DNA of 64,000 nt from contig NZ_FTMY01000017.1 in assembly GCF_900156165.1 (NCBI RefSeq), positions 62,001-126,000 on the forward strand, read 5' to 3'. Each line of letters opens with the position of its first letter. Positions within the stretch are counted from its first letter, which is position 1. Below, piece by piece: positions 1 through 64,000 of the stretch. Position numbers and translations under genes: made by a program. Below the pieces are notes generated by a model. The model worked only from the letters and a program-made list of their open reading frames with translations. It searched no databases and had not been told where the DNA came from. This DNA is from Pseudacidovorax sp. RU35E (GTDB taxonomy: Bacteria; Pseudomonadota; Gammaproteobacteria; Burkholderiales; Burkholderiaceae_C).

Positions 1-2
1 CC

Positions 3-3000
3 TACAACGCCCGTGACCTGGAGTTCACCTACCAGTACTCCAACTTCGGCGTGCCGGGCCTGGGCCTCAAGCGCGGCCTGGCCGACGACCTGGTGATCGC
101 GCCCTATGCCACCGGCCTGGCCGCCATGGTGGATGCACCGCTCGCGCAGCGCAACTTCGAGCGCCTGCAGGCACTGGGCGCGCTCGGGCGCCACGGTTTC
201 TACGAAGCTTTGGACTTCACGCGCGCCCGCCTGCCCGGCGGCGCGCAGGTCGCCATCGTGCGCAACTACATGGCGCACCACCAGGGCATGACCCTGGTCG
301 CCATCGCCAACACGCTGCAGGGCGCGCGCATGCGCGAACGCTTCCACCGCGAGCCCATGATCCAGGCCTGCGAACTGCTGCTGCAGGAGCGCATGCCGCG
401 CCTGGTCGCCGTCGCGCATCCGCGGGCCGAGGAAGTGCCCTCGGGCGCGGCAGATCCGCACGGCGACCTGCACGCGATACGGCGCATGGACCCTTCGGCG
501 GCGGCGGCGCCCGCCACGCACCTGCTGTCCAACGGGCGCTACGCCGTCATGCTGACCGCGGCGGGCACCGGCTACAGCCGCTGGCGCGACCTGGCCGTGA
601 CACGCTGGCGCGAAGACGCGACCCGCGACCAGTGGGGCGCCTACGTCTATCTCCGCGACACGGACAGCGGCCGGGCCTGGTCCGCCGCGGCGCAGCCCCT
701 GGGCGTGACGGCCGACAGCCACGAGGTGGTCTTCGCCGAGGACCACGCCACCTTCACGCGGCACGACGGCAGCCTGACGACCACGATGGAGGTGTTGGTC
801 TCGGCCGAGGCCGATGGCGAAGTGCGCCGCGTCACGGTGGTCAACACCGGCCGCAAGGCGCGGGAGGTCGAGCTCACTTCCTATGCCGAGGTGGTGCTGG
901 CGCCGCCCGCCGCCGACGATGCCCATCCGGCCTTCGCCAAGATGTTCGTGCAGACCGAATACCTGCCCGAGTTCGGCGCACTGATCGCGACGCGCCGCCC
1001 GCGCACACCCAACGAACCGCCGGTGTGGGCCGCGCATTTCGCGGTCGTGGAAGGCATGGTCACGGCGCCGGCGCAGTACGAATCGGACCGGGCGCGCTTC
1101 CTGGGGCGGGGACGCACGGCCGCCGCGGCGCAGGCCATGGCGGACGGTGCCGCGCTGTCCGGCACGGCCGGCACGGTGCTGGACCCGGTCTTCTCGGTGC
1201 GTCACCGTGTGCGCATCGCGCCGGGCAAGTTGGCGCGGCTGGCCTTCTGGACGTTGGTGGCCGCGACGCGCGAAGCGCTGCTCGACCTCGTGGACCAGCA
1301 CCACGACCGCAGTGCCTTCGAGCGCGCACGCACGCTGGCCTGGACCCAGGCTCAGGTCCAGTTGCGGCACATCGGCATCGAGGCCGGCGAAGCCGCGGAC
1401 TTCCAGCGGCTCGCTGCGCCGATCCTCTACGCCGACGCGCGTTTCCGCACCCCGTCCGAGGCCATCGCGCGCGGCGCCGGCCCGCAGTCGGGCCTGTGGC
1501 GGCACGCGGTCTCGGGCGACCTGCCCATCGTGCTGCTGCGCATTGACGACATCGAAGACATGGCCCAGGTGCGCCAGCTGCTGCGCGCGCACGAGTACTG
1601 GCGCATGAAGGGGCTGAGCGTCGACCTGGTGATCATCAACGAGCGCGCCTCGTCCTACGTGCAGGACCTGCAGACCGCCATCGAGACCGCCGTGCGCCGC
1701 AGCCAGTCGCGGCCCCGCCTGGACGGCGAGGCGCTGGCGCGCGGCGCGGTGCACACGCTGCGCGCCGACCTGATGGACGCGCCGTCCCGCGCCCTGCTGC
1801 AATCCGTGGCCCGCGTGGTGCTCCTGGCGCGCGCGGGCGGCATCGACCGGCAGATGGTGCGGCTGCCCGTGGCGACGCCCACCGCGCGGCCTGTTTCCGA
1901 GCCGCCCATGCAGCCGCCAGCCGCCGCGCTGCCCAAGCAGGCACAGAGTCCGGACGCGGCCTCACTGGAATTCTTCAACGGACTCGGCGGCTTCGACCAG
2001 AACGGCCGCGAATACGTGACCGTGCTCACCGACGGCCAGACCACGCCCGCGCCCTGGATCAACGTCATTGCCAACCCGGGCTTCGGCTTCCAGGTTTCGG
2101 CCGATGGCAGCGCCAGTACCTGGGCCGACAACAGCCGTGAGAACCAACTCACGCCCTGGTCCAACGACCCGGTGACCGACCCGACGGGCGAAGCGTTCTT
2201 CGTGCGCGACGAGGCGAGCGGCCAGCTCTGGAGCCCCACCGCGCAGCCGATCCGCGACGGCGGCACCTACGTCGCGCGCCACGGCCATGGCTACAGCCGC
2301 TTCGCGCACGAGGCGCACGGCATCGCGCTGGAACTGCTGCAGTTCGTGCCGCTGGAGGACCCTGTCAAGGTCTCGCGCCTGACGCTGCACAACCGCACCA
2401 AGCAGACGCGGCGCCTGTCCGTCACGGCCTATGCGGAATGGGTGCTGGGCAGCTCGCGCGCCGCCAGCGCGCCCTTCATCCTGACCGAGGTCGATGCAGC
2501 CACCAGCGTCCTGCTGGCGCGCAACCCCTGGAGCACGGCCTTCCCGGGTCGCGTCGCTTTTGCCGACCTCGCGGGCCGGCAGAGCGCCTGGACCGCCGAC
2601 CGCACGGAATTCCTGGGCCACCATGGCAGCTTGGCGGCGCCGGCTGCGTTGCGCAGACAGACACCCCTGTCCGGCGCGGCCAGCGCAGCGCTGGATCCCT
2701 GCGCCGCACTGCAGTGCAGCCTGGTGCTGCGGCCCGGCGAGTCGGTGGACGTGGTCGCCCTGCTGGGGCAATGCGGCAGCACGCAGGAGAGCCTGGCGCT
2801 GGCGACCCGCTGGCGCCAGGCCGACCTGGACGCCGAACTGCAGCGGGTGCGGGACCATTGGGACGGCCTGCTCGGCGCCGTGCAGGTGCGCACGCCCGAC
2901 CGCGCGATGGACATCCTGCTCAACGGCTGGCTGCTCTACCAGACGCTGGCCTGCCGCATCTGGGCCCGCTCGGCCTTCTACCAGGCCAGCGGCGCCTACG

Positions 3001-4379
3001 GCTTTCGAGACCAGTTGCAGGACGGCATGGCGCTGGCATTCGCGCGGCCGGAAGAGACGCGACGGCATCTGCTGCGCGCCGCGGGCCGCCAGTTCGTGGA
3101 GGGCGACGTGCAGCACTGGTGGCTCCCGCACTCCGGTCAGGGCGTGCGCACGCGAATTTCGGACGACCGCGTCTGGCTGGCCTTCGCCGCGGCCAGCTAT
3201 GTCGCCGTGTCGGGCGATGCGGCGGTGCTGGACGAATCCATCGCCTTCCTGGAAGGGCCCGCCCTGCAGGAGGGTGAACACGACGCCTTCTTCCAGCCCA
3301 TGCAAGCCAGCGCATCGGCAACGCTGTTCGAGCACTGCGCCCGCGCACTGGACCAGAGCATCGCGCTGACCGGCGGGCTGGGCCTGCCGTTGATGGGAAC
3401 CGGTGACTGGAACGACGGCATGAACCGCGTGGGTCAGCACGGCCGGGGCCAGAGCGTGTGGCTGGGTTGGCTGCTCGTGCGCACGCTGGCCCTGTTCGGC
3501 CCGCTGGCCGAGGCGCGCGACCCGGCCCGGGCCGCGCGCTGGCGCGCCCATGCGCAAACCGTGGCCGCCGCGCTGGAGCGCGAGGCCTGGGACGGCGACT
3601 GGTACCGGCGCGCCACCTTCGACGACGGCACCTGGCTGGGCAGCCGCGACAACGAGGAATGTCGCATCGATTCGATCGCCCAGTCCTGGGCCGTGCTCTC
3701 CGGCGCGGCCGACCCGGACCGCGCCAGGACCGCGATGGATTCGCTGCGCGCGCACCTGCTGGTGCCCGAGCCGGGCCTGGCGCTGCTCTTCACCCCGCCC
3801 TTCGACAGCACCCCTTGCGACCCCGGCTACATCAAGGGCTACCCGCCGGGCCTGCGCGAGAACGGTGGCCAGTACAGCCACGCGGCCATGTGGGCCATCC
3901 TGGCGTTCACTCAATTGCGCACTGACCCTCAGGCTGGCAAGCACGCCCATGCGCTGTTCTCGCTGGTCAATCCCATCCACCATGCCCGCACGCCACGGCA
4001 GGCGGCGCGCTACCGGGTAGAGCCCTACGTGGTGGCGGCCGACGTGTATTCGGTGCCGCCGCACGAAGGCCGGGGCGGCTGGACCTGGTACACCGGCGCC
4101 GCCGGCTGGATGCATCGTGCGGGTGTGGAAGGCATCCTGGGCATTCGCCGCGAAGGCGAGGTCCTGATCCTCGATCCCTGCATCCCCGCCGAATGGCCCG
4201 GTTTCGAGGTCCAGGTCGTCCTTGGTACGGCGCGCTACGCCATCCAGGTCGAATCCCCGGGGAGGCGATGCACCGGCATCTCGTCGGCGGTGCTGGATGG
4301 CTTGGCACTGGCCTGCGACGGCGGCGCTCTGCGCGTGCCGATCACACCGGGCAAGCATCGATTGGTGGCCACGCTGTGA
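3..4379 (+). CDS. Cyclic beta-glucan synthase, C-terminal part (5' end outside window)
   Basis: The reading frame is open from base 3, so this is the last ~1450 residues of a larger protein; the GTG at 51 is internal. The first ~100 residues match the glucoamylase-like domain of NdvB/Cgs enzymes (the segment around RNYMAHHQGM is typical). The rest carries repeated carbohydrate-binding modules and a GH94 cellobiose-phosphorylase-like catalytic region with GTGDWNDGMN, the usual Asp-containing signature. The family makes and length-controls cyclic beta-glucans at the inner membrane; the N-terminal membrane glycosyltransferase would lie upstream. The last ~145 codons are duplicated at 7787-8225. 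Function by family is fairly secure; the linkage (1,2 or other) cannot be told. Confidence 0.88.
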   Translation, partial: YNARDLEFTYQYSNFGVPGLGLKRGLADDLVIAPYATGLAAMVDAPLAQRNFERLQALGALGRHGFYEALDFTRARLPGGAQVAIVRNYMAHHQGMTLVAIANTLQGARMRERFHREPMIQACELLLQERMPRLVAVAHPRAEEVPSGAADPHGDLHAIRRMDPSAAAAPATHLLSNGRYAVMLTAAGTGYSRWRDLAVTRWREDATRDQWGAYVYLRDTDSGRAWSAAAQPLGVTADSHEVVFAEDHATFTRHDGSLTTTMEVLVSAEADGEVRRVTVVNTGRKAREVELTSYAEVVLAPPAADDAHPAFAKMFVQTEYLPEFGALIATRRPRTPNEPPVWAAHFAVVEGMVTAPAQYESDRARFLGRGRTAAAAQAMADGAALSGTAGTVLDPVFSVRHRVRIAPGKLARLAFWTLVAATREALLDLVDQHHDRSAFERARTLAWTQAQVQLRHIGIEAGEAADFQRLAAPILYADARFRTPSEAIARGAGPQSGLWRHAVSGDLPIVLLRIDDIEDMAQVRQLLRAHEYWRMKGLSVDLVIINERASSYVQDLQTAIETAVRRSQSRPRLDGEALARGAVHTLRADLMDAPSRALLQSVARVVLLARAGGIDRQMVRLPVATPTARPVSEPPMQPPAAALPKQAQSPDAASLEFFNGLGGFDQNGREYVTVLTDGQTTPAPWINVIANPGFGFQVSADGSASTWADNSRENQLTPWSNDPVTDPTGEAFFVRDEASGQLWSPTAQPIRDGGTYVARHGHGYSRFAHEAHGIALELLQFVPLEDPVKVSRLTLHNRTKQTRRLSVTAYAEWVLGSSRAASAPFILTEVDAATSVLLARNPWSTAFPGRVAFADLAGRQSAWTADRTEFLGHHGSLAAPAALRRQTPLSGAASAALDPCAALQCSLVLRPGESVDVVALLGQCGSTQESLALATRWRQADLDAELQRVRDHWDGLLGAVQVRTPDRAMDILLNGWLLYQTLACRIWARSAFYQASGAYGFRDQLQDGMALAFARPEETRRHLLRAAGRQFVEGDVQHWWLPHSGQGVRTRISDDRVWLAFAAASYVAVSGDAAVLDESIAFLEGPALQEGEHDAFFQPMQASASATLFEHCARALDQSIALTGGLGLPLMGTGDWNDGMNRVGQHGRGQSVWLGWLLVRTLALFGPLAEARDPARAARWRAHAQTVAAALEREAWDGDWYRRATFDDGTWLGSRDNEECRIDSIAQSWAVLSGAADPDRARTAMDSLRAHLLVPEPGLALLFTPPFDSTPCDPGYIKGYPPGLRENGGQYSHAAMWAILAFTQLRTDPQAGKHAHALFSLVNPIHHARTPRQAARYRVEPYVVAADVYSVPPHEGRGGWTWYTGAAGWMHRAGVEGILGIRREGEVLILDPCIPAEWPGFEVQVVLGTARYAIQVESPGRRCTGISSAVLDGLALACDGGALRVPITPGKHRLVATL

Positions 4380-4684
4380 CGAAACGATTTTCCCGATGCC
4401 CTCTGGAAAGCTCATGAACCGTTTACGGCCGGCACCCACGGCGCAGGTTCAACTCCCTCGGGCATTGATCGACCGGATCGCCCCGCCCTTTGTCCGCTTT
4501 CTGCACATCGAGGCAGCCGGTGGCGCTGTGCTGCTGGTGTTCACCATCGCCGCCCTCTTCCTGTCCAACTCCCGATGGGCAGATGCACTCTTCGGCATTT
4601 GGGAAACGCGGGTCGAACTGCGACTCGGGCCACTGGAATTCGGTCGCTCGCTGAAAGGTTGGATCAACGACGGGTTGATGACGC
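3941..4684. repeat. Direct repeat copy A (744 bp; glucan synthase 3' end + nhaA 5' end)
   Basis: This stretch recurs at 7787-8530 at a constant offset of 3846 bp with no indels and about 25 base differences counted by eye (roughly 96-97% identity). It covers the last ~145 codons of the glucan synthase gene, the short spacer and the first ~90 codons of nhaA. Confidence 0.93.
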
Positions 4685-4698
4685 CCGCGAGGCGCTAG
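4414..4698 (+). pseudogene. nhaA: Truncated NhaA Na+/H+ antiporter copy
   Basis: The ATG at 4414 follows a GGAAAG Shine-Dalgarno and opens the NhaA N-terminus (first ~90 residues, ending WINDGLMT). Here the frame jumps directly to PARR and a TAG stop. In the intact copy (8260-9639) GLMT occurs twice, once at this point and once ~168 codons later, where it is followed by PARRWVSD. The truncated copy therefore looks like an internal deletion between the short repeats TGATGACG, followed by loss of the remainder. With only one membrane span left it cannot be functional. Confidence 0.85.
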
Positions 4699-4778
4699 CA
4701 GCGGGATACCCCGTCAGGCCCCCGAGTGGGCGCCGCGCCATCGCTCGGCAGCGCCCTCGTCCGGCAGGTGGCCACCAA

Positions 4779-5225
4779 TCAGTCGCGCACCGGGGCGGCG
4801 GGCGAGGCGGTATCGCCGCCCGCTCCGAGTCGGCTGCGCGAGCGAAGGAGTTCCGCGTAGGCGACGGCATCCTCTAGACGGTCGTAGCGATAGCCGCCGA
4901 ATGTGTACTGGCGTCCATTGAAGCCGACCGCAAGCGCGCGCAACCGGGCGGCGTCCGGTTGCGCCCCCCCGTGTTGCGATTGGTCGCTCTGTCCACACGG
5001 CGTCCAAGACGGTGGGCCAGAGCGGGCAACGTCGTCCTGCGCGACAGATCGCGGGCCTGCACCCGCTGAACCAGTGAAAACGGGCAGAGTATGTCCAACG
5101 GAGGGCACCGCGGTACCGAGCCGGCGCATCAGCAGCCATTGCCCAGCGACCCAGAGCATCGGCAGGGCAGCAGCGACGGCAACCATCAGAACCAGATAAC
5201 CGACCCAGGGCATGGAATGCTCCAT
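4779..5225 (-). CDS. Hypothetical protein with one N-terminal membrane span
   Basis: A 148-residue frame (an alternative ATG at 5213 removes four residues). Residues ~7-30 are a strong hydrophobic helix (YLVLMVAVAAALPMLWVAG). The remainder is polar, with a Gly/Tyr-rich patch (FNGRQYTFGGYRYDRLEDA) that looks folded and soluble. No family recognised. It lies with the DUF378 gene inside the insert between the two 744-bp repeats, in the same orientation and 16 bp downstream of it, so the two may be co-transcribed. Confidence 0.5.
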   Translation of the reverse strand: MEHSMPWVGYLVLMVAVAAALPMLWVAGQWLLMRRLGTAVPSVGHTLPVFTGSAGAGPRSVAQDDVARSGPPSWTPCGQSDQSQHGGAQPDAARLRALAVGFNGRQYTFGGYRYDRLEDAVAYAELLRSRSRLGAGGDTASPAAPVRD

Positions 5226-5241
5226 TTCTCGATGGAACTGG

Positions 5242-5502
5242 CTATCCGGCGTCTTTGAACAGCCCCTGGAAGGGAATGCTCAGGAGATACATGCCAGCCG
5301 CACCGACGAGCGCGTAAACCGCACGCGCCAGCAGAGGCTGCGCCTCGAAGATGCCTGCCACGAGATTGATGTCGAACAGCCCAACCGCACCCCAGTTCAA
5401 AGCGCCGATGACGACCGTCGCCCACGCGAGCCAGTTGAGCGTGCCTAGCGTTCCGATATGGTCGCCGAAACGGAACGGGGACTGCGTCTTGATGATGGAC
5501 AT
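5242..5502 (-). CDS. DUF378 family small membrane protein
   Basis: Starting at the ATG at 5502, just after an AGGAGA-like Shine-Dalgarno, this gives 86 residues. Two hydrophobic segments flank the DUF378 signature (LNWLAWATVVIGALNWGAVG and RAVYALVGAAGMYLL). Family members are ~70-90 residue inner-membrane proteins of unknown function. An in-frame upstream start at 5547 would add 15 residues without a better ribosome site. Confidence 0.82.
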   Translation of the reverse strand: MSIIKTQSPFRFGDHIGTLGTLNWLAWATVVIGALNWGAVGLFDINLVAGIFEAQPLLARAVYALVGAAGMYLLSIPFQGLFKDAG

Positions 5503-6109
5503 GGTGTTCTCCTGGAGGTCCGGCCGGATTGATCTGCAGGGCATCAAATGGATGCCCGAATCGCTGAAGGTGGAGTCCGTGCGTCACGGTGCATTCCGAC
5601 GTGCGAGAAGCACCGAATCGCGCTCGCGCCCCATCATGCGCCGCTGGCCGGACCGCGTCCAGGAATCGATTGACATACCTTTTCCCGGGACATGGGCCGA
5701 CGGAAGGCGGGCGAGGCGCCCGCGCCTTCTGCCGTCCTCTTGGGCCGTCGTGGCGCATGCCCATCCTGTCTGTACCTGCACGACGACTGGCACCTTCAGG
5801 CCGCGAAGTCGAAGCAACCGCCGCCATAGATTGCCAGGTCTCCACCCTTCACGAAAGGCTCGGCAATTGGATTGCCTTCGTTGCGCCAAGCTTCGCGCCG
5901 CCAGTAGGCGGCGCGGGCGGTCTGGGCCATGAGATCTTCTTGATGGGCGACGTAGTAGGGAGATCGTGACGCCACTGCTGTTGAGCGTCTAGAGGCTGGG
6001 CGCCGGGTTCATGGCGGGCAGTGTCAGGATGAGGCGTCGGAGCGTCGAGCCGAGCCCGGCGATGATTTCTTCCAATGCTTGCGGCAAGTGGTGCGGGCTG
6101 CCGTTCGAT
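5503..6109. other. Gene-poor stretch in the inserted segment
   Basis: About 600 bp upstream of the DUF378 gene with no convincing gene. Short frames exist on both strands but overlap each other and have no recognisable domains. The right part (about 6000-6100, minus strand) could be decayed sequence continuing from the RT fragment. No promoter was identified with confidence. Confidence 0.4.
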
Positions 6110-6202
6110 GCGGTTTCTGCCCTTGCAGTACACGACCTTCGGTTTTTCAGGATGCATCGCCAACCCGCGGTCCGCCAGTCGAGACGCGATGGATCGCATC
6201 AC
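6110..6202 (-). pseudogene. Group II intron reverse-transcriptase fragment
   Basis: About 31 residues read like the LtrA-type segment 'GL.LHPEKTKVVYCKD.NR' (here GLAMHPEKPKVVYCKGRNR). The frame then drifts into sequence unrelated to the RT/maturase family. There is no YADD catalytic box and no intron ribozyme structure nearby, so this is a scrap. It abuts the IS5-like remnant. Confidence 0.7.
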
Positions 6203-6612
6203 GTGCTCCGCCGGCTTCCAACTGCGGCAGTGATCGTGGCGTCCACCACGGTGCCGGTGCGCAGCATCAGGCCGCGCTGGGCGCGACGGGCTTTTCTGGT
6301 GGCCAGCACCTGCGGTGCCAGCGCGTGCCTGTCCAGCAGGTGGCGAAAGCGATGGATCATGGTTTCGTCGGGCATGCGCGCGGCGCCCTGCAGCCGGCGA
6401 AGCGCCGGTACCGCGGGCGCTCGTACAGTTCTTCTCCCACCGCCGGATCGCTGAGGTTTCACCAAGTTGCCGCCCGCCGAGCGCTTGATGCGCTCAGTGC
6501 GCATTAGGCTGGATCAAGCCCGAGTGGAATCTGGCTCATGTCAGCATCCTCGCCGATGCTCGACTACGGCGCCCACCCTACCACGGAGGGTTGTGCAGAC
6601 TCGCCCTAGGTC
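6203..6612 (-). mobile_element. Decayed IS5-family element fragment
   Basis: Minus-strand peptides match the transposase at 9614-10360: QGAARMPDET, then a segment like FRHLLERHAL...QVLAT, then GLMLRTGTVVDATITAA. The upstream part is frameshifted (PAVGEELYERP is in another frame), and the N-terminus MSQIPLGL is separated by deletions. The outer end at ~6590-6612 (GGGTTGTGCAGACTCGCCCT) parallels the outer end of the second element near 10410-10430. Confidence 0.75.
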
Positions 6613-6780
6613 CATCCGGGTGCCTCTGTCATCTTCAACCCACCCTACGAAGCCGACTTGACCCACCAGCCACTGTAATTTCACCTGGAAAGATAGGTAA
6701 ATTTAATCCTAGGTGGTCGTTAGTTTCGAGCGCATGATGACTCACTGCTGCGGCGCAGCCCTAACGATCAAGGAGTCCTC

Positions 6781-7332
6781 GTGTCACACCAAGTACATCT
6801 TGAGTTATCAGAGGGTGAAGACAAAGCCATCTCACACGCGTCACCCACATCGGGGCTTGACCGGTGTCAGACATCTGTTCGATCAGTGCTTGGTGAACTG
6901 ACCCCATCCATTGCAGCGGACCTGCCGGCGCCTGTGCCAAGCCCTCGCCGCAGCCCTTCAGGGTGCAGCATGGAAGGGGCTGACCAGTCCGAGCAGAACT
7001 TTTCCGGATCGGTTGGCGTTGCCAAAAAGATCCCATGCCGGGCCCAGAAACCCCCAGTGCTTCCACGCCAAGCTGCGCTGTTGGTTCGGGCGCGCCGCAA
7101 GCTGCCTGAGCTGACCGATCTGGACTTGCTCGATCGGGAGCACGCTGTAATGGCGGTGCGTGGTGCCCTCGACGGTCGATTGACTCACAGCGATGCCGCC
7201 AATGCGGCGATCGCAAAGGCAATGACAGAGAACAGTGCTGAGCTGGTGAATCTGTTAGAGGAGCTTGTACTCCGGGCTATTCGACAGTGCAGTGCCGAGT
7301 CTCTACGGGGCCACATTTCAACGCTTGCCTAG
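6781..7332 (+). CDS. Hypothetical protein
   Basis: A GTG start at 6781 preceded by AAGGAG at good spacing opens 183 residues. The first ~90 look low-complexity and disordered. The C-terminal half (KLPELTDLDLLDREHAVMA onward, rich in Ala/Leu/Glu) looks helical. No family recognised. Minus-strand frames cover the same ground with no better support, so coding on this strand is preferred only for the ribosome site. Confidence 0.38.
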   Translation: MSHQVHLELSEGEDKAISHASPTSGLDRCQTSVRSVLGELTPSIAADLPAPVPSPRRSPSGCSMEGADQSEQNFSGSVGVAKKIPCRAQKPPVLPRQAALLVRARRKLPELTDLDLLDREHAVMAVRGALDGRLTHSDAANAAIAKAMTENSAELVNLLEELVLRAIRQCSAESLRGHISTLA

Positions 7333-7481
7333 TGCGCTCTTAGCCGGGCCACGATTTGCCCGCGTTTCTGACCTCTATCGCATTCCAAACATTTCCAATC
7401 GCTTCAAGGATCCTGTCATGGCCATCGACTCCCATGGCGAATTAATGAGGTTTCATTGAAGGTCATTCTTTTGCCAGTTCC

Positions 7482-7661
7482 ATGAAGAAAAATGTGCCAC
7501 TCCCAGAAGAGCCGTCAGAACGTCTTTCGGCTACAGATTCGACAGGTAACGATCAACGCCGGACAAGCGTGTCAGCGATGCTCTGGGGCTGGATAGCGCT
7601 GGGTTGCTGCTTCGCAGCCGTGACATCCTTTATTGCGCTTCTGAACTGGCTATTTCCATAG
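7482..7661 (+). CDS. Small single-span membrane protein (59 aa)
   Basis: ATG at 7482 to TAG at 7661. The first ~30 residues are polar and charged (MKKNVPLPEEPSERL). Residues ~33-57 form one hydrophobic helix with aromatic edges (MLWGWIALGCCFAAVTSFIA). The layout is typical of small bitopic membrane proteins; no family recognised. A weak ribosome site makes expression uncertain. Confidence 0.42.
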   Translation: MKKNVPLPEEPSERLSATDSTGNDQRRTSVSAMLWGWIALGCCFAAVTSFIALLNWLFP

Positions 7662-7757
7662 AAAATCATTCACTGTGCCAGCCTATGGCGCAACATGGAT
7701 GGGGTCGATGCCCTGCCTAAACCTGCGGTCCAGCGTCAACTTGCCTGAAGGCTGATC

Positions 7758-8225
7758 ATGGCGGTCTTGAGACAAGAAAAGCCTGGGCACGGCCATGCGC
7801 TGTTCGCGCTGGTCAATCCCATCCACCATGCCCGCACGCCACGGCAGGCGGCGCGCTACCGGGTGGAGCCCTACGTGGTGGCGGCCGACGTGTATTCGGT
7901 GCCGCCGCACGAAGGCCGGGGCGGCTGGACCTGGTACACCGGCGCCGCCGGCTGGATGCATCGTGCGGGTGTGGAAGGCATCCTGGGCATTCGCCGCGAA
8001 GGCGAGGTCCTGATCCTCGATCCCTGCATCCCCGCCGAATGGCCCGGCTTCGAGGCCCAGGTCGTCCTTGGTACGGCGCGCTACGCCATCCAGGTCGAAT
8101 CACCGGGGAGGCGATGCACCGGTATCTCGTCGGCGGTGCTGGATGGCTTGGCACTGGCCTGCGACGGCGGCGCTCTGCGCGTGCCGATCACGCCGGGCGA
8201 GCATCGATGGGTGGTCACGCTGTGA
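7758..8225 (+). pseudogene. 3' fragment of the cyclic beta-glucan synthase gene
   Basis: From about 7787 to the stop at 8223-8225 this duplicates the last ~145 codons of the glucan synthase gene. It lacks all upstream catalytic parts. The first ten codons (from ATG 7758) are not homologous and belong to the junction. It marks the right boundary of the inserted segment. Confidence 0.88.
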
Positions 8226-8530
8226 CGAAACGATTGCCCCGATGCCCTCGGGAAAGCTCATGAGCCGTCCACGACCGGCGCCCACGGCACAGGTTCGACT
8301 CCCTCGGGCATTGATCGACCGGATCGCCCCGCCCTTTGTCCGCTTTCTGCACATCGAGGCAGCCGGTGGCGCTGTGCTGCTGGTGTTCACCATCGCCGCC
8401 CTCTTCCTGTCCAACTCCCCGTGGGCAGATGCCTTCTTCGGCATTTGGGAAACGCGGGTCGAACTGCGACTCGGGCCACTGGAATTCGGTCGCTCGCTGA
8501 AAGGTTGGATCAACGACGGGTTGATGACGC
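7787..8530. repeat. Direct repeat copy B (744 bp)
   Basis: Partner of 3941-4684 at a fixed 3846-bp offset. Unlike copy A it continues into an intact nhaA, whereas copy A is preceded by the intact glucan synthase gene. Each copy thus preserves one of the two complete genes, the arrangement expected after a single-crossover integration. Confidence 0.93.
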
Positions 8531-9639
8531 TGTTCTTCTTCCTGGTGGCAATGGAACTCAAGCGCGAAGCCGTCCTGGGCGAGATGCGCAATCCCCGCAT
8601 GGCGGCCTTGTCGATCGCCGCAGCATTCGGCGGCATGGTCACGCCTGCGGCCGTTTACCTGGCACTGCAGTGGGCGCAACCCGGCCAGCACGGCTGGGGC
8701 GTCGTGATGGCCACCGACACCGCGTTTGTCATTGCTTGTCTGGCGTTGCTCGGCAAACGCATTCCGCACAGCCTGCGGGTTTTCATGCTGTTCCTGGCAA
8801 TCGTCGATGACATCGGCGCCATCGTGGTCGTCGCCGTCGGATACAGCCACCACATGGACTGGCGCATGCTCGCCCTGGCGGGTTTATGCATCGGCATCCT
8901 GCGCCTGCTGGCTGCCGCCGGCATACGTAGCACCCCGATCTACGTCATCGTAGGCTGCGCCACTTGGCTGGCCATTGATGCATCCGGACTCCACGCCACG
9001 GTCACAGGCGTGATCCTCGGGCTGATGACGCCGGCGAGACGTTGGGTGAGCGACAGCCGGCTCTACGCCATCCTGGGACAGGTCATCGCACACCCGGCGG
9101 GCAACGACGGCAGCGCTCACACAAGCGACCGCAGCACATTGCGGGCGGCAGAGATTGCCGCGCGCGAGTCGCTCTCGCCCGTCGAGCGCCTGGAGATGGC
9201 GCTGCATCCCTGGGTCAGCTTCTGCATCATGCCGATCTTCGCCCTCGCCAACGCAGGCTTGGCACTTTCGTGGACAAGCGCCGCCCAGCCTGTCGCGGCA
9301 GCGGTGTTTCTGGGTTTCGCTGTCGGCAAGCCGGCAGGAATTCTTCTTTTCTGCTGGCTGGCCCTGCGTTCTGGGGTAGCGCTACGCCCTCCGGATCTGG
9401 GTTGGGGCAGCATGGCGGGCGGCAGCTTCCTGGCCGGCATCGGTTTCACGATGGCGCTGTTCATTGCCAATCTCGCATTGGCCGGCCCGTTGATGAACAG
9501 CGCAAAGATCGGGATCTTCCTGGCCTCGCTGTTCTCGGCGGCTGTGGGCTTGGCGTTGCTGGTGTGGAAGCCTCGAACACAGGCTATCGAGTCCGCCCTG
9601 AACAATCCCGTTTTCAGCCGCGAGCAGCGCGATTGTTGA
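8260..9639 (+). CDS. nhaA: Na+/H+ antiporter NhaA
   Basis: A 459-residue inner-membrane antiporter exchanging Na+ for H+. The start at ATG 8260 is favoured by GGGAAAG five bases upstream; ATG 8242 has no ribosome site. About eleven to twelve hydrophobic segments are visible. The conserved ion-binding region AIVDDIGAIVVV (two adjacent aspartates) is present, as is the N-terminal WINDGLMTLFFFLVAMELK signature. The last residues run into the IS5-type transposase end (overlap 9614-9639), so the native C-terminus may have been replaced by a few IS-encoded residues. Confidence 0.93.
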   Translation: MSRPRPAPTAQVRLPRALIDRIAPPFVRFLHIEAAGGAVLLVFTIAALFLSNSPWADAFFGIWETRVELRLGPLEFGRSLKGWINDGLMTLFFFLVAMELKREAVLGEMRNPRMAALSIAAAFGGMVTPAAVYLALQWAQPGQHGWGVVMATDTAFVIACLALLGKRIPHSLRVFMLFLAIVDDIGAIVVVAVGYSHHMDWRMLALAGLCIGILRLLAAAGIRSTPIYVIVGCATWLAIDASGLHATVTGVILGLMTPARRWVSDSRLYAILGQVIAHPAGNDGSAHTSDRSTLRAAEIAARESLSPVERLEMALHPWVSFCIMPIFALANAGLALSWTSAAQPVAAAVFLGFAVGKPAGILLFCWLALRSGVALRPPDLGWGSMAGGSFLAGIGFTMALFIANLALAGPLMNSAKIGIFLASLFSAAVGLALLVWKPRTQAIESALNNPVFSREQRDC

Positions 9640-10430
9640 GCGCGGGAGCGATCAGCGCGACGACAACCGCCTGCACGGACAGCCCGATCCGGGCGCAATA
9701 ACGGCGCGATGCGGCCAGGATCAGGCGCAGGTGGTGCCCGGCACCGCACGACACCGCGTGCAGCGCATCGCCCAACGCGCCCTTGAGCGGGTTGGGAGCG
9801 AGGCGCCCGTCGACCTTCATGTGCCCGATAGCCGGCTCGATGACGCTTCTTCGCTTGATCATGGCCTTGAGGGTTTTGGTCAGGCCCCGCTTCTGGCCCA
9901 AGCGCAGGATGCGCACGCCCTCGATCTGCACACCCTGGGAGCCCTTGCCGGTGCGCAGCATCAGGCCGTGCTCTGCGAGATGGGCATTGATGGTTGCCAG
10001 CACCTGCGATGCCAGGGCATGCCGCTCCAGGAGGTGGCGAAAGCGAAGGATCGTGGTCTCGTCAGGCATGCGCGCGGCGCCTTCCAGCCCGGCGAAGCGG
10101 CGGTACAGCGGGCGCTCGTGGAGTTCTTCTTCCACGGCCGGATCGCTGAGGTTCCACCAAAGCTGCAGGCAGTGGATGCGCAGCATGGTCTCGATGCCAA
10201 ACGGCGGGCGTCCGCCGAGCGCTTGGTGCGCACCGCGCGCATAGGGCTGAATCAAGGCCACCAGCGCAGCCCAGGGCACAACCTGGTTCATCTCTTCCAG
10301 GAAGACCTCCTTGCGTGTCTTCTTGGGCAACGGCTCAAGACCGAGTGGAATTTGGCTCATGCACGCATCCTCACCGAGGCTCGGCTACGGCGCCGGCCCT
10401 ATCGCAAGGGGTTTTGCAGACCTTCCCTAA
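9600..10430 (-). mobile_element. IS5-family insertion sequence, internally deleted
   Basis: The element carries the transposase pseudogene at 9614-10360. Its right outer end is placed near 10430, where AGGGAAGGTCTGCAAAACCC (minus strand) resembles the end of the 6.2-6.6 kb remnant. The left end lies close to the transposase stop and touches nhaA. I could not define a target-site duplication by eye. It sits between nhaA and the last gene of the transfer module. Confidence 0.7.
9614..10360 (-). pseudogene. IS5-family transposase with internal deletion
   Basis: The 248-residue frame has the typical N-terminus (MSQIPLGLEPLPKKTRKEVF, then GRPPFGIETMLRIHCLQ and ARMPDETTILRFRHLLERH). It passes from GLMLRTG directly to a C-terminal segment (KTLKAMIKRRSVIEPAIGHM). 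Intact relatives have ~100 more residues in between, carrying TVVDATI and the first catalytic aspartates. Only the terminal glutamate region remains, so the enzyme should be inactive although the frame is open. Confidence 0.82.
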
Positions 10431-10594
10431 CACGCCGAGCGCAGCGACAACTCTAGCGTCGTACTTGCCGCACTATAGAAATTTACACAAATTTCGAGCT
10501 ATTGAGATACAGCAGCAATGGTCGGTTTTTCTAGGAGCGCGGGGGGCGAGATGCCTTCACCGAACGGCCATGCTCTGGCTAGATTCGGAAGTCA

Positions 10595-10831
10595 TCAAGA
10601 CGGTACTGTCGGCACTGTCCGCATCCGATGAAATGTGCGATCTCTTCTGATGAACGCCTTGAGCATGTGCGGGATCAGTGCAACGGCGTCAACGGTCTCC
10701 CCGTAGGTCTGCGCATGCAGCACCGCGTAACGTTCAAGGTCGTTTTTCAGAGCAACGGGACACGAGAAGGTCAGCTTGACGCTCTCATTCTTCGGCAGCG
10801 GCCCAAGCCGCAACTTTCGCGTCGAAGTCAT
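10595..10831 (-). CDS. DUF2274 protein, last gene of the trb operon
   Basis: 78 residues, with a basic N-terminus (MTSTRKLRLGPLPK) and a ribbon-helix-helix-like stretch (SVKLTFSCPVALKNDLERYA). DUF2274 genes follow trbI in Tn4371-type elements and in related conjugative plasmids; role unknown, possibly DNA binding. The start overlaps the trbI stop by four bases, so translation is probably coupled. It is the last recognisable element gene before the IS5 copy. Confidence 0.8.
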   Translation of the reverse strand: MTSTRKLRLGPLPKNESVKLTFSCPVALKNDLERYAVLHAQTYGETVDAVALIPHMLKAFIRRDRTFHRMRTVPTVPS

Positions 10832-12144
10832 GGAAGGCTCCTTCGTTCAAAGAAAAGCGGTTGGTACGGCCGCAACACCAGATCCCGGTTCACAATGACC
10901 CGCACCGGCAGCCCGGGGCGCAGTGTCAGCGTCGGTTGGATGTCGAGGTTGCGCCGTGTGAGTTCCTGCCCAACCCGGCTGACGCTGTCCTGCAGGCTAT
11001 CGCGACCAGCGATCACGATGCGATCGCCGCCATTGCGGTTCTTGGGTGCGGCGAGCTCGGAACCAATGCCCAGCAGCGTCGTCAACGCTGCACCGGCCAT
11101 CACCCGATCCCAGTGCCAATCGACACCGTCTTCCAGTCCCGCCTTGCCTGAGGGATCACCGCCGACCAGGTTGTCCAGTGTCAGTGACGTGGTGTCAGGC
11201 AACACGATGCGGTGCCAGACCATCTGTACCCTGCTCTGCCCAAAGCTCAACTGGCTGTTGTAGCGCCCCAGGATGTGCGAGCCCTGCGGAATCAACAAGT
11301 GGCGGCCCGTGGCGGTGTCGTAGACCGGCTCCGTCACGCTGGCAATGACATCACCCGGGAGGTCAGATTGAATGCCGGTGACCAAGGCGCCGGCGATCAC
11401 CGTCCCCGCCATGACCTGGTAAGGAGAAGCGGGCAGCGTCACGGTTCCGGCATTCCGCGTCTGACCGGTACCCGCGCTCTGGAATGTTTCCTTCTGATTA
11501 GGCTGCGGAGCACGCGCTTGCAACCCGTCGCGCGCAGACGCGATACCTCCGCCGGGCACGTCGCCGTCACGCACAGGTACCTGACCGGACGATGCCGACG
11601 AAGCCACTGAATTAGCGTCGCTGTCTGCCAATGCCGGCCTACCCGCCAGCGACGCGGCGCGTTGACCGCCGGATCGAAAGAACACCCCGGAGGCGAGCGC
11701 CTGGGCCTCTTCCTTGTGCAGCGCGTCTCGCTCTGCCTGCTGCGGGTCTTGGCCAGGCGACGCATACGCGGCGCCGGCAGGCTGCTGCGCCTTCAGAACG
11801 GCATGTCCCAGATCTCCAGGCAGCGGAGGCCCCAACTGCGGAAAGGGGGGCGCATGTGGGACAGGCGCTGGCACCTGCGAGTAGTCCGTCGGCAACTGGC
11901 TCAATCCCTCCGATCGAGACACGCGATCCACGTTGTACAGCTCTGCGGGCTCGCCTCCTGGCTTCCGTGCGCGAGGCTCCAGAGACCAAAGCATGGCACC
12001 CAGGACGCCCGCCGACACCCCGCCCGCGAGCAGGATCATCATCCGGCGGTTGAGCCGGACGACGGCGCGCGGCTGGGCCCGCAACGCCATGCCTTCAGGC
12101 GGCGCCTTCGGCGCGGTCGCCGCGCCCTCCTCGATTGCAGCCAT
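10828..12144 (-). CDS. trbI: Conjugal transfer protein TrbI (VirB10-like)
   Basis: 438 residues from ATG 12144 (TGATG junction with the trbG stop). One membrane span at ~35-55 (MMILLAGGVSAGVLGAMLW) is followed by a long Pro/Gln/Ala-rich periplasmic linker. The C-terminal beta-rich TrbI/VirB10 domain contains LLIPQGSHILGRYNSQLSFG, the family signature. VirB10 proteins span inner and outer membrane in the type IV secretion core. Length and order (after trbG) fit. Confidence 0.95.
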   Translation of the reverse strand: MAAIEEGAATAPKAPPEGMALRAQPRAVVRLNRRMMILLAGGVSAGVLGAMLWSLEPRARKPGGEPAELYNVDRVSRSEGLSQLPTDYSQVPAPVPHAPPFPQLGPPLPGDLGHAVLKAQQPAGAAYASPGQDPQQAERDALHKEEAQALASGVFFRSGGQRAASLAGRPALADSDANSVASSASSGQVPVRDGDVPGGGIASARDGLQARAPQPNQKETFQSAGTGQTRNAGTVTLPASPYQVMAGTVIAGALVTGIQSDLPGDVIASVTEPVYDTATGRHLLIPQGSHILGRYNSQLSFGQSRVQMVWHRIVLPDTTSLTLDNLVGGDPSGKAGLEDGVDWHWDRVMAGAALTTLLGIGSELAAPKNRNGGDRIVIAGRDSLQDSVSRVGQELTRRNLDIQPTLTLRPGLPVRVIVNRDLVLRPYQPLFFERRSLP

Positions 12145-13142
12145 CACGATCCAGCTCCCAGTGCGCGGCCGTCGGTGCGCTCGATGCGCACGGCGTCGGC
12201 CTTGTCCGCGCCCAGCCGCAACTCGGCCGCACCGAACAGCCGATCCACGATGTAGTACGGCGGCCGGAAACGATAGTTCACCAACTGCGCGTCACCCTGG
12301 TTCCCCACCACGAAAAGCGGCGGCAGCTCGCCTTGGGCTATCCCTGCGGGGAACTGGATGTACACCTTCTCCCCGTCATCGAAGGCCCGCAGAGGCTTCC
12401 ATGGCGGGCTGTCGCCGCGAATGACGTAGCGAAACCGGAGCCGGTCCAGCGCCAGCCCACTGTCGACGGGTACCGCAGCCTGTGCCTTCGCGGCCTCGCG
12501 CCTCAAAGCAATGAGTCGATCCTTTGGGTAGTCCCACGACACGGAAGCCATCCACGCCTTCTCGGTCGACGTCAGTTCGACAAGATAAGTCCGCCGGTTG
12601 GTCGTGATCACCAGGTTGGTCTTGAGGTCGGCACGAATGGGCTTGACCAGCACGCTGACCCGGGCCACCTCCCCCGCACCACTGACCGTGTCCCCGACGA
12701 TCCAGCGCACGGTGTCACCGGCTGCGACCGTCACGAGTTCCTCCCCAGCTTGCAGAAGGATCGCCGTCACGCGCCCGGGCGCTGCATAGACCTGATAGAG
12801 CGCCCCTTCGCTGTAGGGCCAGACCTGGATCGCGTTCACGTAGCCATCGCGCGTGGGCGGAACACGGGCATCCTCGTTCGCGCGCGTGACGCGCTGCGCC
12901 TCATCAGCAGGCTCGGTTGCAACCGGCGCGGGCGCCTTGGCGTCCAGCGGCTTCAGCTGCGCCGGCATGGGCAGCACCTGCGGCACCTCGACCACGGTGG
13001 TGGGCGCGGGAGGCTCTGGCACGCGCGTCGCTTCGGCCGGCTCGTCCAACGCAATCACCGGTGGCGGTGCCGACCGACTGGCACATCCAGCAAATCCCAC
13101 TGACACAGCCGTAAAGACACAGATCCTGAAACTCGCACTCAT
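12144..13142 (-). CDS. trbG: Conjugal transfer protein TrbG (VirB9-like)
   Basis: 332 residues. The N-terminus is a lipoprotein signal (VSVGFAGC, cysteine ~20) and a Pro-rich linker follows. The VirB9/CagX-type beta domain has paired blocks such as TNRRTYLVELTSTEKAWMAS and FDDGEKVYIQFP. It forms the outer-membrane part of the type IV core complex with TrbI. Start and stop overlap trbF and trbI (ATGA and TGATG), as expected in a tightly coupled operon. Confidence 0.95.
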   Translation of the reverse strand: MSASFRICVFTAVSVGFAGCASRSAPPPVIALDEPAEATRVPEPPAPTTVVEVPQVLPMPAQLKPLDAKAPAPVATEPADEAQRVTRANEDARVPPTRDGYVNAIQVWPYSEGALYQVYAAPGRVTAILLQAGEELVTVAAGDTVRWIVGDTVSGAGEVARVSVLVKPIRADLKTNLVITTNRRTYLVELTSTEKAWMASVSWDYPKDRLIALRREAAKAQAAVPVDSGLALDRLRFRYVIRGDSPPWKPLRAFDDGEKVYIQFPAGIAQGELPPLFVVGNQGDAQLVNYRFRPPYYIVDRLFGAAELRLGADKADAVRIERTDGRALGAGS

Positions 13143-13843
13143 GGCTTCACTCCTTCATTGGCGTCCAGCTCACGGCTCCACGACAGACCATTGACGTAGA
13201 TGCCGAGGGGGTTCTTGCGTAGCCGCTGCTCGGTGCGCGGCGTCTGCAGCACGACCGTGATCGAGGCCGTCCAGCGCTCCAGGCCCGCCGGTGCGCCGTT
13301 GACGAAGCGCTGTTCTGTCCAGCGCACGCTGAAGGACTGCTCGGTGGCACGGACAACGCTGTTGATCTGCACCGTGACGGACTCCTTGCCCACCCGCGAG
13401 AAGGGATCGTTCACGCGCGCGTAGCCATTCAGCGAAGCAGCACCGCGATCGGTGGTGTAGTCGTAGGCGTCGAGCCAGTTCTGCCGCACGACCACCGGGT
13501 CGATGGACAGGGACCGCACCAGCGTGATGAAGCGAGCCAGGTGATGCGCGATCTGGGCATCGGTCGGCCGATAAGGCGTGGCGGCCTCGCCCACCGCGCG
13601 GACTTGGCCCGCCGCGTCCACCTCCACGACGTAAGGTGTCACGGTGGCCCGAGAGGCCCGCCACAGCAGGCCACCGCCCATCAGCAGGGCGAGCCCCAGG
13701 CAGCCGAAGGCCATCCACCGCCAGTTGCGGGCCTGCGCCCGCGCCGATCCGATCCGTTCGTCCCAGGCTTGGCCAGCGGCCTGATAGGGAGTAATGGGCT
13801 GGGGCGTTTGGGCGTAGCGCACGCCCGGTCGCTTGAAACGCAT
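13139..13843 (-). CDS. trbF: Conjugal transfer protein TrbF (VirB8-like)
   Basis: 234 residues from the ATG at 13843, chosen because GAGGAG lies just upstream and family members start MRFKRP; a longer frame to 13942 only adds sequence antisense to trbL. One N-terminal membrane span (~36-56) precedes a VirB8-like periplasmic domain (VVRQNWLDAYDYTTDRGA, VQINSVVRATEQSFSVRWTE). It nucleates the inner-membrane assembly of the secretion channel. Confidence 0.94.
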   Translation of the reverse strand: MRFKRPGVRYAQTPQPITPYQAAGQAWDERIGSARAQARNWRWMAFGCLGLALLMGGGLLWRASRATVTPYVVEVDAAGQVRAVGEAATPYRPTDAQIAHHLARFITLVRSLSIDPVVVRQNWLDAYDYTTDRGAASLNGYARVNDPFSRVGKESVTVQINSVVRATEQSFSVRWTEQRFVNGAPAGLERWTASITVVLQTPRTEQRLRKNPLGIYVNGLSWSRELDANEGVKP

Positions 13844-13853
13844 GCTGAGCTCC

Positions 13854-15230
13854 TCAGGAATCCGAATCACGCAGGGTCGGTCCGCTGCCGGCACCACCGG
13901 CATCGCCGCTGCGCAGGGTGTGGGCGACTGTCGTGGCTGCATGCCCGATCTGCTGGCGACGCCGCATGCGGCGCGCCCAGGCAGGTTCGGCGGCTCGACC
14001 CATCGCAGACGGCTCGTCCCTCACTTCTGCAGCGTTCGCACCAGATGCCGGCGGTGCAGCCGCCTCTGCCACGAAGCCAGCAACACGTTCACCCAGCGCC
14101 TTGGTGCCAGCGGCCAGGCGAGTCCCCAATGCATTCGCGCCTGCCCGCGCCACATTGGCCATGCCAGCCGTTGCAGCCCGGGCAGGATTTCCGTCAGCGC
14201 CTGCGGCACCTACCGCATAGGCGTTCCCCGCATCGCGCGCCATCGAGGCGGCCGTACGGCCAGCGGTGGCGCCCCCGTGAATCGCAGCCCGCGCTGCCCC
14301 CGGCGCGAGCCGCGCACCAGCCGCTGCGGCAGACCCTATGCTGGCAGCCGCAGCACCGCCTGCAACCGCCAGGCCCGCGGCCCCCATCGCCGTTCCAGCG
14401 GCCGCCCCGGCGCCCAGTTGCGGTGCGCCAGACACTAAACCGGTGGCAATGCCCGGACCGAACACGCCAAGCCCCAACAAGGTCAACGCCGCCAGCATCG
14501 TGACCAGCGCATGGTCGATGCTCGGGTCGTCTCCGGCGGCCGCCGTGAACTCGCCGAACAGGCCTGAGCCGATGCCCACGATGACGGCGAGCACCAGCAC
14601 CTTGACGCCCGATGCCACCACGTTGCCCAGGACCTTCTCCGCCAGGAACGCGGTCTTGTTCCAAAGGGCGAAGGGCACGAGCACGAAACCCGCGAGCGTG
14701 GTGAGCTTGAACTCGATCAGCGTGACAAAGAGCTGAACAGCCAGCACGAAGAAGGCCACGATCAGCACCAACCAAGCCAGGAAGAGGACAGCGATCATGT
14801 CCAGGTTGGCAAAGACCTCCGGAAAGCCCGTAAGGTCGCCGATCTGCTTCATGATCGGGCGCCCCGCCTCGATGCCGACCTGCGCCAGGCGGCCTGGCTG
14901 CAGCAGTTGCCCCTTCGAGAGACCGGAACCCGAGGCCTGCAGGCCAAGCGCCGCGACGGAGTCGAACACGATGCCCGCCAGCCGGTTGAAGTTGCCAAGG
15001 ATGTAGGCGAAGGCACCCACGTAGAGCACCTTCTTGATGAGTCGCGCCATCACGTCGTCGCCCTGCCCGCCCGCGTGGCCCAGCGCCCACATCAGCCCCG
15101 CGAGCGTCATGTCGATGGCCACCAGCGTGGCGGTCAGGAAGCGCACCTCCCCCTGGAGCAATCCGAAGCCGGAATCGATGTAGCGGGAGAAGACGTCCAG
15201 GAAGCGGTCGATGGTTCCGACATCGTTCAT
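13854..15230 (-). CDS. trbL: Conjugal transfer protein TrbL (VirB6-like)
   Basis: 458 residues from ATG 15230. Six or so membrane segments in the first ~300 residues (for example FLAWLVLIVAFFVLAVQLFV) are followed by an Ala/Gly-rich, probably disordered C-terminal tail. This is the polytopic inner-membrane channel component of the P-type T4SS. The start overlaps the trbK stop by four bases (ATGA). Confidence 0.94.
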   Translation of the reverse strand: MNDVGTIDRFLDVFSRYIDSGFGLLQGEVRFLTATLVAIDMTLAGLMWALGHAGGQGDDVMARLIKKVLYVGAFAYILGNFNRLAGIVFDSVAALGLQASGSGLSKGQLLQPGRLAQVGIEAGRPIMKQIGDLTGFPEVFANLDMIAVLFLAWLVLIVAFFVLAVQLFVTLIEFKLTTLAGFVLVPFALWNKTAFLAEKVLGNVVASGVKVLVLAVIVGIGSGLFGEFTAAAGDDPSIDHALVTMLAALTLLGLGVFGPGIATGLVSGAPQLGAGAAAGTAMGAAGLAVAGGAAAASIGSAAAAGARLAPGAARAAIHGGATAGRTAASMARDAGNAYAVGAAGADGNPARAATAGMANVARAGANALGTRLAAGTKALGERVAGFVAEAAAPPASGANAAEVRDEPSAMGRAAEPAWARRMRRRQQIGHAATTVAHTLRSGDAGGAGSGPTLRDSDS

Positions 15231-15550
15231 GGCGCAACACCTTGAGCGGCCTGCGCCGACGTTGAACCGGGTGCAGCGTACGGCGACGGTGACGCTCGCA
15301 GGAAGCGCAGCCGGGCGGCCTCCGAAACGGCAGCGCACTGGGCTTCCGACACGGCGGTGTCTCGCCGCCGGCATGCGGACTGCAAGGCAGACAGCCGCTG
15401 CGGATCTTCCGCCAACTCCTGCGCCAACGCCGGGGACGGCAGTGTCTGCTGCCGACTGCAGCCGCCCTGCCCCAGCACAGCGCCCACGAGCATGCCCAGC
15501 GTCAGCCAGTAGATGGCGCCCGGCGCGCCCACGGCCTCACGGAGTGCCAT
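15227..15550 (-). CDS. trbK: TrbK-type entry-exclusion lipoprotein
   Basis: 107 residues. A hydrophobic N-terminus ends in GQGGCS, a lipobox-like site. The short periplasmic part has the two-cysteine pattern LQSACRRRDTAVSEAQCAA followed by a Phe/Arg-rich turn, as in the alternative TrbK/EexN-like entry-exclusion proteins found between trbJ and trbL. Members are thought to block redundant conjugation into cells that already hold the element. Overlaps trbJ by 14 bp. Confidence 0.8.
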   Translation of the reverse strand: MALREAVGAPGAIYWLTLGMLVGAVLGQGGCSRQQTLPSPALAQELAEDPQRLSALQSACRRRDTAVSEAQCAAVSEAARLRFLRASPSPYAAPGSTSAQAAQGVAP

Positions 15551-16304
15551 GGAAACTCACCGGGTAAGGGGTGTAGACCGTGCCGCTGCCCTGGAAGCGG
15601 CGCCGCGTCTCCCGCGCCCGCTCATGCGCGGTGGCCTGCCGCGCCTGCTCAAGCGCAGCAGCCCGGTCTTGGGTCAGCTGCAGCTGCTGCGCCTGGATGG
15701 CCTGCCGGGCCTGCAGCGCCAGGAGTTGGTTCGTCGCTTGAACCGCCTGCAGTGCGCCGCTTGCCGACTGGCTGCGCGCCACCAGATCCGACAGGACCTG
15801 TTCATCCGCGGAGAAGTTCTGGACGGCCTGCGCCTGCACCTTGGCAGCGGTGCGCAGGGCCTCCAACGACAGGGACCAGCGCCGACGCGCATCCTCGACC
15901 ATCTGGCCCTGCGACACGGCGCCGCCCACGGCCTGCGGGTACAGCGCCTGGAACTGCGCCTCCATGGCCTGCACGCCCTGGGCCAGGCCCTGCGCCTCCT
16001 GGATCAGCCGGTTCGACGTGGCGAGCGTGCTGCGCAGTTGCGCCAGGGCGTTGAAGTCCAGACGGGCCAGGTTCTTGGCCTGGTTGGTGATCATCTGCGC
16101 CTCGTTCTGCAACTGCTTCACCTGGTTGTTGATCTGCTCCAGCGTATTGGCCGCCGTGAGAATGTTCTGCGCCAGGTTCGAGGGATCGAGCACGATGTCG
16201 CCGATCCCGAAGAGGGCATGGGCGGGGGCTGCGGCGCCCAAGGCAAGGGCGGCTGCCAGCGCAACGCGGCGGAGCAAGCGGTGGTTGGTACGCGAAGACG
16301 TCAT
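15537..16304 (-). CDS. trbJ: Conjugal transfer protein TrbJ (VirB5-like)
   Basis: 255 residues from ATG 16304 (ATGA overlap with the trbE stop). A Sec signal peptide (RRVALAAALALGAAAPAHA) is followed by the mature start LFGIGDIVLDPSNLAQNIL, diagnostic for TrbJ, and long Gln/Ala/Leu-rich coiled helices. A periplasmic, pilus-associated minor component. Confidence 0.94.
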   Translation of the reverse strand: MTSSRTNHRLLRRVALAAALALGAAAPAHALFGIGDIVLDPSNLAQNILTAANTLEQINNQVKQLQNEAQMITNQAKNLARLDFNALAQLRSTLATSNRLIQEAQGLAQGVQAMEAQFQALYPQAVGGAVSQGQMVEDARRRWSLSLEALRTAAKVQAQAVQNFSADEQVLSDLVARSQSASGALQAVQATNQLLALQARQAIQAQQLQLTQDRAAALEQARQATAHERARETRRRFQGSGTVYTPYPVSFHGTP

Positions 16305-18748
16305 GCGATGTTCTCCTTCAGGTTGGACGATTCGGGACCGCGCCCGGGATAGGCATCCAGAAGCTCGGCCGCCCAACCCAGCCCCTGGTGCATCAGCCAT
16401 CGCCGTGCGAACGCCGGGCGGCCGTGTTCGCGCAACAACTCATCCATCTCCCGCTGCTGTTCGGGCCGCGACGCACCGGCGAAGGCCAGGGCCACCGCGC
16501 CCAGGCCCAACTCGAACATCCGGCAGCCCAATCGGGACTGGTAGTAGTACTCGCGCTTCGGGGTGGCCGTCGCCACGAGAGCGATCTGCCGCGCGTTGAG
16601 GCCGAAGCCCTCGTAGATCTGCCGGATCTGCGGCTCCGTCGCCTGCGGGTTGGGCAGGAAGATGCGGCTGGCGCAGCTCTCGACGATGGCCGGCGCAATG
16701 GTGGAGTTCTGGATGTCGGCCAGGCTCTGCGTCGCGAACAGCACGGACACGTTCTTCTTGCGCAGCGTCTTGAGCCACTGGCGGATGCGTGCGGAGAAGA
16801 CCGGCTCATCCAGGAACAGCCACGCCTCGTCCATGATCAGCAGCGTGGGCGCGCCGTCGAAGCGCGCCTCGAAGCGCGCGAAGAGATAGCCCAGCACCGC
16901 CAGCACCGCCGCCTTGCTGGGCATCAGCGCCTCCATCTCGAAGCACTGCACGGGCGCATCGCCCAGCCGGTCCGCTTCGGCATCGAGCAGCCGGCCATGC
17001 GCGCCGCCAAGCACGTAAGGCGCCAGCGCCTGGCGCAAGGCCTTGGACTGGAGCAGCACCGACAGGCCCGTGAGCGTGCGCTGCTCGACCGGCGCGCTGG
17101 CCAAGCTGCCCAAGGCCAGCCACACCGCCTCCCGCTCGGCCGGTCCCACCTCGCCGCCCTCCTGGCGCAGCCGGCCTTCGATCCACTCGGCCGCCCAGGC
17201 GCGATGGCTTTCTTCATCGATGCGGGCCAGGGGCTGGAAGGCAATGCCGTGCTCGGCGCCAAGGTCGTAGTGCTCGCCCCCGAGTCCCAGGATCGTCGCG
17301 CGCAGGGAGCGCCCCACGTCGAAGGCCAGGACCCTGGATCCGGGATAGCGCCGGAACTGCAGCGCGAGCGTGGCCAGCAGGACGGACTTGCCCATGCCGG
17401 TCGGCCCCACGACCAGCGTATGGCCCACGTCTCCCACATGCGTCACCAGCCGGAACGGCGTGGCCCCGTCGGTGCGGGTGATCACGAGGGGTGGGCCGTC
17501 CAGATGGGCGTTGCGCTCCGGCCCGGCCCACACCGCCGACACCGGCATCAGGTGCGCCAGATTCAGCGTCGACACGATGGGCTGTCGGACATTGGCATAG
17601 ACATGACCCGGCAGCGACGACAGCCAGGCCTCCACGGCGTTGAGCGTCTCGGGCATCGTGACGAAGCCGCGTCCCTGGACCGCCCGCTCCACCTGCCGCA
17701 GCTTCTCCTCGGCCGCGTCAGCGCTGGCGTCCATCACGACCACCGTGGCCGTCACGTAGCCGAAGGCGACCTGGTCGCTGCCGAGTGCCTGCAGCGCCGC
17801 GTCGGCGTCGGCGGCCTTGTTGCTCGCATCGGTGTCGACCAGCGGGCTCTCCTGCTGGAACACGCTCTCGCGCAGCAGCGCGGCCACGCTCTTGCGCTTG
17901 GCGAACCAGTGCCGGCGCAACCGAGCCAGTGCCTGCTCGGCCTCGGCCTTGTCCATGCAGAGGAAGCGGGTCGACCACCGGTAGGCGAAGCCCAGGCGGT
18001 TGAGTTCGTCCAGGATGCCGGGCCAGGTCGACGTCGGAAAGCCGCGCACGGTCAGCACGCGAAGGTGCTGGTCGCCGAGCATCGGCGCCAGACCACCGGC
18101 CAGCGCACGGTCGGCCAGCAGCACGTCCAGGTACATCGGCACCTCCGGTACCGCCACTGGGTGCCGGTGCGCCGAGATGCAGCTGTGCAGAAAGGACAGC
18201 GTCTGTGCATCGTCCAGCCAGCCCACCTCGGGCATCACGCCCTCGATCAGGTCCAGCAGTCGGCCAGACTCCGCCACGAAGGTGGCCAGGCGCTCGCGCC
18301 AGTCCACGCCTTCCACGGCGCGGTTCTCGTAGAGCAGATGCGCCGCCCGGTCTCGGGCCTCTTTCGGGGGAAGCCAGACCAGTGTGAGGTGGTAGTGGCT
18401 TTCGAAGTGGCTGTCGGACGCTTCAAAGGCGGCACGACGCTCCTCGTCCACGAGCCAGGACAAGGGCTCCGGAAAGTCCGACGGGGGATAGCCGGCTGCC
18501 TCGCGCCGCTCGGCCTGCACGAAGATCGCCCAGCCGGAACCGAGACGACGCAGCGCATTGTTGAGCCGGGCGGTGGTCGCCACCAGTTCGGTCGGCGTGG
18601 CGCTGTCCAGATCCGGCCCACGAAAGCGTGCCGTGCGCTGGAAGCTGCCATCCTTGTTCAGGACGACCCCGGGCGCCACGAGCGCGACCCAGGGCAGGTA
18701 ATCGGCCAAGTGGTCGGCCCGCCGACGGTACTCGGAGAGATTGAGCAT
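16301..18748 (-). CDS. trbE: Conjugal transfer ATPase TrbE (VirB4-like)
   Basis: 815 residues, the expected size. The N-terminal CagE/TrbE/VirB domain is followed by a P-loop ATPase: Walker A GPTGMGKS at ~435 and Walker B TLLIMDEAWLFLDEP at ~640, then the motif LFATQSLADIQ. It energises pilus assembly and substrate transfer at the inner membrane. The start at 18748 is 12 bp beyond the trbD stop. Confidence 0.96.
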   Translation of the reverse strand: MLNLSEYRRRADHLADYLPWVALVAPGVVLNKDGSFQRTARFRGPDLDSATPTELVATTARLNNALRRLGSGWAIFVQAERREAAGYPPSDFPEPLSWLVDEERRAAFEASDSHFESHYHLTLVWLPPKEARDRAAHLLYENRAVEGVDWRERLATFVAESGRLLDLIEGVMPEVGWLDDAQTLSFLHSCISAHRHPVAVPEVPMYLDVLLADRALAGGLAPMLGDQHLRVLTVRGFPTSTWPGILDELNRLGFAYRWSTRFLCMDKAEAEQALARLRRHWFAKRKSVAALLRESVFQQESPLVDTDASNKAADADAALQALGSDQVAFGYVTATVVVMDASADAAEEKLRQVERAVQGRGFVTMPETLNAVEAWLSSLPGHVYANVRQPIVSTLNLAHLMPVSAVWAGPERNAHLDGPPLVITRTDGATPFRLVTHVGDVGHTLVVGPTGMGKSVLLATLALQFRRYPGSRVLAFDVGRSLRATILGLGGEHYDLGAEHGIAFQPLARIDEESHRAWAAEWIEGRLRQEGGEVGPAEREAVWLALGSLASAPVEQRTLTGLSVLLQSKALRQALAPYVLGGAHGRLLDAEADRLGDAPVQCFEMEALMPSKAAVLAVLGYLFARFEARFDGAPTLLIMDEAWLFLDEPVFSARIRQWLKTLRKKNVSVLFATQSLADIQNSTIAPAIVESCASRIFLPNPQATEPQIRQIYEGFGLNARQIALVATATPKREYYYQSRLGCRMFELGLGAVALAFAGASRPEQQREMDELLREHGRPAFARRWLMHQGLGWAAELLDAYPGRGPESSNLKENIA

Positions 18749-18760
18749 GCGACTGGGCCC

Positions 18761-19027
18761 TCACACGTCCAGCAGCGCGCGGTGCTTGAGGTGCCGCATG
18801 AACACGGACATGAATTGCGCGTCCTGTCGCGCACCCCAGACCGCCAGCGCATGGCCGATCCCCCAAAGCAGCGCGCCTGGAATCCACAGCTGCAGCCCCA
18901 GGCCAACCGCAGCCGCCAGGGTGCCGTTGGCGATGGCCACGGTCCGCGGCGCACCGCCCAGCAGGATCGGCTCCGTCAGCGACCGGTGCAGCGGCACTTC
19001 GAAGCCGGGAACGTCCTGCCCGTTCAT
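18761..19027 (-). CDS. trbD: Conjugal transfer protein TrbD (VirB3-like)
   Basis: 88 residues from ATG 19027 (ATGA overlap with trbC). VPLHRSLTEPILLGGAPR is the family N-terminal motif, followed by two membrane helices. A small inner-membrane component that works with the VirB4-type ATPase. Confidence 0.93.
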   Translation of the reverse strand: MNGQDVPGFEVPLHRSLTEPILLGGAPRTVAIANGTLAAAVGLGLQLWIPGALLWGIGHALAVWGARQDAQFMSVFMRHLKHRALLDV

Positions 19028-19356
19028 GCCAGGACCGCTCCGCCCGAGAAGCTGAAGAAGCTCAGGAAGAAGGACGAGGCCGCGAACGCGATCGACAGGC
19101 CGAACACGATCTGGATCAGCTTGCGAAAGCCGCCGGACGTGTCGCCGAAGGCGAGCGCCAGGCCGGTCGAAATGATGATGATCACCGCCACGATGCGCGC
19201 CACCGGCCCCTGAATGGATTCGAGGATGGACTGCAGCGGCGCCTCCCACGGCATGCTGGAGCCAGCGGCATGCGCGGGTACGGCCACCGCCAGCAAGGCG
19301 ATCAAGGGTACGGCGGCGCGCAGCAGCGCTCGCCTGGAACGAGGACCAAGGGTCAT
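19024..19356 (-). CDS. trbC: Conjugal transfer pilin TrbC (VirB2-like)
   Basis: 110 residues. A long signal sequence ends near AVPAHA, followed by a short mature pilin with two hydrophobic helices separated by GDTSGGFRKLIQ. This is the pilus subunit precursor. In related plasmids the TraF peptidase cyclises TrbC pilin; a TraF homologue is present here at 39405-39947. Confidence 0.93.
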   Translation of the reverse strand: MTLGPRSRRALLRAAVPLIALLAVAVPAHAAGSSMPWEAPLQSILESIQGPVARIVAVIIIISTGLALAFGDTSGGFRKLIQIVFGLSIAFAASSFFLSFFSFSGGAVLA

Positions 19357-20387
19357 GACAGATCTCCTGCGGTGGATGACGAGGGTTGAGAGGGCGAAAA
19401 GTCGGAAGCGTCGGGCAGTCCGGTCCCGAGCGCGTCGTCCAACAGATAGCCGTTGGCATCCAGGCCGATCACGCGCGTGACGCTGCGAACACGGCGGGCC
19501 TGACCCCGCCCCGTCAGATGCACCACGACGTTCACCGCTTCGGCGATGAGGGCCCGGGGCACAGTGAGGCTGACTTCCTGGATGAGCTGTTCCAGCCGCG
19601 TGAGGGCGCCGGCGGCGGAGTTGGCGTGCACGGTCGCGATCCCGCCCGGGTGGCCGGTGCCCCAGGCCTTGATCAGGTCGAGCGCTTCCGCGCCACGCAC
19701 CTCGCCGACCACGATGCGGTCGGGTCGCAGGCGCAAGGTGGCGCGCACCAGGTCGGCCATGGTGGCGGTGCCCGGTTCGGCGCGCAGGCTCACGTGGTCA
19801 TCGCTGCGGCACTGCAGCTCCACGGTGTCCTCCAGCACCAGCACGCGGTCGCGTGTCTGGGCCACCTCGACGAGCAGCGCATTTGCCAGCGTCGTCTTGC
19901 CGGTACTGGTACCGCCGGCCACGACGATGTTGAGCCGCGCGCGGACGGCGCTGCGCAGGAAGCCCGCCTGCGCCTCGCTCATGATCCCTGCGGCCACATA
20001 GTCCGCGAGCGTCATGACGGCCAGCGCCCGCTTGCGGATCGCGAAGGAGGGGGCCCGCACGACGGGCGGCATCGCACCCATGAAGCGCTCCCCTGTTTCA
20101 GGCAACTCGGCGGACAGCAAGGGCGCACCTGCATGGACCTCCGCCCGCACGTGGGCCGCCACCAGCCGGATGATCCGCTCGGCGTCCGCAGCGGCCATCC
20201 GGTGACCGGTTGGCGCCCTCCCCGCGCTCAACCGGTCCAGCCACAGGGAGCCGTCCGGATTGAGCAGCACCTCGACCACATCGCGGTCTTCGAGGGCAGC
20301 GGTGATCTCGGGACCCATGGCCGTGCGCAGCATGCGGATGCGCCGCTCCGCGGGTTCGCCGTCGGTCCAGGCATCTGAAGCCGTCAT
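19353..20387 (-). CDS. trbB: Conjugal transfer ATPase TrbB (VirB11-like)
   Basis: 344 residues from ATG 20387, which overlaps the copG stop (ATGA). Hexameric secretion ATPase signatures are present: Walker [18 protein letters not shown], Asp box [11 protein letters not shown], Walker [18 protein letters not shown] and the His box [10 protein letters not shown]. It powers pilus biogenesis and DNA transfer at the cytoplasmic face. Confidence 0.96.
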
Positions 20388-20863
20388 GCGCCCTCCTCGC
20401 CTGCAGTGGGCGCGGGCATGCCGGAGGGTCGGGTCTCTGGGCCATTGACCGACAACTCCTCGTGGACCTCCCGCACCAGGCTGCGCCCGCGCTGCACATG
20501 GCGGGCCAGTTGCTCGACAAACTGGGCGTAGCGCGCCCGGCCCTGGGCGCGCACGGCCTCCTGCTGGTGCTCCGGGACCGGCAGGGCCAGTGTCAGGTAG
20601 TGGCGCACGAACAGGGCCACGGTCTCGATCAGGATGGCCTGGTCGCGCTCGAGCCGTTCGAACTGGCGCGAGAGGCGGTCCAGTCGTTTGGTGAAGGCCG
20701 TTTCGCGCTGCTCCGCCGCATCCGGCGCGAGATAGACCGAGAGCGCTGCTGCAATGACCGCCGATTTGGACACGCCACGGTGGGCCGCGATGTCCTCCAA
20801 CCGACGCGCATGGTCCGGCTCGATGAAGACATTCAAGCGCGTGCGCCGGGTACCGAGGCTCAT
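20384..20863 (-). CDS. CopG-family ribbon-helix-helix protein of the transfer operon
   Basis: 159 residues. The N-terminal RHH (RTRLNVFIEPDHARRLEDIA, then AHRGVSKSAVIAAAL) is followed by a helical, coiled-coil-prone region (FTKRLDRLSRQFERLERDQ). Such copG genes lie between traG and trbB throughout the Tn4371 family and may regulate the operon or assist the relaxosome. Four-base overlaps on both sides. Confidence 0.88.
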   Translation of the reverse strand: MSLGTRRTRLNVFIEPDHARRLEDIAAHRGVSKSAVIAAALSVYLAPDAAEQRETAFTKRLDRLSRQFERLERDQAILIETVALFVRHYLTLALPVPEHQQEAVRAQGRARYAQFVEQLARHVQRGRSLVREVHEELSVNGPETRPSGMPAPTAGEEGA

Positions 20864-22893
20864 AGCACGATCCCGTCGTCCGGATCCAGCGCCGCCAAGC
20901 GGGCGGTGCGAGAAGAGTTCCGCTCCGCCTGACCGCCTCTGGATGCGGAAAGACTCTGTGGCAGGGCCACCGCCGAATCGTCCGCATCCTCGTCGAGCAG
21001 CAGCAGGTCCCCCGCCTCCGTCTCGTGCGCCGGTGCCAGCGTCAGGTCGAGTTCCGGCTTGCGCTGATGTCCGCCCTCGTCGGCTGCGGCATCGTCACTG
21101 GCGCCGCAGCCTGCCACTGCACAGACAGGCGCGGGCAAGCCATGCCAGTCATCCTGCCGGGCCGGTGGCCGGTCGGCATAGCCGCCTGAAGACAGCAGTG
21201 GCGGCGGCAGCACACGCGCGGTGAAGTTGCGATCCAGGAAGTAGCGCAGCTTTCGAGCACGGATGGGTGGATGGCCGGACACCATCACGACCGCGTCATC
21301 CGGCGGCAGTTGCATCACCTCGCCCGGCGTCAGCAGGGGCCGCGCCGTCTCTTGCCGCGACACCATCAGATGCCCGAGCCAGGGCGAAAGCCGATGACCA
21401 GCATAGTTGCGCTGGGCCCGCAACTCGGTGGCCGTCCCGAGCGCATCCGAGATGCGCTTGGCGGTGCGTTCGTCATTGGTGGCGAACGCGATGCGCACAT
21501 GGCAGTTGTCCAGGATCGCGTGGTTGGGCCCATAGGCCTTGTCGATCTGGTTGAGGCTCTGCGCGATCAGGAAGGCCCGCAGGCCGTAGCCGGCCATGAA
21601 GGCCAGTGCCGACTCGAAAAAATCCAGCCGTCCCAGGGCCGGAAACTCGTCGAGCATCAACAGCAACTTGTGCCGCCGTGCCAGCCCGTCCGAGCCGTCC
21701 AGCGACTCGGTCAGCCGTCGGCCGATCTGGTTGAGGATCAGGCGGATCAGCGGCTTCGTGCGGCTGATGTCGGAGGGCGGGACCACCAGGTACAGCGAGA
21801 CGGGGTGTTCCGCCGAGATCAGGTCCACGATGCGCCAGTCGCACCGGGCCGTCACCGCCGCCACCGTCGGGTCCCGGTACAGGCCGAGAAAGGACATGGC
21901 GGTGGACAGGACACCCGAGCGCTCGTTGTCGCTCTTGTTGAGCACCTCGCGCGCCGCGGAGGCCACCACCGGATGCGGCGCGGTCCCCAGATGCAGCGTC
22001 GTCATCATGCGATGAAGCGTCTGCTCGAAGGTGCAGGCCGGGTCGGACAGGAAGTTCGCGACGCCGCGCAGCGTCCGGTCCTCACCTGCGTAGAGCACAT
22101 GGAGGATCGCGCCCACCAGCAAGGCGTGGGAGGTTTTCTCCCAGTGGTTGCGCCGCTCCAGCGCCCCTTCGGGGTCCACCAGGATGTCGGCGATGTTCTG
22201 CACGTCGCGCACCTCGTGCTCGCCGCGCCGCACTTCCAACAGGGGGTTGTAAGCGGCGGACCGTGCATCCGTGGGGTTGAAGAGCAGGCAGTGCGAGAAG
22301 CGCGCCCGCCAGCCCGCCGTGAGCTGCCAGTTCTCGCCCTTGATGTCATGGATCACCGCGGAGCCAGTCCAACTGAGCAGCGTCGGCACGACCAGGCCCA
22401 CGCCCTTGCCTGAGCGCGTCGGCGCGAAGGCCATCACGTGCTCGGGCCCCTCGTGCCGCAGGTAAGCACCGCCTTTCGCGGCGAAGCGCCCCAGGAACAC
22501 ACCAGCCTCGCCCGTCAGGCCAGCCTTGTCGACGTCCGCGGGCTCCGCCCAGCGGGCCGAACCATAGGTGGTCACGCGTCGGGAGACCCGCGAGTGCCAC
22601 ACGGCCATGCCGATGGCCACGCCTGTGGCGAGCAGACCGCTGGCCGCCGCGATGGTGCCTCCAAAGCTGAAGACCTCGGGCGCGTAGGCGTCGTACCAGT
22701 ACCACCACTCGAACAGCTTCCAGGGTTCGTAGATGGGCTGTCCTGCCAGTTGGAACCAGGGCGGTCCCAGACGCCGCTGATGTCCCAGCGCATCGGCGGT
22801 CCACTGCGTCGCCGACCACACCCCGCCCAGCGCCGTGGCCGTCACGGCCGCGACCCGGCCGAACAACACACCGCTTTGCACTTCCTGGGACAT
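20860..22893 (-). CDS. traG: Type IV coupling protein TraG (VirD4-like)
   Basis: 677 residues from ATG 22893. Two N-terminal membrane regions are followed by the TraG/TraD ATPase: Walker A FAPTRSGKGVGLVVPTL and Walker B LLLMLDEFPALGRL. It links the relaxosome to the secretion channel. A longer upstream frame to 23280 is not used because the MSQEVQSGV start fits the family and the extension is non-homologous and antisense to the LysR-like gene. Confidence 0.95.
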   Translation of the reverse strand: MSQEVQSGVLFGRVAAVTATALGGVWSATQWTADALGHQRRLGPPWFQLAGQPIYEPWKLFEWWYWYDAYAPEVFSFGGTIAAASGLLATGVAIGMAVWHSRVSRRVTTYGSARWAEPADVDKAGLTGEAGVFLGRFAAKGGAYLRHEGPEHVMAFAPTRSGKGVGLVVPTLLSWTGSAVIHDIKGENWQLTAGWRARFSHCLLFNPTDARSAAYNPLLEVRRGEHEVRDVQNIADILVDPEGALERRNHWEKTSHALLVGAILHVLYAGEDRTLRGVANFLSDPACTFEQTLHRMMTTLHLGTAPHPVVASAAREVLNKSDNERSGVLSTAMSFLGLYRDPTVAAVTARCDWRIVDLISAEHPVSLYLVVPPSDISRTKPLIRLILNQIGRRLTESLDGSDGLARRHKLLLMLDEFPALGRLDFFESALAFMAGYGLRAFLIAQSLNQIDKAYGPNHAILDNCHVRIAFATNDERTAKRISDALGTATELRAQRNYAGHRLSPWLGHLMVSRQETARPLLTPGEVMQLPPDDAVVMVSGHPPIRARKLRYFLDRNFTARVLPPPLLSSGGYADRPPARQDDWHGLPAPVCAVAGCGASDDAAADEGGHQRKPELDLTLAPAHETEAGDLLLLDEDADDSAVALPQSLSASRGGQAERNSSRTARLAALDPDDGIVL

Positions 22894-23026
22894 CGCACTC
22901 CTCGTCAACGCAGAGACGCGCATGCGAATGGCATGCGGACAACTGCGACGCAGTGTGCAAAGCAGGCGCGGATGAGGCCACCCATGCTGGCGTACCGTGG
23001 CGTAGTCGCGAGCGAGCCGAAGATGT

Positions 23027-23341
23027 TCAGACGTCGCCGCGGCGCGATGGGCACGCGGCCGGCCCCATGTCGGCGCTTCGCAGGTCGCCCACCACGCGCT
23101 GGAAGTGCTGCTCCAGATCCCGCCCATGACGCGCCAACGCCAAGCCTGCCGGCGTGAGCTGCAACGGCCGTTGCCGCCGGTCAAAGAGCAAGACGTTGCC
23201 GAGCCTGTGCTCGAGCTCGCGAATGGCCCGGGACAGGTTCGAGGCATCGGTCGGCAGTTGCTCTGCAGCGCGGCGAACACTGGCCTCTTGGGCGACGGCC
23301 AGAAAGAAGCGCAGGTGGCGCAGGCTGATGCCTTGGATCAT
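23027..23341 (-). CDS. LysR-type DNA-binding domain protein without effector domain
   Basis: 104 residues from ATG 23341. Residues ~5-65 are a LysR winged helix-turn-helix (ISLRHLRFFLAVAQEASVRR, then DASNLSRAIRELEHRLGNVL). The ~200-residue effector-binding domain is absent. Such short LysR proteins (TraR of Tn4371-like elements) sit at this place and probably regulate transfer genes. Transcribed toward traG with a 133-bp gap. Confidence 0.82.
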   Translation of the reverse strand: MIQGISLRHLRFFLAVAQEASVRRAAEQLPTDASNLSRAIRELEHRLGNVLLFDRRQRPLQLTPAGLALARHGRDLEQHFQRVVGDLRSADMGPAACPSRRGDV

Positions 23342-23715
23342 GGGTAGGCCTCCGCCGATGCACGGCGCTCTGACACCCCGGACAACTGCATCCAAGGCCA
23401 GCGATGCACAGTGTGGGCAGATACGGTCGAGGTAGCAGCCCCCGAAATCTGGCAGGCCCCCTGCGCACCGGGGCGCCCAGCCGCCCGATCTCATGGACAT
23501 CACTGGCGAACACGCTGCGTTGGAGCGCCGGGGACCTTATGCAAGCGTGCTCAAGAAGCACGCTTGTTGCCCAGCATGCAACGGGCGTCATGCCGCCCGC
23601 CGCGAATCGCAGTCACTGCAATCCGGGTGACCGATTGCTCGGCATGCAAGCGTTGAACAGCTACCGCACAACCGGGAGGATCGCGCCGTTCCCATCGTCA
23701 ACCGAGGACCCGCTC
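23342..23715. promoter_or_regulatory. Divergent intergenic region, transfer genes versus ABC operon
   Basis: This 374-bp stretch separates the minus-strand LysR-like gene from the plus-strand ABC operon and must contain promoters in both directions. A near-palindrome AAGCGTGCTCAAGAAGCACGCTT at about 23542-23566 is a candidate operator or hairpin. I see no gene in it. Confidence 0.45.
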
Positions 23716-24501
23716 ATGACCCTCTTTTCTCATGGCATTCGATTCGCCCGCCCGCTTTCGTTACTGCTGATGGCCTGCTGCCTCTGGGCCAGCAACGCGA
23801 ACGCACAGGAAAGCTTCCGCATCGCGACCGAGGGCACCTACCCGCCCTGGAGCTTCAAGGATGCCCAGGGCACGCTGCAGGGCTGGGACGTCGACATCGC
23901 CCACGCGCTGTGCGAGAAGATGAAGGCCAAGTGCGAGATCGTGGCCCAGGACTGGGACGGCATCCTGCCGGGCCTGCTCGCCCACAAGTACGACATGATC
24001 GTCGCCAGCATGGCGATCACGGAGCAGCGGCGACAGCGCGTCGCCTTCTCGGACAAGTACAAGGAGACGGTCTCGCGCTTCGTCGCCCGGAAGGGCACGC
24101 CGCCGGACGTGAGCCCGACCGCGCTGAAGGGCAAGTCCATCGGCGTTCAGCGCGGCTCCATCCAGGCCGGCTACCTGAGCCACGAATACAGAAACTCGGA
24201 TCTGCGCTTCTACGACACGCCGCAGGCCGCCGAGCTGGACCTCGTGGCGGGCCGCGTGGACTACATCTTCGGGAACATGGTCACCTACTACGTCGGCTTC
24301 ATGAAGACGCCACAGGCCAAGGACTTCGACTTCGTCGGTCCCGACCTGAAAGGGGGACTGCTCGGTGAGGGCAACGGCATCGCCGTGCGCAAGGACGATC
24401 CGCAGACCCTGGCCAAGGTCAACGCGGCCCTTGCGGCCATCCGTGCCGATGGGACCTACGACCGCATCACGGCAAAGTACTTCCCCTTCAAGCTGATGTA
24501 G
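23716..24501 (+). CDS. Polar amino-acid ABC transporter, periplasmic binding protein
   Basis: 261 residues from ATG 23716. A signal peptide (LLLMACCLWASNANA) is followed by a family-3 solute-binding fold: FRIATEGTYPPWSF at the start of the mature protein, GWDVDIAHALC, and the ligand-carboxylate arginine in IVASMAITEQRRQ. Closest in style to lysine/arginine/ornithine/histidine and opine binders. First gene of a five-gene operon with two permeases, a PDT-like protein and an ATPase. The exact ligand is not determinable. Confidence 0.9.
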   Translation: MTLFSHGIRFARPLSLLLMACCLWASNANAQESFRIATEGTYPPWSFKDAQGTLQGWDVDIAHALCEKMKAKCEIVAQDWDGILPGLLAHKYDMIVASMAITEQRRQRVAFSDKYKETVSRFVARKGTPPDVSPTALKGKSIGVQRGSIQAGYLSHEYRNSDLRFYDTPQAAELDLVAGRVDYIFGNMVTYYVGFMKTPQAKDFDFVGPDLKGGLLGEGNGIAVRKDDPQTLAKVNAALAAIRADGTYDRITAKYFPFKLM

Positions 24502-24516
24502 GCCAGCGACTCGCGT

Positions 24517-25188
24517 ATGGAACTTCTTCAAGGCTATGAAGCGCAATTGCTGCAGGGCACGCTGACGACGCTGAAGCTGGCCGCATGTGCACTGGTCCTG
24601 GGCACGGTGCTGGGATCTGCCTGCTGCTGGCTGCAGCTGTCGGGCGTTCGTGTGCTCGAAGCCGTGGGGCGCACCTATGTGGCCGTCGCACGGGGCGTGC
24701 CGGATCTGCTCATCGTCTTCGCGGTGTTCTTCGGGGCACCGCTGACACTGGCCACCTTGACGGGTCGCCCGGTGGAGATCGACACCTTCGCTGCGGGCGT
24801 GGTGGCGTTGGCCCTGTCCTTCGGCGCCTACGTGGCCGAGATCATCCGTGGCTCGCTGCTGTCCGTGCCAGGCCCGCAGCGCGAAGCGGCGCGGATGCTG
24901 GGGCTTTCGCGCCTGCAGACGCTGGGGACGGTGGTGCTGCCGCAAGCGGCCCGTGCAGCGCTTCCGCCCTTCGGCAACCAATCCATCGTGCTGCTCAAGC
25001 AGACGTCCATCGTCTCCATCGTGGGCTGCGACGAATTGATGCGCAAGGCGGCGGAGGCCGCAGGCGCGACGCGGCAGCCGTTCACGATGTACCTGGCCGC
25101 CGCCCTCATCTACCTGGCGCTGACAGCCATGCTGACGCTGTGCCTGGGATGGGCGGAGCGCCGATCGGTGCCCACGGCACAGAGGTGA
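24517..25188 (+). CDS. Amino-acid ABC transporter permease (HisQ-like)
   Basis: 223 residues, five membrane spans, with the EAA-loop typical of polar amino-acid permeases (SLLSVPGPQREAARMLGLSR). It starts 15 bp after the binding-protein gene and is followed by the second permease after 5 bp. The two permeases form the heterodimeric channel. Confidence 0.92.
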   Translation: MELLQGYEAQLLQGTLTTLKLAACALVLGTVLGSACCWLQLSGVRVLEAVGRTYVAVARGVPDLLIVFAVFFGAPLTLATLTGRPVEIDTFAAGVVALALSFGAYVAEIIRGSLLSVPGPQREAARMLGLSRLQTLGTVVLPQAARAALPPFGNQSIVLLKQTSIVSIVGCDELMRKAAEAAGATRQPFTMYLAAALIYLALTAMLTLCLGWAERRSVPTAQR

Positions 25189-25193
25189 GCAGC

Positions 25194-25889
25194 ATGTTCG
25201 ACATCACCCTTCTTTGGTCCGTCCTGCCGACACTGCTGGCGGCCGCCCAACTGACGCTTTTGCTCACGGCGCTGGTCATCCTGCTCGGAATGGCGCTGGC
25301 CCTGCCCGTTGCGCTCTGCGTCAACTCGGGCTTTCGTCTGGTGCGCGCCGCCGCGCAGGGCTACATGCTGTTCTTCCGCGGCACCCCCGCGCTGGTCCAG
25401 CTCTTCCTCCTGTACTACGGTGCGGGGCAGTTCGACGTGGTGCGTGAGTCCTTCCTCTGGCCCGTGCTGCGCAATCCGTTCTGGTGCGTGGTCATCGCGC
25501 TCGGCCTGAACTCGGCCGCCTATGCCGGCAAGACGCTGGGCGCGGCGCTCGACGCCATTCCCAGGGGCATCCAGGAGGCCGCCTTCATGCTGGGCTTGAG
25601 CCCATCGCAGCGCTTCTGGCGGATCGATCTGCCGCTGGCGCTGCGCGCCACGCTGCCCGCGCTCGGCAACGACGTCATCCTGACCTGCAAGGCCACCTCC
25701 CTGGCGAGCACGGTGACGCTGCTGGAGCTGACGGGCACGGCACGGCTGCTCACGTCCGAGACCTACGCGCCCTATGAGGTGTTCTTCGGTGCCGGGCTCG
25801 TGTATCTCGCGATCAACTACCTCCTGATGTCCGGCCTTCGCAGGCTCGAACGCACCTTCAACGTCCAGACGGCTTCCCCTTCCCAATGA
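25194..25889 (+). CDS. Amino-acid ABC transporter permease (HisM-like)
   Basis: 231 residues from ATG 25194. The gene carries the second EAA-loop (DAIPRGIQEAAFMLGLSPSQ) and the N-terminal FFRGTPALVQLFLLYYG motif seen in HisM/OccM-type subunits. Its stop overlaps the start of the prephenate-dehydratase-like gene (25886), so the four downstream products are likely made in step. Confidence 0.92.
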   Translation: MFDITLLWSVLPTLLAAAQLTLLLTALVILLGMALALPVALCVNSGFRLVRAAAQGYMLFFRGTPALVQLFLLYYGAGQFDVVRESFLWPVLRNPFWCVVIALGLNSAAYAGKTLGAALDAIPRGIQEAAFMLGLSPSQRFWRIDLPLALRATLPALGNDVILTCKATSLASTVTLLELTGTARLLTSETYAPYEVFFGAGLVYLAINYLLMSGLRRLERTFNVQTASPSQ

Positions 25890-26473
25890 AATTCATCACC
25901 CTTGGCCCTGCCGGCAACAACCACGAACTGGTGACGTTGCGTTACCTCGACTTCCATGGCCTGCGCGACCGCGCTGCGCTCGCGTTCGCGCGCGACTTCT
26001 CGGAAGGTGCCGCCGCTGTTCTGAGCGGGACGGCCGACTTCATGGTCCAGTGCGCGGTCCATCCCGAATGCTCGACGACGATGGCCCGATCGTTCGACGG
26101 GCTGTACGCCCTGGACACCTTCATCTCGCCCAGCCGCGATCTCGCCATCCTGCAGCGCAAGGATGTCGCGCAGCCCCGAACACTGGCGGTCATGAGCCCG
26201 ACGCTGGGCTACATCGACGCGTCCCGCTGGGAGGATGTCGAACTGGTCCCGACCGTGTCGGAAGTCACCACGGGGCTCATCGAAGGCCGGTATGCGGCAG
26301 GCGTGGGCTATGCATCAACCGCGCAGGACCACCCGGAGCTGCTGCGCGTCGCGCAGTTCATCGGTACGGTGGACGACGTGTGGATCGTGTACGGCCGCAC
26401 CCGCGTGACCGAAGGACGCCTGCTCGCCTGGCCCGACAGCCCGGCCAGCCGCCTGTACCGGGAGGCCGCATGA
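25886..26473 (+). CDS. Prephenate-dehydratase-like domain protein
   Basis: 195 residues. The N-terminus MKFITLGPAGNNHELVTLRY resembles the 'lGP.Gt.sh.Aa' opening of the PDT domain, which has a periplasmic-binding-protein II fold. No signal peptide, ACT domain or chorismate-mutase part is visible. The 'TRD' catalytic motif of true dehydratases is not seen, so catalysis is uncertain and a small-molecule-binding role is possible. Both ends overlap neighbours (HisM-like upstream, ATPase downstream by ATGA), which places it firmly inside the transporter operon. Confidence 0.6.
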   Translation: MKFITLGPAGNNHELVTLRYLDFHGLRDRAALAFARDFSEGAAAVLSGTADFMVQCAVHPECSTTMARSFDGLYALDTFISPSRDLAILQRKDVAQPRTLAVMSPTLGYIDASRWEDVELVPTVSEVTTGLIEGRYAAGVGYASTAQDHPELLRVAQFIGTVDDVWIVYGRTRVTEGRLLAWPDSPASRLYREAA

Positions 26474-27222
26474 CCGCAGGCGCTCCGGACCGGACGCTGG
26501 TGGTGCGCGTCGGCAATCTGTCGAAGCACTTCGGGGCCCATCAGGTGCTCTGCGACATCAACCTGACCGTGCAGGTCGGCGAACGCGTGGTCGTCTGCGG
26601 CCCATCCGGCTCTGGCAAGTCCACGCTGGCCCGATGCGTGAGCGGCCTGGAGCCCTACGCCAGCGGTGAAGTGATCGTCAACGACCGGCCGATCTCTCCG
26701 CGCATGCGCCATGCGGACCTGGTGTCGGCCAACATCGGCATGGTGTTCCAGCAGTTCAATCTCTTTCCCCATCTCACGGTGCTGGAGAACTGCACGCTGG
26801 CGCAGCGCTGGGTTCGCCGCAGGTCGAAGGCTGAGGCGCAGGACACCGCGCTGGCCCACCTGGCGAAGGTCCGTCTGGCCGACAAAGGCTCGGCCTACCC
26901 GGCCCAGCTCTCGGGTGGTCAGCAGCAGCGTGTAGCGATCGCCCGTGCGCTCTGCCTGAACCCTTCGCTCATGATCTTCGACGAAGCGACCTCCGCGCTC
27001 GACCCGGAGATGGTGAAGGAGGTGCTCGACACGATGATCCTGCTCGCGCGCGACGGCATGACCATGATCTGCATCACGCACGAAATGGGATTCGCACGGG
27101 CCGTGGCGGACAAGGTCGTGTTCATGGACGCCGGCCGGATCGTGCAGGAGGCGCCGCCCGATCGCTTCTTCGGCGGGAACACGGACCCGAGGATCCAGCA
27201 GTTTCTGAGCCAGCGCTTCTAA
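26470..27222 (+). CDS. Amino-acid ABC transporter ATPase
   Basis: 250 residues from ATG 26470. Walker A GPSGSGKST (~44), Q-loop MVFQQFNLFPH, signature LSGGQQQRVAIARAL, Walker B LMIFDEATSALD and switch histidine CITHEM are all intact. It energises import with the two permeases. The operon ends here, facing the chorismate mutase gene. Confidence 0.95.
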   Translation: MTAGAPDRTLVVRVGNLSKHFGAHQVLCDINLTVQVGERVVVCGPSGSGKSTLARCVSGLEPYASGEVIVNDRPISPRMRHADLVSANIGMVFQQFNLFPHLTVLENCTLAQRWVRRRSKAEAQDTALAHLAKVRLADKGSAYPAQLSGGQQQRVAIARALCLNPSLMIFDEATSALDPEMVKEVLDTMILLARDGMTMICITHEMGFARAVADKVVFMDAGRIVQEAPPDRFFGGNTDPRIQQFLSQRF

Positions 27223-27247
27223 AGCGGCCGGTCGAGACGCAGCCGGC

Positions 27248-27268
27248 TTGAGCGCTGCGCGCGCTCAA
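27248..27268. terminator. Candidate bidirectional terminator
   Basis: TTGAGCG and CGCTCAA pair perfectly across a 7-nt loop, between the convergent ATPase and chorismate mutase genes; the hairpin includes the latter's stop codon. No clear T-run, so strength is uncertain. Confidence 0.4.
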
Positions 27269-27852
27269 TCGCCGCAGACCCGAGCCAGCCCCCGGTCCAG
27301 CCCCACGGCGAACAAGGCGGGTAGCCGGTGCGCATCGGCATAGGCCGCCGTGGCATCGGCGACACAACGCTTGCAGTCCGCGCGACCGCGGTACGGCTCG
27401 GCCGACTTCAGCGCGTCGATGAGGGCCGGCCTCAGCATGTCCAGGGCGGGGCGCAGCGCAGTGCGCAGGTCGGCCCGAGGCTCCCGCGGCGCCCCGCCTG
27501 AGCGGTGCCACTGCGCGATCAGTCCGATCTGGATGAGTTTGCTGGCCTCGATCTGGTCGGCGAAGAACGCGTTCGCACGCTCGGGAGCCACGCCATGCTC
27601 AGCAGCCTCCTGCGCCGCGGCGGCGATGACCTGGGCCTCCCGGGGATCGCCCGGCGGATCGGCCACGGGATGGCCGCTGTCCCATTTGGCGAGCGCCACC
27701 TGGCGGGAGATATCGAGCCGCTTTGCGCCCAGCTCGACAAGCCTGGACACGTCGCAACTCGGTGGCTCTCCCGATGGCGCCGCACAGGCTGTCAGCAGTG
27801 CGGCAAGCGCCAACAATCCAGGGATACGGTATCCGGCGATCGCAGGGGACAT
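27265..27852 (-). CDS. Secreted (lipoprotein-type) chorismate mutase, AroQ class
   Basis: 195 residues from ATG 27852, eight bases after GAGGAG; a TTG at 27858 is also in frame. The N-terminus is a lipoprotein signal with lipobox LLTAC. The mature part fits the periplasmic *AroQ class: RQVALAKWDSGHP (catalytic Arg/Lys region), REAQVIAAAAQEA and FFADQIEASKLIQ. It converts chorismate to prephenate outside the cytoplasm. Two C-terminal cysteines (DCKRC, RVCGD) could form a disulfide. Convergent with the ABC operon. Confidence 0.85.
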   Translation of the reverse strand: MSPAIAGYRIPGLLALAALLTACAAPSGEPPSCDVSRLVELGAKRLDISRQVALAKWDSGHPVADPPGDPREAQVIAAAAQEAAEHGVAPERANAFFADQIEASKLIQIGLIAQWHRSGGAPREPRADLRTALRPALDMLRPALIDALKSAEPYRGRADCKRCVADATAAYADAHRLPALFAVGLDRGLARVCGD

Positions 27853-27989
27853 CGGCAACTCCTCATCGAATCCGCCGCTGAGCGTAGAACGGACGCCCAG
27901 GCGCAGGAACCTGCCAGATTCAGTAGGACCGCCCGTCCACGAAACGCTGTAGGCAGCACGTCGCCCCAGCGCAAGGGCGAAGCCTTCAG

Positions 27990-28535
27990 CTACCCCTCCG
28001 AAGGCGTCCCGAGAGCCCAGCGCGTCAGGGTGCGGCGCAGCCGCTGCTGCTCCACCCGGCCGAGCATGCCCATGCGCGGTATGAGCGCGACGACCTTGTC
28101 CAAGGTCACCAGCCCATGGACGAACATCGCGATGCAGAACGCACGGTCCTTCTCGCGGCCAGCCACGGCCTTGGAAAGGAGAAGGTCCGGCAAGTCCAGA
28201 CAGTAGGCGACCTTCCCGTCGGTTCCCGGGCCCTGGACGCGATGCACCCGGGTCATCCAGTCGTCCGGAAGGACGGCGGTTTCCGGTCCCACGCCTTGTG
28301 CGTAATACCCATAGGTCTCGTGAAACTGCGATCCCTCACCGATGGCCCCATCAATGGCGTCTGCCAGGTCGGGGCGCTGCAACGGATAGATGTCTGCCTC
28401 GCGCGAAGCACGAAACACCTCGGGCGCCGCCGGCAGCGCCCCCAGGATGGACTGGCTGCCCACCACGATGAATTCGTACTGGTCGGTGATGTCCGCGCTG
28501 GCGCGAACGATATGCTCCAGTTCCTCCCGCGTCAC
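27990..28535 (-). CDS. Nucleotidyltransferase-fold protein (DUF6036-like), putative toxin
   Basis: 181 residues with a GTG start at 28535 that overlaps the upstream XRE gene stop (GTGA). FIVVGSQSILG resembles the G-S motif of the minimal nucleotidyltransferase fold, followed after ~20 residues by EADIYPLQ (acidic pair). The rest is helical, with LPDLLLSKAVAGREKDRAF typical of DUF6036/AbiEii-related proteins. With the XRE partner it forms a two-gene unit resembling a type IV-like or NTase toxin-antitoxin system. Toxicity is inference. Confidence 0.72.
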   Translation of the reverse strand: MTREELEHIVRASADITDQYEFIVVGSQSILGALPAAPEVFRASREADIYPLQRPDLADAIDGAIGEGSQFHETYGYYAQGVGPETAVLPDDWMTRVHRVQGPGTDGKVAYCLDLPDLLLSKAVAGREKDRAFCIAMFVHGLVTLDKVVALIPRMGMLGRVEQQRLRRTLTRWALGTPSEG

Positions 28536-29209
28536 GGCATGCTCGCAGAGAGGTCCGAAGCACCGAGCTGCACGCCCTTTTTGAGCGCGCGCACTTGTGC
28601 CAAAACATCGGCTCGCACGTTTTCGGGAAGAACGGCGGTGAGCGGCGACGCCTGACGAAGTTCGGCCGCACGTTGATTTCGGCCGAGCACCTTGCTCCAG
28701 GCGTTCGAGCGAAGAATGGCGTCCCATTCGTGCCAGAGGCTGGTGGATCGTGTAGAACCGGCACTCATCCAGCGCTGCAGTGTGGCTTGGGCCTGGGCCA
28801 GCAGTGCCGGGTCCTCGCGCACCAGGCGCACTGCGGCCTCGTGCAAGGCCAGGCTCTGCAGGTCCTGCGCGCGATGATGCGCGTCATCCGTGGACACCGT
28901 GACCTGAACCGACGGCCGAGGGCGGCGCGACCGGGCGCCCGCAGTATTGGCGGCCGCAGCCTGCAACGCGTCACTCGCCAGCAACGCGAGATCCCCCGCA
29001 ACGCCCAGCACCGCCATCACACGCACATAGTTGCCCATTGACGGACCCGGGTCTCCCGCCTCGATCGCGGCCAACGTGGTGCGCGAGATCTGCGCGCATT
29101 GAGCGACGTCCGCCATGGAGCGCTTGCGGCTCTTGCGCAAGACTTTCAGGCGGTCCCCCAACTGCAACAGCAGCTGCCGTTCGAGAACACCGGACAGACC
29201 CTCGTTCAT
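28532..29209 (-). CDS. XRE-family regulator, putative antitoxin
   Basis: 225 residues. The N-terminal helix-turn-helix (LGDRLKVLRKSRKRSMADVA, then ISRTTLAAIEAGDPGPSMG) is followed by a long C-terminal region with no recognised fold. It overlaps and precedes the nucleotidyltransferase gene. The start codon lies inside the perfect palindrome GTTCATATGAAC, suggesting autorepression. Confidence 0.78.
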   Translation of the reverse strand: MNEGLSGVLERQLLLQLGDRLKVLRKSRKRSMADVAQCAQISRTTLAAIEAGDPGPSMGNYVRVMAVLGVAGDLALLASDALQAAAANTAGARSRRPRPSVQVTVSTDDAHHRAQDLQSLALHEAAVRLVREDPALLAQAQATLQRWMSAGSTRSTSLWHEWDAILRSNAWSKVLGRNQRAAELRQASPLTAVLPENVRADVLAQVRALKKGVQLGASDLSASMP

Positions 29210-29215
29210 ATGAAC
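29204..29215. promoter_or_regulatory. Perfect palindrome GTTCATATGAAC over the XRE start codon
   Basis: A 12-bp perfect dyad overlapping the ATG at 29207-29209. The position suits an operator for the gene's own product. Assignment is by position only. Confidence 0.45.
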
Positions 29216-29371
29216 GGAATTCTAGTCAAAACACCTGGAATCGACCATTATTCTGAACACTTGAAGCACCGGATCGGGTATGGACGGAGCGGCGTCCCTG
29301 CGCCCATGCGACGGGTCAGGAGCACAGGGGGGTGAACCATGGCCTCAAGGCTCAAAGCCGCAGCAGCATGA

Positions 29372-29716
29372 TCAGAGGCATGAAGAGGCTTCGCTGGTGG
29401 CCTCGGCCTTGGACAAGCTCTCCTCGAAGAGCGCGCCAATGCGCACGTCCAATGCGGCTGCGATGCGTCCTAGCGTCTGCGTTGAAGGAGATACCAAGCC
29501 CCGCTCAACACGCGAAAGCATGGACAAGGATAGGCCGGAGACCCGCGCGAGTGCTGAAATCGACATGCCCAACCGCTCGCGATGAGCACGGACATGCATC
29601 CCAATCCGTAGCTCCACGGATCCATCCACGCCGCGCTTCGGCGCTCGCACCCTTGCAAGCAACCGCTTGGGGATGCACACGGGTTCCGACGAGGGCATGG
29701 GAGAAGCTTGTTGCAC
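29372..29716 (-). CDS. XRE-family transcriptional regulator
   Basis: 114 residues. The helix-turn-helix at ~38-95 (IGMHVRAHRERLGMSISALA, then GLSLSMLSRVERGLVSPSTQ) resembles the DNA-binding half of cupin-type XRE regulators, and its ending SPS.qTL matches the regulator at 30372-31040; the sensory domain is missing. It diverges from the XRE gene at 29815 across two matched 15-bp operator boxes. Confidence 0.8.
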   Translation of the reverse strand: MQQASPMPSSEPVCIPKRLLARVRAPKRGVDGSVELRIGMHVRAHRERLGMSISALARVSGLSLSMLSRVERGLVSPSTQTLGRIAAALDVRIGALFEESLSKAEATSEASSCL

Positions 29717-29765
29717 GGCAAGGTCCTTTCACAAGCGCCAAGAGCGAACCCACGGCGGCCGTTAT

Positions 29766-29813
29766 CTACGTATTTCGTAGAGCACTTTAGCCCAAATACT
29801 TCGAATATCGTAG
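29766..29813. promoter_or_regulatory. Pair of 15-bp operator boxes between divergent XRE genes
   Basis: Box 1 CTACGTATTTCGTAG (29766-29780) is a perfect 5-bp-arm dyad. Box 2 CTTCGAATATCGTAG (29799-29813) matches it at 11 of 15 positions. Their starts are 33 bp apart, about three helical turns. Box 2 touches the GTG start of the plus-strand gene. Confidence 0.6.
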
Positions 29814-29814
29814 G

Positions 29815-30156
29815 GTGACGCTCAACGGTCCGCCCACGTCCAGCCCCATATTCAGTCGACGCATGCGCGAAGCGCGTCTTCGAGCGCGATTGCCTCAAGA
29901 CCGATTGGGCGTTCTCATCGGGCTGGACGAGTCGAGCAGCAGCGCCAGAATTTCTCGCTACGAAACCGGCGTGCACGAACCTTCGTTGCCCACGGCGCGA
30001 GCGATCGCCACGGTTTTGCGGGTGCCTCTCGCCTACCTTTACTGCGAGGACGACGTCACAGCGGAAATCCTCCTCGAACTGCACATGGGCGACGACGCCA
30101 TGCGGGCACTGTGCCTTGAATGGCTGAGGACCGGCCGCCGGACGCACCACCCCTGA
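29815..30156 (+). CDS. XRE-family transcriptional regulator
   Basis: 113 residues, GTG start. The helix-turn-helix (FSRRMREARLRARLPQDRLG, then SSARISRYETGVHEPSLPTA) has the usual RYETG turn; AYLYCEDD and a short acidic tail follow. No effector domain. Divergent from 29372-29716; the shared operator suggests cross-regulation. Confidence 0.78.
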   Translation: MTLNGPPTSSPIFSRRMREARLRARLPQDRLGVLIGLDESSSSARISRYETGVHEPSLPTARAIATVLRVPLAYLYCEDDVTAEILLELHMGDDAMRALCLEWLRTGRRTHHP

Positions 30157-30371
30157 CTCGTCGCCGGCGGCAAGCCGCATGGACTTCTTTCTGCGTCAGG
30201 CTTCTGGGCAGAGGATGCTGGCGCATCCTGCCGCTCCCACAAGTGAATGGCCGAGGCACGGGCCCCGCAGTCGGCGACCCAGCACCCGATGAAGTCAGCC
30301 CCTCTGCTCATCACCACCCTGCTTGGGATGAGCGCTCACCATTCGCTGTGCACGCCCCCTCCTGCGCCCGC

Positions 30372-31040
30372 TCAGGCGCGCAACGTGAACACGATGGACA
30401 GATAGGACACCGGCCGAACGACAACCGCCTCGACACCGTGCAAGGCACTCGCATCGAACAGCATGGAGTCACCCGCGCTCAGCTCCATCACCCGCGGGCC
30501 GTAGCGGTACTGGACCTGCCCACTGAGCAGGTGAATGAATTTGAGCCCCGGATGCTGGAAATTGGCATACGGCGGCGCCTCCGGCTCCAGTCGAACCAGG
30601 TAGGGCTCCACGAACATCTGGCCGGATAGAAGGTGGCCCAGCAATTCGTAGTGGTAGCCCGCCACGGCACCCAGCCGATCCACGGGCATCCCCTGCCCTC
30701 GCCGCACCAGGCTGAAATCCATGCGCTCCGCCTGGTCTGCAAAGAAGCGGGCCACCGGAACGCCCAGCCCGCGGGCGATGCGTTCGAGGGTGTCGACCGA
30801 GGGAGACACTAATCCGCGCTCGATGCGCGACAGCATCGAGCGAGACACACCGCTGGCCTGCGCCAGCCCCAGCCCCGACAAAGATGCCGCGGTGCGCAGC
30901 GCCCGGATCTGGGCGCCCACCCGGGACACGGTCGATTCCGGCTCGCCGGCCTTGGACTGCCGGGGGGTCGGCAGCGCCGAGACCGGAATCTGGATGACGC
31001 GGCCGGACGGCAGAGGCGAGGCCTTGCGCAGGCGGCTCAT
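30372..31040 (-). CDS. XRE regulator with C-terminal cupin domain
   Basis: 222 residues from ATG 31040 (a start at 31079 is possible). The helix-turn-helix at ~40-95 (SRSMLSRIERGLVSPSVDTL) is followed by a cupin sensor (VEPYLVRLEPEAPPYANFQH, then FIHLLSGQVQYRYGPRVMEL and LSAGDSMLFDASALHGVE). Such proteins control metabolic or transport genes in response to small molecules. Neighbouring candidates are the pabAB-exporter unit and the ABC operon; targets are unknown. Confidence 0.85.
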   Translation of the reverse strand: MSRLRKASPLPSGRVIQIPVSALPTPRQSKAGEPESTVSRVGAQIRALRTAASLSGLGLAQASGVSRSMLSRIERGLVSPSVDTLERIARGLGVPVARFFADQAERMDFSLVRRGQGMPVDRLGAVAGYHYELLGHLLSGQMFVEPYLVRLEPEAPPYANFQHPGLKFIHLLSGQVQYRYGPRVMELSAGDSMLFDASALHGVEAVVVRPVSYLSIVFTLRA

Positions 31041-31346
31041 GGGCCCAGCCCCCCGCTGGCCCACCGGCCCACACGCCACGGCGAAACCATGCCCCGTGCC
31101 GCCAGCCAGCGGGCATGGGAAGAGCGGGCGCGAACGGAGCGATGCACGGCAGATCCACGTCAGAAAGGCCGCCAGTGTTCAAACAACCCTTCCCCCCCTC
31201 AAGCCTTGCCCCAGAGGCAACCACTGCTGATTGAATGGACCCGGCGCGGCGCCGCATGGGCAATGCATGCAGGGTTGCAGGACCGACACACGCACCAAGG
31301 CAGACCCGCCGGCGAGGTGTTGCACATCACGGCCACACCGCTGTTT
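31041..31346. other. Intergenic stretch between cupin regulator and tandem XRE pair
   Basis: About 300 bp with no supported gene. It should contain the minus-strand promoter of the cupin regulator. Short frames on both strands lack domains. Base composition is as in the neighbourhood. Confidence 0.4.
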
Positions 31347-31367
31347 TGTACCATACATGCGGGTGCA
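31347..31367 (+). promoter_or_regulatory. Operator/promoter of the first tandem XRE gene
   Basis: TGTACC, 8 nt, then GGGTGCA: an imperfect dyad (one mismatch) located ~30 bp before the GTG at 31398. The same element, perfect, precedes the second gene at 31790-31810. Confidence 0.55.
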
Positions 31368-31397
31368 TAAACAGTTCACCACCACGAGATTCGGTGG

Positions 31398-31676
31398 GTG
31401 CGCACCCACCAGGATCCCGAGCTTCTCCAGGCCTTCGCGGCCGAGATCCGGGCGCGCCGTCACGCCGCGGGCCACAGCCAGGAAGCGCTGGCTTTTCATT
31501 GCGGCCTGCACCGCTCCTTCATCGCCAGGCTGGAGCTCGCGCGAAGCAGCCCGTCGATCACCGTCCTGTTCCGACTTGCCGAGGGTCTGGCGACGCCGCC
31601 AGCGACGCTGGTCGATGCGGTCGCGGTACGGCTGCGACAGGAGCGCGCCGCACGCGCGCAGCAGTCCGACGCCTGA
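31398..31676 (+). CDS. Small XRE-family regulator (tandem copy 1)
   Basis: 92 residues, GTG start. It consists almost only of a helix-turn-helix: AAEIRARRHAAGHSQEALAF, then GLHRSFIARLELARSSPSIT, a short helix after it and no effector domain. It is ~75% identical to the product at 31841-32116, with start codons and upstream dyads both exactly 443 bp apart. Probably an autoregulated phage-type repressor. Confidence 0.82.
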   Translation: MRTHQDPELLQAFAAEIRARRHAAGHSQEALAFHCGLHRSFIARLELARSSPSITVLFRLAEGLATPPATLVDAVAVRLRQERAARAQQSDA

Positions 31677-31789
31677 GCACCCGGGTCCGTGAGACCGACG
31701 CGGCATGGGCCCTCGGTGCCCCGTCGAGACAGGACGCCAGCGAACGGCAAGGGGCCCGCCGTTTCGTGCCATGCACACACCTCTTTTTT

Positions 31790-31810
31790 TGCACCATACA
31801 AGCGGGTGCA
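31790..31810 (+). promoter_or_regulatory. Operator/promoter of the second tandem XRE gene
   Basis: TGCACC, 9 nt, GGTGCA: a perfect dyad. ACCATACA within it matches the first copy and could be a -10 element. Same distance to the GTG as in copy 1. Confidence 0.58.
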
Positions 31811-31840
31811 TAAGAACCCATTGACCGGGAGAGTCGGCGC

Positions 31841-32116
31841 GTGCGCGCCCACCAGGATCCCGACCTTCTCCGAGCCTTCGCGGCCGAGGTCCGGGCGCGC
31901 CGGGATGCGGCAGGCTTGAGCCAGGAAGCGCTGGCCTTCCAGTGCAGCCTGAACCGGACCTTCATTGCCAAGCTGGAGCTGGGCCAGACCAGCCCGTCCC
32001 TCACCACACTGTTCCGACTGGCCGACGGCCTGTCCGCCACGCCGACCCAGTTGGTCGAAGCCGTGGCCGTGCGGCTGCGCAAAGAACGTACAGCCAGCCG
32101 CCGACGGGCCGCCTGA
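31841..32116 (+). CDS. Small XRE-family regulator (tandem copy 2)
   Basis: 91 residues, GTG start. The helix-turn-helix is AAEVRARRDAAGLSQEALAF, then SLNRTFIAKLELGQTSPSLT, followed by LFRLADGLSATPTQLVEAVA. A paralogue of the gene just upstream. The recognition helix differs at several positions (GLHRSFIAR versus SLNRTFIAK), so the two proteins may have slightly different operators or form heterodimers. Confidence 0.82.
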   Translation: MRAHQDPDLLRAFAAEVRARRDAAGLSQEALAFQCSLNRTFIAKLELGQTSPSLTTLFRLADGLSATPTQLVEAVAVRLRKERTASRRRAA

Positions 32117-32349
32117 AGGCGGCCGCGCAGCGGCGCCGCCGGCACCAGACCGGAAGGGCACCGAGCGCGCCACGGGTGGCCGACACCGGCGCGCAGCGGC
32201 AGGTTCCGACGCCGGCCACGCCACCGCTCCCCTTCGCCTGACTTCGACGGACGCCGCCACCGCACCGGCGAACCTCCCATTTTCCGGAGGTTGTATTTGG
32301 CGCAAGCACGTTCAGGATGGCCGCTTCCCTTTCACGTTGGAGGCCCTCC

Positions 32350-34509
32350 ATGCGCACCCTGCTGATCGACAACCACGATTCCTTCACCTACAACCTGTTC
32401 CAGTACTTGGCCGCCAGCAACGGCGTCCCGCCCGTGGTGGTGCGCAACGACGAAATGGACTGGGCCGAGGCCTCGCACCTGGGCTTCGACAACATCGTGA
32501 TCTCGCCGGGCCCCGGCCGCCCCCAGCAGCCGGCCGACCTGGGCCTGTCGGCGCAGGCGCTGGCGCAGGCCGACGTGCCCATCCTGGGCGTCTGCCTGGG
32601 CCACCAGGCCATGGGCCATGCCTGCGGCGCCACCGTCGATCTGGCCATGCGACCCATGCACGGGCGGATCGACCGCATCTCGCACTGCGGCCGCGGGCTG
32701 TTCCAGGGCATCCCCGACCGTTTCGAGGCAGTGCGCTACCACTCGCTCGCCGTGACCCAACTGCCCTCCAGCCTGGAAGCGCTCGCCTGGGCGCCGGACG
32801 GCACGCTCATGGCACTGCGGCATGTGCGCAAGCCCTGGTGGGGCGTCCAGTTCCATCCCGAGTCGGTCTGCACCGAGCACGGCGCCCGCCTGTTGCGCAA
32901 CTTCCGCGAACTGACCCTCGAATGGCAGCAGAGCCGGGTACGCCGCAGCACCTGGGGCAGCTTCATCACGATGCCCGAAGCGGCCGAGCCGCCAGCGCCC
33001 GCCTGGGATGTGCGCGCCCGGTGCCTGGATTTCTTCGTGGACCCAGCCCGGGTCTACCAGGCGCTCTTCGCCAGCCAGCGTCCGGCCTTCTGGCTGGACA
33101 GCAGCCAGAACGGGCCCGGCATCGCCCGCTTCTCGTTCATGGGCGATGGCAGCGGACCGCAGAGCGAATACCTGAGCTACGACAGCGAAAGCGGCGCGCT
33201 GCATGTGCAGCATGCGGACTGCGAGGAAACGCTGCCGCAGAGCGTCTTCGACTACCTGGGCCTGCGGCTCGCCAACGAGCCTGCCCAGTTGCACGCGCCG
33301 CTGCCCTTCGACTTCGTCGGTGGCTTCGTGGGCTACTTCGGCTATGAACTGAAGCAGGAGCTCGATGGCGACGGCGTCCACGAGGCCCCTGGACCCGACG
33401 CCGCCTGGCTGTTCGTGGACCGCTTCCTCGCCTTCGACCACGCGGAAGGCCAAGTGTGGATCGTCTGGCTCACGCCGCAAGGGGGCCAGGATCTGCATCA
33501 AGGTTGGGTCGAGTCCATCGCGGCCTATTTGCAGGCCGAAGCCGAGGCCATGCCGCCGCCGCCACCGGAGAGTCGGACCCAGGCGGCGAGCCAGGTGCAA
33601 CGCATGCGCTGGCACACCCCTTTGCCGACCTATCGCACGCTGATCGAACGCTGCCAGCAGGAAATCCGCATGGGCGAGAGCTACGAGCTCTGCCTGACCA
33701 ACCAGCTCGTCGGCGTCGGTCGCGTGGATGCGATGGCGCTCTATCACATGCTGCGCTCGCGCAATGCCGCCCCCTACGCGGCCTACCTGGCGCTGCCGGA
33801 ACTGAGTGTTCTCAGCGCTTCGCCGGAGCTCTTCCTGGCCATCCTGCCGGACCGGACCGTCGAGTCCAAGCCCATCAAGGGCACGGCACCGCGCGGCAAC
33901 ACCCCCGAAGAGGACGAGCGGATCGCCCAGGACCTGCTGTCCGACGAGAAGACCCGCAGCGAGAACCTCATGATCGTGGACCTGCTGCGCAACGACCTCA
34001 ATCGCAGCTGCGAAGTGGGCAGCGTGCATGTGCCGGTGCTCTTCGGGATCGAACGCTTCGCGACCGTGACCCAGATGGTGAGCACCGTGCGCGGCCGGCT
34101 GCGCAGCGACCTCACGGCCGTGGACGCCGTGCAGGCGGCCTTCCCGGGCGGCTCCATGACCGGCGCGCCCAAGAGGCGCACGATGCGCATCATCGACGCA
34201 CTGGAAGGCGCGCCGCGCGGCGTGTATTCCGGCAGCCTCGGCTATCTGTCGCTCAACGGCGCCGCGCGCCTGAACATCGTGATCCGCACCCTCGTCGTGC
34301 AGGACGACATGCTCAGCATCGGCGCGGGTGGCGCCATCGTGGCGCTGTCCGATCCCGATGCCGAGGTCAATGAAATCGTCCTGAAGGCGCGGGCCCTCTG
34401 GGACACGCTCAAGGCCTGCGGCGCAGCGCTGGACGACGCGGACCTGCAGGGCATCGCGCCGGCCGCGCCACCGGTTTCCCCAGGCGACGGCCAAGCCCGT
34501 GAGAATTGA
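32350..34509 (+). CDS. pabAB: Fused aminodeoxychorismate synthase (PabA-PabB)
   Basis: 719 residues from ATG 32350, six bases after GGAGG. Residues 1-~195 are a class I glutamine amidotransferase: ISPGPGRP, the nucleophile cysteine in GVCLGHQAM, and FHPESVCTEHG with the catalytic His/Glu. Residues ~230-700 are the chorismate-binding domain: ESKPIKGTAPRGN, where the lysine in PIKGT marks PabB rather than TrpE (PIAGT), then LRNDLNRSCEVGSV and FPGGSMTGAPK. It makes 4-amino-4-deoxychorismate for p-aminobenzoate. No PabC lyase gene is nearby. The GAT-first fusion resembles plant and actinobacterial enzymes. Confidence 0.9.
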   Translation: MRTLLIDNHDSFTYNLFQYLAASNGVPPVVVRNDEMDWAEASHLGFDNIVISPGPGRPQQPADLGLSAQALAQADVPILGVCLGHQAMGHACGATVDLAMRPMHGRIDRISHCGRGLFQGIPDRFEAVRYHSLAVTQLPSSLEALAWAPDGTLMALRHVRKPWWGVQFHPESVCTEHGARLLRNFRELTLEWQQSRVRRSTWGSFITMPEAAEPPAPAWDVRARCLDFFVDPARVYQALFASQRPAFWLDSSQNGPGIARFSFMGDGSGPQSEYLSYDSESGALHVQHADCEETLPQSVFDYLGLRLANEPAQLHAPLPFDFVGGFVGYFGYELKQELDGDGVHEAPGPDAAWLFVDRFLAFDHAEGQVWIVWLTPQGGQDLHQGWVESIAAYLQAEAEAMPPPPPESRTQAASQVQRMRWHTPLPTYRTLIERCQQEIRMGESYELCLTNQLVGVGRVDAMALYHMLRSRNAAPYAAYLALPELSVLSASPELFLAILPDRTVESKPIKGTAPRGNTPEEDERIAQDLLSDEKTRSENLMIVDLLRNDLNRSCEVGSVHVPVLFGIERFATVTQMVSTVRGRLRSDLTAVDAVQAAFPGGSMTGAPKRRTMRIIDALEGAPRGVYSGSLGYLSLNGAARLNIVIRTLVVQDDMLSIGAGGAIVALSDPDAEVNEIVLKARALWDTLKACGAALDDADLQGIAPAAPPVSPGDGQAREN

Positions 34510-35374
34510 TGCGGAGGGCCGGTACGGCCCCGCGGCCATGGCCGCTGCCATGGGCTGCTGGGCCGGCAACGATGCCCTGGTCAAGCTCTGCGCACACGAC
34601 CTTTCGGTGACGCAGATCCTGGCCATCCGGGGCCTCTTCGCCAGCTCGCTCGCGCTGACCCTGGTCCTGCTTGCACGCGAGCGGCTTCAGCCACGCGCGC
34701 TCACGCGCCCAGCCGTGGCGCTGCGGTGCACGCTGGAGCTCGCCACGGCCGCCAGCGCTACCTGGGCACTGGCCCACGCGCCCCTGGGCGTCGTCACGGC
34801 CATCACGATGACCGCCCCCATGCTGGCGGTGCTCGGGGCACAGCTGCTGGGCTGGGAGGCGCGCGCATGGACTCGCCTGCTGGGCGTGCTGGCGGGTCTC
34901 TTCGGCGCCCTGCTGGTCGTGCAGCCATGGCAGAACCAACAACCGCCGCTCGCGGGTGTCGCGGCGGCATTCATCTGCGCCCTGTGCCTGGCCGCCCGGG
35001 ACCTGAGCACGCGACGCCTGGCGCAGGCCCTGTCGGCGCGCGCAATGACGCTCCTGACGAGCGCCACTGTCGGACTTGCCGGCCTGGGGGCCTGGCAGGC
35101 GACGACGCCCGCCCCATCCGTCACTCCATGGCACTGGGGACTGTTGGCTGGCGCGGCCCTATGCGCCACCGCAGGCAACCTGCTGCTTGTCGCGGCGCTG
35201 CGCAGCACGCATCTGGGGCGCGTCATGCCCCTGCGCTTCAGCCTGCTGCTGTGGTCCACCTTGCTGGGCATGCTGATCTGGCAGGAACGGCCTTCGACGC
35301 TCACCTGGGCGGGCCTCACACTGATCGCCGCAACCGGCGCGGCCGCGTTGCGCAAGCGCGCCCCCTTCGCCTGA
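34499..35374 (+). CDS. DMT-superfamily (EamA) transporter
   Basis: 291 residues, GTG start overlapping the last 11 bases of pabAB. About ten membrane helices arranged as two EamA repeats. The family usually exports small metabolites. Overlap with pabAB suggests co-translation and export of an aminodeoxychorismate- or p-aminobenzoate-derived product (inference). Confidence 0.85.
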   Translation: MRIDAEGRYGPAAMAAAMGCWAGNDALVKLCAHDLSVTQILAIRGLFASSLALTLVLLARERLQPRALTRPAVALRCTLELATAASATWALAHAPLGVVTAITMTAPMLAVLGAQLLGWEARAWTRLLGVLAGLFGALLVVQPWQNQQPPLAGVAAAFICALCLAARDLSTRRLAQALSARAMTLLTSATVGLAGLGAWQATTPAPSVTPWHWGLLAGAALCATAGNLLLVAALRSTHLGRVMPLRFSLLLWSTLLGMLIWQERPSTLTWAGLTLIAATGAAALRKRAPFA

Positions 35375-35398
35375 GCGCCATCGCGCGCGCCGGCGTCT

Positions 35399-36109
35399 TC
35401 AGCGAAGCATGCCGGTGGCAGCGGCCCGCGCCGTGGCCGAGGGACGGTTGCGCGCGCCCAGCTTTCGCCCTGCGTTCTTGATGTGGAACTCCACGGTGTG
35501 CGACGACGTGGACAGGATCTGCGCCGTCTCCGTCGACGTCTTGCCGTCGGCTGCCCAGCGTAGCGCCTCACGCTCGCGGGGTGTCAGCGGCGCCAGGTGC
35601 AGGCCCTTGAGCTGGAGGATCCGCTTCGTCAAGGCGGCGTGCGCCACGTTGACCAGGAAGCGCAGGCGGACCTCCTTGGTACGAAGTTCAGCCTGGCCGA
35701 TCGGCTCCGAGGACCGTGCAAGGGTGAGCATCCCCACGCCGCCCTCCGGTCCGTAGCAGGCCTGGGCCCGCCCATGGCGAAGTCCAAACGACCGCGCTTC
35801 GTCCCACAACTGTTGCGCGGACCGAAAGAGACCGTCGCACCACAGCACCGGCTCCAGCGATGCGTGCGCATGGGCCACGGTGGGATCGACCCGAAGGTAA
35901 CCGGCCTCTTTGTAGCGCTCTCGCCATGACTCCGCGTAGTTGTTGACCAGGTAAAAGCGCCGATCGGTGAACGGCAGCGGGTACTGGTAGCCGTAGGCAC
36001 ACCACTCGAAGCCAAGCTGCTCTGCGCACTTGGCCACCGTATTGAAAGCCTGCCGAACATCCCCGCTCGCATCCAACGCATCCAGCAGTGCGCCGCCCCA
36101 ACTCTCCAT
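35399..36109 (-). CDS. luxR: LuxR-family quorum-sensing regulator
   Basis: 236 residues from ATG 36109, preceded by AGGGGAA; a GTG at 36136 would add nine residues. The autoinducer-binding domain carries the conserved pocket residues (NNYAESWRERYKEAGYLRVD, then PVLW). The C-terminal domain is a LuxR helix-turn-helix (LTPREREALRWAADGKTSTE, then SSHTVEFHIKNAGRKLGA). It divergently faces luxI with a 246-bp gap, so it is probably its cognate receptor. Effect (activator or repressor) is not shown by sequence. Confidence 0.92.
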   Translation of the reverse strand: MESWGGALLDALDASGDVRQAFNTVAKCAEQLGFEWCAYGYQYPLPFTDRRFYLVNNYAESWRERYKEAGYLRVDPTVAHAHASLEPVLWCDGLFRSAQQLWDEARSFGLRHGRAQACYGPEGGVGMLTLARSSEPIGQAELRTKEVRLRFLVNVAHAALTKRILQLKGLHLAPLTPREREALRWAADGKTSTETAQILSTSSHTVEFHIKNAGRKLGARNRPSATARAAATGMLR

Positions 36110-36284
36110 GTGGTTCCCCTCATCGGACGTTGACACATGACCGTCACAAAAGATTAACGAAACATGCGCCTTTTATGCAACAGCTGTGCGCTCGATGAGC
36201 AGTCATCGTCTTTGGCAACTCGCGATCCAGACCCCGGCTCGCGCACTCCAAGGCGCACCGCAGCGCGTTCAACGCGGCGCGCAA

Positions 36285-36304
36285 CTACCAGATTCAGCAG
36301 GTAC
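36285..36304 (+). promoter_or_regulatory. Candidate lux box upstream of luxI
   Basis: A 20-bp imperfect dyad, CTACCAGATTCAGCAGGTAC. Its centre (36294.5), plus the canonical 42.5 bp to a start site, gives ~36337, with TGAAAT (4/6 to TATAAT) at the -10 place and a 19-nt leader to the luxI ATG. Placement fits class II LuxR activation. Confidence 0.6.
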
Positions 36305-36355
36305 CTCGGCAGCGCGTCTTTGCCTGAAATCGCGGTGATCACACCGGAGGATTTC

Positions 36356-36973
36356 ATGCACTACCTGACAGGCAACGCGCAACAACTCGGCGCCACCTTG
36401 GTCGATGCGCTCGGCCGCTATCGGCACCAGGTTTTCGTCGAGCATCTGGGCTGGCAGTTGCCCGATGCGACCCCTGGCGCAGAGTGGGACACCTTCGACA
36501 CGCCGGGCACCGTGTATGTGGTCGCACTTTGCAACCATGGTCGAATTGCCGGATGCGCGCGCCTGCTGCCGACCACCGGTCCGTATCTGCTCGCCGATGT
36601 CTTTCCCGAACTGCTGAACGGCACCCCGTGCCCGCGCTCGGCCGCCGTGTGGGAGCTGTCGCGCTTCGCGGCCTTCGATCCCGAATCACCGCCTGCACGA
36701 GGCCACACGCTGGGTTCGCCCGCTGCGCTCGACCTGCTTCGGGTGAGCCTGCGGGAGGCCGCACAACGGGGTGCCAGGCAACTCGTAAGCGTGTCCCCCG
36801 TGGCCATCGCGCGGATCCTGCATCGAGGCGGCTTCGCCCACGCCCGGCTCGGCCCACCGCGCGAGGTCGCCGGTCAGCAGCTGTTCGCCTGCAGCTTCAA
36901 CGTGGCGCCTGACGAGGACGGGGCCGGCGGCCTTGAGGCCACACCCAGCGCGTTGGAAGTGGAGGCGCAGTAA
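36356..36973 (+). CDS. luxI: LuxI-family acyl-homoserine-lactone synthase
   Basis: 205 residues from ATG 36356, five bases after CGGAGG; the longer frame back to 36164 has no homology. Conserved LuxI residues are present: R-x-x-x-F in RYRHQVFVEHLGW, the Asp pair in EWDTFDT, the arginine in GCARLLPTTGPYLL and the Glu-Arg pair in VWELSRFA. It makes an AHL from S-adenosylmethionine and an acyl or aryl donor; the acyl group cannot be read from sequence. Confidence 0.93.
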   Translation: MHYLTGNAQQLGATLVDALGRYRHQVFVEHLGWQLPDATPGAEWDTFDTPGTVYVVALCNHGRIAGCARLLPTTGPYLLADVFPELLNGTPCPRSAAVWELSRFAAFDPESPPARGHTLGSPAALDLLRVSLREAAQRGARQLVSVSPVAIARILHRGGFAHARLGPPREVAGQQLFACSFNVAPDEDGAGGLEATPSALEVEAQ

Positions 36974-37113
36974 CCCCCATCCCCTCGCGCTGCGGCGACT
37001 CGGACCCGCGTCCGCATGCCCACGCCCTTGCTCAGCTGGCAGCGCAACTGCGCGTTGGGGCGCAGTCCACCCCAACAGTGACGAACAGAAGGCCGCCAGC
37101 GCATGGGGAGCCC

Positions 37114-39075
37114 TCAGCGGCCGATCCCACGGCTGCGCCCCACCTCCCAGTTCACCGTGCTGCCTCGGACGGTCACGCTCAGAGCCTGGCCAAGGCGCGT
37201 TTCGATGACGGGCCGCCAAGGCACCAGGCAGAAGCCGTGGCCGTCGTCGAGCAAGGCGAAGCGGCCGCTGACGAGCTGAACGGACGTCCGATAGGTGCCC
37301 TGGGCGCGAACGCCGTCCTGGACGGCTCGCCACACCTTGCCGGTCTCCGCCTCGAGCGCTCGGCCATGCTGCTCGACCTCCCGCGCGATCAGCGCCTGCA
37401 GCAGGTTTCTGTTCGGCACCACGTACGCCCCTTGCTGCTGCGCCAAGCCCTGTGACGCCAGCACACGCAGTCGGTCCTCGAGCGCACGGCGCACCTGCGC
37501 GCCGAAGCCTGCGGCAGCGGGATGCTCGGACGACTCGGCGCCAACGAGTTGTCGATCCAGCCATGTGGCGCCGCACGCATGAACCTGTTGCTCGACCGGC
37601 AGATGACAACGGACGTCCACATGCAGACCTGCAGCACCCTTGCGGCCGTCGTGATCCCGGGCCCGCTCGGCCAGGTCATCAGGAATTCGCCAGACCCCGT
37701 CAGTCACGCGCTCGACGACACCACCGCGTCGCAGGGCCTCCAGCCGGCGGGCGCAGGCCGCCAGCACCTGTTCGACATGGGGGTGCCGGCTGGTCTGAAG
37801 CGCGGCGCGATGCGCAGCCACCTCATAGAGACCGCCCTGAGCGGCTGCCCGCACAAGACCGTCGGCCGCGCGCCCCAGGGGCGGCGGCCCACAGGCCACG
37901 ATGCTTCCCACAGGAATACCGGACAGATCGCGTCCCGCGGGCAGCCGGACGTAATGGGCACGCCCATCGATGCCGTCGATCACCAGGTACGGTTGCTCCA
38001 GCAGCTCGTCGTGCAAGCCCTTCGCATGGACACGCCCCAGGATGCGAGCGTCTGGCGGTGGATCGGGCACCAGTGATCGCGCCTCGCCCGCCATGGCGCG
38101 GTGCAAAGTGCGAAGGATGTCGCCACGCTGCCCCATGGTGGAGAGCGTGTCCGCCAGCCTCGGAGAAAGCTGCCATCGGTGCGCGTCGATCTTGCGCGCG
38201 AGCCCCAACTCCCCGAGCCGCTGCAGGCGCCCCCGCAGAAGCGTATCACGCGCAGAAACCCGGTCCGGCACCGGTGCGGACCTCAGCACGACGACGCCAT
38301 CCACGGCCTGACGCAGCAGTTGCCGGTCCAGGCCGGTCAGGCGCTCCTGCTGCACCTCGCGCTGCTGGGCACGCTGGATCTCGAGCTCGGTGCGCGGCCC
38401 GAGCCACTGCGTGACGATCTCGCTGGCCCGGTGGCGAATCCCGTGGGCGGCATAGTCGGGAGCGATCACCAGGTCCCGCTCATCGCGCGCGCCACCCACC
38501 CGTCCTCGCAGCACGATGTGCGTGTGCGGGTTGTCTGTGTCCCAGTGGTCCACGGCCACCCAGTCCAGCGGCGTCTCCAGGTCCGTCGCCATCTGCTGCA
38601 TCAGCCGCCGCGTGAAGCCGCGCAGGTCGTCGAGCTCGGCGGCGTCCTCGGGCGAGACGATGAGACGGAACTGGTGCCGGTCACCACGGCCGCGCGCCTC
38701 GAAGGCCTTGAGATCGGCCACGTCCGTCTCGGCACCGTAGGCTTGGGCCTTCTGGCCGTCGCGCGTCACGCCATCGCGTTCGATATACCGCAGGTGGGCG
38801 AGCACACCCGCCTTGCCCGCACGCCGCAGCACCACGAAGCGCGACTTCACAACCACCCGCCGCGCATCAGCACCCAGACGGCGGCCTGCCGCGCCAGCGG
38901 CGACTCGCCCGCGCCCAAAGGACGACGCCGGTCGCCCATCGCCCACGCGCGGCTTGGCGCCCGATGCGGACGCCGCCTTCAGCACGCGCGAGATGAAGGC
39001 CTGGGGACGGCCACGGCCACGCGCCTTGGGCGCGCCAAGCAGGGGCCGGAAGCGGTCGTCATCGGCAGCCGCCAT
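37114..39075 (-). CDS. rlxS: Relaxase, VirD2-like with DUF3363 (RlxS type)
   Basis: 653 residues from ATG 39075. An N-terminal basic region with RPASSFGRGR is followed by the relaxase domain with the metal-binding histidine motif VDHWDTDNPHTHIVLRGR. The long C-terminal DUF3363 region is typical of Tn4371-family relaxases. It nicks oriT and pilots the transferred strand. The presumed catalytic tyrosine cannot be assigned by eye (a Tyr lies at LAHLRYIERDGV). Convergent with luxI. Confidence 0.93.
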   Translation of the reverse strand: MAAADDDRFRPLLGAPKARGRGRPQAFISRVLKAASASGAKPRVGDGRPASSFGRGRVAAGAAGRRLGADARRVVVKSRFVVLRRAGKAGVLAHLRYIERDGVTRDGQKAQAYGAETDVADLKAFEARGRGDRHQFRLIVSPEDAAELDDLRGFTRRLMQQMATDLETPLDWVAVDHWDTDNPHTHIVLRGRVGGARDERDLVIAPDYAAHGIRHRASEIVTQWLGPRTELEIQRAQQREVQQERLTGLDRQLLRQAVDGVVVLRSAPVPDRVSARDTLLRGRLQRLGELGLARKIDAHRWQLSPRLADTLSTMGQRGDILRTLHRAMAGEARSLVPDPPPDARILGRVHAKGLHDELLEQPYLVIDGIDGRAHYVRLPAGRDLSGIPVGSIVACGPPPLGRAADGLVRAAAQGGLYEVAAHRAALQTSRHPHVEQVLAACARRLEALRRGGVVERVTDGVWRIPDDLAERARDHDGRKGAAGLHVDVRCHLPVEQQVHACGATWLDRQLVGAESSEHPAAAGFGAQVRRALEDRLRVLASQGLAQQQGAYVVPNRNLLQALIAREVEQHGRALEAETGKVWRAVQDGVRAQGTYRTSVQLVSGRFALLDDGHGFCLVPWRPVIETRLGQALSVTVRGSTVNWEVGRSRGIGR

Positions 39076-39404
39076 GGCGCCTCCGACGATGGGACAACGG
39101 CACGGCGAAGGCACCGCGGCGGCGGGGCCGGTGCCGCGCCAAACCCTTGTGCAGACAGGAGAAACGCCCTTGGGTGTGCCGCCCCTTTTCTCTTGCCCTC
39201 CCCCTGCAAAACCCGGATCCACCCCGCACCCGGATGCGTGACCCGCAACGGGCAGACCTGCCGGACTGCGCAATGCGCCCAGCAGGCGAGCCGGACGCCG
39301 CAGCCTCCGAGAGACATCGATTGCATGTGCAAGAGCCGCGATCACGCAAAGCCCATGAGGTCTCTGCGGCACTGGCGATGACACGAGAAGGCATCTCGAT
39401 GGCC
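39076..39404. other. Candidate oriT region
   Basis: A gene-free 329 bp between relaxase and traF. It contains GC-rich inverted repeats (GCGGCGGGGCCGGTGCCGC near 39117-39135) and CGCCCTTGGGTGTGCCGCCC near 39167-39186 followed by a pyrimidine-rich strand. oriT normally lies beside the relaxase gene in this family; the nick site is not identified. Confidence 0.45.
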
Positions 39405-39947
39405 TCACCAGATCCACAACGGCCGCGCGATGCCGAGCACAGCGTCGGCGCCGACGGGACCGAAGTAGCGACTGTCGAACGAAGCCGGATGCGCGTCGCC
39501 CAGCAGGAACAACTCGCCATGAACGAGCCGTCTGCAATGCAGCCACGAAGGCAAGGGACGGCCCGCCCCGTCGTGCGCCAGCACGACGCCCACGGCGGTA
39601 TCCTCGATCACCACTTGCTGCCCAGACACGCACACCCGCTCCGGCGCCATGGCACCGATCCGCTTGAGCACCGGCACGCCCTCAGGCAGGTAGCCCCGCT
39701 GCGCGGCGAACGACGCAACGGCGTGCGGTAGCCGCGCCAGAACGATGGCACCGGGGTGGAGTGAACGCGGATCGCGCGGCGCGTCGATGCGATACCAGCC
39801 GCGCGCCACGCTGGCCGTCGGATTGAAGACAACACGGACAGGCAATGGCAGGGCAAGTGGCGCGATCAATGCGCCACTTGCGAGCACCATGCCGACCAAC
39901 AATCCGGCACGTAAAAGTACGACGCTCATGACCGCCACCGCTGCCAT
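39405..39947 (-). CDS. traF: Conjugative transfer signal peptidase TraF (S26-like)
   Basis: 180 residues from ATG 39947 (ATG 39929 is an alternative). An N-terminal membrane span is followed by the S26 motifs: FNPTASVARGWYRID (catalytic-Ser region), VLKRIGAMAPERV (Lys region) and LFLLGDAHPASFDSRYFGPV. In RP4-type systems TraF cyclises TrbC pilin; trbC is present here at 19024-19356. Confidence 0.9.
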   Translation of the reverse strand: MAAVAVMSVVLLRAGLLVGMVLASGALIAPLALPLPVRVVFNPTASVARGWYRIDAPRDPRSLHPGAIVLARLPHAVASFAAQRGYLPEGVPVLKRIGAMAPERVCVSGQQVVIEDTAVGVVLAHDGAGRPLPSWLHCRRLVHGELFLLGDAHPASFDSRYFGPVGADAVLGIARPLWIW

Positions 39948-40092
39948 GACGGCATCACGTGAAGCGGCGATATGCCCGAGAACGTACGTCCGGCAGCCCC
40001 GCGCGCGGCGCGCGCCAATCCGGTTCCTGACCGAGTTGCACGCAGGCATTCGACGTCCTCGCGACGTGCGGTGGTGCGTAAGCATGGCACCG

Positions 40093-40356
40093 TCATGGCT
40101 GCGGCTCCGGGTATTCGCGCTCCAGCAGTTCGCGCAGCATGTCGGCTGCCGTGATGCCCCGCTGAAACGCCGTCACCTTGATCCGTCCGCGCAACGCGGG
40201 CGTCACATCGATCGTCAGCCGCGCAGTGAACACCTGGGACTTGGCGGGCGCAGCGCCGCCGTCCTCCCGATGCACCCAGGCCGTTGCCGGATCGAGCGCC
40301 GGCCGGCGTCCGATCACAGGTCGTGGCGGCAGCTTGAGTGGCGGCGCCTTTGTCAT
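40093..40356 (-). CDS. Small ParA-partner protein, ribbon-helix-helix-like
   Basis: 87 residues from ATG 40356, overlapping the parA stop (ATGA). The Pro-rich N-terminus (MTKAPPLKLPPRPVIGRRP) is disordered. The C-terminal FTARLTIDVTPALRGRIKVT plus ADMLRELLERE has an RHH pattern. It probably acts as the centromere-binding partner of ParA. Confidence 0.8.
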   Translation of the reverse strand: MTKAPPLKLPPRPVIGRRPALDPATAWVHREDGGAAPAKSQVFTARLTIDVTPALRGRIKVTAFQRGITAADMLRELLEREYPEPQP

Positions 40357-41120
40357 CGCAGTGCCTCCTGCGCGGCATCGGCCAACGCCCAGATCTCGCG
40401 GGCCGCAGCGCCCTTGGGCGCCACCTCCCACACCAATTTGCCCGCCGCCACGCAGTCGGCGAAGGCGATGCGCTGCGCGATGTCGGCGCGCAGCGTGGGA
40501 AACGGCTGATCCGCCAGCGCATCGCGCGCCTCGCGTCCGATGACGGTGCCCACGATGCGCCGGTTGATCACGAAGGCCGCGCGCAGACCCGGCCGAAACA
40601 CCTGCGCCTCCTGGATCAGGGCCACCATCTCCTGTGTCGCCCAGACGTCGTAGGCGCTGGGCTGCACCGGGATCAGCACCAGGTCGGCGGCGAGCAGCGC
40701 CGAGCGTGCGAGCGACGCCACCCGGGGCGGGCCGTCGATGACGACCCGGTCCGCCTGCAGCGCGATCTGCGGTACTTCCTTGTGCAGCGTGTCACGCGCC
40801 AGCCCGAACACGCCGTAAAGCCGACCCTGACCGCTTTGAAGCCGACGCTGAGCCCAGTCCAGCGCAGACTCCTGCGGGTCGGCATCGATCAGCGTGACGC
40901 GCTCTCCTCGACACGCGAAGGCGCCTGCCAAGTGCGTGGACAGCGTGGTCTTGCCGGCGCCGCCCTTCTGGTTCAACAGGGCGATCACCTTGCCCACCAG
41001 GCTGGCCTGCGTGGCGGCCTTGACGCTCAAACCGGGGGCCGGCGGCACGCGAGGGCGTGGCTCAAGGCCGGCACTGCCCGTTTCCTGGGCACCCCAGATC
41101 TCACGCGCGCGGGTATTCAT
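40353..41120 (-). CDS. parA: ParA-family partition ATPase
   Basis: 255 residues from ATG 41120 (a TTG lies one codon upstream). The deviant Walker A KGGAGKTTLSTHLAG and the DADPQESALDW motif define ParA/MinD ATPases. The first ~40 residues precede the usual family start and may be a true extension or indicate a later GTG start at the residue before GKVIALLNQ. Supports maintenance of the excised or replicating element. Confidence 0.93.
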   Translation of the reverse strand: MNTRAREIWGAQETGSAGLEPRPRVPPAPGLSVKAATQASLVGKVIALLNQKGGAGKTTLSTHLAGAFACRGERVTLIDADPQESALDWAQRRLQSGQGRLYGVFGLARDTLHKEVPQIALQADRVVIDGPPRVASLARSALLAADLVLIPVQPSAYDVWATQEMVALIQEAQVFRPGLRAAFVINRRIVGTVIGREARDALADQPFPTLRADIAQRIAFADCVAAGKLVWEVAPKGAAAREIWALADAAQEALR

Positions 41121-41147
41121 CAAGTTAGTCCCTGTTATGGATAAAAG

Positions 41148-42131
41148 TTAAGGAAGACCCAAACCCTTGTCCCGTGCGGGTTCCAGCGGGTTTGGCGCCG
41201 GTGATCTCCCGAGCGCCGCGCCGCCGATCTCCCGTGCCTCCTGCCGGTGATCTCCCGAGCCCATCCCCACACGATCCACAGCTTGTTCCACAGGACCTGT
41301 GGATAAGCCGGCAACGTCATCGCGTCGGAACGCCAGCCAATCGGCGGCCCCGATCCGTTCGATCAAGAGCCGATAGCCGGGCAGCGACTGGCGCTCAGCC
41401 AGGGTGCGCACATGCAGCGCAAAGTCGCGGTAGCGCTGCAGGCTGCCGGACTTGGCATGGAGGTATCGCAGCTCGAAGCGCCAGCCACTGCGCTGGCGTC
41501 CGCCGTGCTTGCGCACCAGGCGGTACAGCCAGCGCTCGATCCCGCCCGTGAGCTGGAAATAGGTGCGGTCCAGCGTCAGCACCAGCGCGTTGTCGATCAC
41601 GCCGGAATAGAACCAGTCTGGCAGGATCAACTCGATGCCAGCAGAGCGGCCATCAGGGCGGACGCAGTCGCGCCACTCGTTGATCCACGAGAAGCGGTGC
41701 ATGCGCCGCCCGGCCTGCCGGATCGAGGTCTGCACCGTGGTGGACTGCAGCCGGTCCAGCGAGGCCCGCAGCGCGAGGTACTCGGTCTGGCCCGTGCCGC
41801 GCTGCGTGAAACGCAGGATCTCGTAGGGCGTGGCCGCCATCAGGCGCGAGGTGGGCCTGCCCTCGTCCCGCGCCTGCACGATCTGGCTCGCCGCCCAGAT
41901 CAGCACGTCGGCGTCCCAGATGGTGGCGATGCCGTGCTCGGGCACACCCTCCACCGTCAGGGACACGGCGCCGGCCTCGAAGCGGATGGGCACCACGCGC
42001 CGCGACTTGGCCAGGCTGAAGAAGGGATAGGCCATCAGGTCCTGCGCATCGCGCAGCGCCATGTCCTCGGCCGGCAAGGCGCGGAACAGCGTGAGCTGCT
42101 CCCGCTCGCCAGATCGCCTGGACATCGCCAC
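41148..42131 (-). CDS. repA: Replication initiator RepA
   Basis: 327 residues, replication initiator A family, with the conserved PFFSLAKSRRVVPIRFEAGA, DADVLIWAASQI and YRFELRYLHAKSGSL-like blocks. The C-terminal ~60 residues overlap three iterons and a DnaA box, so the origin is embedded in the 3' end of the gene. It supports plasmid-like replication of the excised circle. Followed downstream by parA (27-bp gap). Confidence 0.9.
   Translation of the reverse strand: MAMSRRSGEREQLTLFRALPAEDMALRDAQDLMAYPFFSLAKSRRVVPIRFEAGAVSLTVEGVPEHGIATIWDADVLIWAASQIVQARDEGRPTSRLMAATPYEILRFTQRGTGQTEYLALRASLDRLQSTTVQTSIRQAGRRMHRFSWINEWRDCVRPDGRSAGIELILPDWFYSGVIDNALVLTLDRTYFQLTGGIERWLYRLVRKHGGRQRSGWRFELRYLHAKSGSLQRYRDFALHVRTLAERQSLPGYRLLIERIGAADWLAFRRDDVAGLSTGPVEQAVDRVGMGSGDHRQEAREIGGAALGRSPAPNPLEPARDKGLGLP
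41197..41306. other. Putative vegetative origin: three iterons, palindrome, DnaA box
   Basis: An 18-bp unit GCCGGTGATCTCCCGAGC occurs at 41197 and 41243 (identical) and in variant form at 41220 (GCCGCCGATCTCCCGTGC), an exact 23-bp pitch. A 17-bp palindrome TCCACAGGACCTGTGGA (41287-41303) and a perfect DnaA box TTATCCACA (minus strand, 41298-41306) follow. Confidence 0.75.
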
Positions 42132-42146
42132 GCCCTGCTCTCCCGC

Positions 42147-42440
42147 TCAACGCACCGAATCCCGGACCGCGTAGCCCGGGTCCGAGGTCATGCCGAAGGT
42201 GTTGCTGTCGGCATAGGCCAGCAGGTCCACCCGCGCATAGACGACCCGGGACCCGAACTTGCGAAAGCGTGGCCCGCCGCCCAGCACCCGCTGCTTCTCC
42301 AGCGTGCGGGGCGACAGGCGCAGCAAGGCCGCCGCCTCCTGCGTGGTCAGGAACTCGGGTTCGGCACCCGTGCCATCTGGAGCGGGCCGAGTCGCAGCCA
42401 CGGCCATGGGGCGCGGGGGAATGGAATGTGCGGTCGCCAT
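42147..42440 (-). CDS. AlpA/excisionase-type helix-turn-helix protein
   Basis: 97 residues from ATG 42440 after GGAGG. The winged helix motif FLTTQEAAALLRLSPRTLEK and FRKFGSRVVYARVDLLAYAD are typical of MerR-like/AlpA DNA-binding proteins encoded just upstream of repA in Tn4371-like elements. 15 bp before repA, probably co-transcribed. Confidence 0.87.
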   Translation of the reverse strand: MATAHSIPPRPMAVAATRPAPDGTGAEPEFLTTQEAAALLRLSPRTLEKQRVLGGGPRFRKFGSRVVYARVDLLAYADSNTFGMTSDPGYAVRDSVR

Positions 42441-42532
42441 GGAGGCCTCCATCTCGGTGGATGGGCCGCGATCCATTCGCAGCCCGATGGAGGCAGTCTC
42501 TGGAAACGGGCGGCGCTCGGGCAGGGAGAGAT

Positions 42533-43084
42533 TCAGTGCCCGGCTTCGTCTCCGTGGGCGCCATCGTCCCTCTGTCGCAGCCCAGCCAGTCCGAGGTAGC
42601 CGCAACGCATGAAACCCTCAGCCCTCGACACCAGGTGTCGCACCTGGGCACGCATCACGCCGTCCGCATGCCACTCGCGTCGAACGGCCTCCAGGCCGAA
42701 GAGCGCGATGGCCAGTTCACGGTGCGACGCACCGGCCTGCACGGCATCGAGCGCCTGCAGCGCGCGCAGGTGCAGCAAGCCGCTGCGGCTCGCCGAGCGG
42801 TTGGAGGCTGGGCACAGCGTCCGGCCATCGAGCAGGCCTGCGAGCGCCTGGAACTCAGCCAGCTGGCGCCGCAGATGCGGTGTGAGCGGGACGGTGCAGA
42901 TGCAAGGCGCGCCATCGGACATGCGCTCGTCGAGCAGGATGCGGGCATGCCGGGAACCGATGGACACGGTCAGGACAGCATCGGCCGCGCCAACCAGATG
43001 CTTGCGGCCGGCGATGCGCCAGAGGTCGAAGCACTGGGCGCCCGCGCCGACGGCGGCCCGGATACCTGCATCCGATGGACGCAC
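42533..43084 (-). CDS. DUF2285-domain protein
   Basis: 183 residues with a GTG start. The C-terminal half has the DUF2285 pattern (LLHLRALQALDAVQAGASHR, then ELAIALFGLEAVRREWHADG and RGEG/GYLGLAGL-like ending). In relatives this domain is fused to a DUF6499 N-terminus; here DUF6499 is a separate gene 64 bp upstream (43149-43352). Accessory gene conserved in ICEs; role unknown. Confidence 0.78.
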   Translation of the reverse strand: MRPSDAGIRAAVGAGAQCFDLWRIAGRKHLVGAADAVLTVSIGSRHARILLDERMSDGAPCICTVPLTPHLRRQLAEFQALAGLLDGRTLCPASNRSASRSGLLHLRALQALDAVQAGASHRELAIALFGLEAVRREWHADGVMRAQVRHLVSRAEGFMRCGYLGLAGLRQRDDGAHGDEAGH

Positions 43085-43148
43085 GTGAAGCGCGCCCTCC
43101 GCCGCGCTTAGCCAAACAGGGCAAGCAGTCCGTGCATCCTCCTCAGGA

Positions 43149-43352
43149 TCAGCGGCGACATCGCAACCCCCATCGCCTCAGCGCGTGCAGGGAGCCATGC
43201 CAACGCCCAAAGCGCCAGGCGCTTCGGTAGGCGGGATGGCGCCGCAGGTACTCCCAGGCCAGCGCGGCCCCGTCGAGCTCGAGCAGGTAGAGGTAGGCAG
43301 CGCCCGCGCACCAGGGTGCTTCGGACGTGCCGGCAGAAGAGTGGATCGTCAT
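43149..43352 (-). CDS. DUF6499-type 'transcriptional regulator' domain protein
   Basis: 67 residues. AAYLYLLELDGAALAWEYLR and the downstream RHPAYRSAW are the DUF6499 signature seen at the N-terminus of many ICE-encoded DUF2285 proteins. It stops at WGLRCRR, where fused homologues continue. Either a natural split pair with the next gene or the result of a frameshift. Confidence 0.75.
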   Translation of the reverse strand: MTIHSSAGTSEAPWCAGAAYLYLLELDGAALAWEYLRRHPAYRSAWRFGRWHGSLHALRRWGLRCRR

Positions 43353-43433
43353 GGCGCAGCGCTGGTGAACGAAAAGCGCAGGCTGGCACGTTGGCGTCGC
43401 CTGCGCGTGGCTTTCAGCGCCTCGACGGCCGAC

Positions 43434-43781
43434 CTATGCCACGATGCGCCCCGCGAGTCGCGCGTCGCGCGCATAGAAGGAGATGGCCCTGTCGGCGTGG
43501 AAATACAGGTCCCGCTCGACCGGCGGGCCCAGCGGTCCCCGCAGCGCGGCCAGCTCCGCGAGGCTCATCCACCCGAGCTCAGGGTGGCCCTGACCCAGGT
43601 CGCACAACCCGAAGGCATGGTCTTCATCATCGGGATCGATCTCGGTGAGCAGCCACGTCGCGCCCGCATCGGGCGTGAAGAGCTTGACCACCGGCCGCGG
43701 ATCGAAACTGTGTTCGTCGAGGGATTGCCTGCCGTTCTCCAGCAGTTGCGCACGTTGTTCGTCGGTGATGAGCGTCGTCAT
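43434..43781 (-). CDS. DUF2958 protein
   Basis: 115 residues from ATG 43781. LITDEQRAQLLENGRQSLDE, VVKLFTPDAGATWLLTEIDP and the acidic FGLCDLGQGHPELGWMSLAE are diagnostic. DUF2958 genes are widespread in the leading regions of plasmids and ICEs; function unknown. Preceded by one of the repeated hairpin leaders. Confidence 0.9.
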   Translation of the reverse strand: MTTLITDEQRAQLLENGRQSLDEHSFDPRPVVKLFTPDAGATWLLTEIDPDDEDHAFGLCDLGQGHPELGWMSLAELAALRGPLGPPVERDLYFHADRAISFYARDARLAGRIVA

Positions 43782-43800
43782 GAGGAATGCCTTTCCATGG

Positions 43801-43955
43801 TTGCCGGGCGGAATTGCCCAGGCCAGGCAGGACACGGCGAAGCGCAGCCGTCACAGGTTCCGCAGGACGGACGCAGGCCGCCAGCGTGCGACGCACGCGC
43901 AGACCTTGACGGCGAGCACGCCGTGGCACGATGGCCGAACCGCAAGCCAGCCCCC
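43801..43955 (-). repeat. Conserved hairpin leader, copy 1 (DUF2958)
   Basis: The sequence is shared with 45781-45940, 46477-46645 and 60461-60627. Its gene-proximal end is the hairpin GGGC-GGAATT-GCCC (43806-43819). Further in are GTCACAGGTTC, GCCGCCAGCGTGCG, GCGCAGACCTTGAC and CAAGCCAGCCCC blocks. The remaining ~340 bp up to the terminator at 44293 hold no supported gene. Confidence 0.8.
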
Positions 43956-44292
43956 AGCGCTCGTCTCCCCGCAAGCGAAGCGCGCAGCGCCCTGGGCGCG
44001 AAGGCGTCAGTGATCGAAGCCCGACAGGGGCCAGACACCTGGCTTCGCGAGGCCAGGTGGCTGGATGCACAAGCACGAGAGCGCGGTGCGGCATCGCCGC
44101 AGACGCACGAATCCGCAATGCCGGAGAGTCGGTTTGTCGGAGCCTCGTCGAACCGCAGAGACGGGTTGACGGCTTTACGCTCCTGCGCAGAACCGCCAAT
44201 GCACAGAATCGGCTCTACGCGGAAACGGACTTCCCCATACGCGATGGTGAGCCTTGGCAAGGCCGCCCATCGGCTGGCGCTGAAACAAGACG

Positions 44293-44318
44293 GAGCGCCC
44301 CGCCTCGGCGGGGCGCTC
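44293..44318 (-). terminator. Strong hairpin after the DUF736 gene
   Basis: GAGCGCCCCGCC and GGCGGGGCGCTC form a perfect 12-bp stem with a 2-nt loop, 13 bp beyond the DUF736 stop. On the minus strand TCTTGTTTC follows, a weak U-tract. Confidence 0.65.
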
Positions 44319-44331
44319 AGGGCGTGGACGA

Positions 44332-44640
44332 TCAGTCGGCCTTGGTGCGTGTCCAGATCAGTTGGTGGGCACCTTCTTCGCCTTCGACCAGGCGGGCGTA
44401 GATGGTGGACGGGAACGATGGGTCATCGAGCGTCACCGAGAGGTAAGGCCGCTCCGCACGGCTGACCTTCTTCCAGGCGGCGCCGATCTCCAGCCCGTTG
44501 CCGGCCACGATGCGGAAGTCCGGGGCGTTGTCGCTGCCCTTGTCGTTGGGGACGATGCGGACCTTGACGTTCAGGGTGAGGGTGCGCACGGTGCCGGTGT
44601 AGCTGTTGCCGGAGGCGGTGAAGTTGCCGATGGTGCTCAT
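44332..44640 (-). CDS. DUF736 protein
   Basis: 102 residues from ATG 44640. MSTIGNFTASGNSYTGTVRT, IVPNDKGSDNAPDFRIVAG and EIGAAWKKVSRAERPYLSVT are the DUF736 signature. Found in nearly all Tn4371-like elements next to DUF2958 and RadC; function unknown. Ends at a strong terminator hairpin. Confidence 0.92.
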   Translation of the reverse strand: MSTIGNFTASGNSYTGTVRTLTLNVKVRIVPNDKGSDNAPDFRIVAGNGLEIGAAWKKVSRAERPYLSVTLDDPSFPSTIYARLVEGEEGAHQLIWTRTKAD

Positions 44641-45379
44641 GGTGATTCCTTTCGAGGTGGTGCCAGGTCCGCGCCCATCGCGGCCTTGTGCGGTGATCCG
44701 ACCGGCGGGGGTCGGGCGCGTCGCACCGGAGGCCGCAACGCAGTGGAGGACCGGCAGGCCCGGCAAATTTGCCTCGCGAGGAATGCGCGCAGCGCAGGGG
44801 AAATTTGTTGGGCAGGCCGGTTGCGGCGATCAAGCCCGAGGCAGGCCGCAGCGCAGCGGCAGCGAAGTGCAGGCCTGCCGTGCCCGCGCCAGGATTCACG
44901 CTCAAAGACAAGGCCGTGGGAGCGGACCGACCCTCGCAAGGAACCGGGGGCACTGGCCCTGCCACCTTCGTGCACCCATCCGGCCCCTGCAAGAAGCCTG
45001 CGCCGTTCATCCGCATCGACATCGCGTCGCAGGAGCTCACGACATCGCCGGTCATTGCCCGGCAAAGGAAGGTGCCAGCGATGCGAAGGTCCGCCGGGCC
45101 GACACCCGGCTGAACGAGCCGAGTCCTTCCCGTCCGCGTCTGCCCTGGGAAGGTTGCGGGAAAGCCTCCAGAGACGCCCACCAGCCGGCACCAGATGCAA
45201 ACACCCCCCATTGCGCTGGCAGCGAGAAGCAGACGCGGGCCACGCCCGCTGAGTTCGCGGAGGTTCTCGCCTGCGGCACGAGGCAGCCGCCCAAAGCCGA
45301 AACCGAGCGCATGGCCCACACCGATCATGCGCACCCACACGCCCCCCGGTGGGGCGGCGCGTCGTCGGCATCCGGCCGA
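44641..45379. other. Long gene-poor leader/intergenic stretch upstream of DUF736
   Basis: About 740 bp. The half next to DUF736 has repeated inverted elements (CAAATTTGCC at 44764 paired with GGGGAAATTTG at ~44807) and GCAGGCC/GGCCTGC repeats, suggesting structured leader DNA. The rest holds no frame with recognisable protein features. Confidence 0.45.
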
Positions 45380-45772
45380 TCAGCCCTGGGCGGACACCAT
45401 CGCCTCGAGCCGCGCGATCACACCCGGCTCGACGAAGACGCAAGCCTGCCCATCGCCGATCGCAACGTTGAACACCCGCGTGAACACCTCGCGCCGGAGA
45501 TGCGCCAGCCTCCCTGTGCGATAGGCCCGCTCAGGCTGCAAACGCGTGGAACCTGCAGATACGCCGCTGCGCGCCGGATCGCATTCGATCAGCGCGACGA
45601 AACCTTCGTCGAACAGCTTTTGATGCTCGGGGCACAGGCCCCAACCCGTCGTCGTGTGACGCTCCATGCTCGCGCGAAAGCGCTTGTCCATCAGCACATG
45701 GCCGGTGTCGAACAGCCTGCCGCAAACGAGACACAGGTGCTGCTCCAGCGAAACATACGATTTGTCGTCCAT
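45380..45772 (-). CDS. Small zinc-binding protein of ICE accessory region
   Basis: 130 residues. CLVCGRLFDTGHVLMDKRFR and GWGLCPEHQKLFDEGFVALI hold a Cys-x2-Cys...Cys-x2-His set, probably one zinc site. The C-terminal half (REVFTRVFNVAI, CVFVEPGVIARLEAM) is mixed alpha/beta. No known function. Preceded by a hairpin leader copy. Confidence 0.78.
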   Translation of the reverse strand: MDDKSYVSLEQHLCLVCGRLFDTGHVLMDKRFRASMERHTTTGWGLCPEHQKLFDEGFVALIECDPARSGVSAGSTRLQPERAYRTGRLAHLRREVFTRVFNVAIGDGQACVFVEPGVIARLEAMVSAQG

Positions 45773-45780
45773 GAGGATCT

Positions 45781-45940
45781 CCGGTTGCTCGGGCGGGATT
45801 GCCCGAGACCGTCATCCGCGCGGCGCAGCGCAGGCCGTCAGGGGCCGAAGGCGGCCGTCAGGCCGCAAGCGCCAGCGGCGCGCCGCCCTTGAAGGCCGAG
45901 CACGCCGTGATAGGGTGAAGGGAGCAGCAAGCCGCTCCCC
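45781..45940 (-). repeat. Conserved hairpin leader, copy 2 (zinc protein)
   Basis: A perfect 7-bp stem CTCGGGC-GGGATT-GCCCGAG (45788-45807) sits just before the start codon. The upstream body shares the layout but is more diverged than copies 1, 3 and 4. Confidence 0.7.
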
Positions 45941-45945
45941 TTCGT

Positions 45946-46476
45946 TCAAAGAAGCCCGAGCTCTGCGAACGACACCACCGTTGGGCCCGCGACGATCAGG
46001 TGGTCGATCACCCGGATGTCCACCAACGCCAGCGCGTCCTTGAGCGTGCGTGTGAGCAACTCATCCGCCCGCGAAGGCTCGGCCGCGCCAGAGGGATGGT
46101 TGTGGACCAGAAGCAGGGCAGCCGTGTTGCGTGCGAGCGCCTCCTTGACGATCTCGCGCGGATACACCGAAGTCTGGCTCACCGTCCCGCGGAACATCTC
46201 CACGTAGTCCAGCACCCGATGCTGTGCATCCAGGTGGATCACGGCGAACACCTCGTGGGGCAACGTCCCCAGGCGCACGCGCAAGAACTCCCGCACCGCA
46301 GCCGGCGAGTCCATCAGATCGGCGCCCCGCACCTGACCTGCAAGCACCTGCTGTGCCGCCAGGAGCACCTCCTCGGCCGTTGCACGGCGGTACTCGCCCG
46401 CATGGTCCTGGACCAGCAGAGCAGCAGGGACTACGGTACTCAGGGAGTGGAAAGAGGAAAACAGATCGTGCGCCAT
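45946..46476 (-). CDS. radC: RadC-family JAMM/MPN+ protein
   Basis: 176 residues from ATG 46476 after TGGAGG. The metalloprotease-like JAMM site is complete: VHNHPSGAAEPSRAD (His-x-His...Ser-x2-Asp) plus an upstream Glu (HEVFAVIHLD). The N-terminal helix-hairpin-helix of chromosomal RadC is missing, as usual for element-borne copies. Role unknown; typical of ICE leading regions. Confidence 0.9.
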   Translation of the reverse strand: MAHDLFSSFHSLSTVVPAALLVQDHAGEYRRATAEEVLLAAQQVLAGQVRGADLMDSPAAVREFLRVRLGTLPHEVFAVIHLDAQHRVLDYVEMFRGTVSQTSVYPREIVKEALARNTAALLLVHNHPSGAAEPSRADELLTRTLKDALALVDIRVIDHLIVAGPTVVSFAELGLL

Positions 46477-46645
46477 GACGGCCTCCAGTGACCGGGCGGA
46501 ATTGCCCGGGACCGGAACCGGCACATCGCAGCGCAGCGGTCACAGGTTCGAAGACGGCCGCGAGGCCGCCAGCGTGCGAAGCACGCGCAGACCTTGACCG
46601 CGAGAACGGTGTGCAAGGATGAAGGGAACCAGCAAGCCAGCCCCC
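46477..46645 (-). repeat. Conserved hairpin leader, copy 3 (radC)
   Basis: Hairpin CCGGGC-GGAATT-GCCCGG (46492-46509), then blocks matching copy 1 (GCGCAGCGGTCACAGGTTCG, GGCCGCCAGCGTGCGAAGCA). Nearly identical to the inverted copy at 60461-60627. The following ~220 bp to the AlpA remnant hold only similarly GC-rich sequence. Confidence 0.85.
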
Positions 46646-46871
46646 GCCCGCCCCTCCCCAAGGGCGAGCGGAGCGCGCAGACCGTCGCACGGCGGCGGCC
46701 GGAGGCGTGAAGGATCGAAGCCTGACGGCCAGGACGACATCGTCGACCTGGGGCGAAGCCCGAAGAGCCTGACGGCAGGAACTGCCGGCACGCGCAGACT
46801 TGGCAACTCAGCCAGCCTCACCCCGTAAGCCAACCTCGCGATGTCAGCAAAACCCGTCACAAGGCGCAACC

Positions 46872-47088
46872 ATGCCCAACAGACAGCACAGCATCTCTTC
46901 GTCACCCGAAGCCGAGCCAGCGTTCCTCCGCCTCTCTGACGTCATCCGCATCACCGCCTTGAGCCGCTCGACCATCTACCGCCGCATCGCCGCCGGCGAG
47001 TTCCCTGCACAGGTCTCGCTGCGGACGTGCGACAGGCTGGCGCCGCGAAGCACTCCAGACTTGGCTGAACGATCCAACAGGTTTCTGA
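46872..47088 (+). pseudogene. AlpA-family regulator, frameshifted
   Basis: From ATG 46872 (MPNRQHS) the product reads FLRLSDVIRITALSRSTIYR then RIAAGEFPAQVSL, as in AlpA excisionase/activator proteins. At ~47009 the frame shifts. The correct continuation GRATGWRREALQTWLNDP lies in another frame and stops at 47088. Two bases (or one extra) at CTGCGGACG explain it. Confidence 0.82.
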
Positions 47089-47224
47089 GCCCTCGCGACA
47101 TGCGAGATACGGCGCGGCGCTTCAGGGGGCGCAGGTCCGACACGTTGCTGCGGCGGAGCGAGCGTTCGGGCCCGGGTAATCGTCAAGTGCGGTTGATGCA
47201 TCAGAGCTTGCCAACGGTGCTGCG

Positions 47225-47665
47225 CTGACTGGACCCGCAGGCCGGATCTTTCGGAGCATGGCCAAGCGCTCCGAGAAGAGGCGCTACGTGAGCGACAACA
47301 CGGTCAACAGTGCGCTGCGCACGTTGGGCTACGACAGGAAGGAGCAGATCACGGGACATGGCTTTCGCGCTACGGCCCGCACCCTCATCCGGGAACTGCT
47401 CGGCTGGGATCGGGAGATTATCGAGCAGCACCTGGCACACGTGTCGGATGAAGAGCTTGGCAGCAGCTATGACCGCACGACGCATTTCGAGCAGCTACGC
47501 CGGATGATCCGGGTGGGGGCGGATCTGCTGGACGACCTCGCTGATGGTCGAACGGCCGAGCCGACGCGCGATCTGCGCCGGCTGGATGCTTCGCCGCTGC
47601 CATGGGTGAGGAGCGGCCTGCCCCAGGGCCTTGGGGGTGCGGTGGACGTCAGGGCGGCGGCGTAG
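47225..47665 (+). pseudogene. Tyrosine integrase, C-terminal remnant
   Basis: The remnant begins at LTGPAGRIFRS and continues through RRYVSDNTVNSALRTLGYDR, GHGFRATARTLIRELLGW, HLAHVSDEELGSSYDRTT (catalytic His-x-x-Arg and Tyr) to LLDDLADG. It is closely similar to the same part of the complete integrase at 60844-62154. The N-terminal ~290 residues are missing. The frame runs on ~35 non-homologous codons. Confidence 0.85.
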
Positions 47666-47891
47666 GCGATCGGTAGCCGTCAGGATCGTCGATCCACGCT
47701 TGAAGCGCGGCACTCGGCCAAGCGGCGGCCCTGCCGCCGAGACGGACGGGTGCAGGGAAGCGGCCCTCAGAGACCCGCCTATAGACCGTCGAGCGGCTGA
47801 GCGAGGAAATCCGCATGACGTCGTGCAGGCGGTAGAAGGCCGGCGGGGCCTTGGAGGGATTCGGCTTGGGCAGGGTTTGATGGAAGAGCAT
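47649..47891 (-). CDS. AlpA-family helix-turn-helix protein
   Basis: 80 residues from ATG 47891. FYRLHDVMRISSLSRSTVYR, RVSEGRFPAPVRLGGRAAAW and SAALQAWIDDP form an intact AlpA domain. Related to the frameshifted gene at 46872-47088. Converges on the integrase remnant. It probably came with an earlier island and may regulate its excision. Confidence 0.8.
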   Translation of the reverse strand: MLFHQTLPKPNPSKAPPAFYRLHDVMRISSLSRSTVYRRVSEGRFPAPVRLGGRAAAWPSAALQAWIDDPDGYRSPTPPP

Positions 47892-48015
47892 GGCGGCACC
47901 TTGTCGAGCGATGTCGCAAGGATGCGTCCTGGGGTGCCTCATAAAAACCCAGGAGGGCGCAGTCTGTCGTATGTGGTTCAGGACCTGGATTGGTGCAAAC
48001 CTCATCCAAAATTGA

Positions 48016-48213
48016 TGCCTTATATGCTAATAATCGTGGCGAAAGCTTGCTCCTTTCCTCATGTACAAGCATTCTCCCCAGTTCATTTGATAGCATATAA
48101 AGCATAATTTTCTATCGATATTCATGCTTTATGTGCTATAAATTGTCCTGCTGAAAGTGAGGCTTGCGTTGGAGCTTTCGTCTTTCATCTTAAACACGAT
48201 AGCAAATAAGGCA
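48016..48213. promoter_or_regulatory. Four HipB-type operator boxes upstream of hipBA
   Basis: Boxes of the form TAGCAnATAAnGCA: 48016-48029 (inverted), 48091-48104, 48125-48138 (inverted, one change) and 48200-48213. The last sits directly before the hipB ATG at 48215. The 323-bp gene-free region (47892-48214) is markedly AT-rich. Confidence 0.78.
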
Positions 48214-48214
48214 T

Positions 48215-48496
48215 ATGAACACCTTGCTGGATCTCGGCCGCGCACTCGCGCGCTTGCGCAAGGAGCGTGGCATGACGCAGAAGGAACTGGCCAACCTGTG
48301 CGGCATGGGCCAGTCCACCCTTGCGCGCTTCGAGACCGGCGGCGTCGCCGAATTCGGCTCCCGCAAGTTGCTGCGCCTGCTGGAAGTTCTCGGCTACGGG
48401 ATGGACTTCGTGCCGATGAAGCGCGAATTCACGCTCGACGACGCGCTGGCGGAGCGGCAGCGCGCCTTTGAGGGCGTCGGCGGGGTTCAGCGATGA
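48215..48496 (+). CDS. hipB: HipB-like XRE antitoxin
   Basis: 93 residues. The helix-turn-helix LGRALARLRKERGMTQKELA is followed by GMGQSTLARFETGGVAEFGS and a C-terminal tail. First gene of a hipBA pair; overlaps hipA by four bases (ATGA). It should repress its own promoter through the four boxes and neutralise HipA. Confidence 0.9.
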   Translation: MNTLLDLGRALARLRKERGMTQKELANLCGMGQSTLARFETGGVAEFGSRKLLRLLEVLGYGMDFVPMKREFTLDDALAERQRAFEGVGGVQR

Positions 48497-49818
48497 AACT
48501 GCACGTCTTCGTCCACGACAGGCCGGTGGCGACCTTGGAGTCTGCCGATGGCTTCCGGCACATCATGGCCTACCACCCGGACGTGGGTCCCGAGCAGTTC
48601 GTCTCGCTGCTCATGCCGGTGCGGACCGAGTCTTACGCCTACCCCGATCTGCATCCCGTGTTCCGCATGAATCTGCCGGAAGGCTTTCTGCTGTCCATCC
48701 TGCAGGAGCAACTGGGGCCGCACGTCGGCGCATCACCACTCAACCTCTTGTCCGTAGTGGGGCGCAACGCCATTGGACGCGTCAAGGTGGCGGCTCGGGG
48801 CGCAGACCCTACACAGCCCCCTGTAGCGTTTGAACTGGGGGCCATTCTGCGCGGCGACAACTCAGAGGCGGCCTTCGTGGAACTGGTCCGCCGCTACGCC
48901 GTCTCCGGGGTGTCGGGCGTCGTACCGAAGTTCCTGTCGCCCAACACGCTGGCGGAGTATGGCAAAGGCACGCTGGCCACTGACCGCCACATCATCAAAG
49001 GCACCACGGGCAGGCTTCCGGGCGTTGCGTTGAACGAGCACTTCTGCATGGAGGTGTCGCGCCAGGCAGGGATTCCGACGGCACAGACGGAGGTGTCCGA
49101 CGATGGCCAGGCGCTTGTGGTGCACCGCTTCGATTTCGAGGACGACGGTGCCACGCGCAAGGGCATGGAAGACCTGTGCAGCCTGCTGTTGCTGCGGCCG
49201 GAAGAGAAGTACCAGTCGACTTGGGAGCGCGTGGTGGGCCGCATCAAGAATGTCGTGACCATCGCGGCGCAGCAGAACGCGGCGCTGTCGCAACTGGCGG
49301 ACCTGCTGCTGTTGACCTATGCGCTGCGCAATGCGGACTGCCACACCAAGAACATCGCATTGTTGTACTCGTCGCGCGAAAACATCGTCCTGGCGCCGGT
49401 CTACGACATGCTGACGATCACGGTCTACGACGACTACGCGAAAAATCCCCCAGGGATGCCGGTGGAGGGGCGCAGCACCTGGATGCCGGGCAAAGCGCTG
49501 GAGCGGTTTCTGCAGACGCGCTGCGGCGTGATGCCCGCCCAGGTCAAAGAGCGCACGGAGCGCATCTGTGAGGCCATCGTTCGAGTGACTCCCCAAGTGG
49601 TTGAGGCTGCAGGGCGCTACCCGGTCTTTCACGAGACAGGCAAGCGCATGCTGCATGCGTGGAACGCTGGCATGAACAGTCTGCGGCTGCAAAAGACCTG
49701 GAGCCTGCCATCGCTGCAACAAGCCATCGAGCAGGCGCGCTTTTCGGACGTGAAGCCAATCACTCCCACGCCCAGGGAAAAGATTGGACGATCTCCCTTG
49801 CTGGGGAGGCGCGGATGA
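48493..49818 (+). CDS. hipA: HipA-family serine/threonine kinase toxin
   Basis: 441 residues. Features are the N-terminal HipA subdomain (FRMNLPEGFLLSILQEQL), ATP-binding HIIKGTTGRLPGVALNEHFC, catalytic loop LRNADCHTKNIALLY (Asp and Asn intact) and the metal-binding APVYDMLTI. Homologues phosphorylate glutamyl-tRNA synthetase and cause growth arrest. Intact residues suggest an active toxin. Confidence 0.93.
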   Translation: MKLHVFVHDRPVATLESADGFRHIMAYHPDVGPEQFVSLLMPVRTESYAYPDLHPVFRMNLPEGFLLSILQEQLGPHVGASPLNLLSVVGRNAIGRVKVAARGADPTQPPVAFELGAILRGDNSEAAFVELVRRYAVSGVSGVVPKFLSPNTLAEYGKGTLATDRHIIKGTTGRLPGVALNEHFCMEVSRQAGIPTAQTEVSDDGQALVVHRFDFEDDGATRKGMEDLCSLLLLRPEEKYQSTWERVVGRIKNVVTIAAQQNAALSQLADLLLLTYALRNADCHTKNIALLYSSRENIVLAPVYDMLTITVYDDYAKNPPGMPVEGRSTWMPGKALERFLQTRCGVMPAQVKERTERICEAIVRVTPQVVEAAGRYPVFHETGKRMLHAWNAGMNSLRLQKTWSLPSLQQAIEQARFSDVKPITPTPREKIGRSPLLGRRG

Positions 49819-49999
49819 GTCGCCGATCAATCAGCCGCCGCGCGTTGAGTAGCCTGGATCCGAGGCGCACCTCGAACCTTCGCATGACGCGTGCCATCCA
49901 CGGATGGTTGCCTGTATCAAAACGTGTTCGCGTGGTACCTTCGCAGGATTACGGGGGAATTGATTCGTGAATTGAGGTCGATGTCAACGAGAACGACAA

Positions 50000-52900
50000 G
50001 TGGAGAACATCATATCTAGCCGACTCAAAGCCGACGAGCGGCCATTTATTGCCGTGACGAAAGACGACGACTGGCGCCTCTTCAATCCGAAGATCGACGG
50101 CGACGGGGCTGAGTATGTGGATCTTCGAAGGTTTTCTAAACTTTCGAAAGAGGATGCTGTCGAGAAGCTCTCGGAATATGCGAACTCACTTGACACCACC
50201 ACTTTACCCGCCTTGAAAGCAAGGGTCGCGACGACCTTGCTGCGTGACCTGATTGCCATCGGGTGGGAAACCCATACGACTGCGCACCATATCTATGTAC
50301 GGCCGCCCAAGCACATGGATCCCGCAGCGCGCAAACACTTGATTCGCCAACAACTTCTTTTCGGCCGCGACGATCAACTTCTGGAAGATTCCCACCGCCG
50401 ATTCATCTATTCGATGGAGCGGCCGTCCAAGCATTCCTCAAGCAGGCCGGTGACTGACTTGATCGCTGACGGCAGGAGATTGTCGGAACAACTGAGGCCT
50501 ATTGCCAATGTGCCACTGCACGAGCGCCAGGCGCTTCTGCAAAGTATCTGCCGTCCCTATGCACAACTGGTCAGCGACGAACGGGATGAATTCACGAATC
50601 TGAGATTGATCGACGTGTGGCGCTACTTCCGCCACAGTTGGAGCACACGATATCGGTCCAGCCCCGGTCGCAATCTGTTCTATCTGATTCGCGATGCCGC
50701 GCAACCTAATCATCCGGTGATCGGGATCACGGCACTTGGAAACACCGTCATGCAACTGACGCCGCGGGATCGGGCGCTTGGTTGGACTGTCGATGGACTG
50801 TTGGGCCTGATCGAACAAGGCGTGGTGTCTGATGTTGAAGTCCTGCGCGCCTTTCGCGAACGCCTCGAAGAGGACTTCGACCAGATATATCGGGAGGACC
50901 TGCCCGTTGATCGCCGCATTGATCACAGCGTAGACGATGAAACCCTGAGCAGATTGGCGGTGATCGAACAGGATGCCCTGAGGGATAGAGAAGATGCGTT
51001 GAAGGGCGACGAAGAAGGTGCTCCTAAGAGGCCAGATGACTTGACGCCAAAGCGGCTTCTGGAACTGACCAAAACACCCTTGTATCGCTCAAAACGTGCG
51101 CGTGCAGCACGGGAAATTCTGCGAGCCTACCGGACCATCGCGATCTGGCATGCAAGCTTGCGCGATCTTGCAGCGACTGACCATGGGGCCTGGGCGCTCA
51201 ACCTCGTCATCAAGCAGTTAAAGAAGCGATTCTCCGCGACGAGCATGATGGAACTCACCGTGTGTGGTGCCGTCGCTCCGTACAACCATCTTCTGGGTGG
51301 GAAACTGGTGTGCATGATGATGATGAGTCCGCGTGTGGTCAACGACTACCGTGAACGCTACGGCGGCACTGTCAGCATCATTGCCAGCCAGATGGCAGGC
51401 CGTCCCGTCACCAAGGATCCGGACTTGGCCTTTCTGGGGACGACGAGTCTCTACACCGATCATTCTTCTCAGTACAACAGAGTCAAACTTCCGAAGGGTA
51501 CGCTGGAAGGCCAGACGGCTGCCATCTCGTATGAGCAACTGGGAAGGACCGAGGGCTTTGGATCCCCCAACCTCTCCACCGAGACCGAACTTGGCCTGGC
51601 ACAGATCGCGGAACAGGCCAGCGGCTTTCGAAACGTCAACTTTGTATTTGGAGAAGGGCAAAGTCCGAAACTGCGCCAACTGCGCGAAGGCTTTACCCAT
51701 CTCGGACTCAATCAAACCAACCTTCTTCAGCATGGCGCGCCGCGCATCATCTATGGCGTTCCACTTGTGACGAACCTGAAGCGAGTTCTCCTCGGCGTTG
51801 ACGCTGAGTCTTGCTATGGCATCGATCCCCAGACGGTGGGAGCCGAGGAGAAGATTGCAGATCATTGGATGTCAAGGTGGCTGGCTTCACGCCTGGACCA
51901 CTCACCGGCGTTGGATGCGGTGGCTCACTCAACGCCTCTAACGGAGCGCGTCTCACGGCTAATTCCAGATCGACCAGAACCTCGCAGCACGCAGAGGCAA
52001 CTCATGCTCAAACCCGCCATTGGAGAGAGGAACGACATGCAAAGCGACACCAAGGCGGACGATCGTCTGCAGTTCATCCGCCTGTTGTATCGCAATGAGA
52101 GTGCGTTCAGCGATCACGTCAGCATCGGACGGCTCAAAGAACTGAACATTAAGACGAATCTGGAAGAAGTGGTTCGGAAGGTTGTTCGAACGGGTGGGTC
52201 CGTGGTTATTACGGGAAACGCTGGCGACGGAAAGACGCATGCCATCCTTTTGATGAAGAAGGATTTGAAGGATGCTGACGTGGTCACTGATGCCAGCGAA
52301 CTCTCGTCCGCGGAGATCGTTCGACGCTGGCAAGCAGCTCGCGACGAGCAAAAGCCATTCTGCATTGCCATCAACGAAGGTCCCTTGGTGGATCTGGTGC
52401 GCGAGTTTCGCGGGAAGCATCGGTGGCTGGAGGACATCCGGGCTCAACTGCTGCGCCTGGTTACCTACAAGCCTCTGGAGGCCTCATCACCCGACGATGA
52501 AGAAAGTTGGAAACCTCAGAAAGGTGAAACAGTCATTCTTGACCTGAGTCATCGCCGAGTTTTGTCTCCAGATCTTGCGGGGGAGATCATCGACAAACTG
52601 ACAGACGACCACTGGTACGAGGCTTGTGCTTCTGAAGAGAACTCGGTCATCAACTACAACCGAAGGATGCTTCGATCACCCGTGCCGCGGGCGCGAATGG
52701 TGAAGCTTCTGACAACAGTGGGGCGCGCAGGCGCGAAGATCACATTCCGCGAGGCACTTGCCTTCGTCTCCTACTGCATCTTTTCCGGGAAATCGCGCGA
52801 AGAGCTGAAAGAGGCCGGCTACGGGGAATTCTCCAGGTACTACTGGAACGCTTTCGAGGGGGAGGGAGCCATCTTCGAACTGCTGAATCGGGGAATCGAT

Positions 52901-53650
52901 CCCATGAAACAGACCAACCCACAAGTTGACGAGCATCTGTGGCGCGGAACGATCGACCCCAGCGACTTTGCAGGGCACGCGAAGTTGCCGGTCCTGCAGA
53001 GAAACCTCGATGAGGTGGCGGAAAAAGAGCAACGCAACTTTGCCGACGAGTTCACAGCACTCAAGCGCCGCTGGTACTTCGAACATGTCAATGGGCAACT
53101 GTTTGACTTTTCAGATGCCAACAAACTGTTCGCGGAGTTGCAAGATACGTCGATCGCCATGGCGATCCGACTGAGTCGCCTGATCTCCCTCATCAACCGT
53201 TGGTGGAACAGGGGTGGTGACACCAAATCAGATGCGCTCCGACTCTGGACTCGCCTTTCATACCAGCCGCGCACGCGCAGCCAGGCCATGGTCTCTGGTC
53301 TGGCAGTCAATCGAAACCGCCTCCGGCTCTACAAGCCTGAATTGGCTCCGGTCTTGCGCAAGGCGTTTGGCGAACAACCGGCAAGCCACCTTCTGCTGGC
53401 TTCGGCGGATGATCCGAGGTTTGCTCGCCTTGTCGTGGATCCGGAACTTCTGGAAGGCTTGATTCATGGATCGCTTGCGGATGGACAGAACGAAGTCGCG
53501 AGACGACTGGGACAGTTCAACGACACGCTTTCTCAATACGGTGAAAAAAGCCCCGACGTGCGTACCGTTGATGTTGTCGACCCACAGAGTGAACTGCGCA
53601 CCACCGTAGTTGTGGATCTGATCAACCGTCGCTTCGACTCCGCCACCTGA
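50000..53650 (+). CDS. DruA-like DUF4338 domain fused to a DptF-like P-loop NTPase
   Basis: 1216 residues in one frame from GTG 50000. The GTG is the first usable start after a stop at 49973, but has only a weak ribosome site. Residues ~200-520 match DUF4338 as in Druantia DruA: VWRYFRHSWSTRYRSSPGRN, LIRDAAQPNHPVIGITALGN, WHASLRDLAATDHGAWALNL and GGTVSIIASQMAGRPV. Residues ~680-1216 resemble DptF, the NTPase of phosphorothioation-dependent restriction: Walker A VVITGNAGDGKTHAI at ~735-750. An internal ATG at 52037 (residue 680) is preceded by GGAGAGAGG, so a separate DptF-like protein may also be made. Lower GC than the ICE backbone. Next gene 8 bp downstream. Confidence 0.78.
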   Translation: MENIISSRLKADERPFIAVTKDDDWRLFNPKIDGDGAEYVDLRRFSKLSKEDAVEKLSEYANSLDTTTLPALKARVATTLLRDLIAIGWETHTTAHHIYVRPPKHMDPAARKHLIRQQLLFGRDDQLLEDSHRRFIYSMERPSKHSSSRPVTDLIADGRRLSEQLRPIANVPLHERQALLQSICRPYAQLVSDERDEFTNLRLIDVWRYFRHSWSTRYRSSPGRNLFYLIRDAAQPNHPVIGITALGNTVMQLTPRDRALGWTVDGLLGLIEQGVVSDVEVLRAFRERLEEDFDQIYREDLPVDRRIDHSVDDETLSRLAVIEQDALRDREDALKGDEEGAPKRPDDLTPKRLLELTKTPLYRSKRARAAREILRAYRTIAIWHASLRDLAATDHGAWALNLVIKQLKKRFSATSMMELTVCGAVAPYNHLLGGKLVCMMMMSPRVVNDYRERYGGTVSIIASQMAGRPVTKDPDLAFLGTTSLYTDHSSQYNRVKLPKGTLEGQTAAISYEQLGRTEGFGSPNLSTETELGLAQIAEQASGFRNVNFVFGEGQSPKLRQLREGFTHLGLNQTNLLQHGAPRIIYGVPLVTNLKRVLLGVDAESCYGIDPQTVGAEEKIADHWMSRWLASRLDHSPALDAVAHSTPLTERVSRLIPDRPEPRSTQRQLMLKPAIGERNDMQSDTKADDRLQFIRLLYRNESAFSDHVSIGRLKELNIKTNLEEVVRKVVRTGGSVVITGNAGDGKTHAILLMKKDLKDADVVTDASELSSAEIVRRWQAARDEQKPFCIAINEGPLVDLVREFRGKHRWLEDIRAQLLRLVTYKPLEASSPDDEESWKPQKGETVILDLSHRRVLSPDLAGEIIDKLTDDHWYEACASEENSVINYNRRMLRSPVPRARMVKLLTTVGRAGAKITFREALAFVSYCIFSGKSREELKEAGYGEFSRYYWNAFEGEGAIFELLNRGIDPMKQTNPQVDEHLWRGTIDPSDFAGHAKLPVLQRNLDEVAEKEQRNFADEFTALKRRWYFEHVNGQLFDFSDANKLFAELQDTSIAMAIRLSRLISLINRWWNRGGDTKSDALRLWTRLSYQPRTRSQAMVSGLAVNRNRLRLYKPELAPVLRKAFGEQPASHLLLASADDPRFARLVVDPELLEGLIHGSLADGQNEVARRLGQFNDTLSQYGEKSPDVRTVDVVDPQSELRTTVVVDLINRRFDSAT

Positions 53651-53658
53651 GAGAAATC

Positions 53659-55146
53659 ATGAGTACACAACTCCGCAAGGTGATCACTGATGAGGTTCAG
53701 CGCAGGCATGGCTATAAGGTGATGGAAGCCAAGATCAAGCCTGTCCACATCGCCAATGCACTGATGCGCGCGGAACACCAAGGTGTTGGAAGAATGTCGG
53801 TGCTCGAACAGTTGTTCGAAGCGACACTTCCGAAAAACAGCCTCGACAAACGCGTGGCCGCTGTTCGCTCCCTCGTGGATGGCCAGCGTGACCGCTGGGG
53901 CGCGCTGGGAGAGGCCGCGGATCTGAAGTCATCTGCACTCATGACCAAGGTGCTCCCGCTCATTCGTACCTTGTTGGGTGCAGACGGCGCGGTTTTTGGG
54001 AAGTCACCGGAGTTCTCATCCTTTTCGTCGCCGACGGCGCTGACCGTAACGGGGGATCCATCGGATGATGGAGCCGGCCTGTTCATACATCGCCTGTGGG
54101 GTGGGCACGACTCCAGCCAGAGATTGGAGATTCTCAATCTGTTATCGCGCCTGACCAATCCGGACAAGAATCCCGCCGACATGGATGATCTCTCGGCTCT
54201 TCTCTCTCCACTGGTTGACTCCACGCGTAAGAAACTGGTCTCGCCGGTAGACAGTGAGGATCTCAAGAGCGGCTATTCGCCAGTCGAGTTGGCTTTGCGT
54301 GATGCGGCAGACAAACTGGCGGCCTACGAGCGGAAACTCAATCCCAACCCCATTGCAAGCTTGCAGCGTGTCATTCTTCTCGCGGCACTCTCCATGTTCA
54401 TGCACGCCGCGAGTAGACCTCGGGAGCGTGCAGGCAGGCCGGAGCGGGTCCTTCTACTGGACGCTTCGGGCGATCATTCGTCGCCCACGGTGACGGCTAG
54501 TACCCGCTGCATCTCGCAATTGATCGGAGATGCACGTTTGTATATGGCATCAGTCGTGGCCGATCTTCTCGCCGCTCAATCCTCCAGTTGGCATAGCGAT
54601 CCGGTTTCCGCGCTCAATGGACTCCTCCAGGATGCCGGGTTCGCGCCAGTGGATGATTCAAGTTCAATCGCGCGTCGATTGCAGGACATTTCTCAAGAGC
54701 ACGACGATCCTGAGGAGATTGCTCTGGAGGTGGCGGAAGAACTGATTCGGCAAGCGGAGGGATCTTCGAGTCGAGGGTTGGATGGATATCTGCGACTTCT
54801 GGGAATCCGATCCGGATTTCTATATCCCGCGCAAAAGAACCCGAACAAGAGGCTGAATCCTGCAGACCGGACACTTGAGGTGTTGGTCGCCTCAACAATC
54901 GATGTCGATCAACCTCCGTTGGAGTATCGCGACTTTCTGGATTTGCTTAGGCAAAAGTGGGCCATCGTGGTTGGCGGTCGCACGGAGGACAGGGCGTTGC
55001 TGGCGGAGATCGGTGCGACGGTGCCCGCGCGCGCCTTGAGCGAGAACAGCGAACGCTTCCTAAGTCGATTGGAATCTATCGGCCTTGCTCGCCGTCTTGC
55101 CGACAGCGTCGCGGTTGTCGGCTTGCTGGAGGCAAACCATGAGTGA
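53659..55146 (+). CDS. DptG-like protein of the defence operon
   Basis: 495 residues, start 8 bp after the upstream stop. No catalytic motif is visible. The product is soluble and helical, with a C-terminal segment (LLRQKWAIVVGGRTEDRALL, ERFLSRLESIGLARRLADSV) of the style seen in DptG/SspG proteins, the middle partner of DptFGH. Assignment rests on position between DptF-like and DptH-like genes as much as on sequence. The stop lies inside the next gene (8-base overlap). Confidence 0.6.
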   Translation: MSTQLRKVITDEVQRRHGYKVMEAKIKPVHIANALMRAEHQGVGRMSVLEQLFEATLPKNSLDKRVAAVRSLVDGQRDRWGALGEAADLKSSALMTKVLPLIRTLLGADGAVFGKSPEFSSFSSPTALTVTGDPSDDGAGLFIHRLWGGHDSSQRLEILNLLSRLTNPDKNPADMDDLSALLSPLVDSTRKKLVSPVDSEDLKSGYSPVELALRDAADKLAAYERKLNPNPIASLQRVILLAALSMFMHAASRPRERAGRPERVLLLDASGDHSSPTVTASTRCISQLIGDARLYMASVVADLLAAQSSSWHSDPVSALNGLLQDAGFAPVDDSSSIARRLQDISQEHDDPEEIALEVAEELIRQAEGSSSRGLDGYLRLLGIRSGFLYPAQKNPNKRLNPADRTLEVLVASTIDVDQPPLEYRDFLDLLRQKWAIVVGGRTEDRALLAEIGATVPARALSENSERFLSRLESIGLARRLADSVAVVGLLEANHE

Positions 55147-58100
55147 GATCGCGATGAACGTCAACCGCCATATTGCAGACCTCTTGCTGGCTGAGTTCGA
55201 AGCGGCAGTAACACGAGAGGATTTTGGCGTTGTGACGCAGGATCCCGCGGGATTTGATCGTGACCACTTCCTGGCGGCGCTCCCGGACCTTTTCACAAGA
55301 ATGAAAGGACGATTGCGCATCTCGCTCGTCGGTCAGCACGATGCAGTAACTGGATTCCGTTCGCTGTACCCGAAGTTCGCAGAATTTCTGGCTTCGGACG
55401 AAGAGACCGCCGTTCAGTGGCGCAACCAAAAACTCAAGACCATCGTGGTGCTCGCAGATGGACCTTTGAGCAGGCAGGCTTCCTTGAAGGACTTTCGTGT
55501 CCTGAGCGAAAACGCGTTGATTGCGCGCCTGTGTGATGAGCAGCGAGACAAGGCCGAAGTGCTATGGCTTCGGACGCTGTGGGATGCGCTGAAGTCCAGC
55601 CGTGGACCAAGCCTGTCATTACGTGCAATCGCCAATTACGCCGATGTCCTCAAAGGGTTCAGTCCCTTTGAGCGTTCCGTGAGGGCTCCAGCGGCACTGC
55701 ACGCACTCGGGCTGTTTCCCGACTCCCATCTCGCTGATGAATCCAGTGAAGGGCGGGTGGTGCGACGGCTGAAGTCCAATGCTGAGACCCTGGCCACGGT
55801 GAGCAATGGCGCTCCCGATGACTGGGATCGTATCGCCGTCTTCTGTCGCGCGCTTCCAAAGGGCGACAAGGGAAAATTCAACGCGATCCGCAGACGTCTG
55901 CGGTCCATCAATGATCGAACGGCCGAATCATTGATCGACATCGAGTTGGCGGATGTCATGACGCTATGGCGGGGGAAAATCTCACCAGCCCACCCCGGAA
56001 CTGAAATTGGAGGTGCGAAGAAAGACGGAGGGAAGGTTCCGGTCGAGTCTGTGGTTGCTGGACTTCTGCTGGACGGCGGCAACGAGAAACTGTCTGACCT
56101 CGCTGAGCAAGTCACCGTGTTGGCAGAGCAGGCGGAGAATGACCAGACCGTGGGAGAGGATGAACCACTCGGCGGAACTGAGGGCAAGGGCGACAGCGGT
56201 GCGCTGCCGACGCAGACCGTTACCAGCGTGAATGCCAACGTCATCGCGCTGGTCAAGTCCAGGTCGACCCATGCGGAGTGGGGTGGTGTGATCGACATCG
56301 AGTCTGATCGTATAGATGCGCTTATGGAGGTGGCCGCGTTCAAGGCCTGGCAACCGTTCGTCTTCCAGGAGTTCCAGCAGTGGCTCTCAGAGTTTGTCGA
56401 AGCGGAATTGGCGCCTGCCGCCTGTCTTGATCTTGCGATTTCACTGGCGAGCGCGAGAGGACGGCTCCTGCCGGTGGCCGCGGAACTCACGGTCTCGCCG
56501 GTTGCTGTTCTGGCCGGTCGCCCCGATGCTCTGAATGCTGCGATGGAGTATCTGCAGGCCTACGACCAATTGCTCAAGCAACTTCAGGCGGCATTCCAGG
56601 AGATGTACTCCCAGGCCATGGACGAAGCTGAGCGCGTCGTGCATTGGCTGCTGTCGATGGAACTGTATGTCTATCGAAGGGAGGGCATTCCAGAGGTTCT
56701 TCTATCGCCGCTTCACCCCCTGAATCTATGGCGCAGCGTCGCGATCGTCCGTGACTTGCAAGCACTTGGCGGGCGGTTGTCCGAGACGGAGCGATCAACG
56801 CTCATTGCGGCGTCGGCAGAGGATCTTCAACTGCTCAATGTGTTGATCCTTCCCAAGATCGAATCTGTTACCGCACAGCCATCACTGCTGGGTCATGCCG
56901 GCGCCGTGGCTCATCTCCCTCTCTTCAAGGAGGCGCCTAGAGGCGTCCTGGAGCCGGACGGCTTGAAGTCGGTCAGTTTCCTGGCCGCTCTCGCCGCACA
57001 ATTGCGGCCGTTCGCGAGACCTGGCTTGCAGGTGGTCTTCGTCAATGTTCCGCGTCCTGCACGGTTCATCGAGGTGCTCCTTGATGTGCTGGATCTGGAC
57101 AACCAGGGCACCGAAGATACTTTTTGGGGCCTTCACATTCGTTTGCGCTATACCTCGGATGACACGCGAGGGTGGACCGGCGAGTTGGAGGACATGGATG
57201 ATCAGTTGAAAGATCGCATCAGGGCGGGCCAGGAGCGAGGGCTTGTCAGCCTGTCCGTTGATCCAGAAGTGAAGAAGTGGCCTCAGGTCATCGAAGAGGT
57301 TCGAAAGCTGCCGGCCCATCTCGGTGTCGTATTTGATCCGTTCGAGGTTCGCACTGCGCTTGTAGCGCGAGCTGGCCTGCACGATCTGAGCCCGTGGATG
57401 CCCAGTTGCGAATACCGCTACAACAAGTTGAAGAAGCAGATCACGATCATTCCGGTGGCGGAAGAAGAGGTATTTGCCACCTACTTCGCCACTGCGACCC
57501 TGGTCCATCGCGAACTGCGCCAGACCACGGCGACCCACCAACCGCAAGTTGCGTCCGTCAAGAGTTGGCTGGACCAGCTGGCAGAAAGCTGCACTTGGAC
57601 CGTCGTTGCCGATCCGCACCGTGTGCTTGTCCCCCGGCTGGGAGACGCAGAGGTTGTTGATCGCCGAATCGAAGGTGCTCGCCAGTTGACGACGTTTGGG
57701 CGCGACCTAAGCCCCTTCATTCGCAGACTGGATCAACAACTGCGCAAGACGCATTTCGTGGCGGATCCGAATACGCTGGAAGAACTGGTTCGCGATTTGG
57801 TGGCCATGGAACCCAACGGCATCCTGGGTTTGGTCGGAGGTGACAAGTCAAAGCATGTCAAAGGGGCGCTTGGCAAACTCATTGCCATGCGCTGGTATAG
57901 GCGGCGCGAGCCCAGTGGCTTGGCCGTCAGCTTGGACACCCAGAATGCCCGTAGGTGGCTGACCGCGGGCGGTCACTCCAATGAAAAGGCCGACTTGATC
58001 GGGTTACGCGAAGAAAACGGCGAGTTGGTCATCGACGTCATCGAAGTCAAGACGCACGATGAGGGCACGCCGTACTCCGTCAAGGACGGCATTGTCGCGG

Positions 58101-59830
58101 GTCATGCGGTGGATCAGGTAGTGGCGACCCTGCATGCTCTGGCCGAGGTGTTTGGTGGTCCCAACCTTTCGCCTCTGGCGAAGCCACGACGGGAGGTCGT
58201 TCGAGAGCATCTGTATACCGCACTCCTACGCGATCTGGATGCTGAGTACATTGAACGGTGGCATGGCTTGCTGCACGATCTGTTCAACGGCAGTATCTCC
58301 GTCAAACTCGCCGCCCGCATTGTTCATGTGCAATTGGCGAGCGTGGTGACCACTGAGTCCTTGAGCGTCACGACAAGGCTTGGTATCCCAGTCGAGATCA
58401 ACACATTGGCGGCCACCGATGTCGGTCTGGCGTTGACCGCGACGAAGATCACGAAGGAGGAACTTCCTTTGTCAGGTCGAGGTCATGGCAACGCAGGAGG
58501 AGGTGCTTCAAAAGGTCTTGAGCCCAGCGTGGTTTTCCAACGCTTGACCAAGCCCGTCGATACTTCCGAAGGACTGCCAGCAGAGATCGAGACACCTGCG
58601 GCCGGTCCGAACACGGCTTCCATGGCTAGGCAAAGCACGGCTGGCGACGCAGCGGAGGTGGTCCCTTCCAATCCAGGATCGGCCTCAGAGAATGCTCCGT
58701 CGGGACTTCTGGAAGTTGAACTGGGCTCGGAGACGGCGAACTCAAAATCCGTGGTCCGCTGGAACCCTGGAAAGCAAAGCAACGGGTTCTTCTTGATTCT
58801 TGGATCGTCCGGTTCAGGCAAGACCGAAGCCTTGAAGGTGGTGGGCAAGAACATCAGCGATTTCGGCGTGCCAGTGCTGGTGCTCGATTTCCACGGCGAT
58901 GTGAAGTTTCCTGGCCTGCGTTCAGTACTGCTCTCGTCCGGGACTTCGAGCACTGCGGGTGTAAACCCGATGGAACTGGACTCGCAGAGTGCTGAGGAGA
59001 CGGGTTTGTATGACCAGCGCAAGGTGCTGCGCGACATGATTCGCAACGCGGTGCCTGCGCTCGGTCACCGCCAGAACAGCATTCTGCGTGAGGCACTGGA
59101 AGACGCGTACTCTGCTGCGGGTTTCGACGACTCTGACCCTGGGACATGGCGCAATGCTCCACCGACCTTTGCTGACGTCGAGCGGATCTTGGAGGACTGG
59201 GCCGCCGACGATGGCAGGAAGAGTCAGCGATCCGCGATTGAGGGTTGTCTCGCCGCGGTTCGTGAAATATTTGAGCATCCGATATTCCATCGTAGCGAAC
59301 ATGTATCGGCGGAGGACATTCTGTCCTCGAATCTCCGTCTCGACCTAAGTAAACTGACGGATGAGGTCCGCTACATCACAGCCGAGACCCTTCTTCGGAA
59401 ACTGTTCAGAGTGCTTCGCCTTCGAGGGCCCATCCCCGTCCAGCCCAGCGATGACAGGCAGCGCTTCCGGCTTTTCGTCATCATCGACGAGGCCAAAATT
59501 CTGAGCACCGGTGGCGGTGATCCAGATGCACCAGATCGAATCTTGAACCTTCTGTTCACAGAAGCCCGAAAGTTTGGCCTGGGGATGATCCTTGCATCGC
59601 AGATGAGTGATCACTTTGGATCGGAAGTGAAGGCCAATGCTGCCACTTGGTTGGTGCTCAAGCCGATGGATGTCAAGGAGGCGAAGAAGAACGCGCCAAA
59701 CGTCCATATGGACCCGGAAGCGCTGACCAGTCTAAAGGGACGAGGTGATGGGTATCTTAGGGACCGATCCTCGCCACGGGCCCGGCGCATACAGGTCAAG
59801 CCATTGCCTGCGATGTCGGATGACCAATAG
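55139..59830 (+). CDS. DptH/HerA-like ATPase with PD-(D/E)xK-type nuclease motif
   Basis: 1563 residues from ATG 55139, seven bases after GGAGG. The N-terminal ~900 residues are a helical/mixed region without recognised motifs, including a low-complexity acidic stretch at ~340-375. Residues ~930-1060 contain EKADLIGLREENGELVIDVI followed by EVK, a restriction-endonuclease-fold D...ExK core. The C-terminal ~1190-1530 is a HerA/FtsK-like ATPase: Walker A LGSSGSGKTEALKVV at ~1222, DFHGDVKFPG, Walker B FRLFVIIDEAKIL and the arginine-finger/sensor-type GLGMILASQMSDHF. This layout matches the large subunit of DptFGH-type restriction. Last gene of the operon. Confidence 0.78.
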   Translation: MSEIAMNVNRHIADLLLAEFEAAVTREDFGVVTQDPAGFDRDHFLAALPDLFTRMKGRLRISLVGQHDAVTGFRSLYPKFAEFLASDEETAVQWRNQKLKTIVVLADGPLSRQASLKDFRVLSENALIARLCDEQRDKAEVLWLRTLWDALKSSRGPSLSLRAIANYADVLKGFSPFERSVRAPAALHALGLFPDSHLADESSEGRVVRRLKSNAETLATVSNGAPDDWDRIAVFCRALPKGDKGKFNAIRRRLRSINDRTAESLIDIELADVMTLWRGKISPAHPGTEIGGAKKDGGKVPVESVVAGLLLDGGNEKLSDLAEQVTVLAEQAENDQTVGEDEPLGGTEGKGDSGALPTQTVTSVNANVIALVKSRSTHAEWGGVIDIESDRIDALMEVAAFKAWQPFVFQEFQQWLSEFVEAELAPAACLDLAISLASARGRLLPVAAELTVSPVAVLAGRPDALNAAMEYLQAYDQLLKQLQAAFQEMYSQAMDEAERVVHWLLSMELYVYRREGIPEVLLSPLHPLNLWRSVAIVRDLQALGGRLSETERSTLIAASAEDLQLLNVLILPKIESVTAQPSLLGHAGAVAHLPLFKEAPRGVLEPDGLKSVSFLAALAAQLRPFARPGLQVVFVNVPRPARFIEVLLDVLDLDNQGTEDTFWGLHIRLRYTSDDTRGWTGELEDMDDQLKDRIRAGQERGLVSLSVDPEVKKWPQVIEEVRKLPAHLGVVFDPFEVRTALVARAGLHDLSPWMPSCEYRYNKLKKQITIIPVAEEEVFATYFATATLVHRELRQTTATHQPQVASVKSWLDQLAESCTWTVVADPHRVLVPRLGDAEVVDRRIEGARQLTTFGRDLSPFIRRLDQQLRKTHFVADPNTLEELVRDLVAMEPNGILGLVGGDKSKHVKGALGKLIAMRWYRRREPSGLAVSLDTQNARRWLTAGGHSNEKADLIGLREENGELVIDVIEVKTHDEGTPYSVKDGIVAGHAVDQVVATLHALAEVFGGPNLSPLAKPRREVVREHLYTALLRDLDAEYIERWHGLLHDLFNGSISVKLAARIVHVQLASVVTTESLSVTTRLGIPVEINTLAATDVGLALTATKITKEELPLSGRGHGNAGGGASKGLEPSVVFQRLTKPVDTSEGLPAEIETPAAGPNTASMARQSTAGDAAEVVPSNPGSASENAPSGLLEVELGSETANSKSVVRWNPGKQSNGFFLILGSSGSGKTEALKVVGKNISDFGVPVLVLDFHGDVKFPGLRSVLLSSGTSSTAGVNPMELDSQSAEETGLYDQRKVLRDMIRNAVPALGHRQNSILREALEDAYSAAGFDDSDPGTWRNAPPTFADVERILEDWAADDGRKSQRSAIEGCLAAVREIFEHPIFHRSEHVSAEDILSSNLRLDLSKLTDEVRYITAETLLRKLFRVLRLRGPIPVQPSDDRQRFRLFVIIDEAKILSTGGGDPDAPDRILNLLFTEARKFGLGMILASQMSDHFGSEVKANAATWLVLKPMDVKEAKKNAPNVHMDPEALTSLKGRGDGYLRDRSSPRARRIQVKPLPAMSDDQ

Positions 59831-59927
59831 TCAACACTTTGTTGGTGCGTGCGACCAATGTTATGGAGAGGCGATCGCGAGGCGGAATGGTTATCTGTGA
59901 ACTGGTGTCGCGTGAAGGAAACCGGAG

Positions 59928-60254
59928 ATGAAGTACACGACATGTGGTTTTGCTGTTGATGAACTTGAATTTTTGCAACACGTTCCGTCTCGTGTGTTGG
60001 TCGCGGCTTCAAGCGGCAAACTTGATCTCAATCAGTTGGCACGAGAAGAACTAGCTCAACGTGGATTGAATCAGCAAGGAATATGGGTTGGTTCTTCGAA
60101 GGCGCAGTTAGCCATGGATGACACCCAGTGCCAAGACGCACGCCGTGCGAATTCGATGCTCGACGCCTTGCTGAATTCGGGCGCCTCGGGACGCAAAATG
60201 GCTATTGCATTGATGCTGCTGGCAGATGCGCAAAAGTCGACACAGCGCGCTTGA
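59928..60254 (+). CDS. Small conserved accessory protein
   Basis: 108 residues from ATG 59928 after GGAG. VLVAASSGKLDLNQLAREEL then AQRGLNQQGIWVGSSKA resembles a short conserved ICE/plasmid protein (a 'LDL..LA..ELA.RGLD..G.WVGF' pattern known to me from such elements); function unknown. It lies after the defence operon and before the fourth leader copy, so it probably belongs to the ICE backbone. Confidence 0.6.
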   Translation: MKYTTCGFAVDELEFLQHVPSRVLVAASSGKLDLNQLAREELAQRGLNQQGIWVGSSKAQLAMDDTQCQDARRANSMLDALLNSGASGRKMAIALMLLADAQKSTQRA

Positions 60255-60321
60255 GACATGTTGATGGAGAGCATCCGAAGAAGTCGCTTTCCGTTCATTG
60301 TGAACAACAATTCTTGTATCC

Positions 60322-60340
60322 CCCGGCATGTCATGCCGGG
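60322..60340. terminator. Perfect 9-bp hairpin CCCGGCATG-T-CATGCCGGG
   Basis: A 19-bp palindrome 67 bp after the stop at 60254, at the junction with GC-rich backbone sequence. No T-run follows, so it may be a structural or binding site rather than a terminator. Confidence 0.4.
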
Positions 60341-60460
60341 CCGAGCTATACGTGCGTTGCATCGAGCCGCCATGGCGTCTCGCCCCTCCGACTCCTATCG
60401 CTGACGCCTCGCCCTCGATGAGGGCTGCGCGCTGGGCTTGCCAATACAGGGGGCGTGGTG

Positions 60461-60627
60461 GGGGGCTGGCTTGCTGTTCCCTTCAGGGTGTCGCCCCGTT
60501 CTCGCGTTAAAGGCCTGCGCGCACGCTGTGCGCTGGCGTCCTTGCGGCCGTCTTCGAGCCTTGAGCGCTGCGCTGCGGCGTGCCGGTTCCGGTCTCGGGC
60601 AATCCCGCCCGATCGCTGGAGCCGACC
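60461..60627 (+). repeat. Conserved hairpin leader, copy 4 (inverted relative to copies 1-3)
   Basis: Blocks GGCTGGCTTGCTGTTCCCTT, CGCGCACGCTGTGCGCTGGC and GCGGCCGTCTTCGAGCC mirror the radC leader. The hairpin CGGGC-AATCCC-GCCCG (60596-60611) again lies just before an RBS (TGGAG) and ATG 60628. Confidence 0.82.
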
Positions 60628-60795
60628 ATGTCGCACGATCTCTTCTCTTCCCTGGATTCCTTCGCTACCATTACCGCCTGCTCGGCTGAACTCAAACTGT
60701 TCTACGCCCTCTCAGACGACATGGAAGCGATATTGCCTCTGCGAACACATTGGCAACGATCAACTCGCCGAGGTAGTTCGAGACAAGCTCTATAG
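60628..60795 (+). pseudogene. Truncated leader-driven ORF (55 aa)
   Basis: MSHDLFSSLDSFATITACSA parallels the start of the element-borne radC product (MAHDLFSSFHSLSTVVPAAL), then diverges and ends at 60795. Probably the cut-off start of a RadC-like or other leading-region gene at the integrase-proximal end. Confidence 0.55.
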
Positions 60796-60843
60796 TTTCA
60801 GCCTGGATGCCCGCATAGCAAAGGCCCCTATATAAGCGACGCA

Positions 60844-62154
60844 TCAGGCGCGCGGGGCTGAGTGATTTTGTGTCCTCACGAACTGCAGCACATTTTCTCC
60901 GTCCTGCACAGGCATCCTTCCGGCCTCCAGATCGTCCAGGAAATCGGCCCACTGCTGCACCATCGTCTTGCGCTGCACCAGAAAGGTCGTGCGGTCGTAA
61001 CTGCCGCCTAGTTCCTCGTCCGACACATGCGCCAGATGGCGCTCGATAACGTCGGGCGCCCATCCGAGGTACTCCCGGATCATGGTCCGGGCAGTGGCCC
61101 GGAAACCATGACCTGTGATCTGCTCCTTGGTGTCGTAGCCCATGCTGCGCAGCGCGGCATTGATGGTGTTGTCGCTGATGTAGCGGCTCTTCTCCGAACG
61201 GCGCGACATGCTGCGAAAGACCGGCCCGATCGGACCGGTCAACGGAAACAGATCCCGCAGGATCTCCATTGCCTGGCGCGGCAGCGGCACCAAATGCGCC
61301 GGTGTGCGGCTGTCGCGCTTCTGCCATTCGCGCAACTTCATCTTCTCAGGCGGACAGCGCCACAACTCATCCTCAAGACGGATGTCCTCCCATGCGGCGA
61401 GACGCAACTGGCCAGGGCGTTGGAAGATCATCGGCGCCAGCCGCAGGGCGCAGCGCGTGATGAAAGAACCGTTGTAGGAGCGGATGTCGCGCAACAGTTG
61501 CCCGAGTTGCACGGGATCGGTGATGGCTGCGTAGTGCCGGCTTCGCGGCGCCGGCAGGCCACCGGTGTTCTTGTTGACGAAGCTCCCAGCCGGCTCCAGA
61601 GCACCGACGTCGACCGCGTACTGGTACACGTGCTGTACTGCCTCTCGTACGCGCTGAGCCGTCTCCAAGTTGCCGCGGTCCTTGATCCGATGCAGGCATC
61701 GCACAATCTCGGTCGGAGCGATTTTCTCGATGGGCCGGTCACCAACCCAGGGGAAGACGTGGATCTCTAGGTGTCGGATGACTTTGTCGGCGTAACCGCT
61801 CGACCATTGCCTGTCCTTCTTCGCATTGGCGACCCAGGCACGCGCCAGCAGAGCAAAGGTGTTCAGCGCCGCAACACGCTCCTGCTCCTCGCGTTGCCGG
61901 CGAACCTCCTTGAGGTCCTGTCCACCCGCGCGCAGACTGCTGGCCTCATAGGCTTTGGCGCGCGCCTGCGCCAGCGTCACCGCCGGGTACGGCCCCAGCC
62001 CGAGCTTGACGGTCTTCCCGTCCTTGGCGTAGCGGTAGATCCAGGCCTTCCCGCTGCTGCGCACGCGCAAGAACAGGTTGTCGCCATCATTGAGGAAGAA
62101 CTCCCTCGGCCCAGGCTTGGTCGCCTTGATTTGCGTCTCGCTCAGCAGTCCCAT
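60844..62154 (-). CDS. int: Tyrosine-type integrase (P4-like) of the element
   Basis: 436 residues. The N-terminal DUF4102/arm-binding domain (GLLSETQIKATKPGPREFFL, WIYRYAKDGKTVKLGLG) is followed by a core-binding region and the catalytic domain with the conserved arginine region (RCALRLAPMIFQRPGQLRLA), GHGFRATARTMIREYLGW, HLAHVSDEELGGSYDRTT and nucleophile Tyr. It catalyses site-specific integration into the neighbouring tRNA-Phe 3' end and, with an excisionase, excision. Confidence 0.95.
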   Translation of the reverse strand: MGLLSETQIKATKPGPREFFLNDGDNLFLRVRSSGKAWIYRYAKDGKTVKLGLGPYPAVTLAQARAKAYEASSLRAGGQDLKEVRRQREEQERVAALNTFALLARAWVANAKKDRQWSSGYADKVIRHLEIHVFPWVGDRPIEKIAPTEIVRCLHRIKDRGNLETAQRVREAVQHVYQYAVDVGALEPAGSFVNKNTGGLPAPRSRHYAAITDPVQLGQLLRDIRSYNGSFITRCALRLAPMIFQRPGQLRLAAWEDIRLEDELWRCPPEKMKLREWQKRDSRTPAHLVPLPRQAMEILRDLFPLTGPIGPVFRSMSRRSEKSRYISDNTINAALRSMGYDTKEQITGHGFRATARTMIREYLGWAPDVIERHLAHVSDEELGGSYDRTTFLVQRKTMVQQWADFLDDLEAGRMPVQDGENVLQFVRTQNHSAPRA

Positions 62155-62289
62155 CTCGTACCCCGTACCCCCGGAAGGTGTTTTTCACGAGATCACTCTA
62201 GGGTACGGCTCGGGGTACGGGCAAACGCGGGATGTAACGGGACGACTTGGAACGTTGTGGGCGACATTTCGGAGCCAAGTCCTTGTCAC

Positions 62290-62324
62290 ACAAACAAAAA
62301 CGCCTAGTCCGGAGGGACTAGGCG
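62290..62324 (-). terminator. Rho-independent terminator of tRNA-Phe
   Basis: CGCCTAGTCC-GGAG-GGACTAGGCG is a perfect 10-bp stem. On the minus strand it is followed by TTTTTGTTTG. It begins 9 bp after the tRNA 3' end. Confidence 0.88.
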
Positions 62325-62332
62325 TAGGTGTT

Positions 62333-62408
62333 TGGTGGCCTGGGGCGGAATCGAACCACCGACACGCGGATTTTCAATCCGCTGCTCTACCAACTGAGCT
62401 ACCGGGCC
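62333..62408 (-). tRNA. tRNA-Phe (GAA)
   Basis: 76 nt including encoded CCA. The anticodon arm GCGGATTGAAAATCCGC has GAA in the loop; D-arm AGCTCAGTTGGTAGAGC and T-arm GTTCGATTC are intact. The acceptor stem has one mismatch (C5 against A68). The 3' end faces the integrase gene and is the likely attachment site. Confidence 0.96.
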
Positions 62409-62448
62409 TTAGAGGCTTGCCTGCGTTGAATATCAGGCGAGCCTCAGA

Positions 62449-63147
62449 TTATAGAGCAGCTTTCTTCCCTTTGGACAGGTCCACGCCAAGTTGTTTGAGT
62501 TTTCTGTAGAGGTGGGTCCGTTCCAGCCCCGTCTTCTCGGCCACGCGGGTCATGGAGCCACTCTCCATGGCCAGATGGAACTCGAAATAGGCCTTCTCGA
62601 AAGCGTCGCGGACCTCGCGCAGCGGCCGGTCGAGGTCGAAGGTCTGCCGCGCCTGGGGACCGGGCTCCGGCGTTGCCGGATGCAGCACGGCCAGGATCGG
62701 CGGAACTGGCGGCTGTGGCGCCACGGCAGGGGATGACGGGGCGGAGGGAGGCACCACGCCAAGCGAGGGCGGCCGGCGCCCCTCGTCGCGCATCAAGCCC
62801 TTCTCGACTTCCTTGAGCAGCTTCTGCAGGGTGATCGGCTTTTCGAGGAACGCGGCGGCGCCGATGCGTGTGGCCTCGACCGCTGTGTCGATGGTGGCAT
62901 GTCCGCTCATCATGATGACGGGCATGTTGAGCAGACCCGCGGCCGACCACTCCTTGAGCAGTGTCACCCCATCGGTGTCGGGCATCCAGATGTCGAGCAG
63001 CACCAAGTCGGGACGCTCGCGTTGCCGTGCCGCACGCGCCGCCGAGGCGTTCTCCGCCAGTTCGACGTTGTGCCCCTCGTCATTGAGGATTTCGAACAGC
63101 AGGTCGCGAATGCCCAGTTCGTCGTCGACCACCAGGATGTTTGCCAT
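62449..63147 (-). CDS. Response regulator with Fis-type HTH, lacking AAA+ domain (NtrX-like)
   Basis: 232 residues from ATG 63147. The receiver domain at 1-120 has phosphoacceptor Asp in LVLLDIWMPDTDG, conserved VVDDE and the Lys in FLEKPI. A Pro/Ala-rich linker (~125-170) is followed by a C-terminal Fis-like HTH (VAEKTGLERTHLYRKLKQLG). The sigma-54 AAA+ domain of classic NtrX is missing, as in other Burkholderiales homologues I recall. Downstream of and co-directional with the NtrY-like kinase gene. Confidence 0.88.
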   Translation of the reverse strand: MANILVVDDELGIRDLLFEILNDEGHNVELAENASAARAARQRERPDLVLLDIWMPDTDGVTLLKEWSAAGLLNMPVIMMSGHATIDTAVEATRIGAAAFLEKPITLQKLLKEVEKGLMRDEGRRPPSLGVVPPSAPSSPAVAPQPPVPPILAVLHPATPEPGPQARQTFDLDRPLREVRDAFEKAYFEFHLAMESGSMTRVAEKTGLERTHLYRKLKQLGVDLSKGKKAAL

Positions 63148-63187
63148 GAATGCGGAGGGTTCTCTTGCTTGCTGCAGCCTGGGGCGC

Positions 63188-64000
63188 TCAGGCAGGCGAT
63201 GAGGCAGCGGAGGGCGCCGTGCCGCCGCCCGATGGTGCGGCAGCAGTGGCAAATGATAGCGACACTTGTGCGCCGACCACCGCGCCATTGACCATCCGGT
63301 TGGACAGGTCCACCCGCGCCCCGTGTTCGTCTGCGATCTTCTTGACCACAGCAAGACCCAGGCCCGTGCCCTTGCTCTTGGTGGTGACGTAGGGCTCGAA
63401 GGCACGCTGAAGGATGTTTTCCGCAAAACCGTGGCCGCCGTCCTGCACCACCAGACGAACGCGCTGCCCTGAGTCGGCAAGCCGGGTGCGGATGAGCACG
63501 GGTGACGCGCCGTGAGCGGTTTCGGTCGCGTCCTGCGCGTTCTGCAACAGGTTGTGGATCACCTGCCGCAATTGCTGCGCGTCACCGCGGATCGGCGGAC
63601 AGCGCGCATCCAGTTCGGTCTGCACGGGCACGCCGGCGTGCTCGGCGGCATACAGCTGCAGCACGTCGCCGACCAGGGCATTGAGGTCCAGCGGCTTGAG
63701 CTCTGCCGCGGGCAGCCGGGCATAGTCGCGAAACTCGTTCACCAGCCGCTTCATCGCATCGACCTGCTCGACGATGGTCTTCACGGACTTGCGCAGGACC
63801 GCCTCTTCGGTCGGCGCGACCTTGCCGCTGAGCTTGAACTCCAGCCGCTCGGCCGACAGTTGGATGGGCGTGAGGGGGTTCTTGATCTCGTGCGCGAGCC
63901 GGCGCGCCACCTCGCCCCAGGCCTGGCTGCGCTGGGCCGAGACGATCTCGGAGATGTCGTCGAACACCAGCAGGCGCGCCGCCCCAGGAAGTTGGGCACC
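63188..64000 (-). CDS. Sensor histidine kinase, C-terminal part (NtrY-like; continues past window)
   Basis: The frame is open to base 64000. The last ~270 residues hold the H-box VARRLAHEIKNPLTPIQLSA, N-box IHNLLQNAQDATE, G1 LVVQDGGHGF, F-box and G2 GTGLGLAVVKKIADEHG. These are typical of NtrY-type membrane kinases; the membrane and PAS domains are outside the window. Forms a two-component pair with the next gene (40-bp gap). Confidence 0.9.
   Translation of the reverse strand, partial: GAQLPGAARLLVFDDISEIVSAQRSQAWGEVARRLAHEIKNPLTPIQLSAERLEFKLSGKVAPTEEAVLRKSVKTIVEQVDAMKRLVNEFRDYARLPAAELKPLDLNALVGDVLQLYAAEHAGVPVQTELDARCPPIRGDAQQLRQVIHNLLQNAQDATETAHGASPVLIRTRLADSGQRVRLVVQDGGHGFAENILQRAFEPYVTTKSKGTGLGLAVVKKIADEHGARVDLSNRMVNGAVVGAQVSLSFATAAAPSGGGTAPSAASSPA

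Follow-up and report, generated by a model that had tools for sequence, protein, structure and literature searches.

The window, that is, the whole stretch of 64,000 nucleotides of Pseudacidovorax sp. RU35E DNA that was analysed, contains three intact, co-oriented ORFs at positions 50000-59830 (+), with an 8-nt gap between genes 1 and 2 and an 8-nt overlap between genes 2 and 3. The genes, the features recognised in their products and a small downstream ORF are the following:

50000..53650, +: druA-F fusion gene, 1216 aa (ORF and profile matches)
50117..51955, +: DruA domain, fusion residues 40-652, with a predicted GNAT-like fold and a helical insert at about residues 255-414
51278..51307, +: PYNHLLGGKL, residues 427-436, at the position of the GNAT acyl-CoA pyrophosphate loop, placed by eye
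52067..53647, +: F core, an SspF/DndF-type P-loop protein, residues 690-1216, with Walker A GNAGDGKT from residue 739
53659..55146, +: G gene, 495 aa, with an SspG/MAD7-like C-terminal half
55139..59830, +: H gene, 1563 aa from the ATG at 55139, a DndH-like nuclease-translocase
56945..57706, +: methyltransferase-like Rossmann fold, H residues 603-856
57992..58051, +: PD-(D/E)XK nuclease motif, H residues 952-971 (D952, E969, K971)
58679..59827, +: HerA-type motor, H residues 1181-1563, with Walker A GSSGSGKT from residue 1222
59928..60254, +: small ORF directly downstream of H, the first 185 bp of which are kept beside H in Variovorax locus L001 (72%)

A DUF4338-like region and a P-loop NTPase in one frame had been proposed in an earlier, sequence-only reading of this DNA, and both were confirmed by profile searches. 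The fusion protein matched PF14236 (DUF4338/DruA; 1.6e-30) and the PADLOC DruA model PDLC00001 (498 bits across residues 40-652), and its F part, which bears the Walker A motif, matched the SspF profile with 41.8 bits. The middle protein had been described as motif-poor, a description that does not hold for its C-terminal half, where SspG was matched with 58 bits and MAD7 weakly (29 bits versus a cut-off of 410). The third protein is indeed a very large HerA-like ATPase with a nuclease core, as evidenced by a DUF87/HerA match, a DndH-type C-terminus (86 bits) and a PD-(D/E)XK motif with D, E and K invariant in 52/52 rows (51 homologues plus the window); the motif was also retained in 12/12 rows of a wider comparison, window counted. 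The assignment to DruA and to DptFGH-like families was likewise sustained, with the profiles nearer to SspF and SspG and the motor of DndH type; the Dpt models themselves (TIGR03236-03238 of NCBIfam, accessions as given in the earlier note) were not listed at E values up to 1.

The predicted structure of the DruA domain is GNAT-like, and residues C422, G423, P427, Y428, G434, K435 and L436 are invariant in 46/46 aligned rows. The methyltransferase-like domain of H, judging from the absence of a GxG loop by eye, is probably inactive. Neither of the predicted structure models gave a Foldseek match in the PDB at E up to 0.001. In the PDB sequence search, proteins 1 and 2 had no match and H matched the motor part of DptH and HerA entries, plus weakly a-iTHR-201. 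The fusion protein had no match in PHROGs, where three other DruA proteins gave weak matches of unknown function. The DruA model also matched predicted giant-virus proteins of Faunusvirus (E 4e-8) and Yasminevirus (4.5e-7).

Comparison of the window operon with Variovorax L001 gave, for each of the three genes, a pN of 0.08-0.10 at a saturated pS (0.71-0.76). This indicates purifying selection, and chance ORFs were thereby ruled out. The F part of the window (52625-52650, around residue 876) is devoid of two of three cysteines present in Variovorax L001, P0005, P0021 and P0098; this three-cysteine pattern, perhaps an optional Zn insert, was not found in L006, L034 or L008. The druA-F gene of the window is stored in the protein database as a protein of 801 aa (P0042), apparently from an internal start, so that the database annotation hides most of DruA.

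The three-gene order, the recurrence of which had been raised in the sequence-only reading, was found as A-F-G-H in 11 loci of 10 records (window, L001, L034, L005, L006, L007, L009, L013, L041, L008 and L042). Separate genes encode DruA and F in Hymenobacter HDW8 (L042/L043) and in the haloarchaeal loci L005, L006, L007, L013, L009 and L041; the two are fused in Hymenobacter canadensis (L008), where an IS3 element separates G from pieces of H. The cassettes L005, L006 and L007 are 92-98% identical and were counted as one lineage. H lies in two ORFs in L041, L009 and L042. The Halobaculum litoreum plasmid NZ_CP126157.1 carries two A-F-G-H copies, L009, in which DruA and F are also broken, and L041, in which G is apparently broken. 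In genome G400 the genes are compatible with A-F-G-H, divided between two contigs, and the copy of G387 runs off its contig.

A protein search with the fusion returned 438 relatives. The 120 listed, from Burkholderia, Pseudomonas aeruginosa, Roseomonas, Sorangium and others, were mostly full-length fusions of about 1200 aa, and several bear the NCBI name 'Druantia anti-phage system protein DruA'. When the F part alone was used, PF14236 was present in 119/120 listed homologues (178 found), candidates having been restricted to 0.55-1.75 times 1216 aa, which excludes stand-alone F proteins; the sole listed homologue without PF14236 was a 673-aa protein on a 9-kb contig. Searches of 72,556 plasmid records with the F of the window and that of Haloplanus retrieved the identical seven records (five haloarchaea and two Hymenobacter), and DruA adjoins or is fused to F in 7/7 of them. 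The fusion protein itself matched 14 plasmid records, of which the context was obtained for 10; H8, H12, H13 and H14, with matches to the DruA part alone, were left out. As a proxy of linkage, 46/120 listed DruA-F clusters have a longest contig identical in size to that of a listed H cluster, and among those with a longest contig of at least 12 kb, 38/72 listed DruA-F clusters agree exactly in this length with an H cluster listed separately. The G protein of G434 was matched in five plasmid records, all within the haloarchaeal set. The H core (at most window residues 5 to 1067) was matched in five haloarchaea and Hymenobacter HDW8 among 30 listed of 63 records, the remaining 24 listed being motor-only matches.

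The fusion protein was present in 3/399 genomes of the family and the long DruA model matched 6/398 genomes of the phylum (own genome counted in both) and 0/14 control genomes. The six comprise three with DruA-F (G000, the window's own, G400 and G434), one with a lone DruA beside another ATPase (G468) and two with a short DruA (G637 and G751). A single-sequence scan of the genome contigs gave one locus; the first gene had no E. coli relative at the DNA level, and no near-identical plasmid copies were found. A phage-borne system was rejected, because 50,697 phage records gave no match. From these comparisons DruA looks constant within this F lineage, and DruA-FGH is a lineage of its own, which in archaea also exists with DruA unfused. 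In a DruA tree of 24 rows, which took in 15 of the 120 listed fused proteins, DruA with FGH did not form one clade (2 changes); the four rows without FGH formed one clade that grouped with haloarchaeal DruA, the deep forks having ultrafast bootstrap values of 85-90. With 2 changes and such deep forks, the pairing of DruA with FGH may have had one origin or more than one.

The carriers of DruA-F were searched for phosphorothioation (PT) genes by way of DndC. A match to DndC (TIGR03183) at E up to 0.01 was absent from the DruA-F genomes G000, G215, G434 and G400, and also from G468, which has DruA alone. This search covered the DndC family alone, the equivalent of which is SspD (section 19 of PMC10853773), and the model matched 6/14 named control genomes, 0 above its cut-off. 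In G387, the fifth of the DruA-F genomes, a PAPS reductase resembling DndC was found (130 bits versus a cut-off of 290); it belongs to the locus L031:9683-16691 (+), which groups two PAPS-reductase genes with a UDG-family gene and a DpdA-like gene at about 1 to 8 kb upstream of a truncated DruA-F, and is a possible DNA-modification cluster. According to the experiments described in PMC8092258, SspFGH alone damages the DNA and growth of PT-less E. coli. Hence, FGH carriers without PT would need another restraint, for which DruA is the obvious candidate, although a methyl mark may also play this part.

Judging from sequence comparisons, the operon is real and conserved and probably an active one of restriction type, and the restriction system is most likely PT-independent. 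On balance, we think it likely that the genes make up a stand-alone operon for defence by DNA restriction, of the same kind as DndFGH/SspFGH, and that it forms a distinct lineage in which DruA is a constant fourth part that supplies a recognition or licensing input. In such a system, G and the N-terminal parts of H would contact the invading DNA, the ATPase motor of H would drive translocation along it and the PD-(D/E)XK nuclease would cut or nick it. F, as a nucleotide-binding P-loop protein, would gate H, and DruA, fused to F here and encoded by a neighbouring gene elsewhere, would provide the recognition or licensing input, as PT does in the experimentally studied FGH systems. We infer complex formation, DNA cutting, defence against phages or plasmids and the licensing role of DruA; no experiment on the DruA-FGH lineage was found in the open-licence literature.

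The strongest competing explanation, possible although we consider it unlikely, is that DruA is a back-up effector which F may or may not carry, namely a suicidal GNAT acting on host molecules, with sensing and restriction left to FGH alone. This is the interpretation published in section 20 of PMC10853773 (2024; Rakesh, Aravind and Krishnan), where DUF4338, as a GNAT domain, is named among the N-terminal fusions of DndF and a co-effector role is proposed; it agrees with the GNAT-like structure model of DruA and with the HEPN, NERD or kinase domains that the same paper describes at the same N-terminal place of other DndF proteins. An optional part is, however, at odds with the presence of DruA beside or on F in all seven plasmid records and in all listed homologues save one, and with the separate DruA gene that haloarchaea and Hymenobacter HDW8 retain.

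The operon lies on an ICE-like mobile element. Two features mark the right-hand side of this element:

60844..62154, -: tyrosine integrase of the element (PF13356, PF22022, PF00589)
62333..62408, -: tRNA-Phe, the attachment site, of which 23 bp at the 3' end (62331-62353) are duplicated at C5:55953-55975

The copy of the 23-bp tRNA-Phe 3' end is exact and lies to the left of the window on contig C5 (E 4.8e-8 in that stretch). The two repeats would bound an ICE-like element of 68 kb that spans the window from its start to 62353 and whose gene content includes TrbL, TrbE/VirB4, TrbI, a coupling protein and the integrase. In the congeners G071 and G255 the chromosome is continuous from about C5:45189 to the tRNA-Phe side at C5:124321, and in G177, G320 and G378 a related integrase lies at the same tRNA-Phe; the operon is absent from all five congeners. 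In Variovorax L001 (23.7 kb) the operon is found at the same tRNA with its orientation relative to the integrase reversed, which indicates that it moves as a cassette. The low-GC island, the neighbouring hipBA-like genes and the ICE-like setting noted in the sequence-only reading were all recovered: the GC content is 0.56-0.59 over about 50000-60000 versus 0.60-0.73 in the 2-kb windows from 1 to 48000, and a HipB-like HTH protein and HipA (PF07804, PF13657) adjoin the operon at 48215-49818. The hipBA-like genes were not accepted as an established part of the system, because the window matches of L001 do not include them. The segment 47240-47538 is 74% identical, inverted, to the stretch 60929-61226 of the integrase gene and is a remnant of another integrase; a direct repeat of 744 bp occurs at 3941-4684 and 7787-8530 (identity 96.6%). 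Rfam found a tRNA alone over 46000-62500.

The operon is best read as serving defence from an ICE-like element. That the operon is cargo of the element against rival plasmids or ICEs, not phages, is rather unlikely in our estimation. The 68-kb element with its conjugation genes would suit such a role, as would the resemblance of the HerA motor to plasmid-encoded ATPases (63 records, 19 typed conjugative), and this role is in any case compatible with phage defence.

The C-terminal motor of H differs among the loci. The window and L001 have HerA in this place, whereas L006 and Hymenobacter HDW8 have FtsK (PF01580, 118 and 108 bits), to which the motors of L013, L041 and L008 are similar. The H of G434 (L034:7214-11965, -) has a RuvB-like AAA+ motor (RuvB_N 37 bits, AAA 51 bits, and RuvB_C 20 bits, under its cut-off), a form seen in one genome. 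In the H of G400 (L046:1149-4928, +; 1259 aa), also one genome, Pfam finds no motor domain. Capture of HerA or FtsK by H is described in section 22 of PMC10853773, the main text of which does not contain the term 'RuvB'. Across these loci the nuclease stays constant and the motor changes (HerA, FtsK, RuvB-like or none found), so that the fixed part of H can be told from the variable one.

DruA also has other partners. DruE adjoins A-F-G-H in 4/6 haloarchaeal loci: in L005-L007 it lies divergently upstream (1568 bits in L006) together with a weakly DruD-like gene and a CoiA_N gene just under the cut-off, and the L013 locus has a DruE relative downstream in convergent orientation; no DruE was seen at L009 and L041. 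Long DruA proteins without FGH occur in Leisingera, Paracoccus, Roseivivax and G468, beside relatives of GHKL-type ATPases, the Leisingera and Paracoccus loci also having DruE, a NERD helicase and a weakly DruD-like gene. This indicates that the effector set to which DruA is joined is not always the same. The DruE1 model at E up to 0.001 matched 12/14 control genomes, and hence finds helicases in general; at this threshold G215 gave only 26 bits and G387 22 bits, and at 1e-10 nothing was found in G434 and G468, with 5/14 controls still matching. G215 and G434 thus seem to need neither DndC nor DruE. In G400 a DruE relative (190 bits) is located on another contig. A Druantia II/IV-like locus (DruE2 1478 bits, a DruF-like protein of 1016 aa with 97 bits and a NERD helicase) is present in the own genome, G000, on contig C19 (L037:3683-14742, -); being on another contig, it was not accepted as an established working partner of the operon. 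The DruE proteins of G000 and G400 could act in trans.

The job of DruA may be that of a trigger, a co-effector or a self-marking acyltransferase. It is quite improbable that DruA is a Mom-like acyltransferase that marks host DNA, with FGH cutting unmarked DNA and a base modification replacing PT. No better odds are given to the wider form of this idea, in which DruA would be a GNAT-fold nucleic-acid acyltransferase marking self DNA, A-F-G-H a restriction-modification system with base acylation in place of PT, and archaeal DruA the servant of both FGH and DruE. Least probable is a continued dependence of FGH on a PT, methyl or other mark made by genes elsewhere in the cell, for which the PAPS-reductase and DpdA-like genes upstream of DruA-F in G387 and the place of Druantia under DNA methylation in a 2026 review (PMC12904381) could be adduced, and against which stands the absence of the DndC family from G000, G215, G434 and G400. 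The favoured reading, a stand-alone restriction operon with DruA as its recognition or licensing part, ties Druantia and Dnd/Ssp, two major defence families, through one common protein, DruA, and points to a natural FGH restriction module that seemingly lives without phosphorothioation. It makes testable what the job of DruA is and how FGH spares the host without a PT mark.

Among known systems, MADS shows a weak likeness (G to MAD7, 29 bits; H to MAD8, 60 bits). Membership was rejected, since the MAD7 score stands against a cut-off of 410 and the only other match was a mad1 hit of 15 bits on the HipB-like HTH protein. Druantia type I (DruABCDE) shares DruA (498 bits) with the window, but no DruB, C, D or E was found when the operon proteins and their neighbours, six in all, were scanned; in the Druantia type I locus L036, DruA is short (430 aa) and lies beside DruD and DruE. 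The features of DndFGH/SspFGH that appear in the window are the adjacency and order of F, G and H, the P-loop and profile match of F, the nuclease motif and HerA motor of H, and the methyltransferase-like domain, as far as motifs and profiles can tell. For G, which in those systems is a triple winged-helix protein, what was observed in the window is the SspG match of the C-terminal half. The PT-based SspFGH of Vibrio anguillarum, as described in PMC8092258, resembles the operon in the matches of F and G to the SspF and SspG profiles, and the archaeal H motor of this lineage matches SspH (228 bits). Unlike SspFGH, four of the five DruA-F genomes have no DndC-family gene, DruA is placed on F, and the motor in the window is HerA.

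The closest description is that of DndFGH with DUF4338 in PMC10853773, which has the same fusion, the three-gene module, an H with nuclease and HerA/FtsK, and archaeal DndFGH too; its section 25 argues that DndFGH is standalone, and according to the paper PT genes are not required. The DruA-F fusion itself is therefore already published, and the earlier statement that no described system joins these parts fell with it, as it did with the NCBI DruA names on the relatives. The term 'DruA' is absent from the main text of that paper, and its supplements may list split DruA/F forms and part of what is new here, namely that DruA is apparently constant, that a split form with DruE alongside occurs in archaea, that 4/5 genomes have no DndC and that one motor is RuvB-like. 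In the account given there DruA belongs to a set of variable domains carried occasionally by members of a broad DndF family, whereas here it looks constant in the F lineage, stands as a separate gene and beside DruE in archaea, and is accompanied in one case by an H with a RuvB-like motor.
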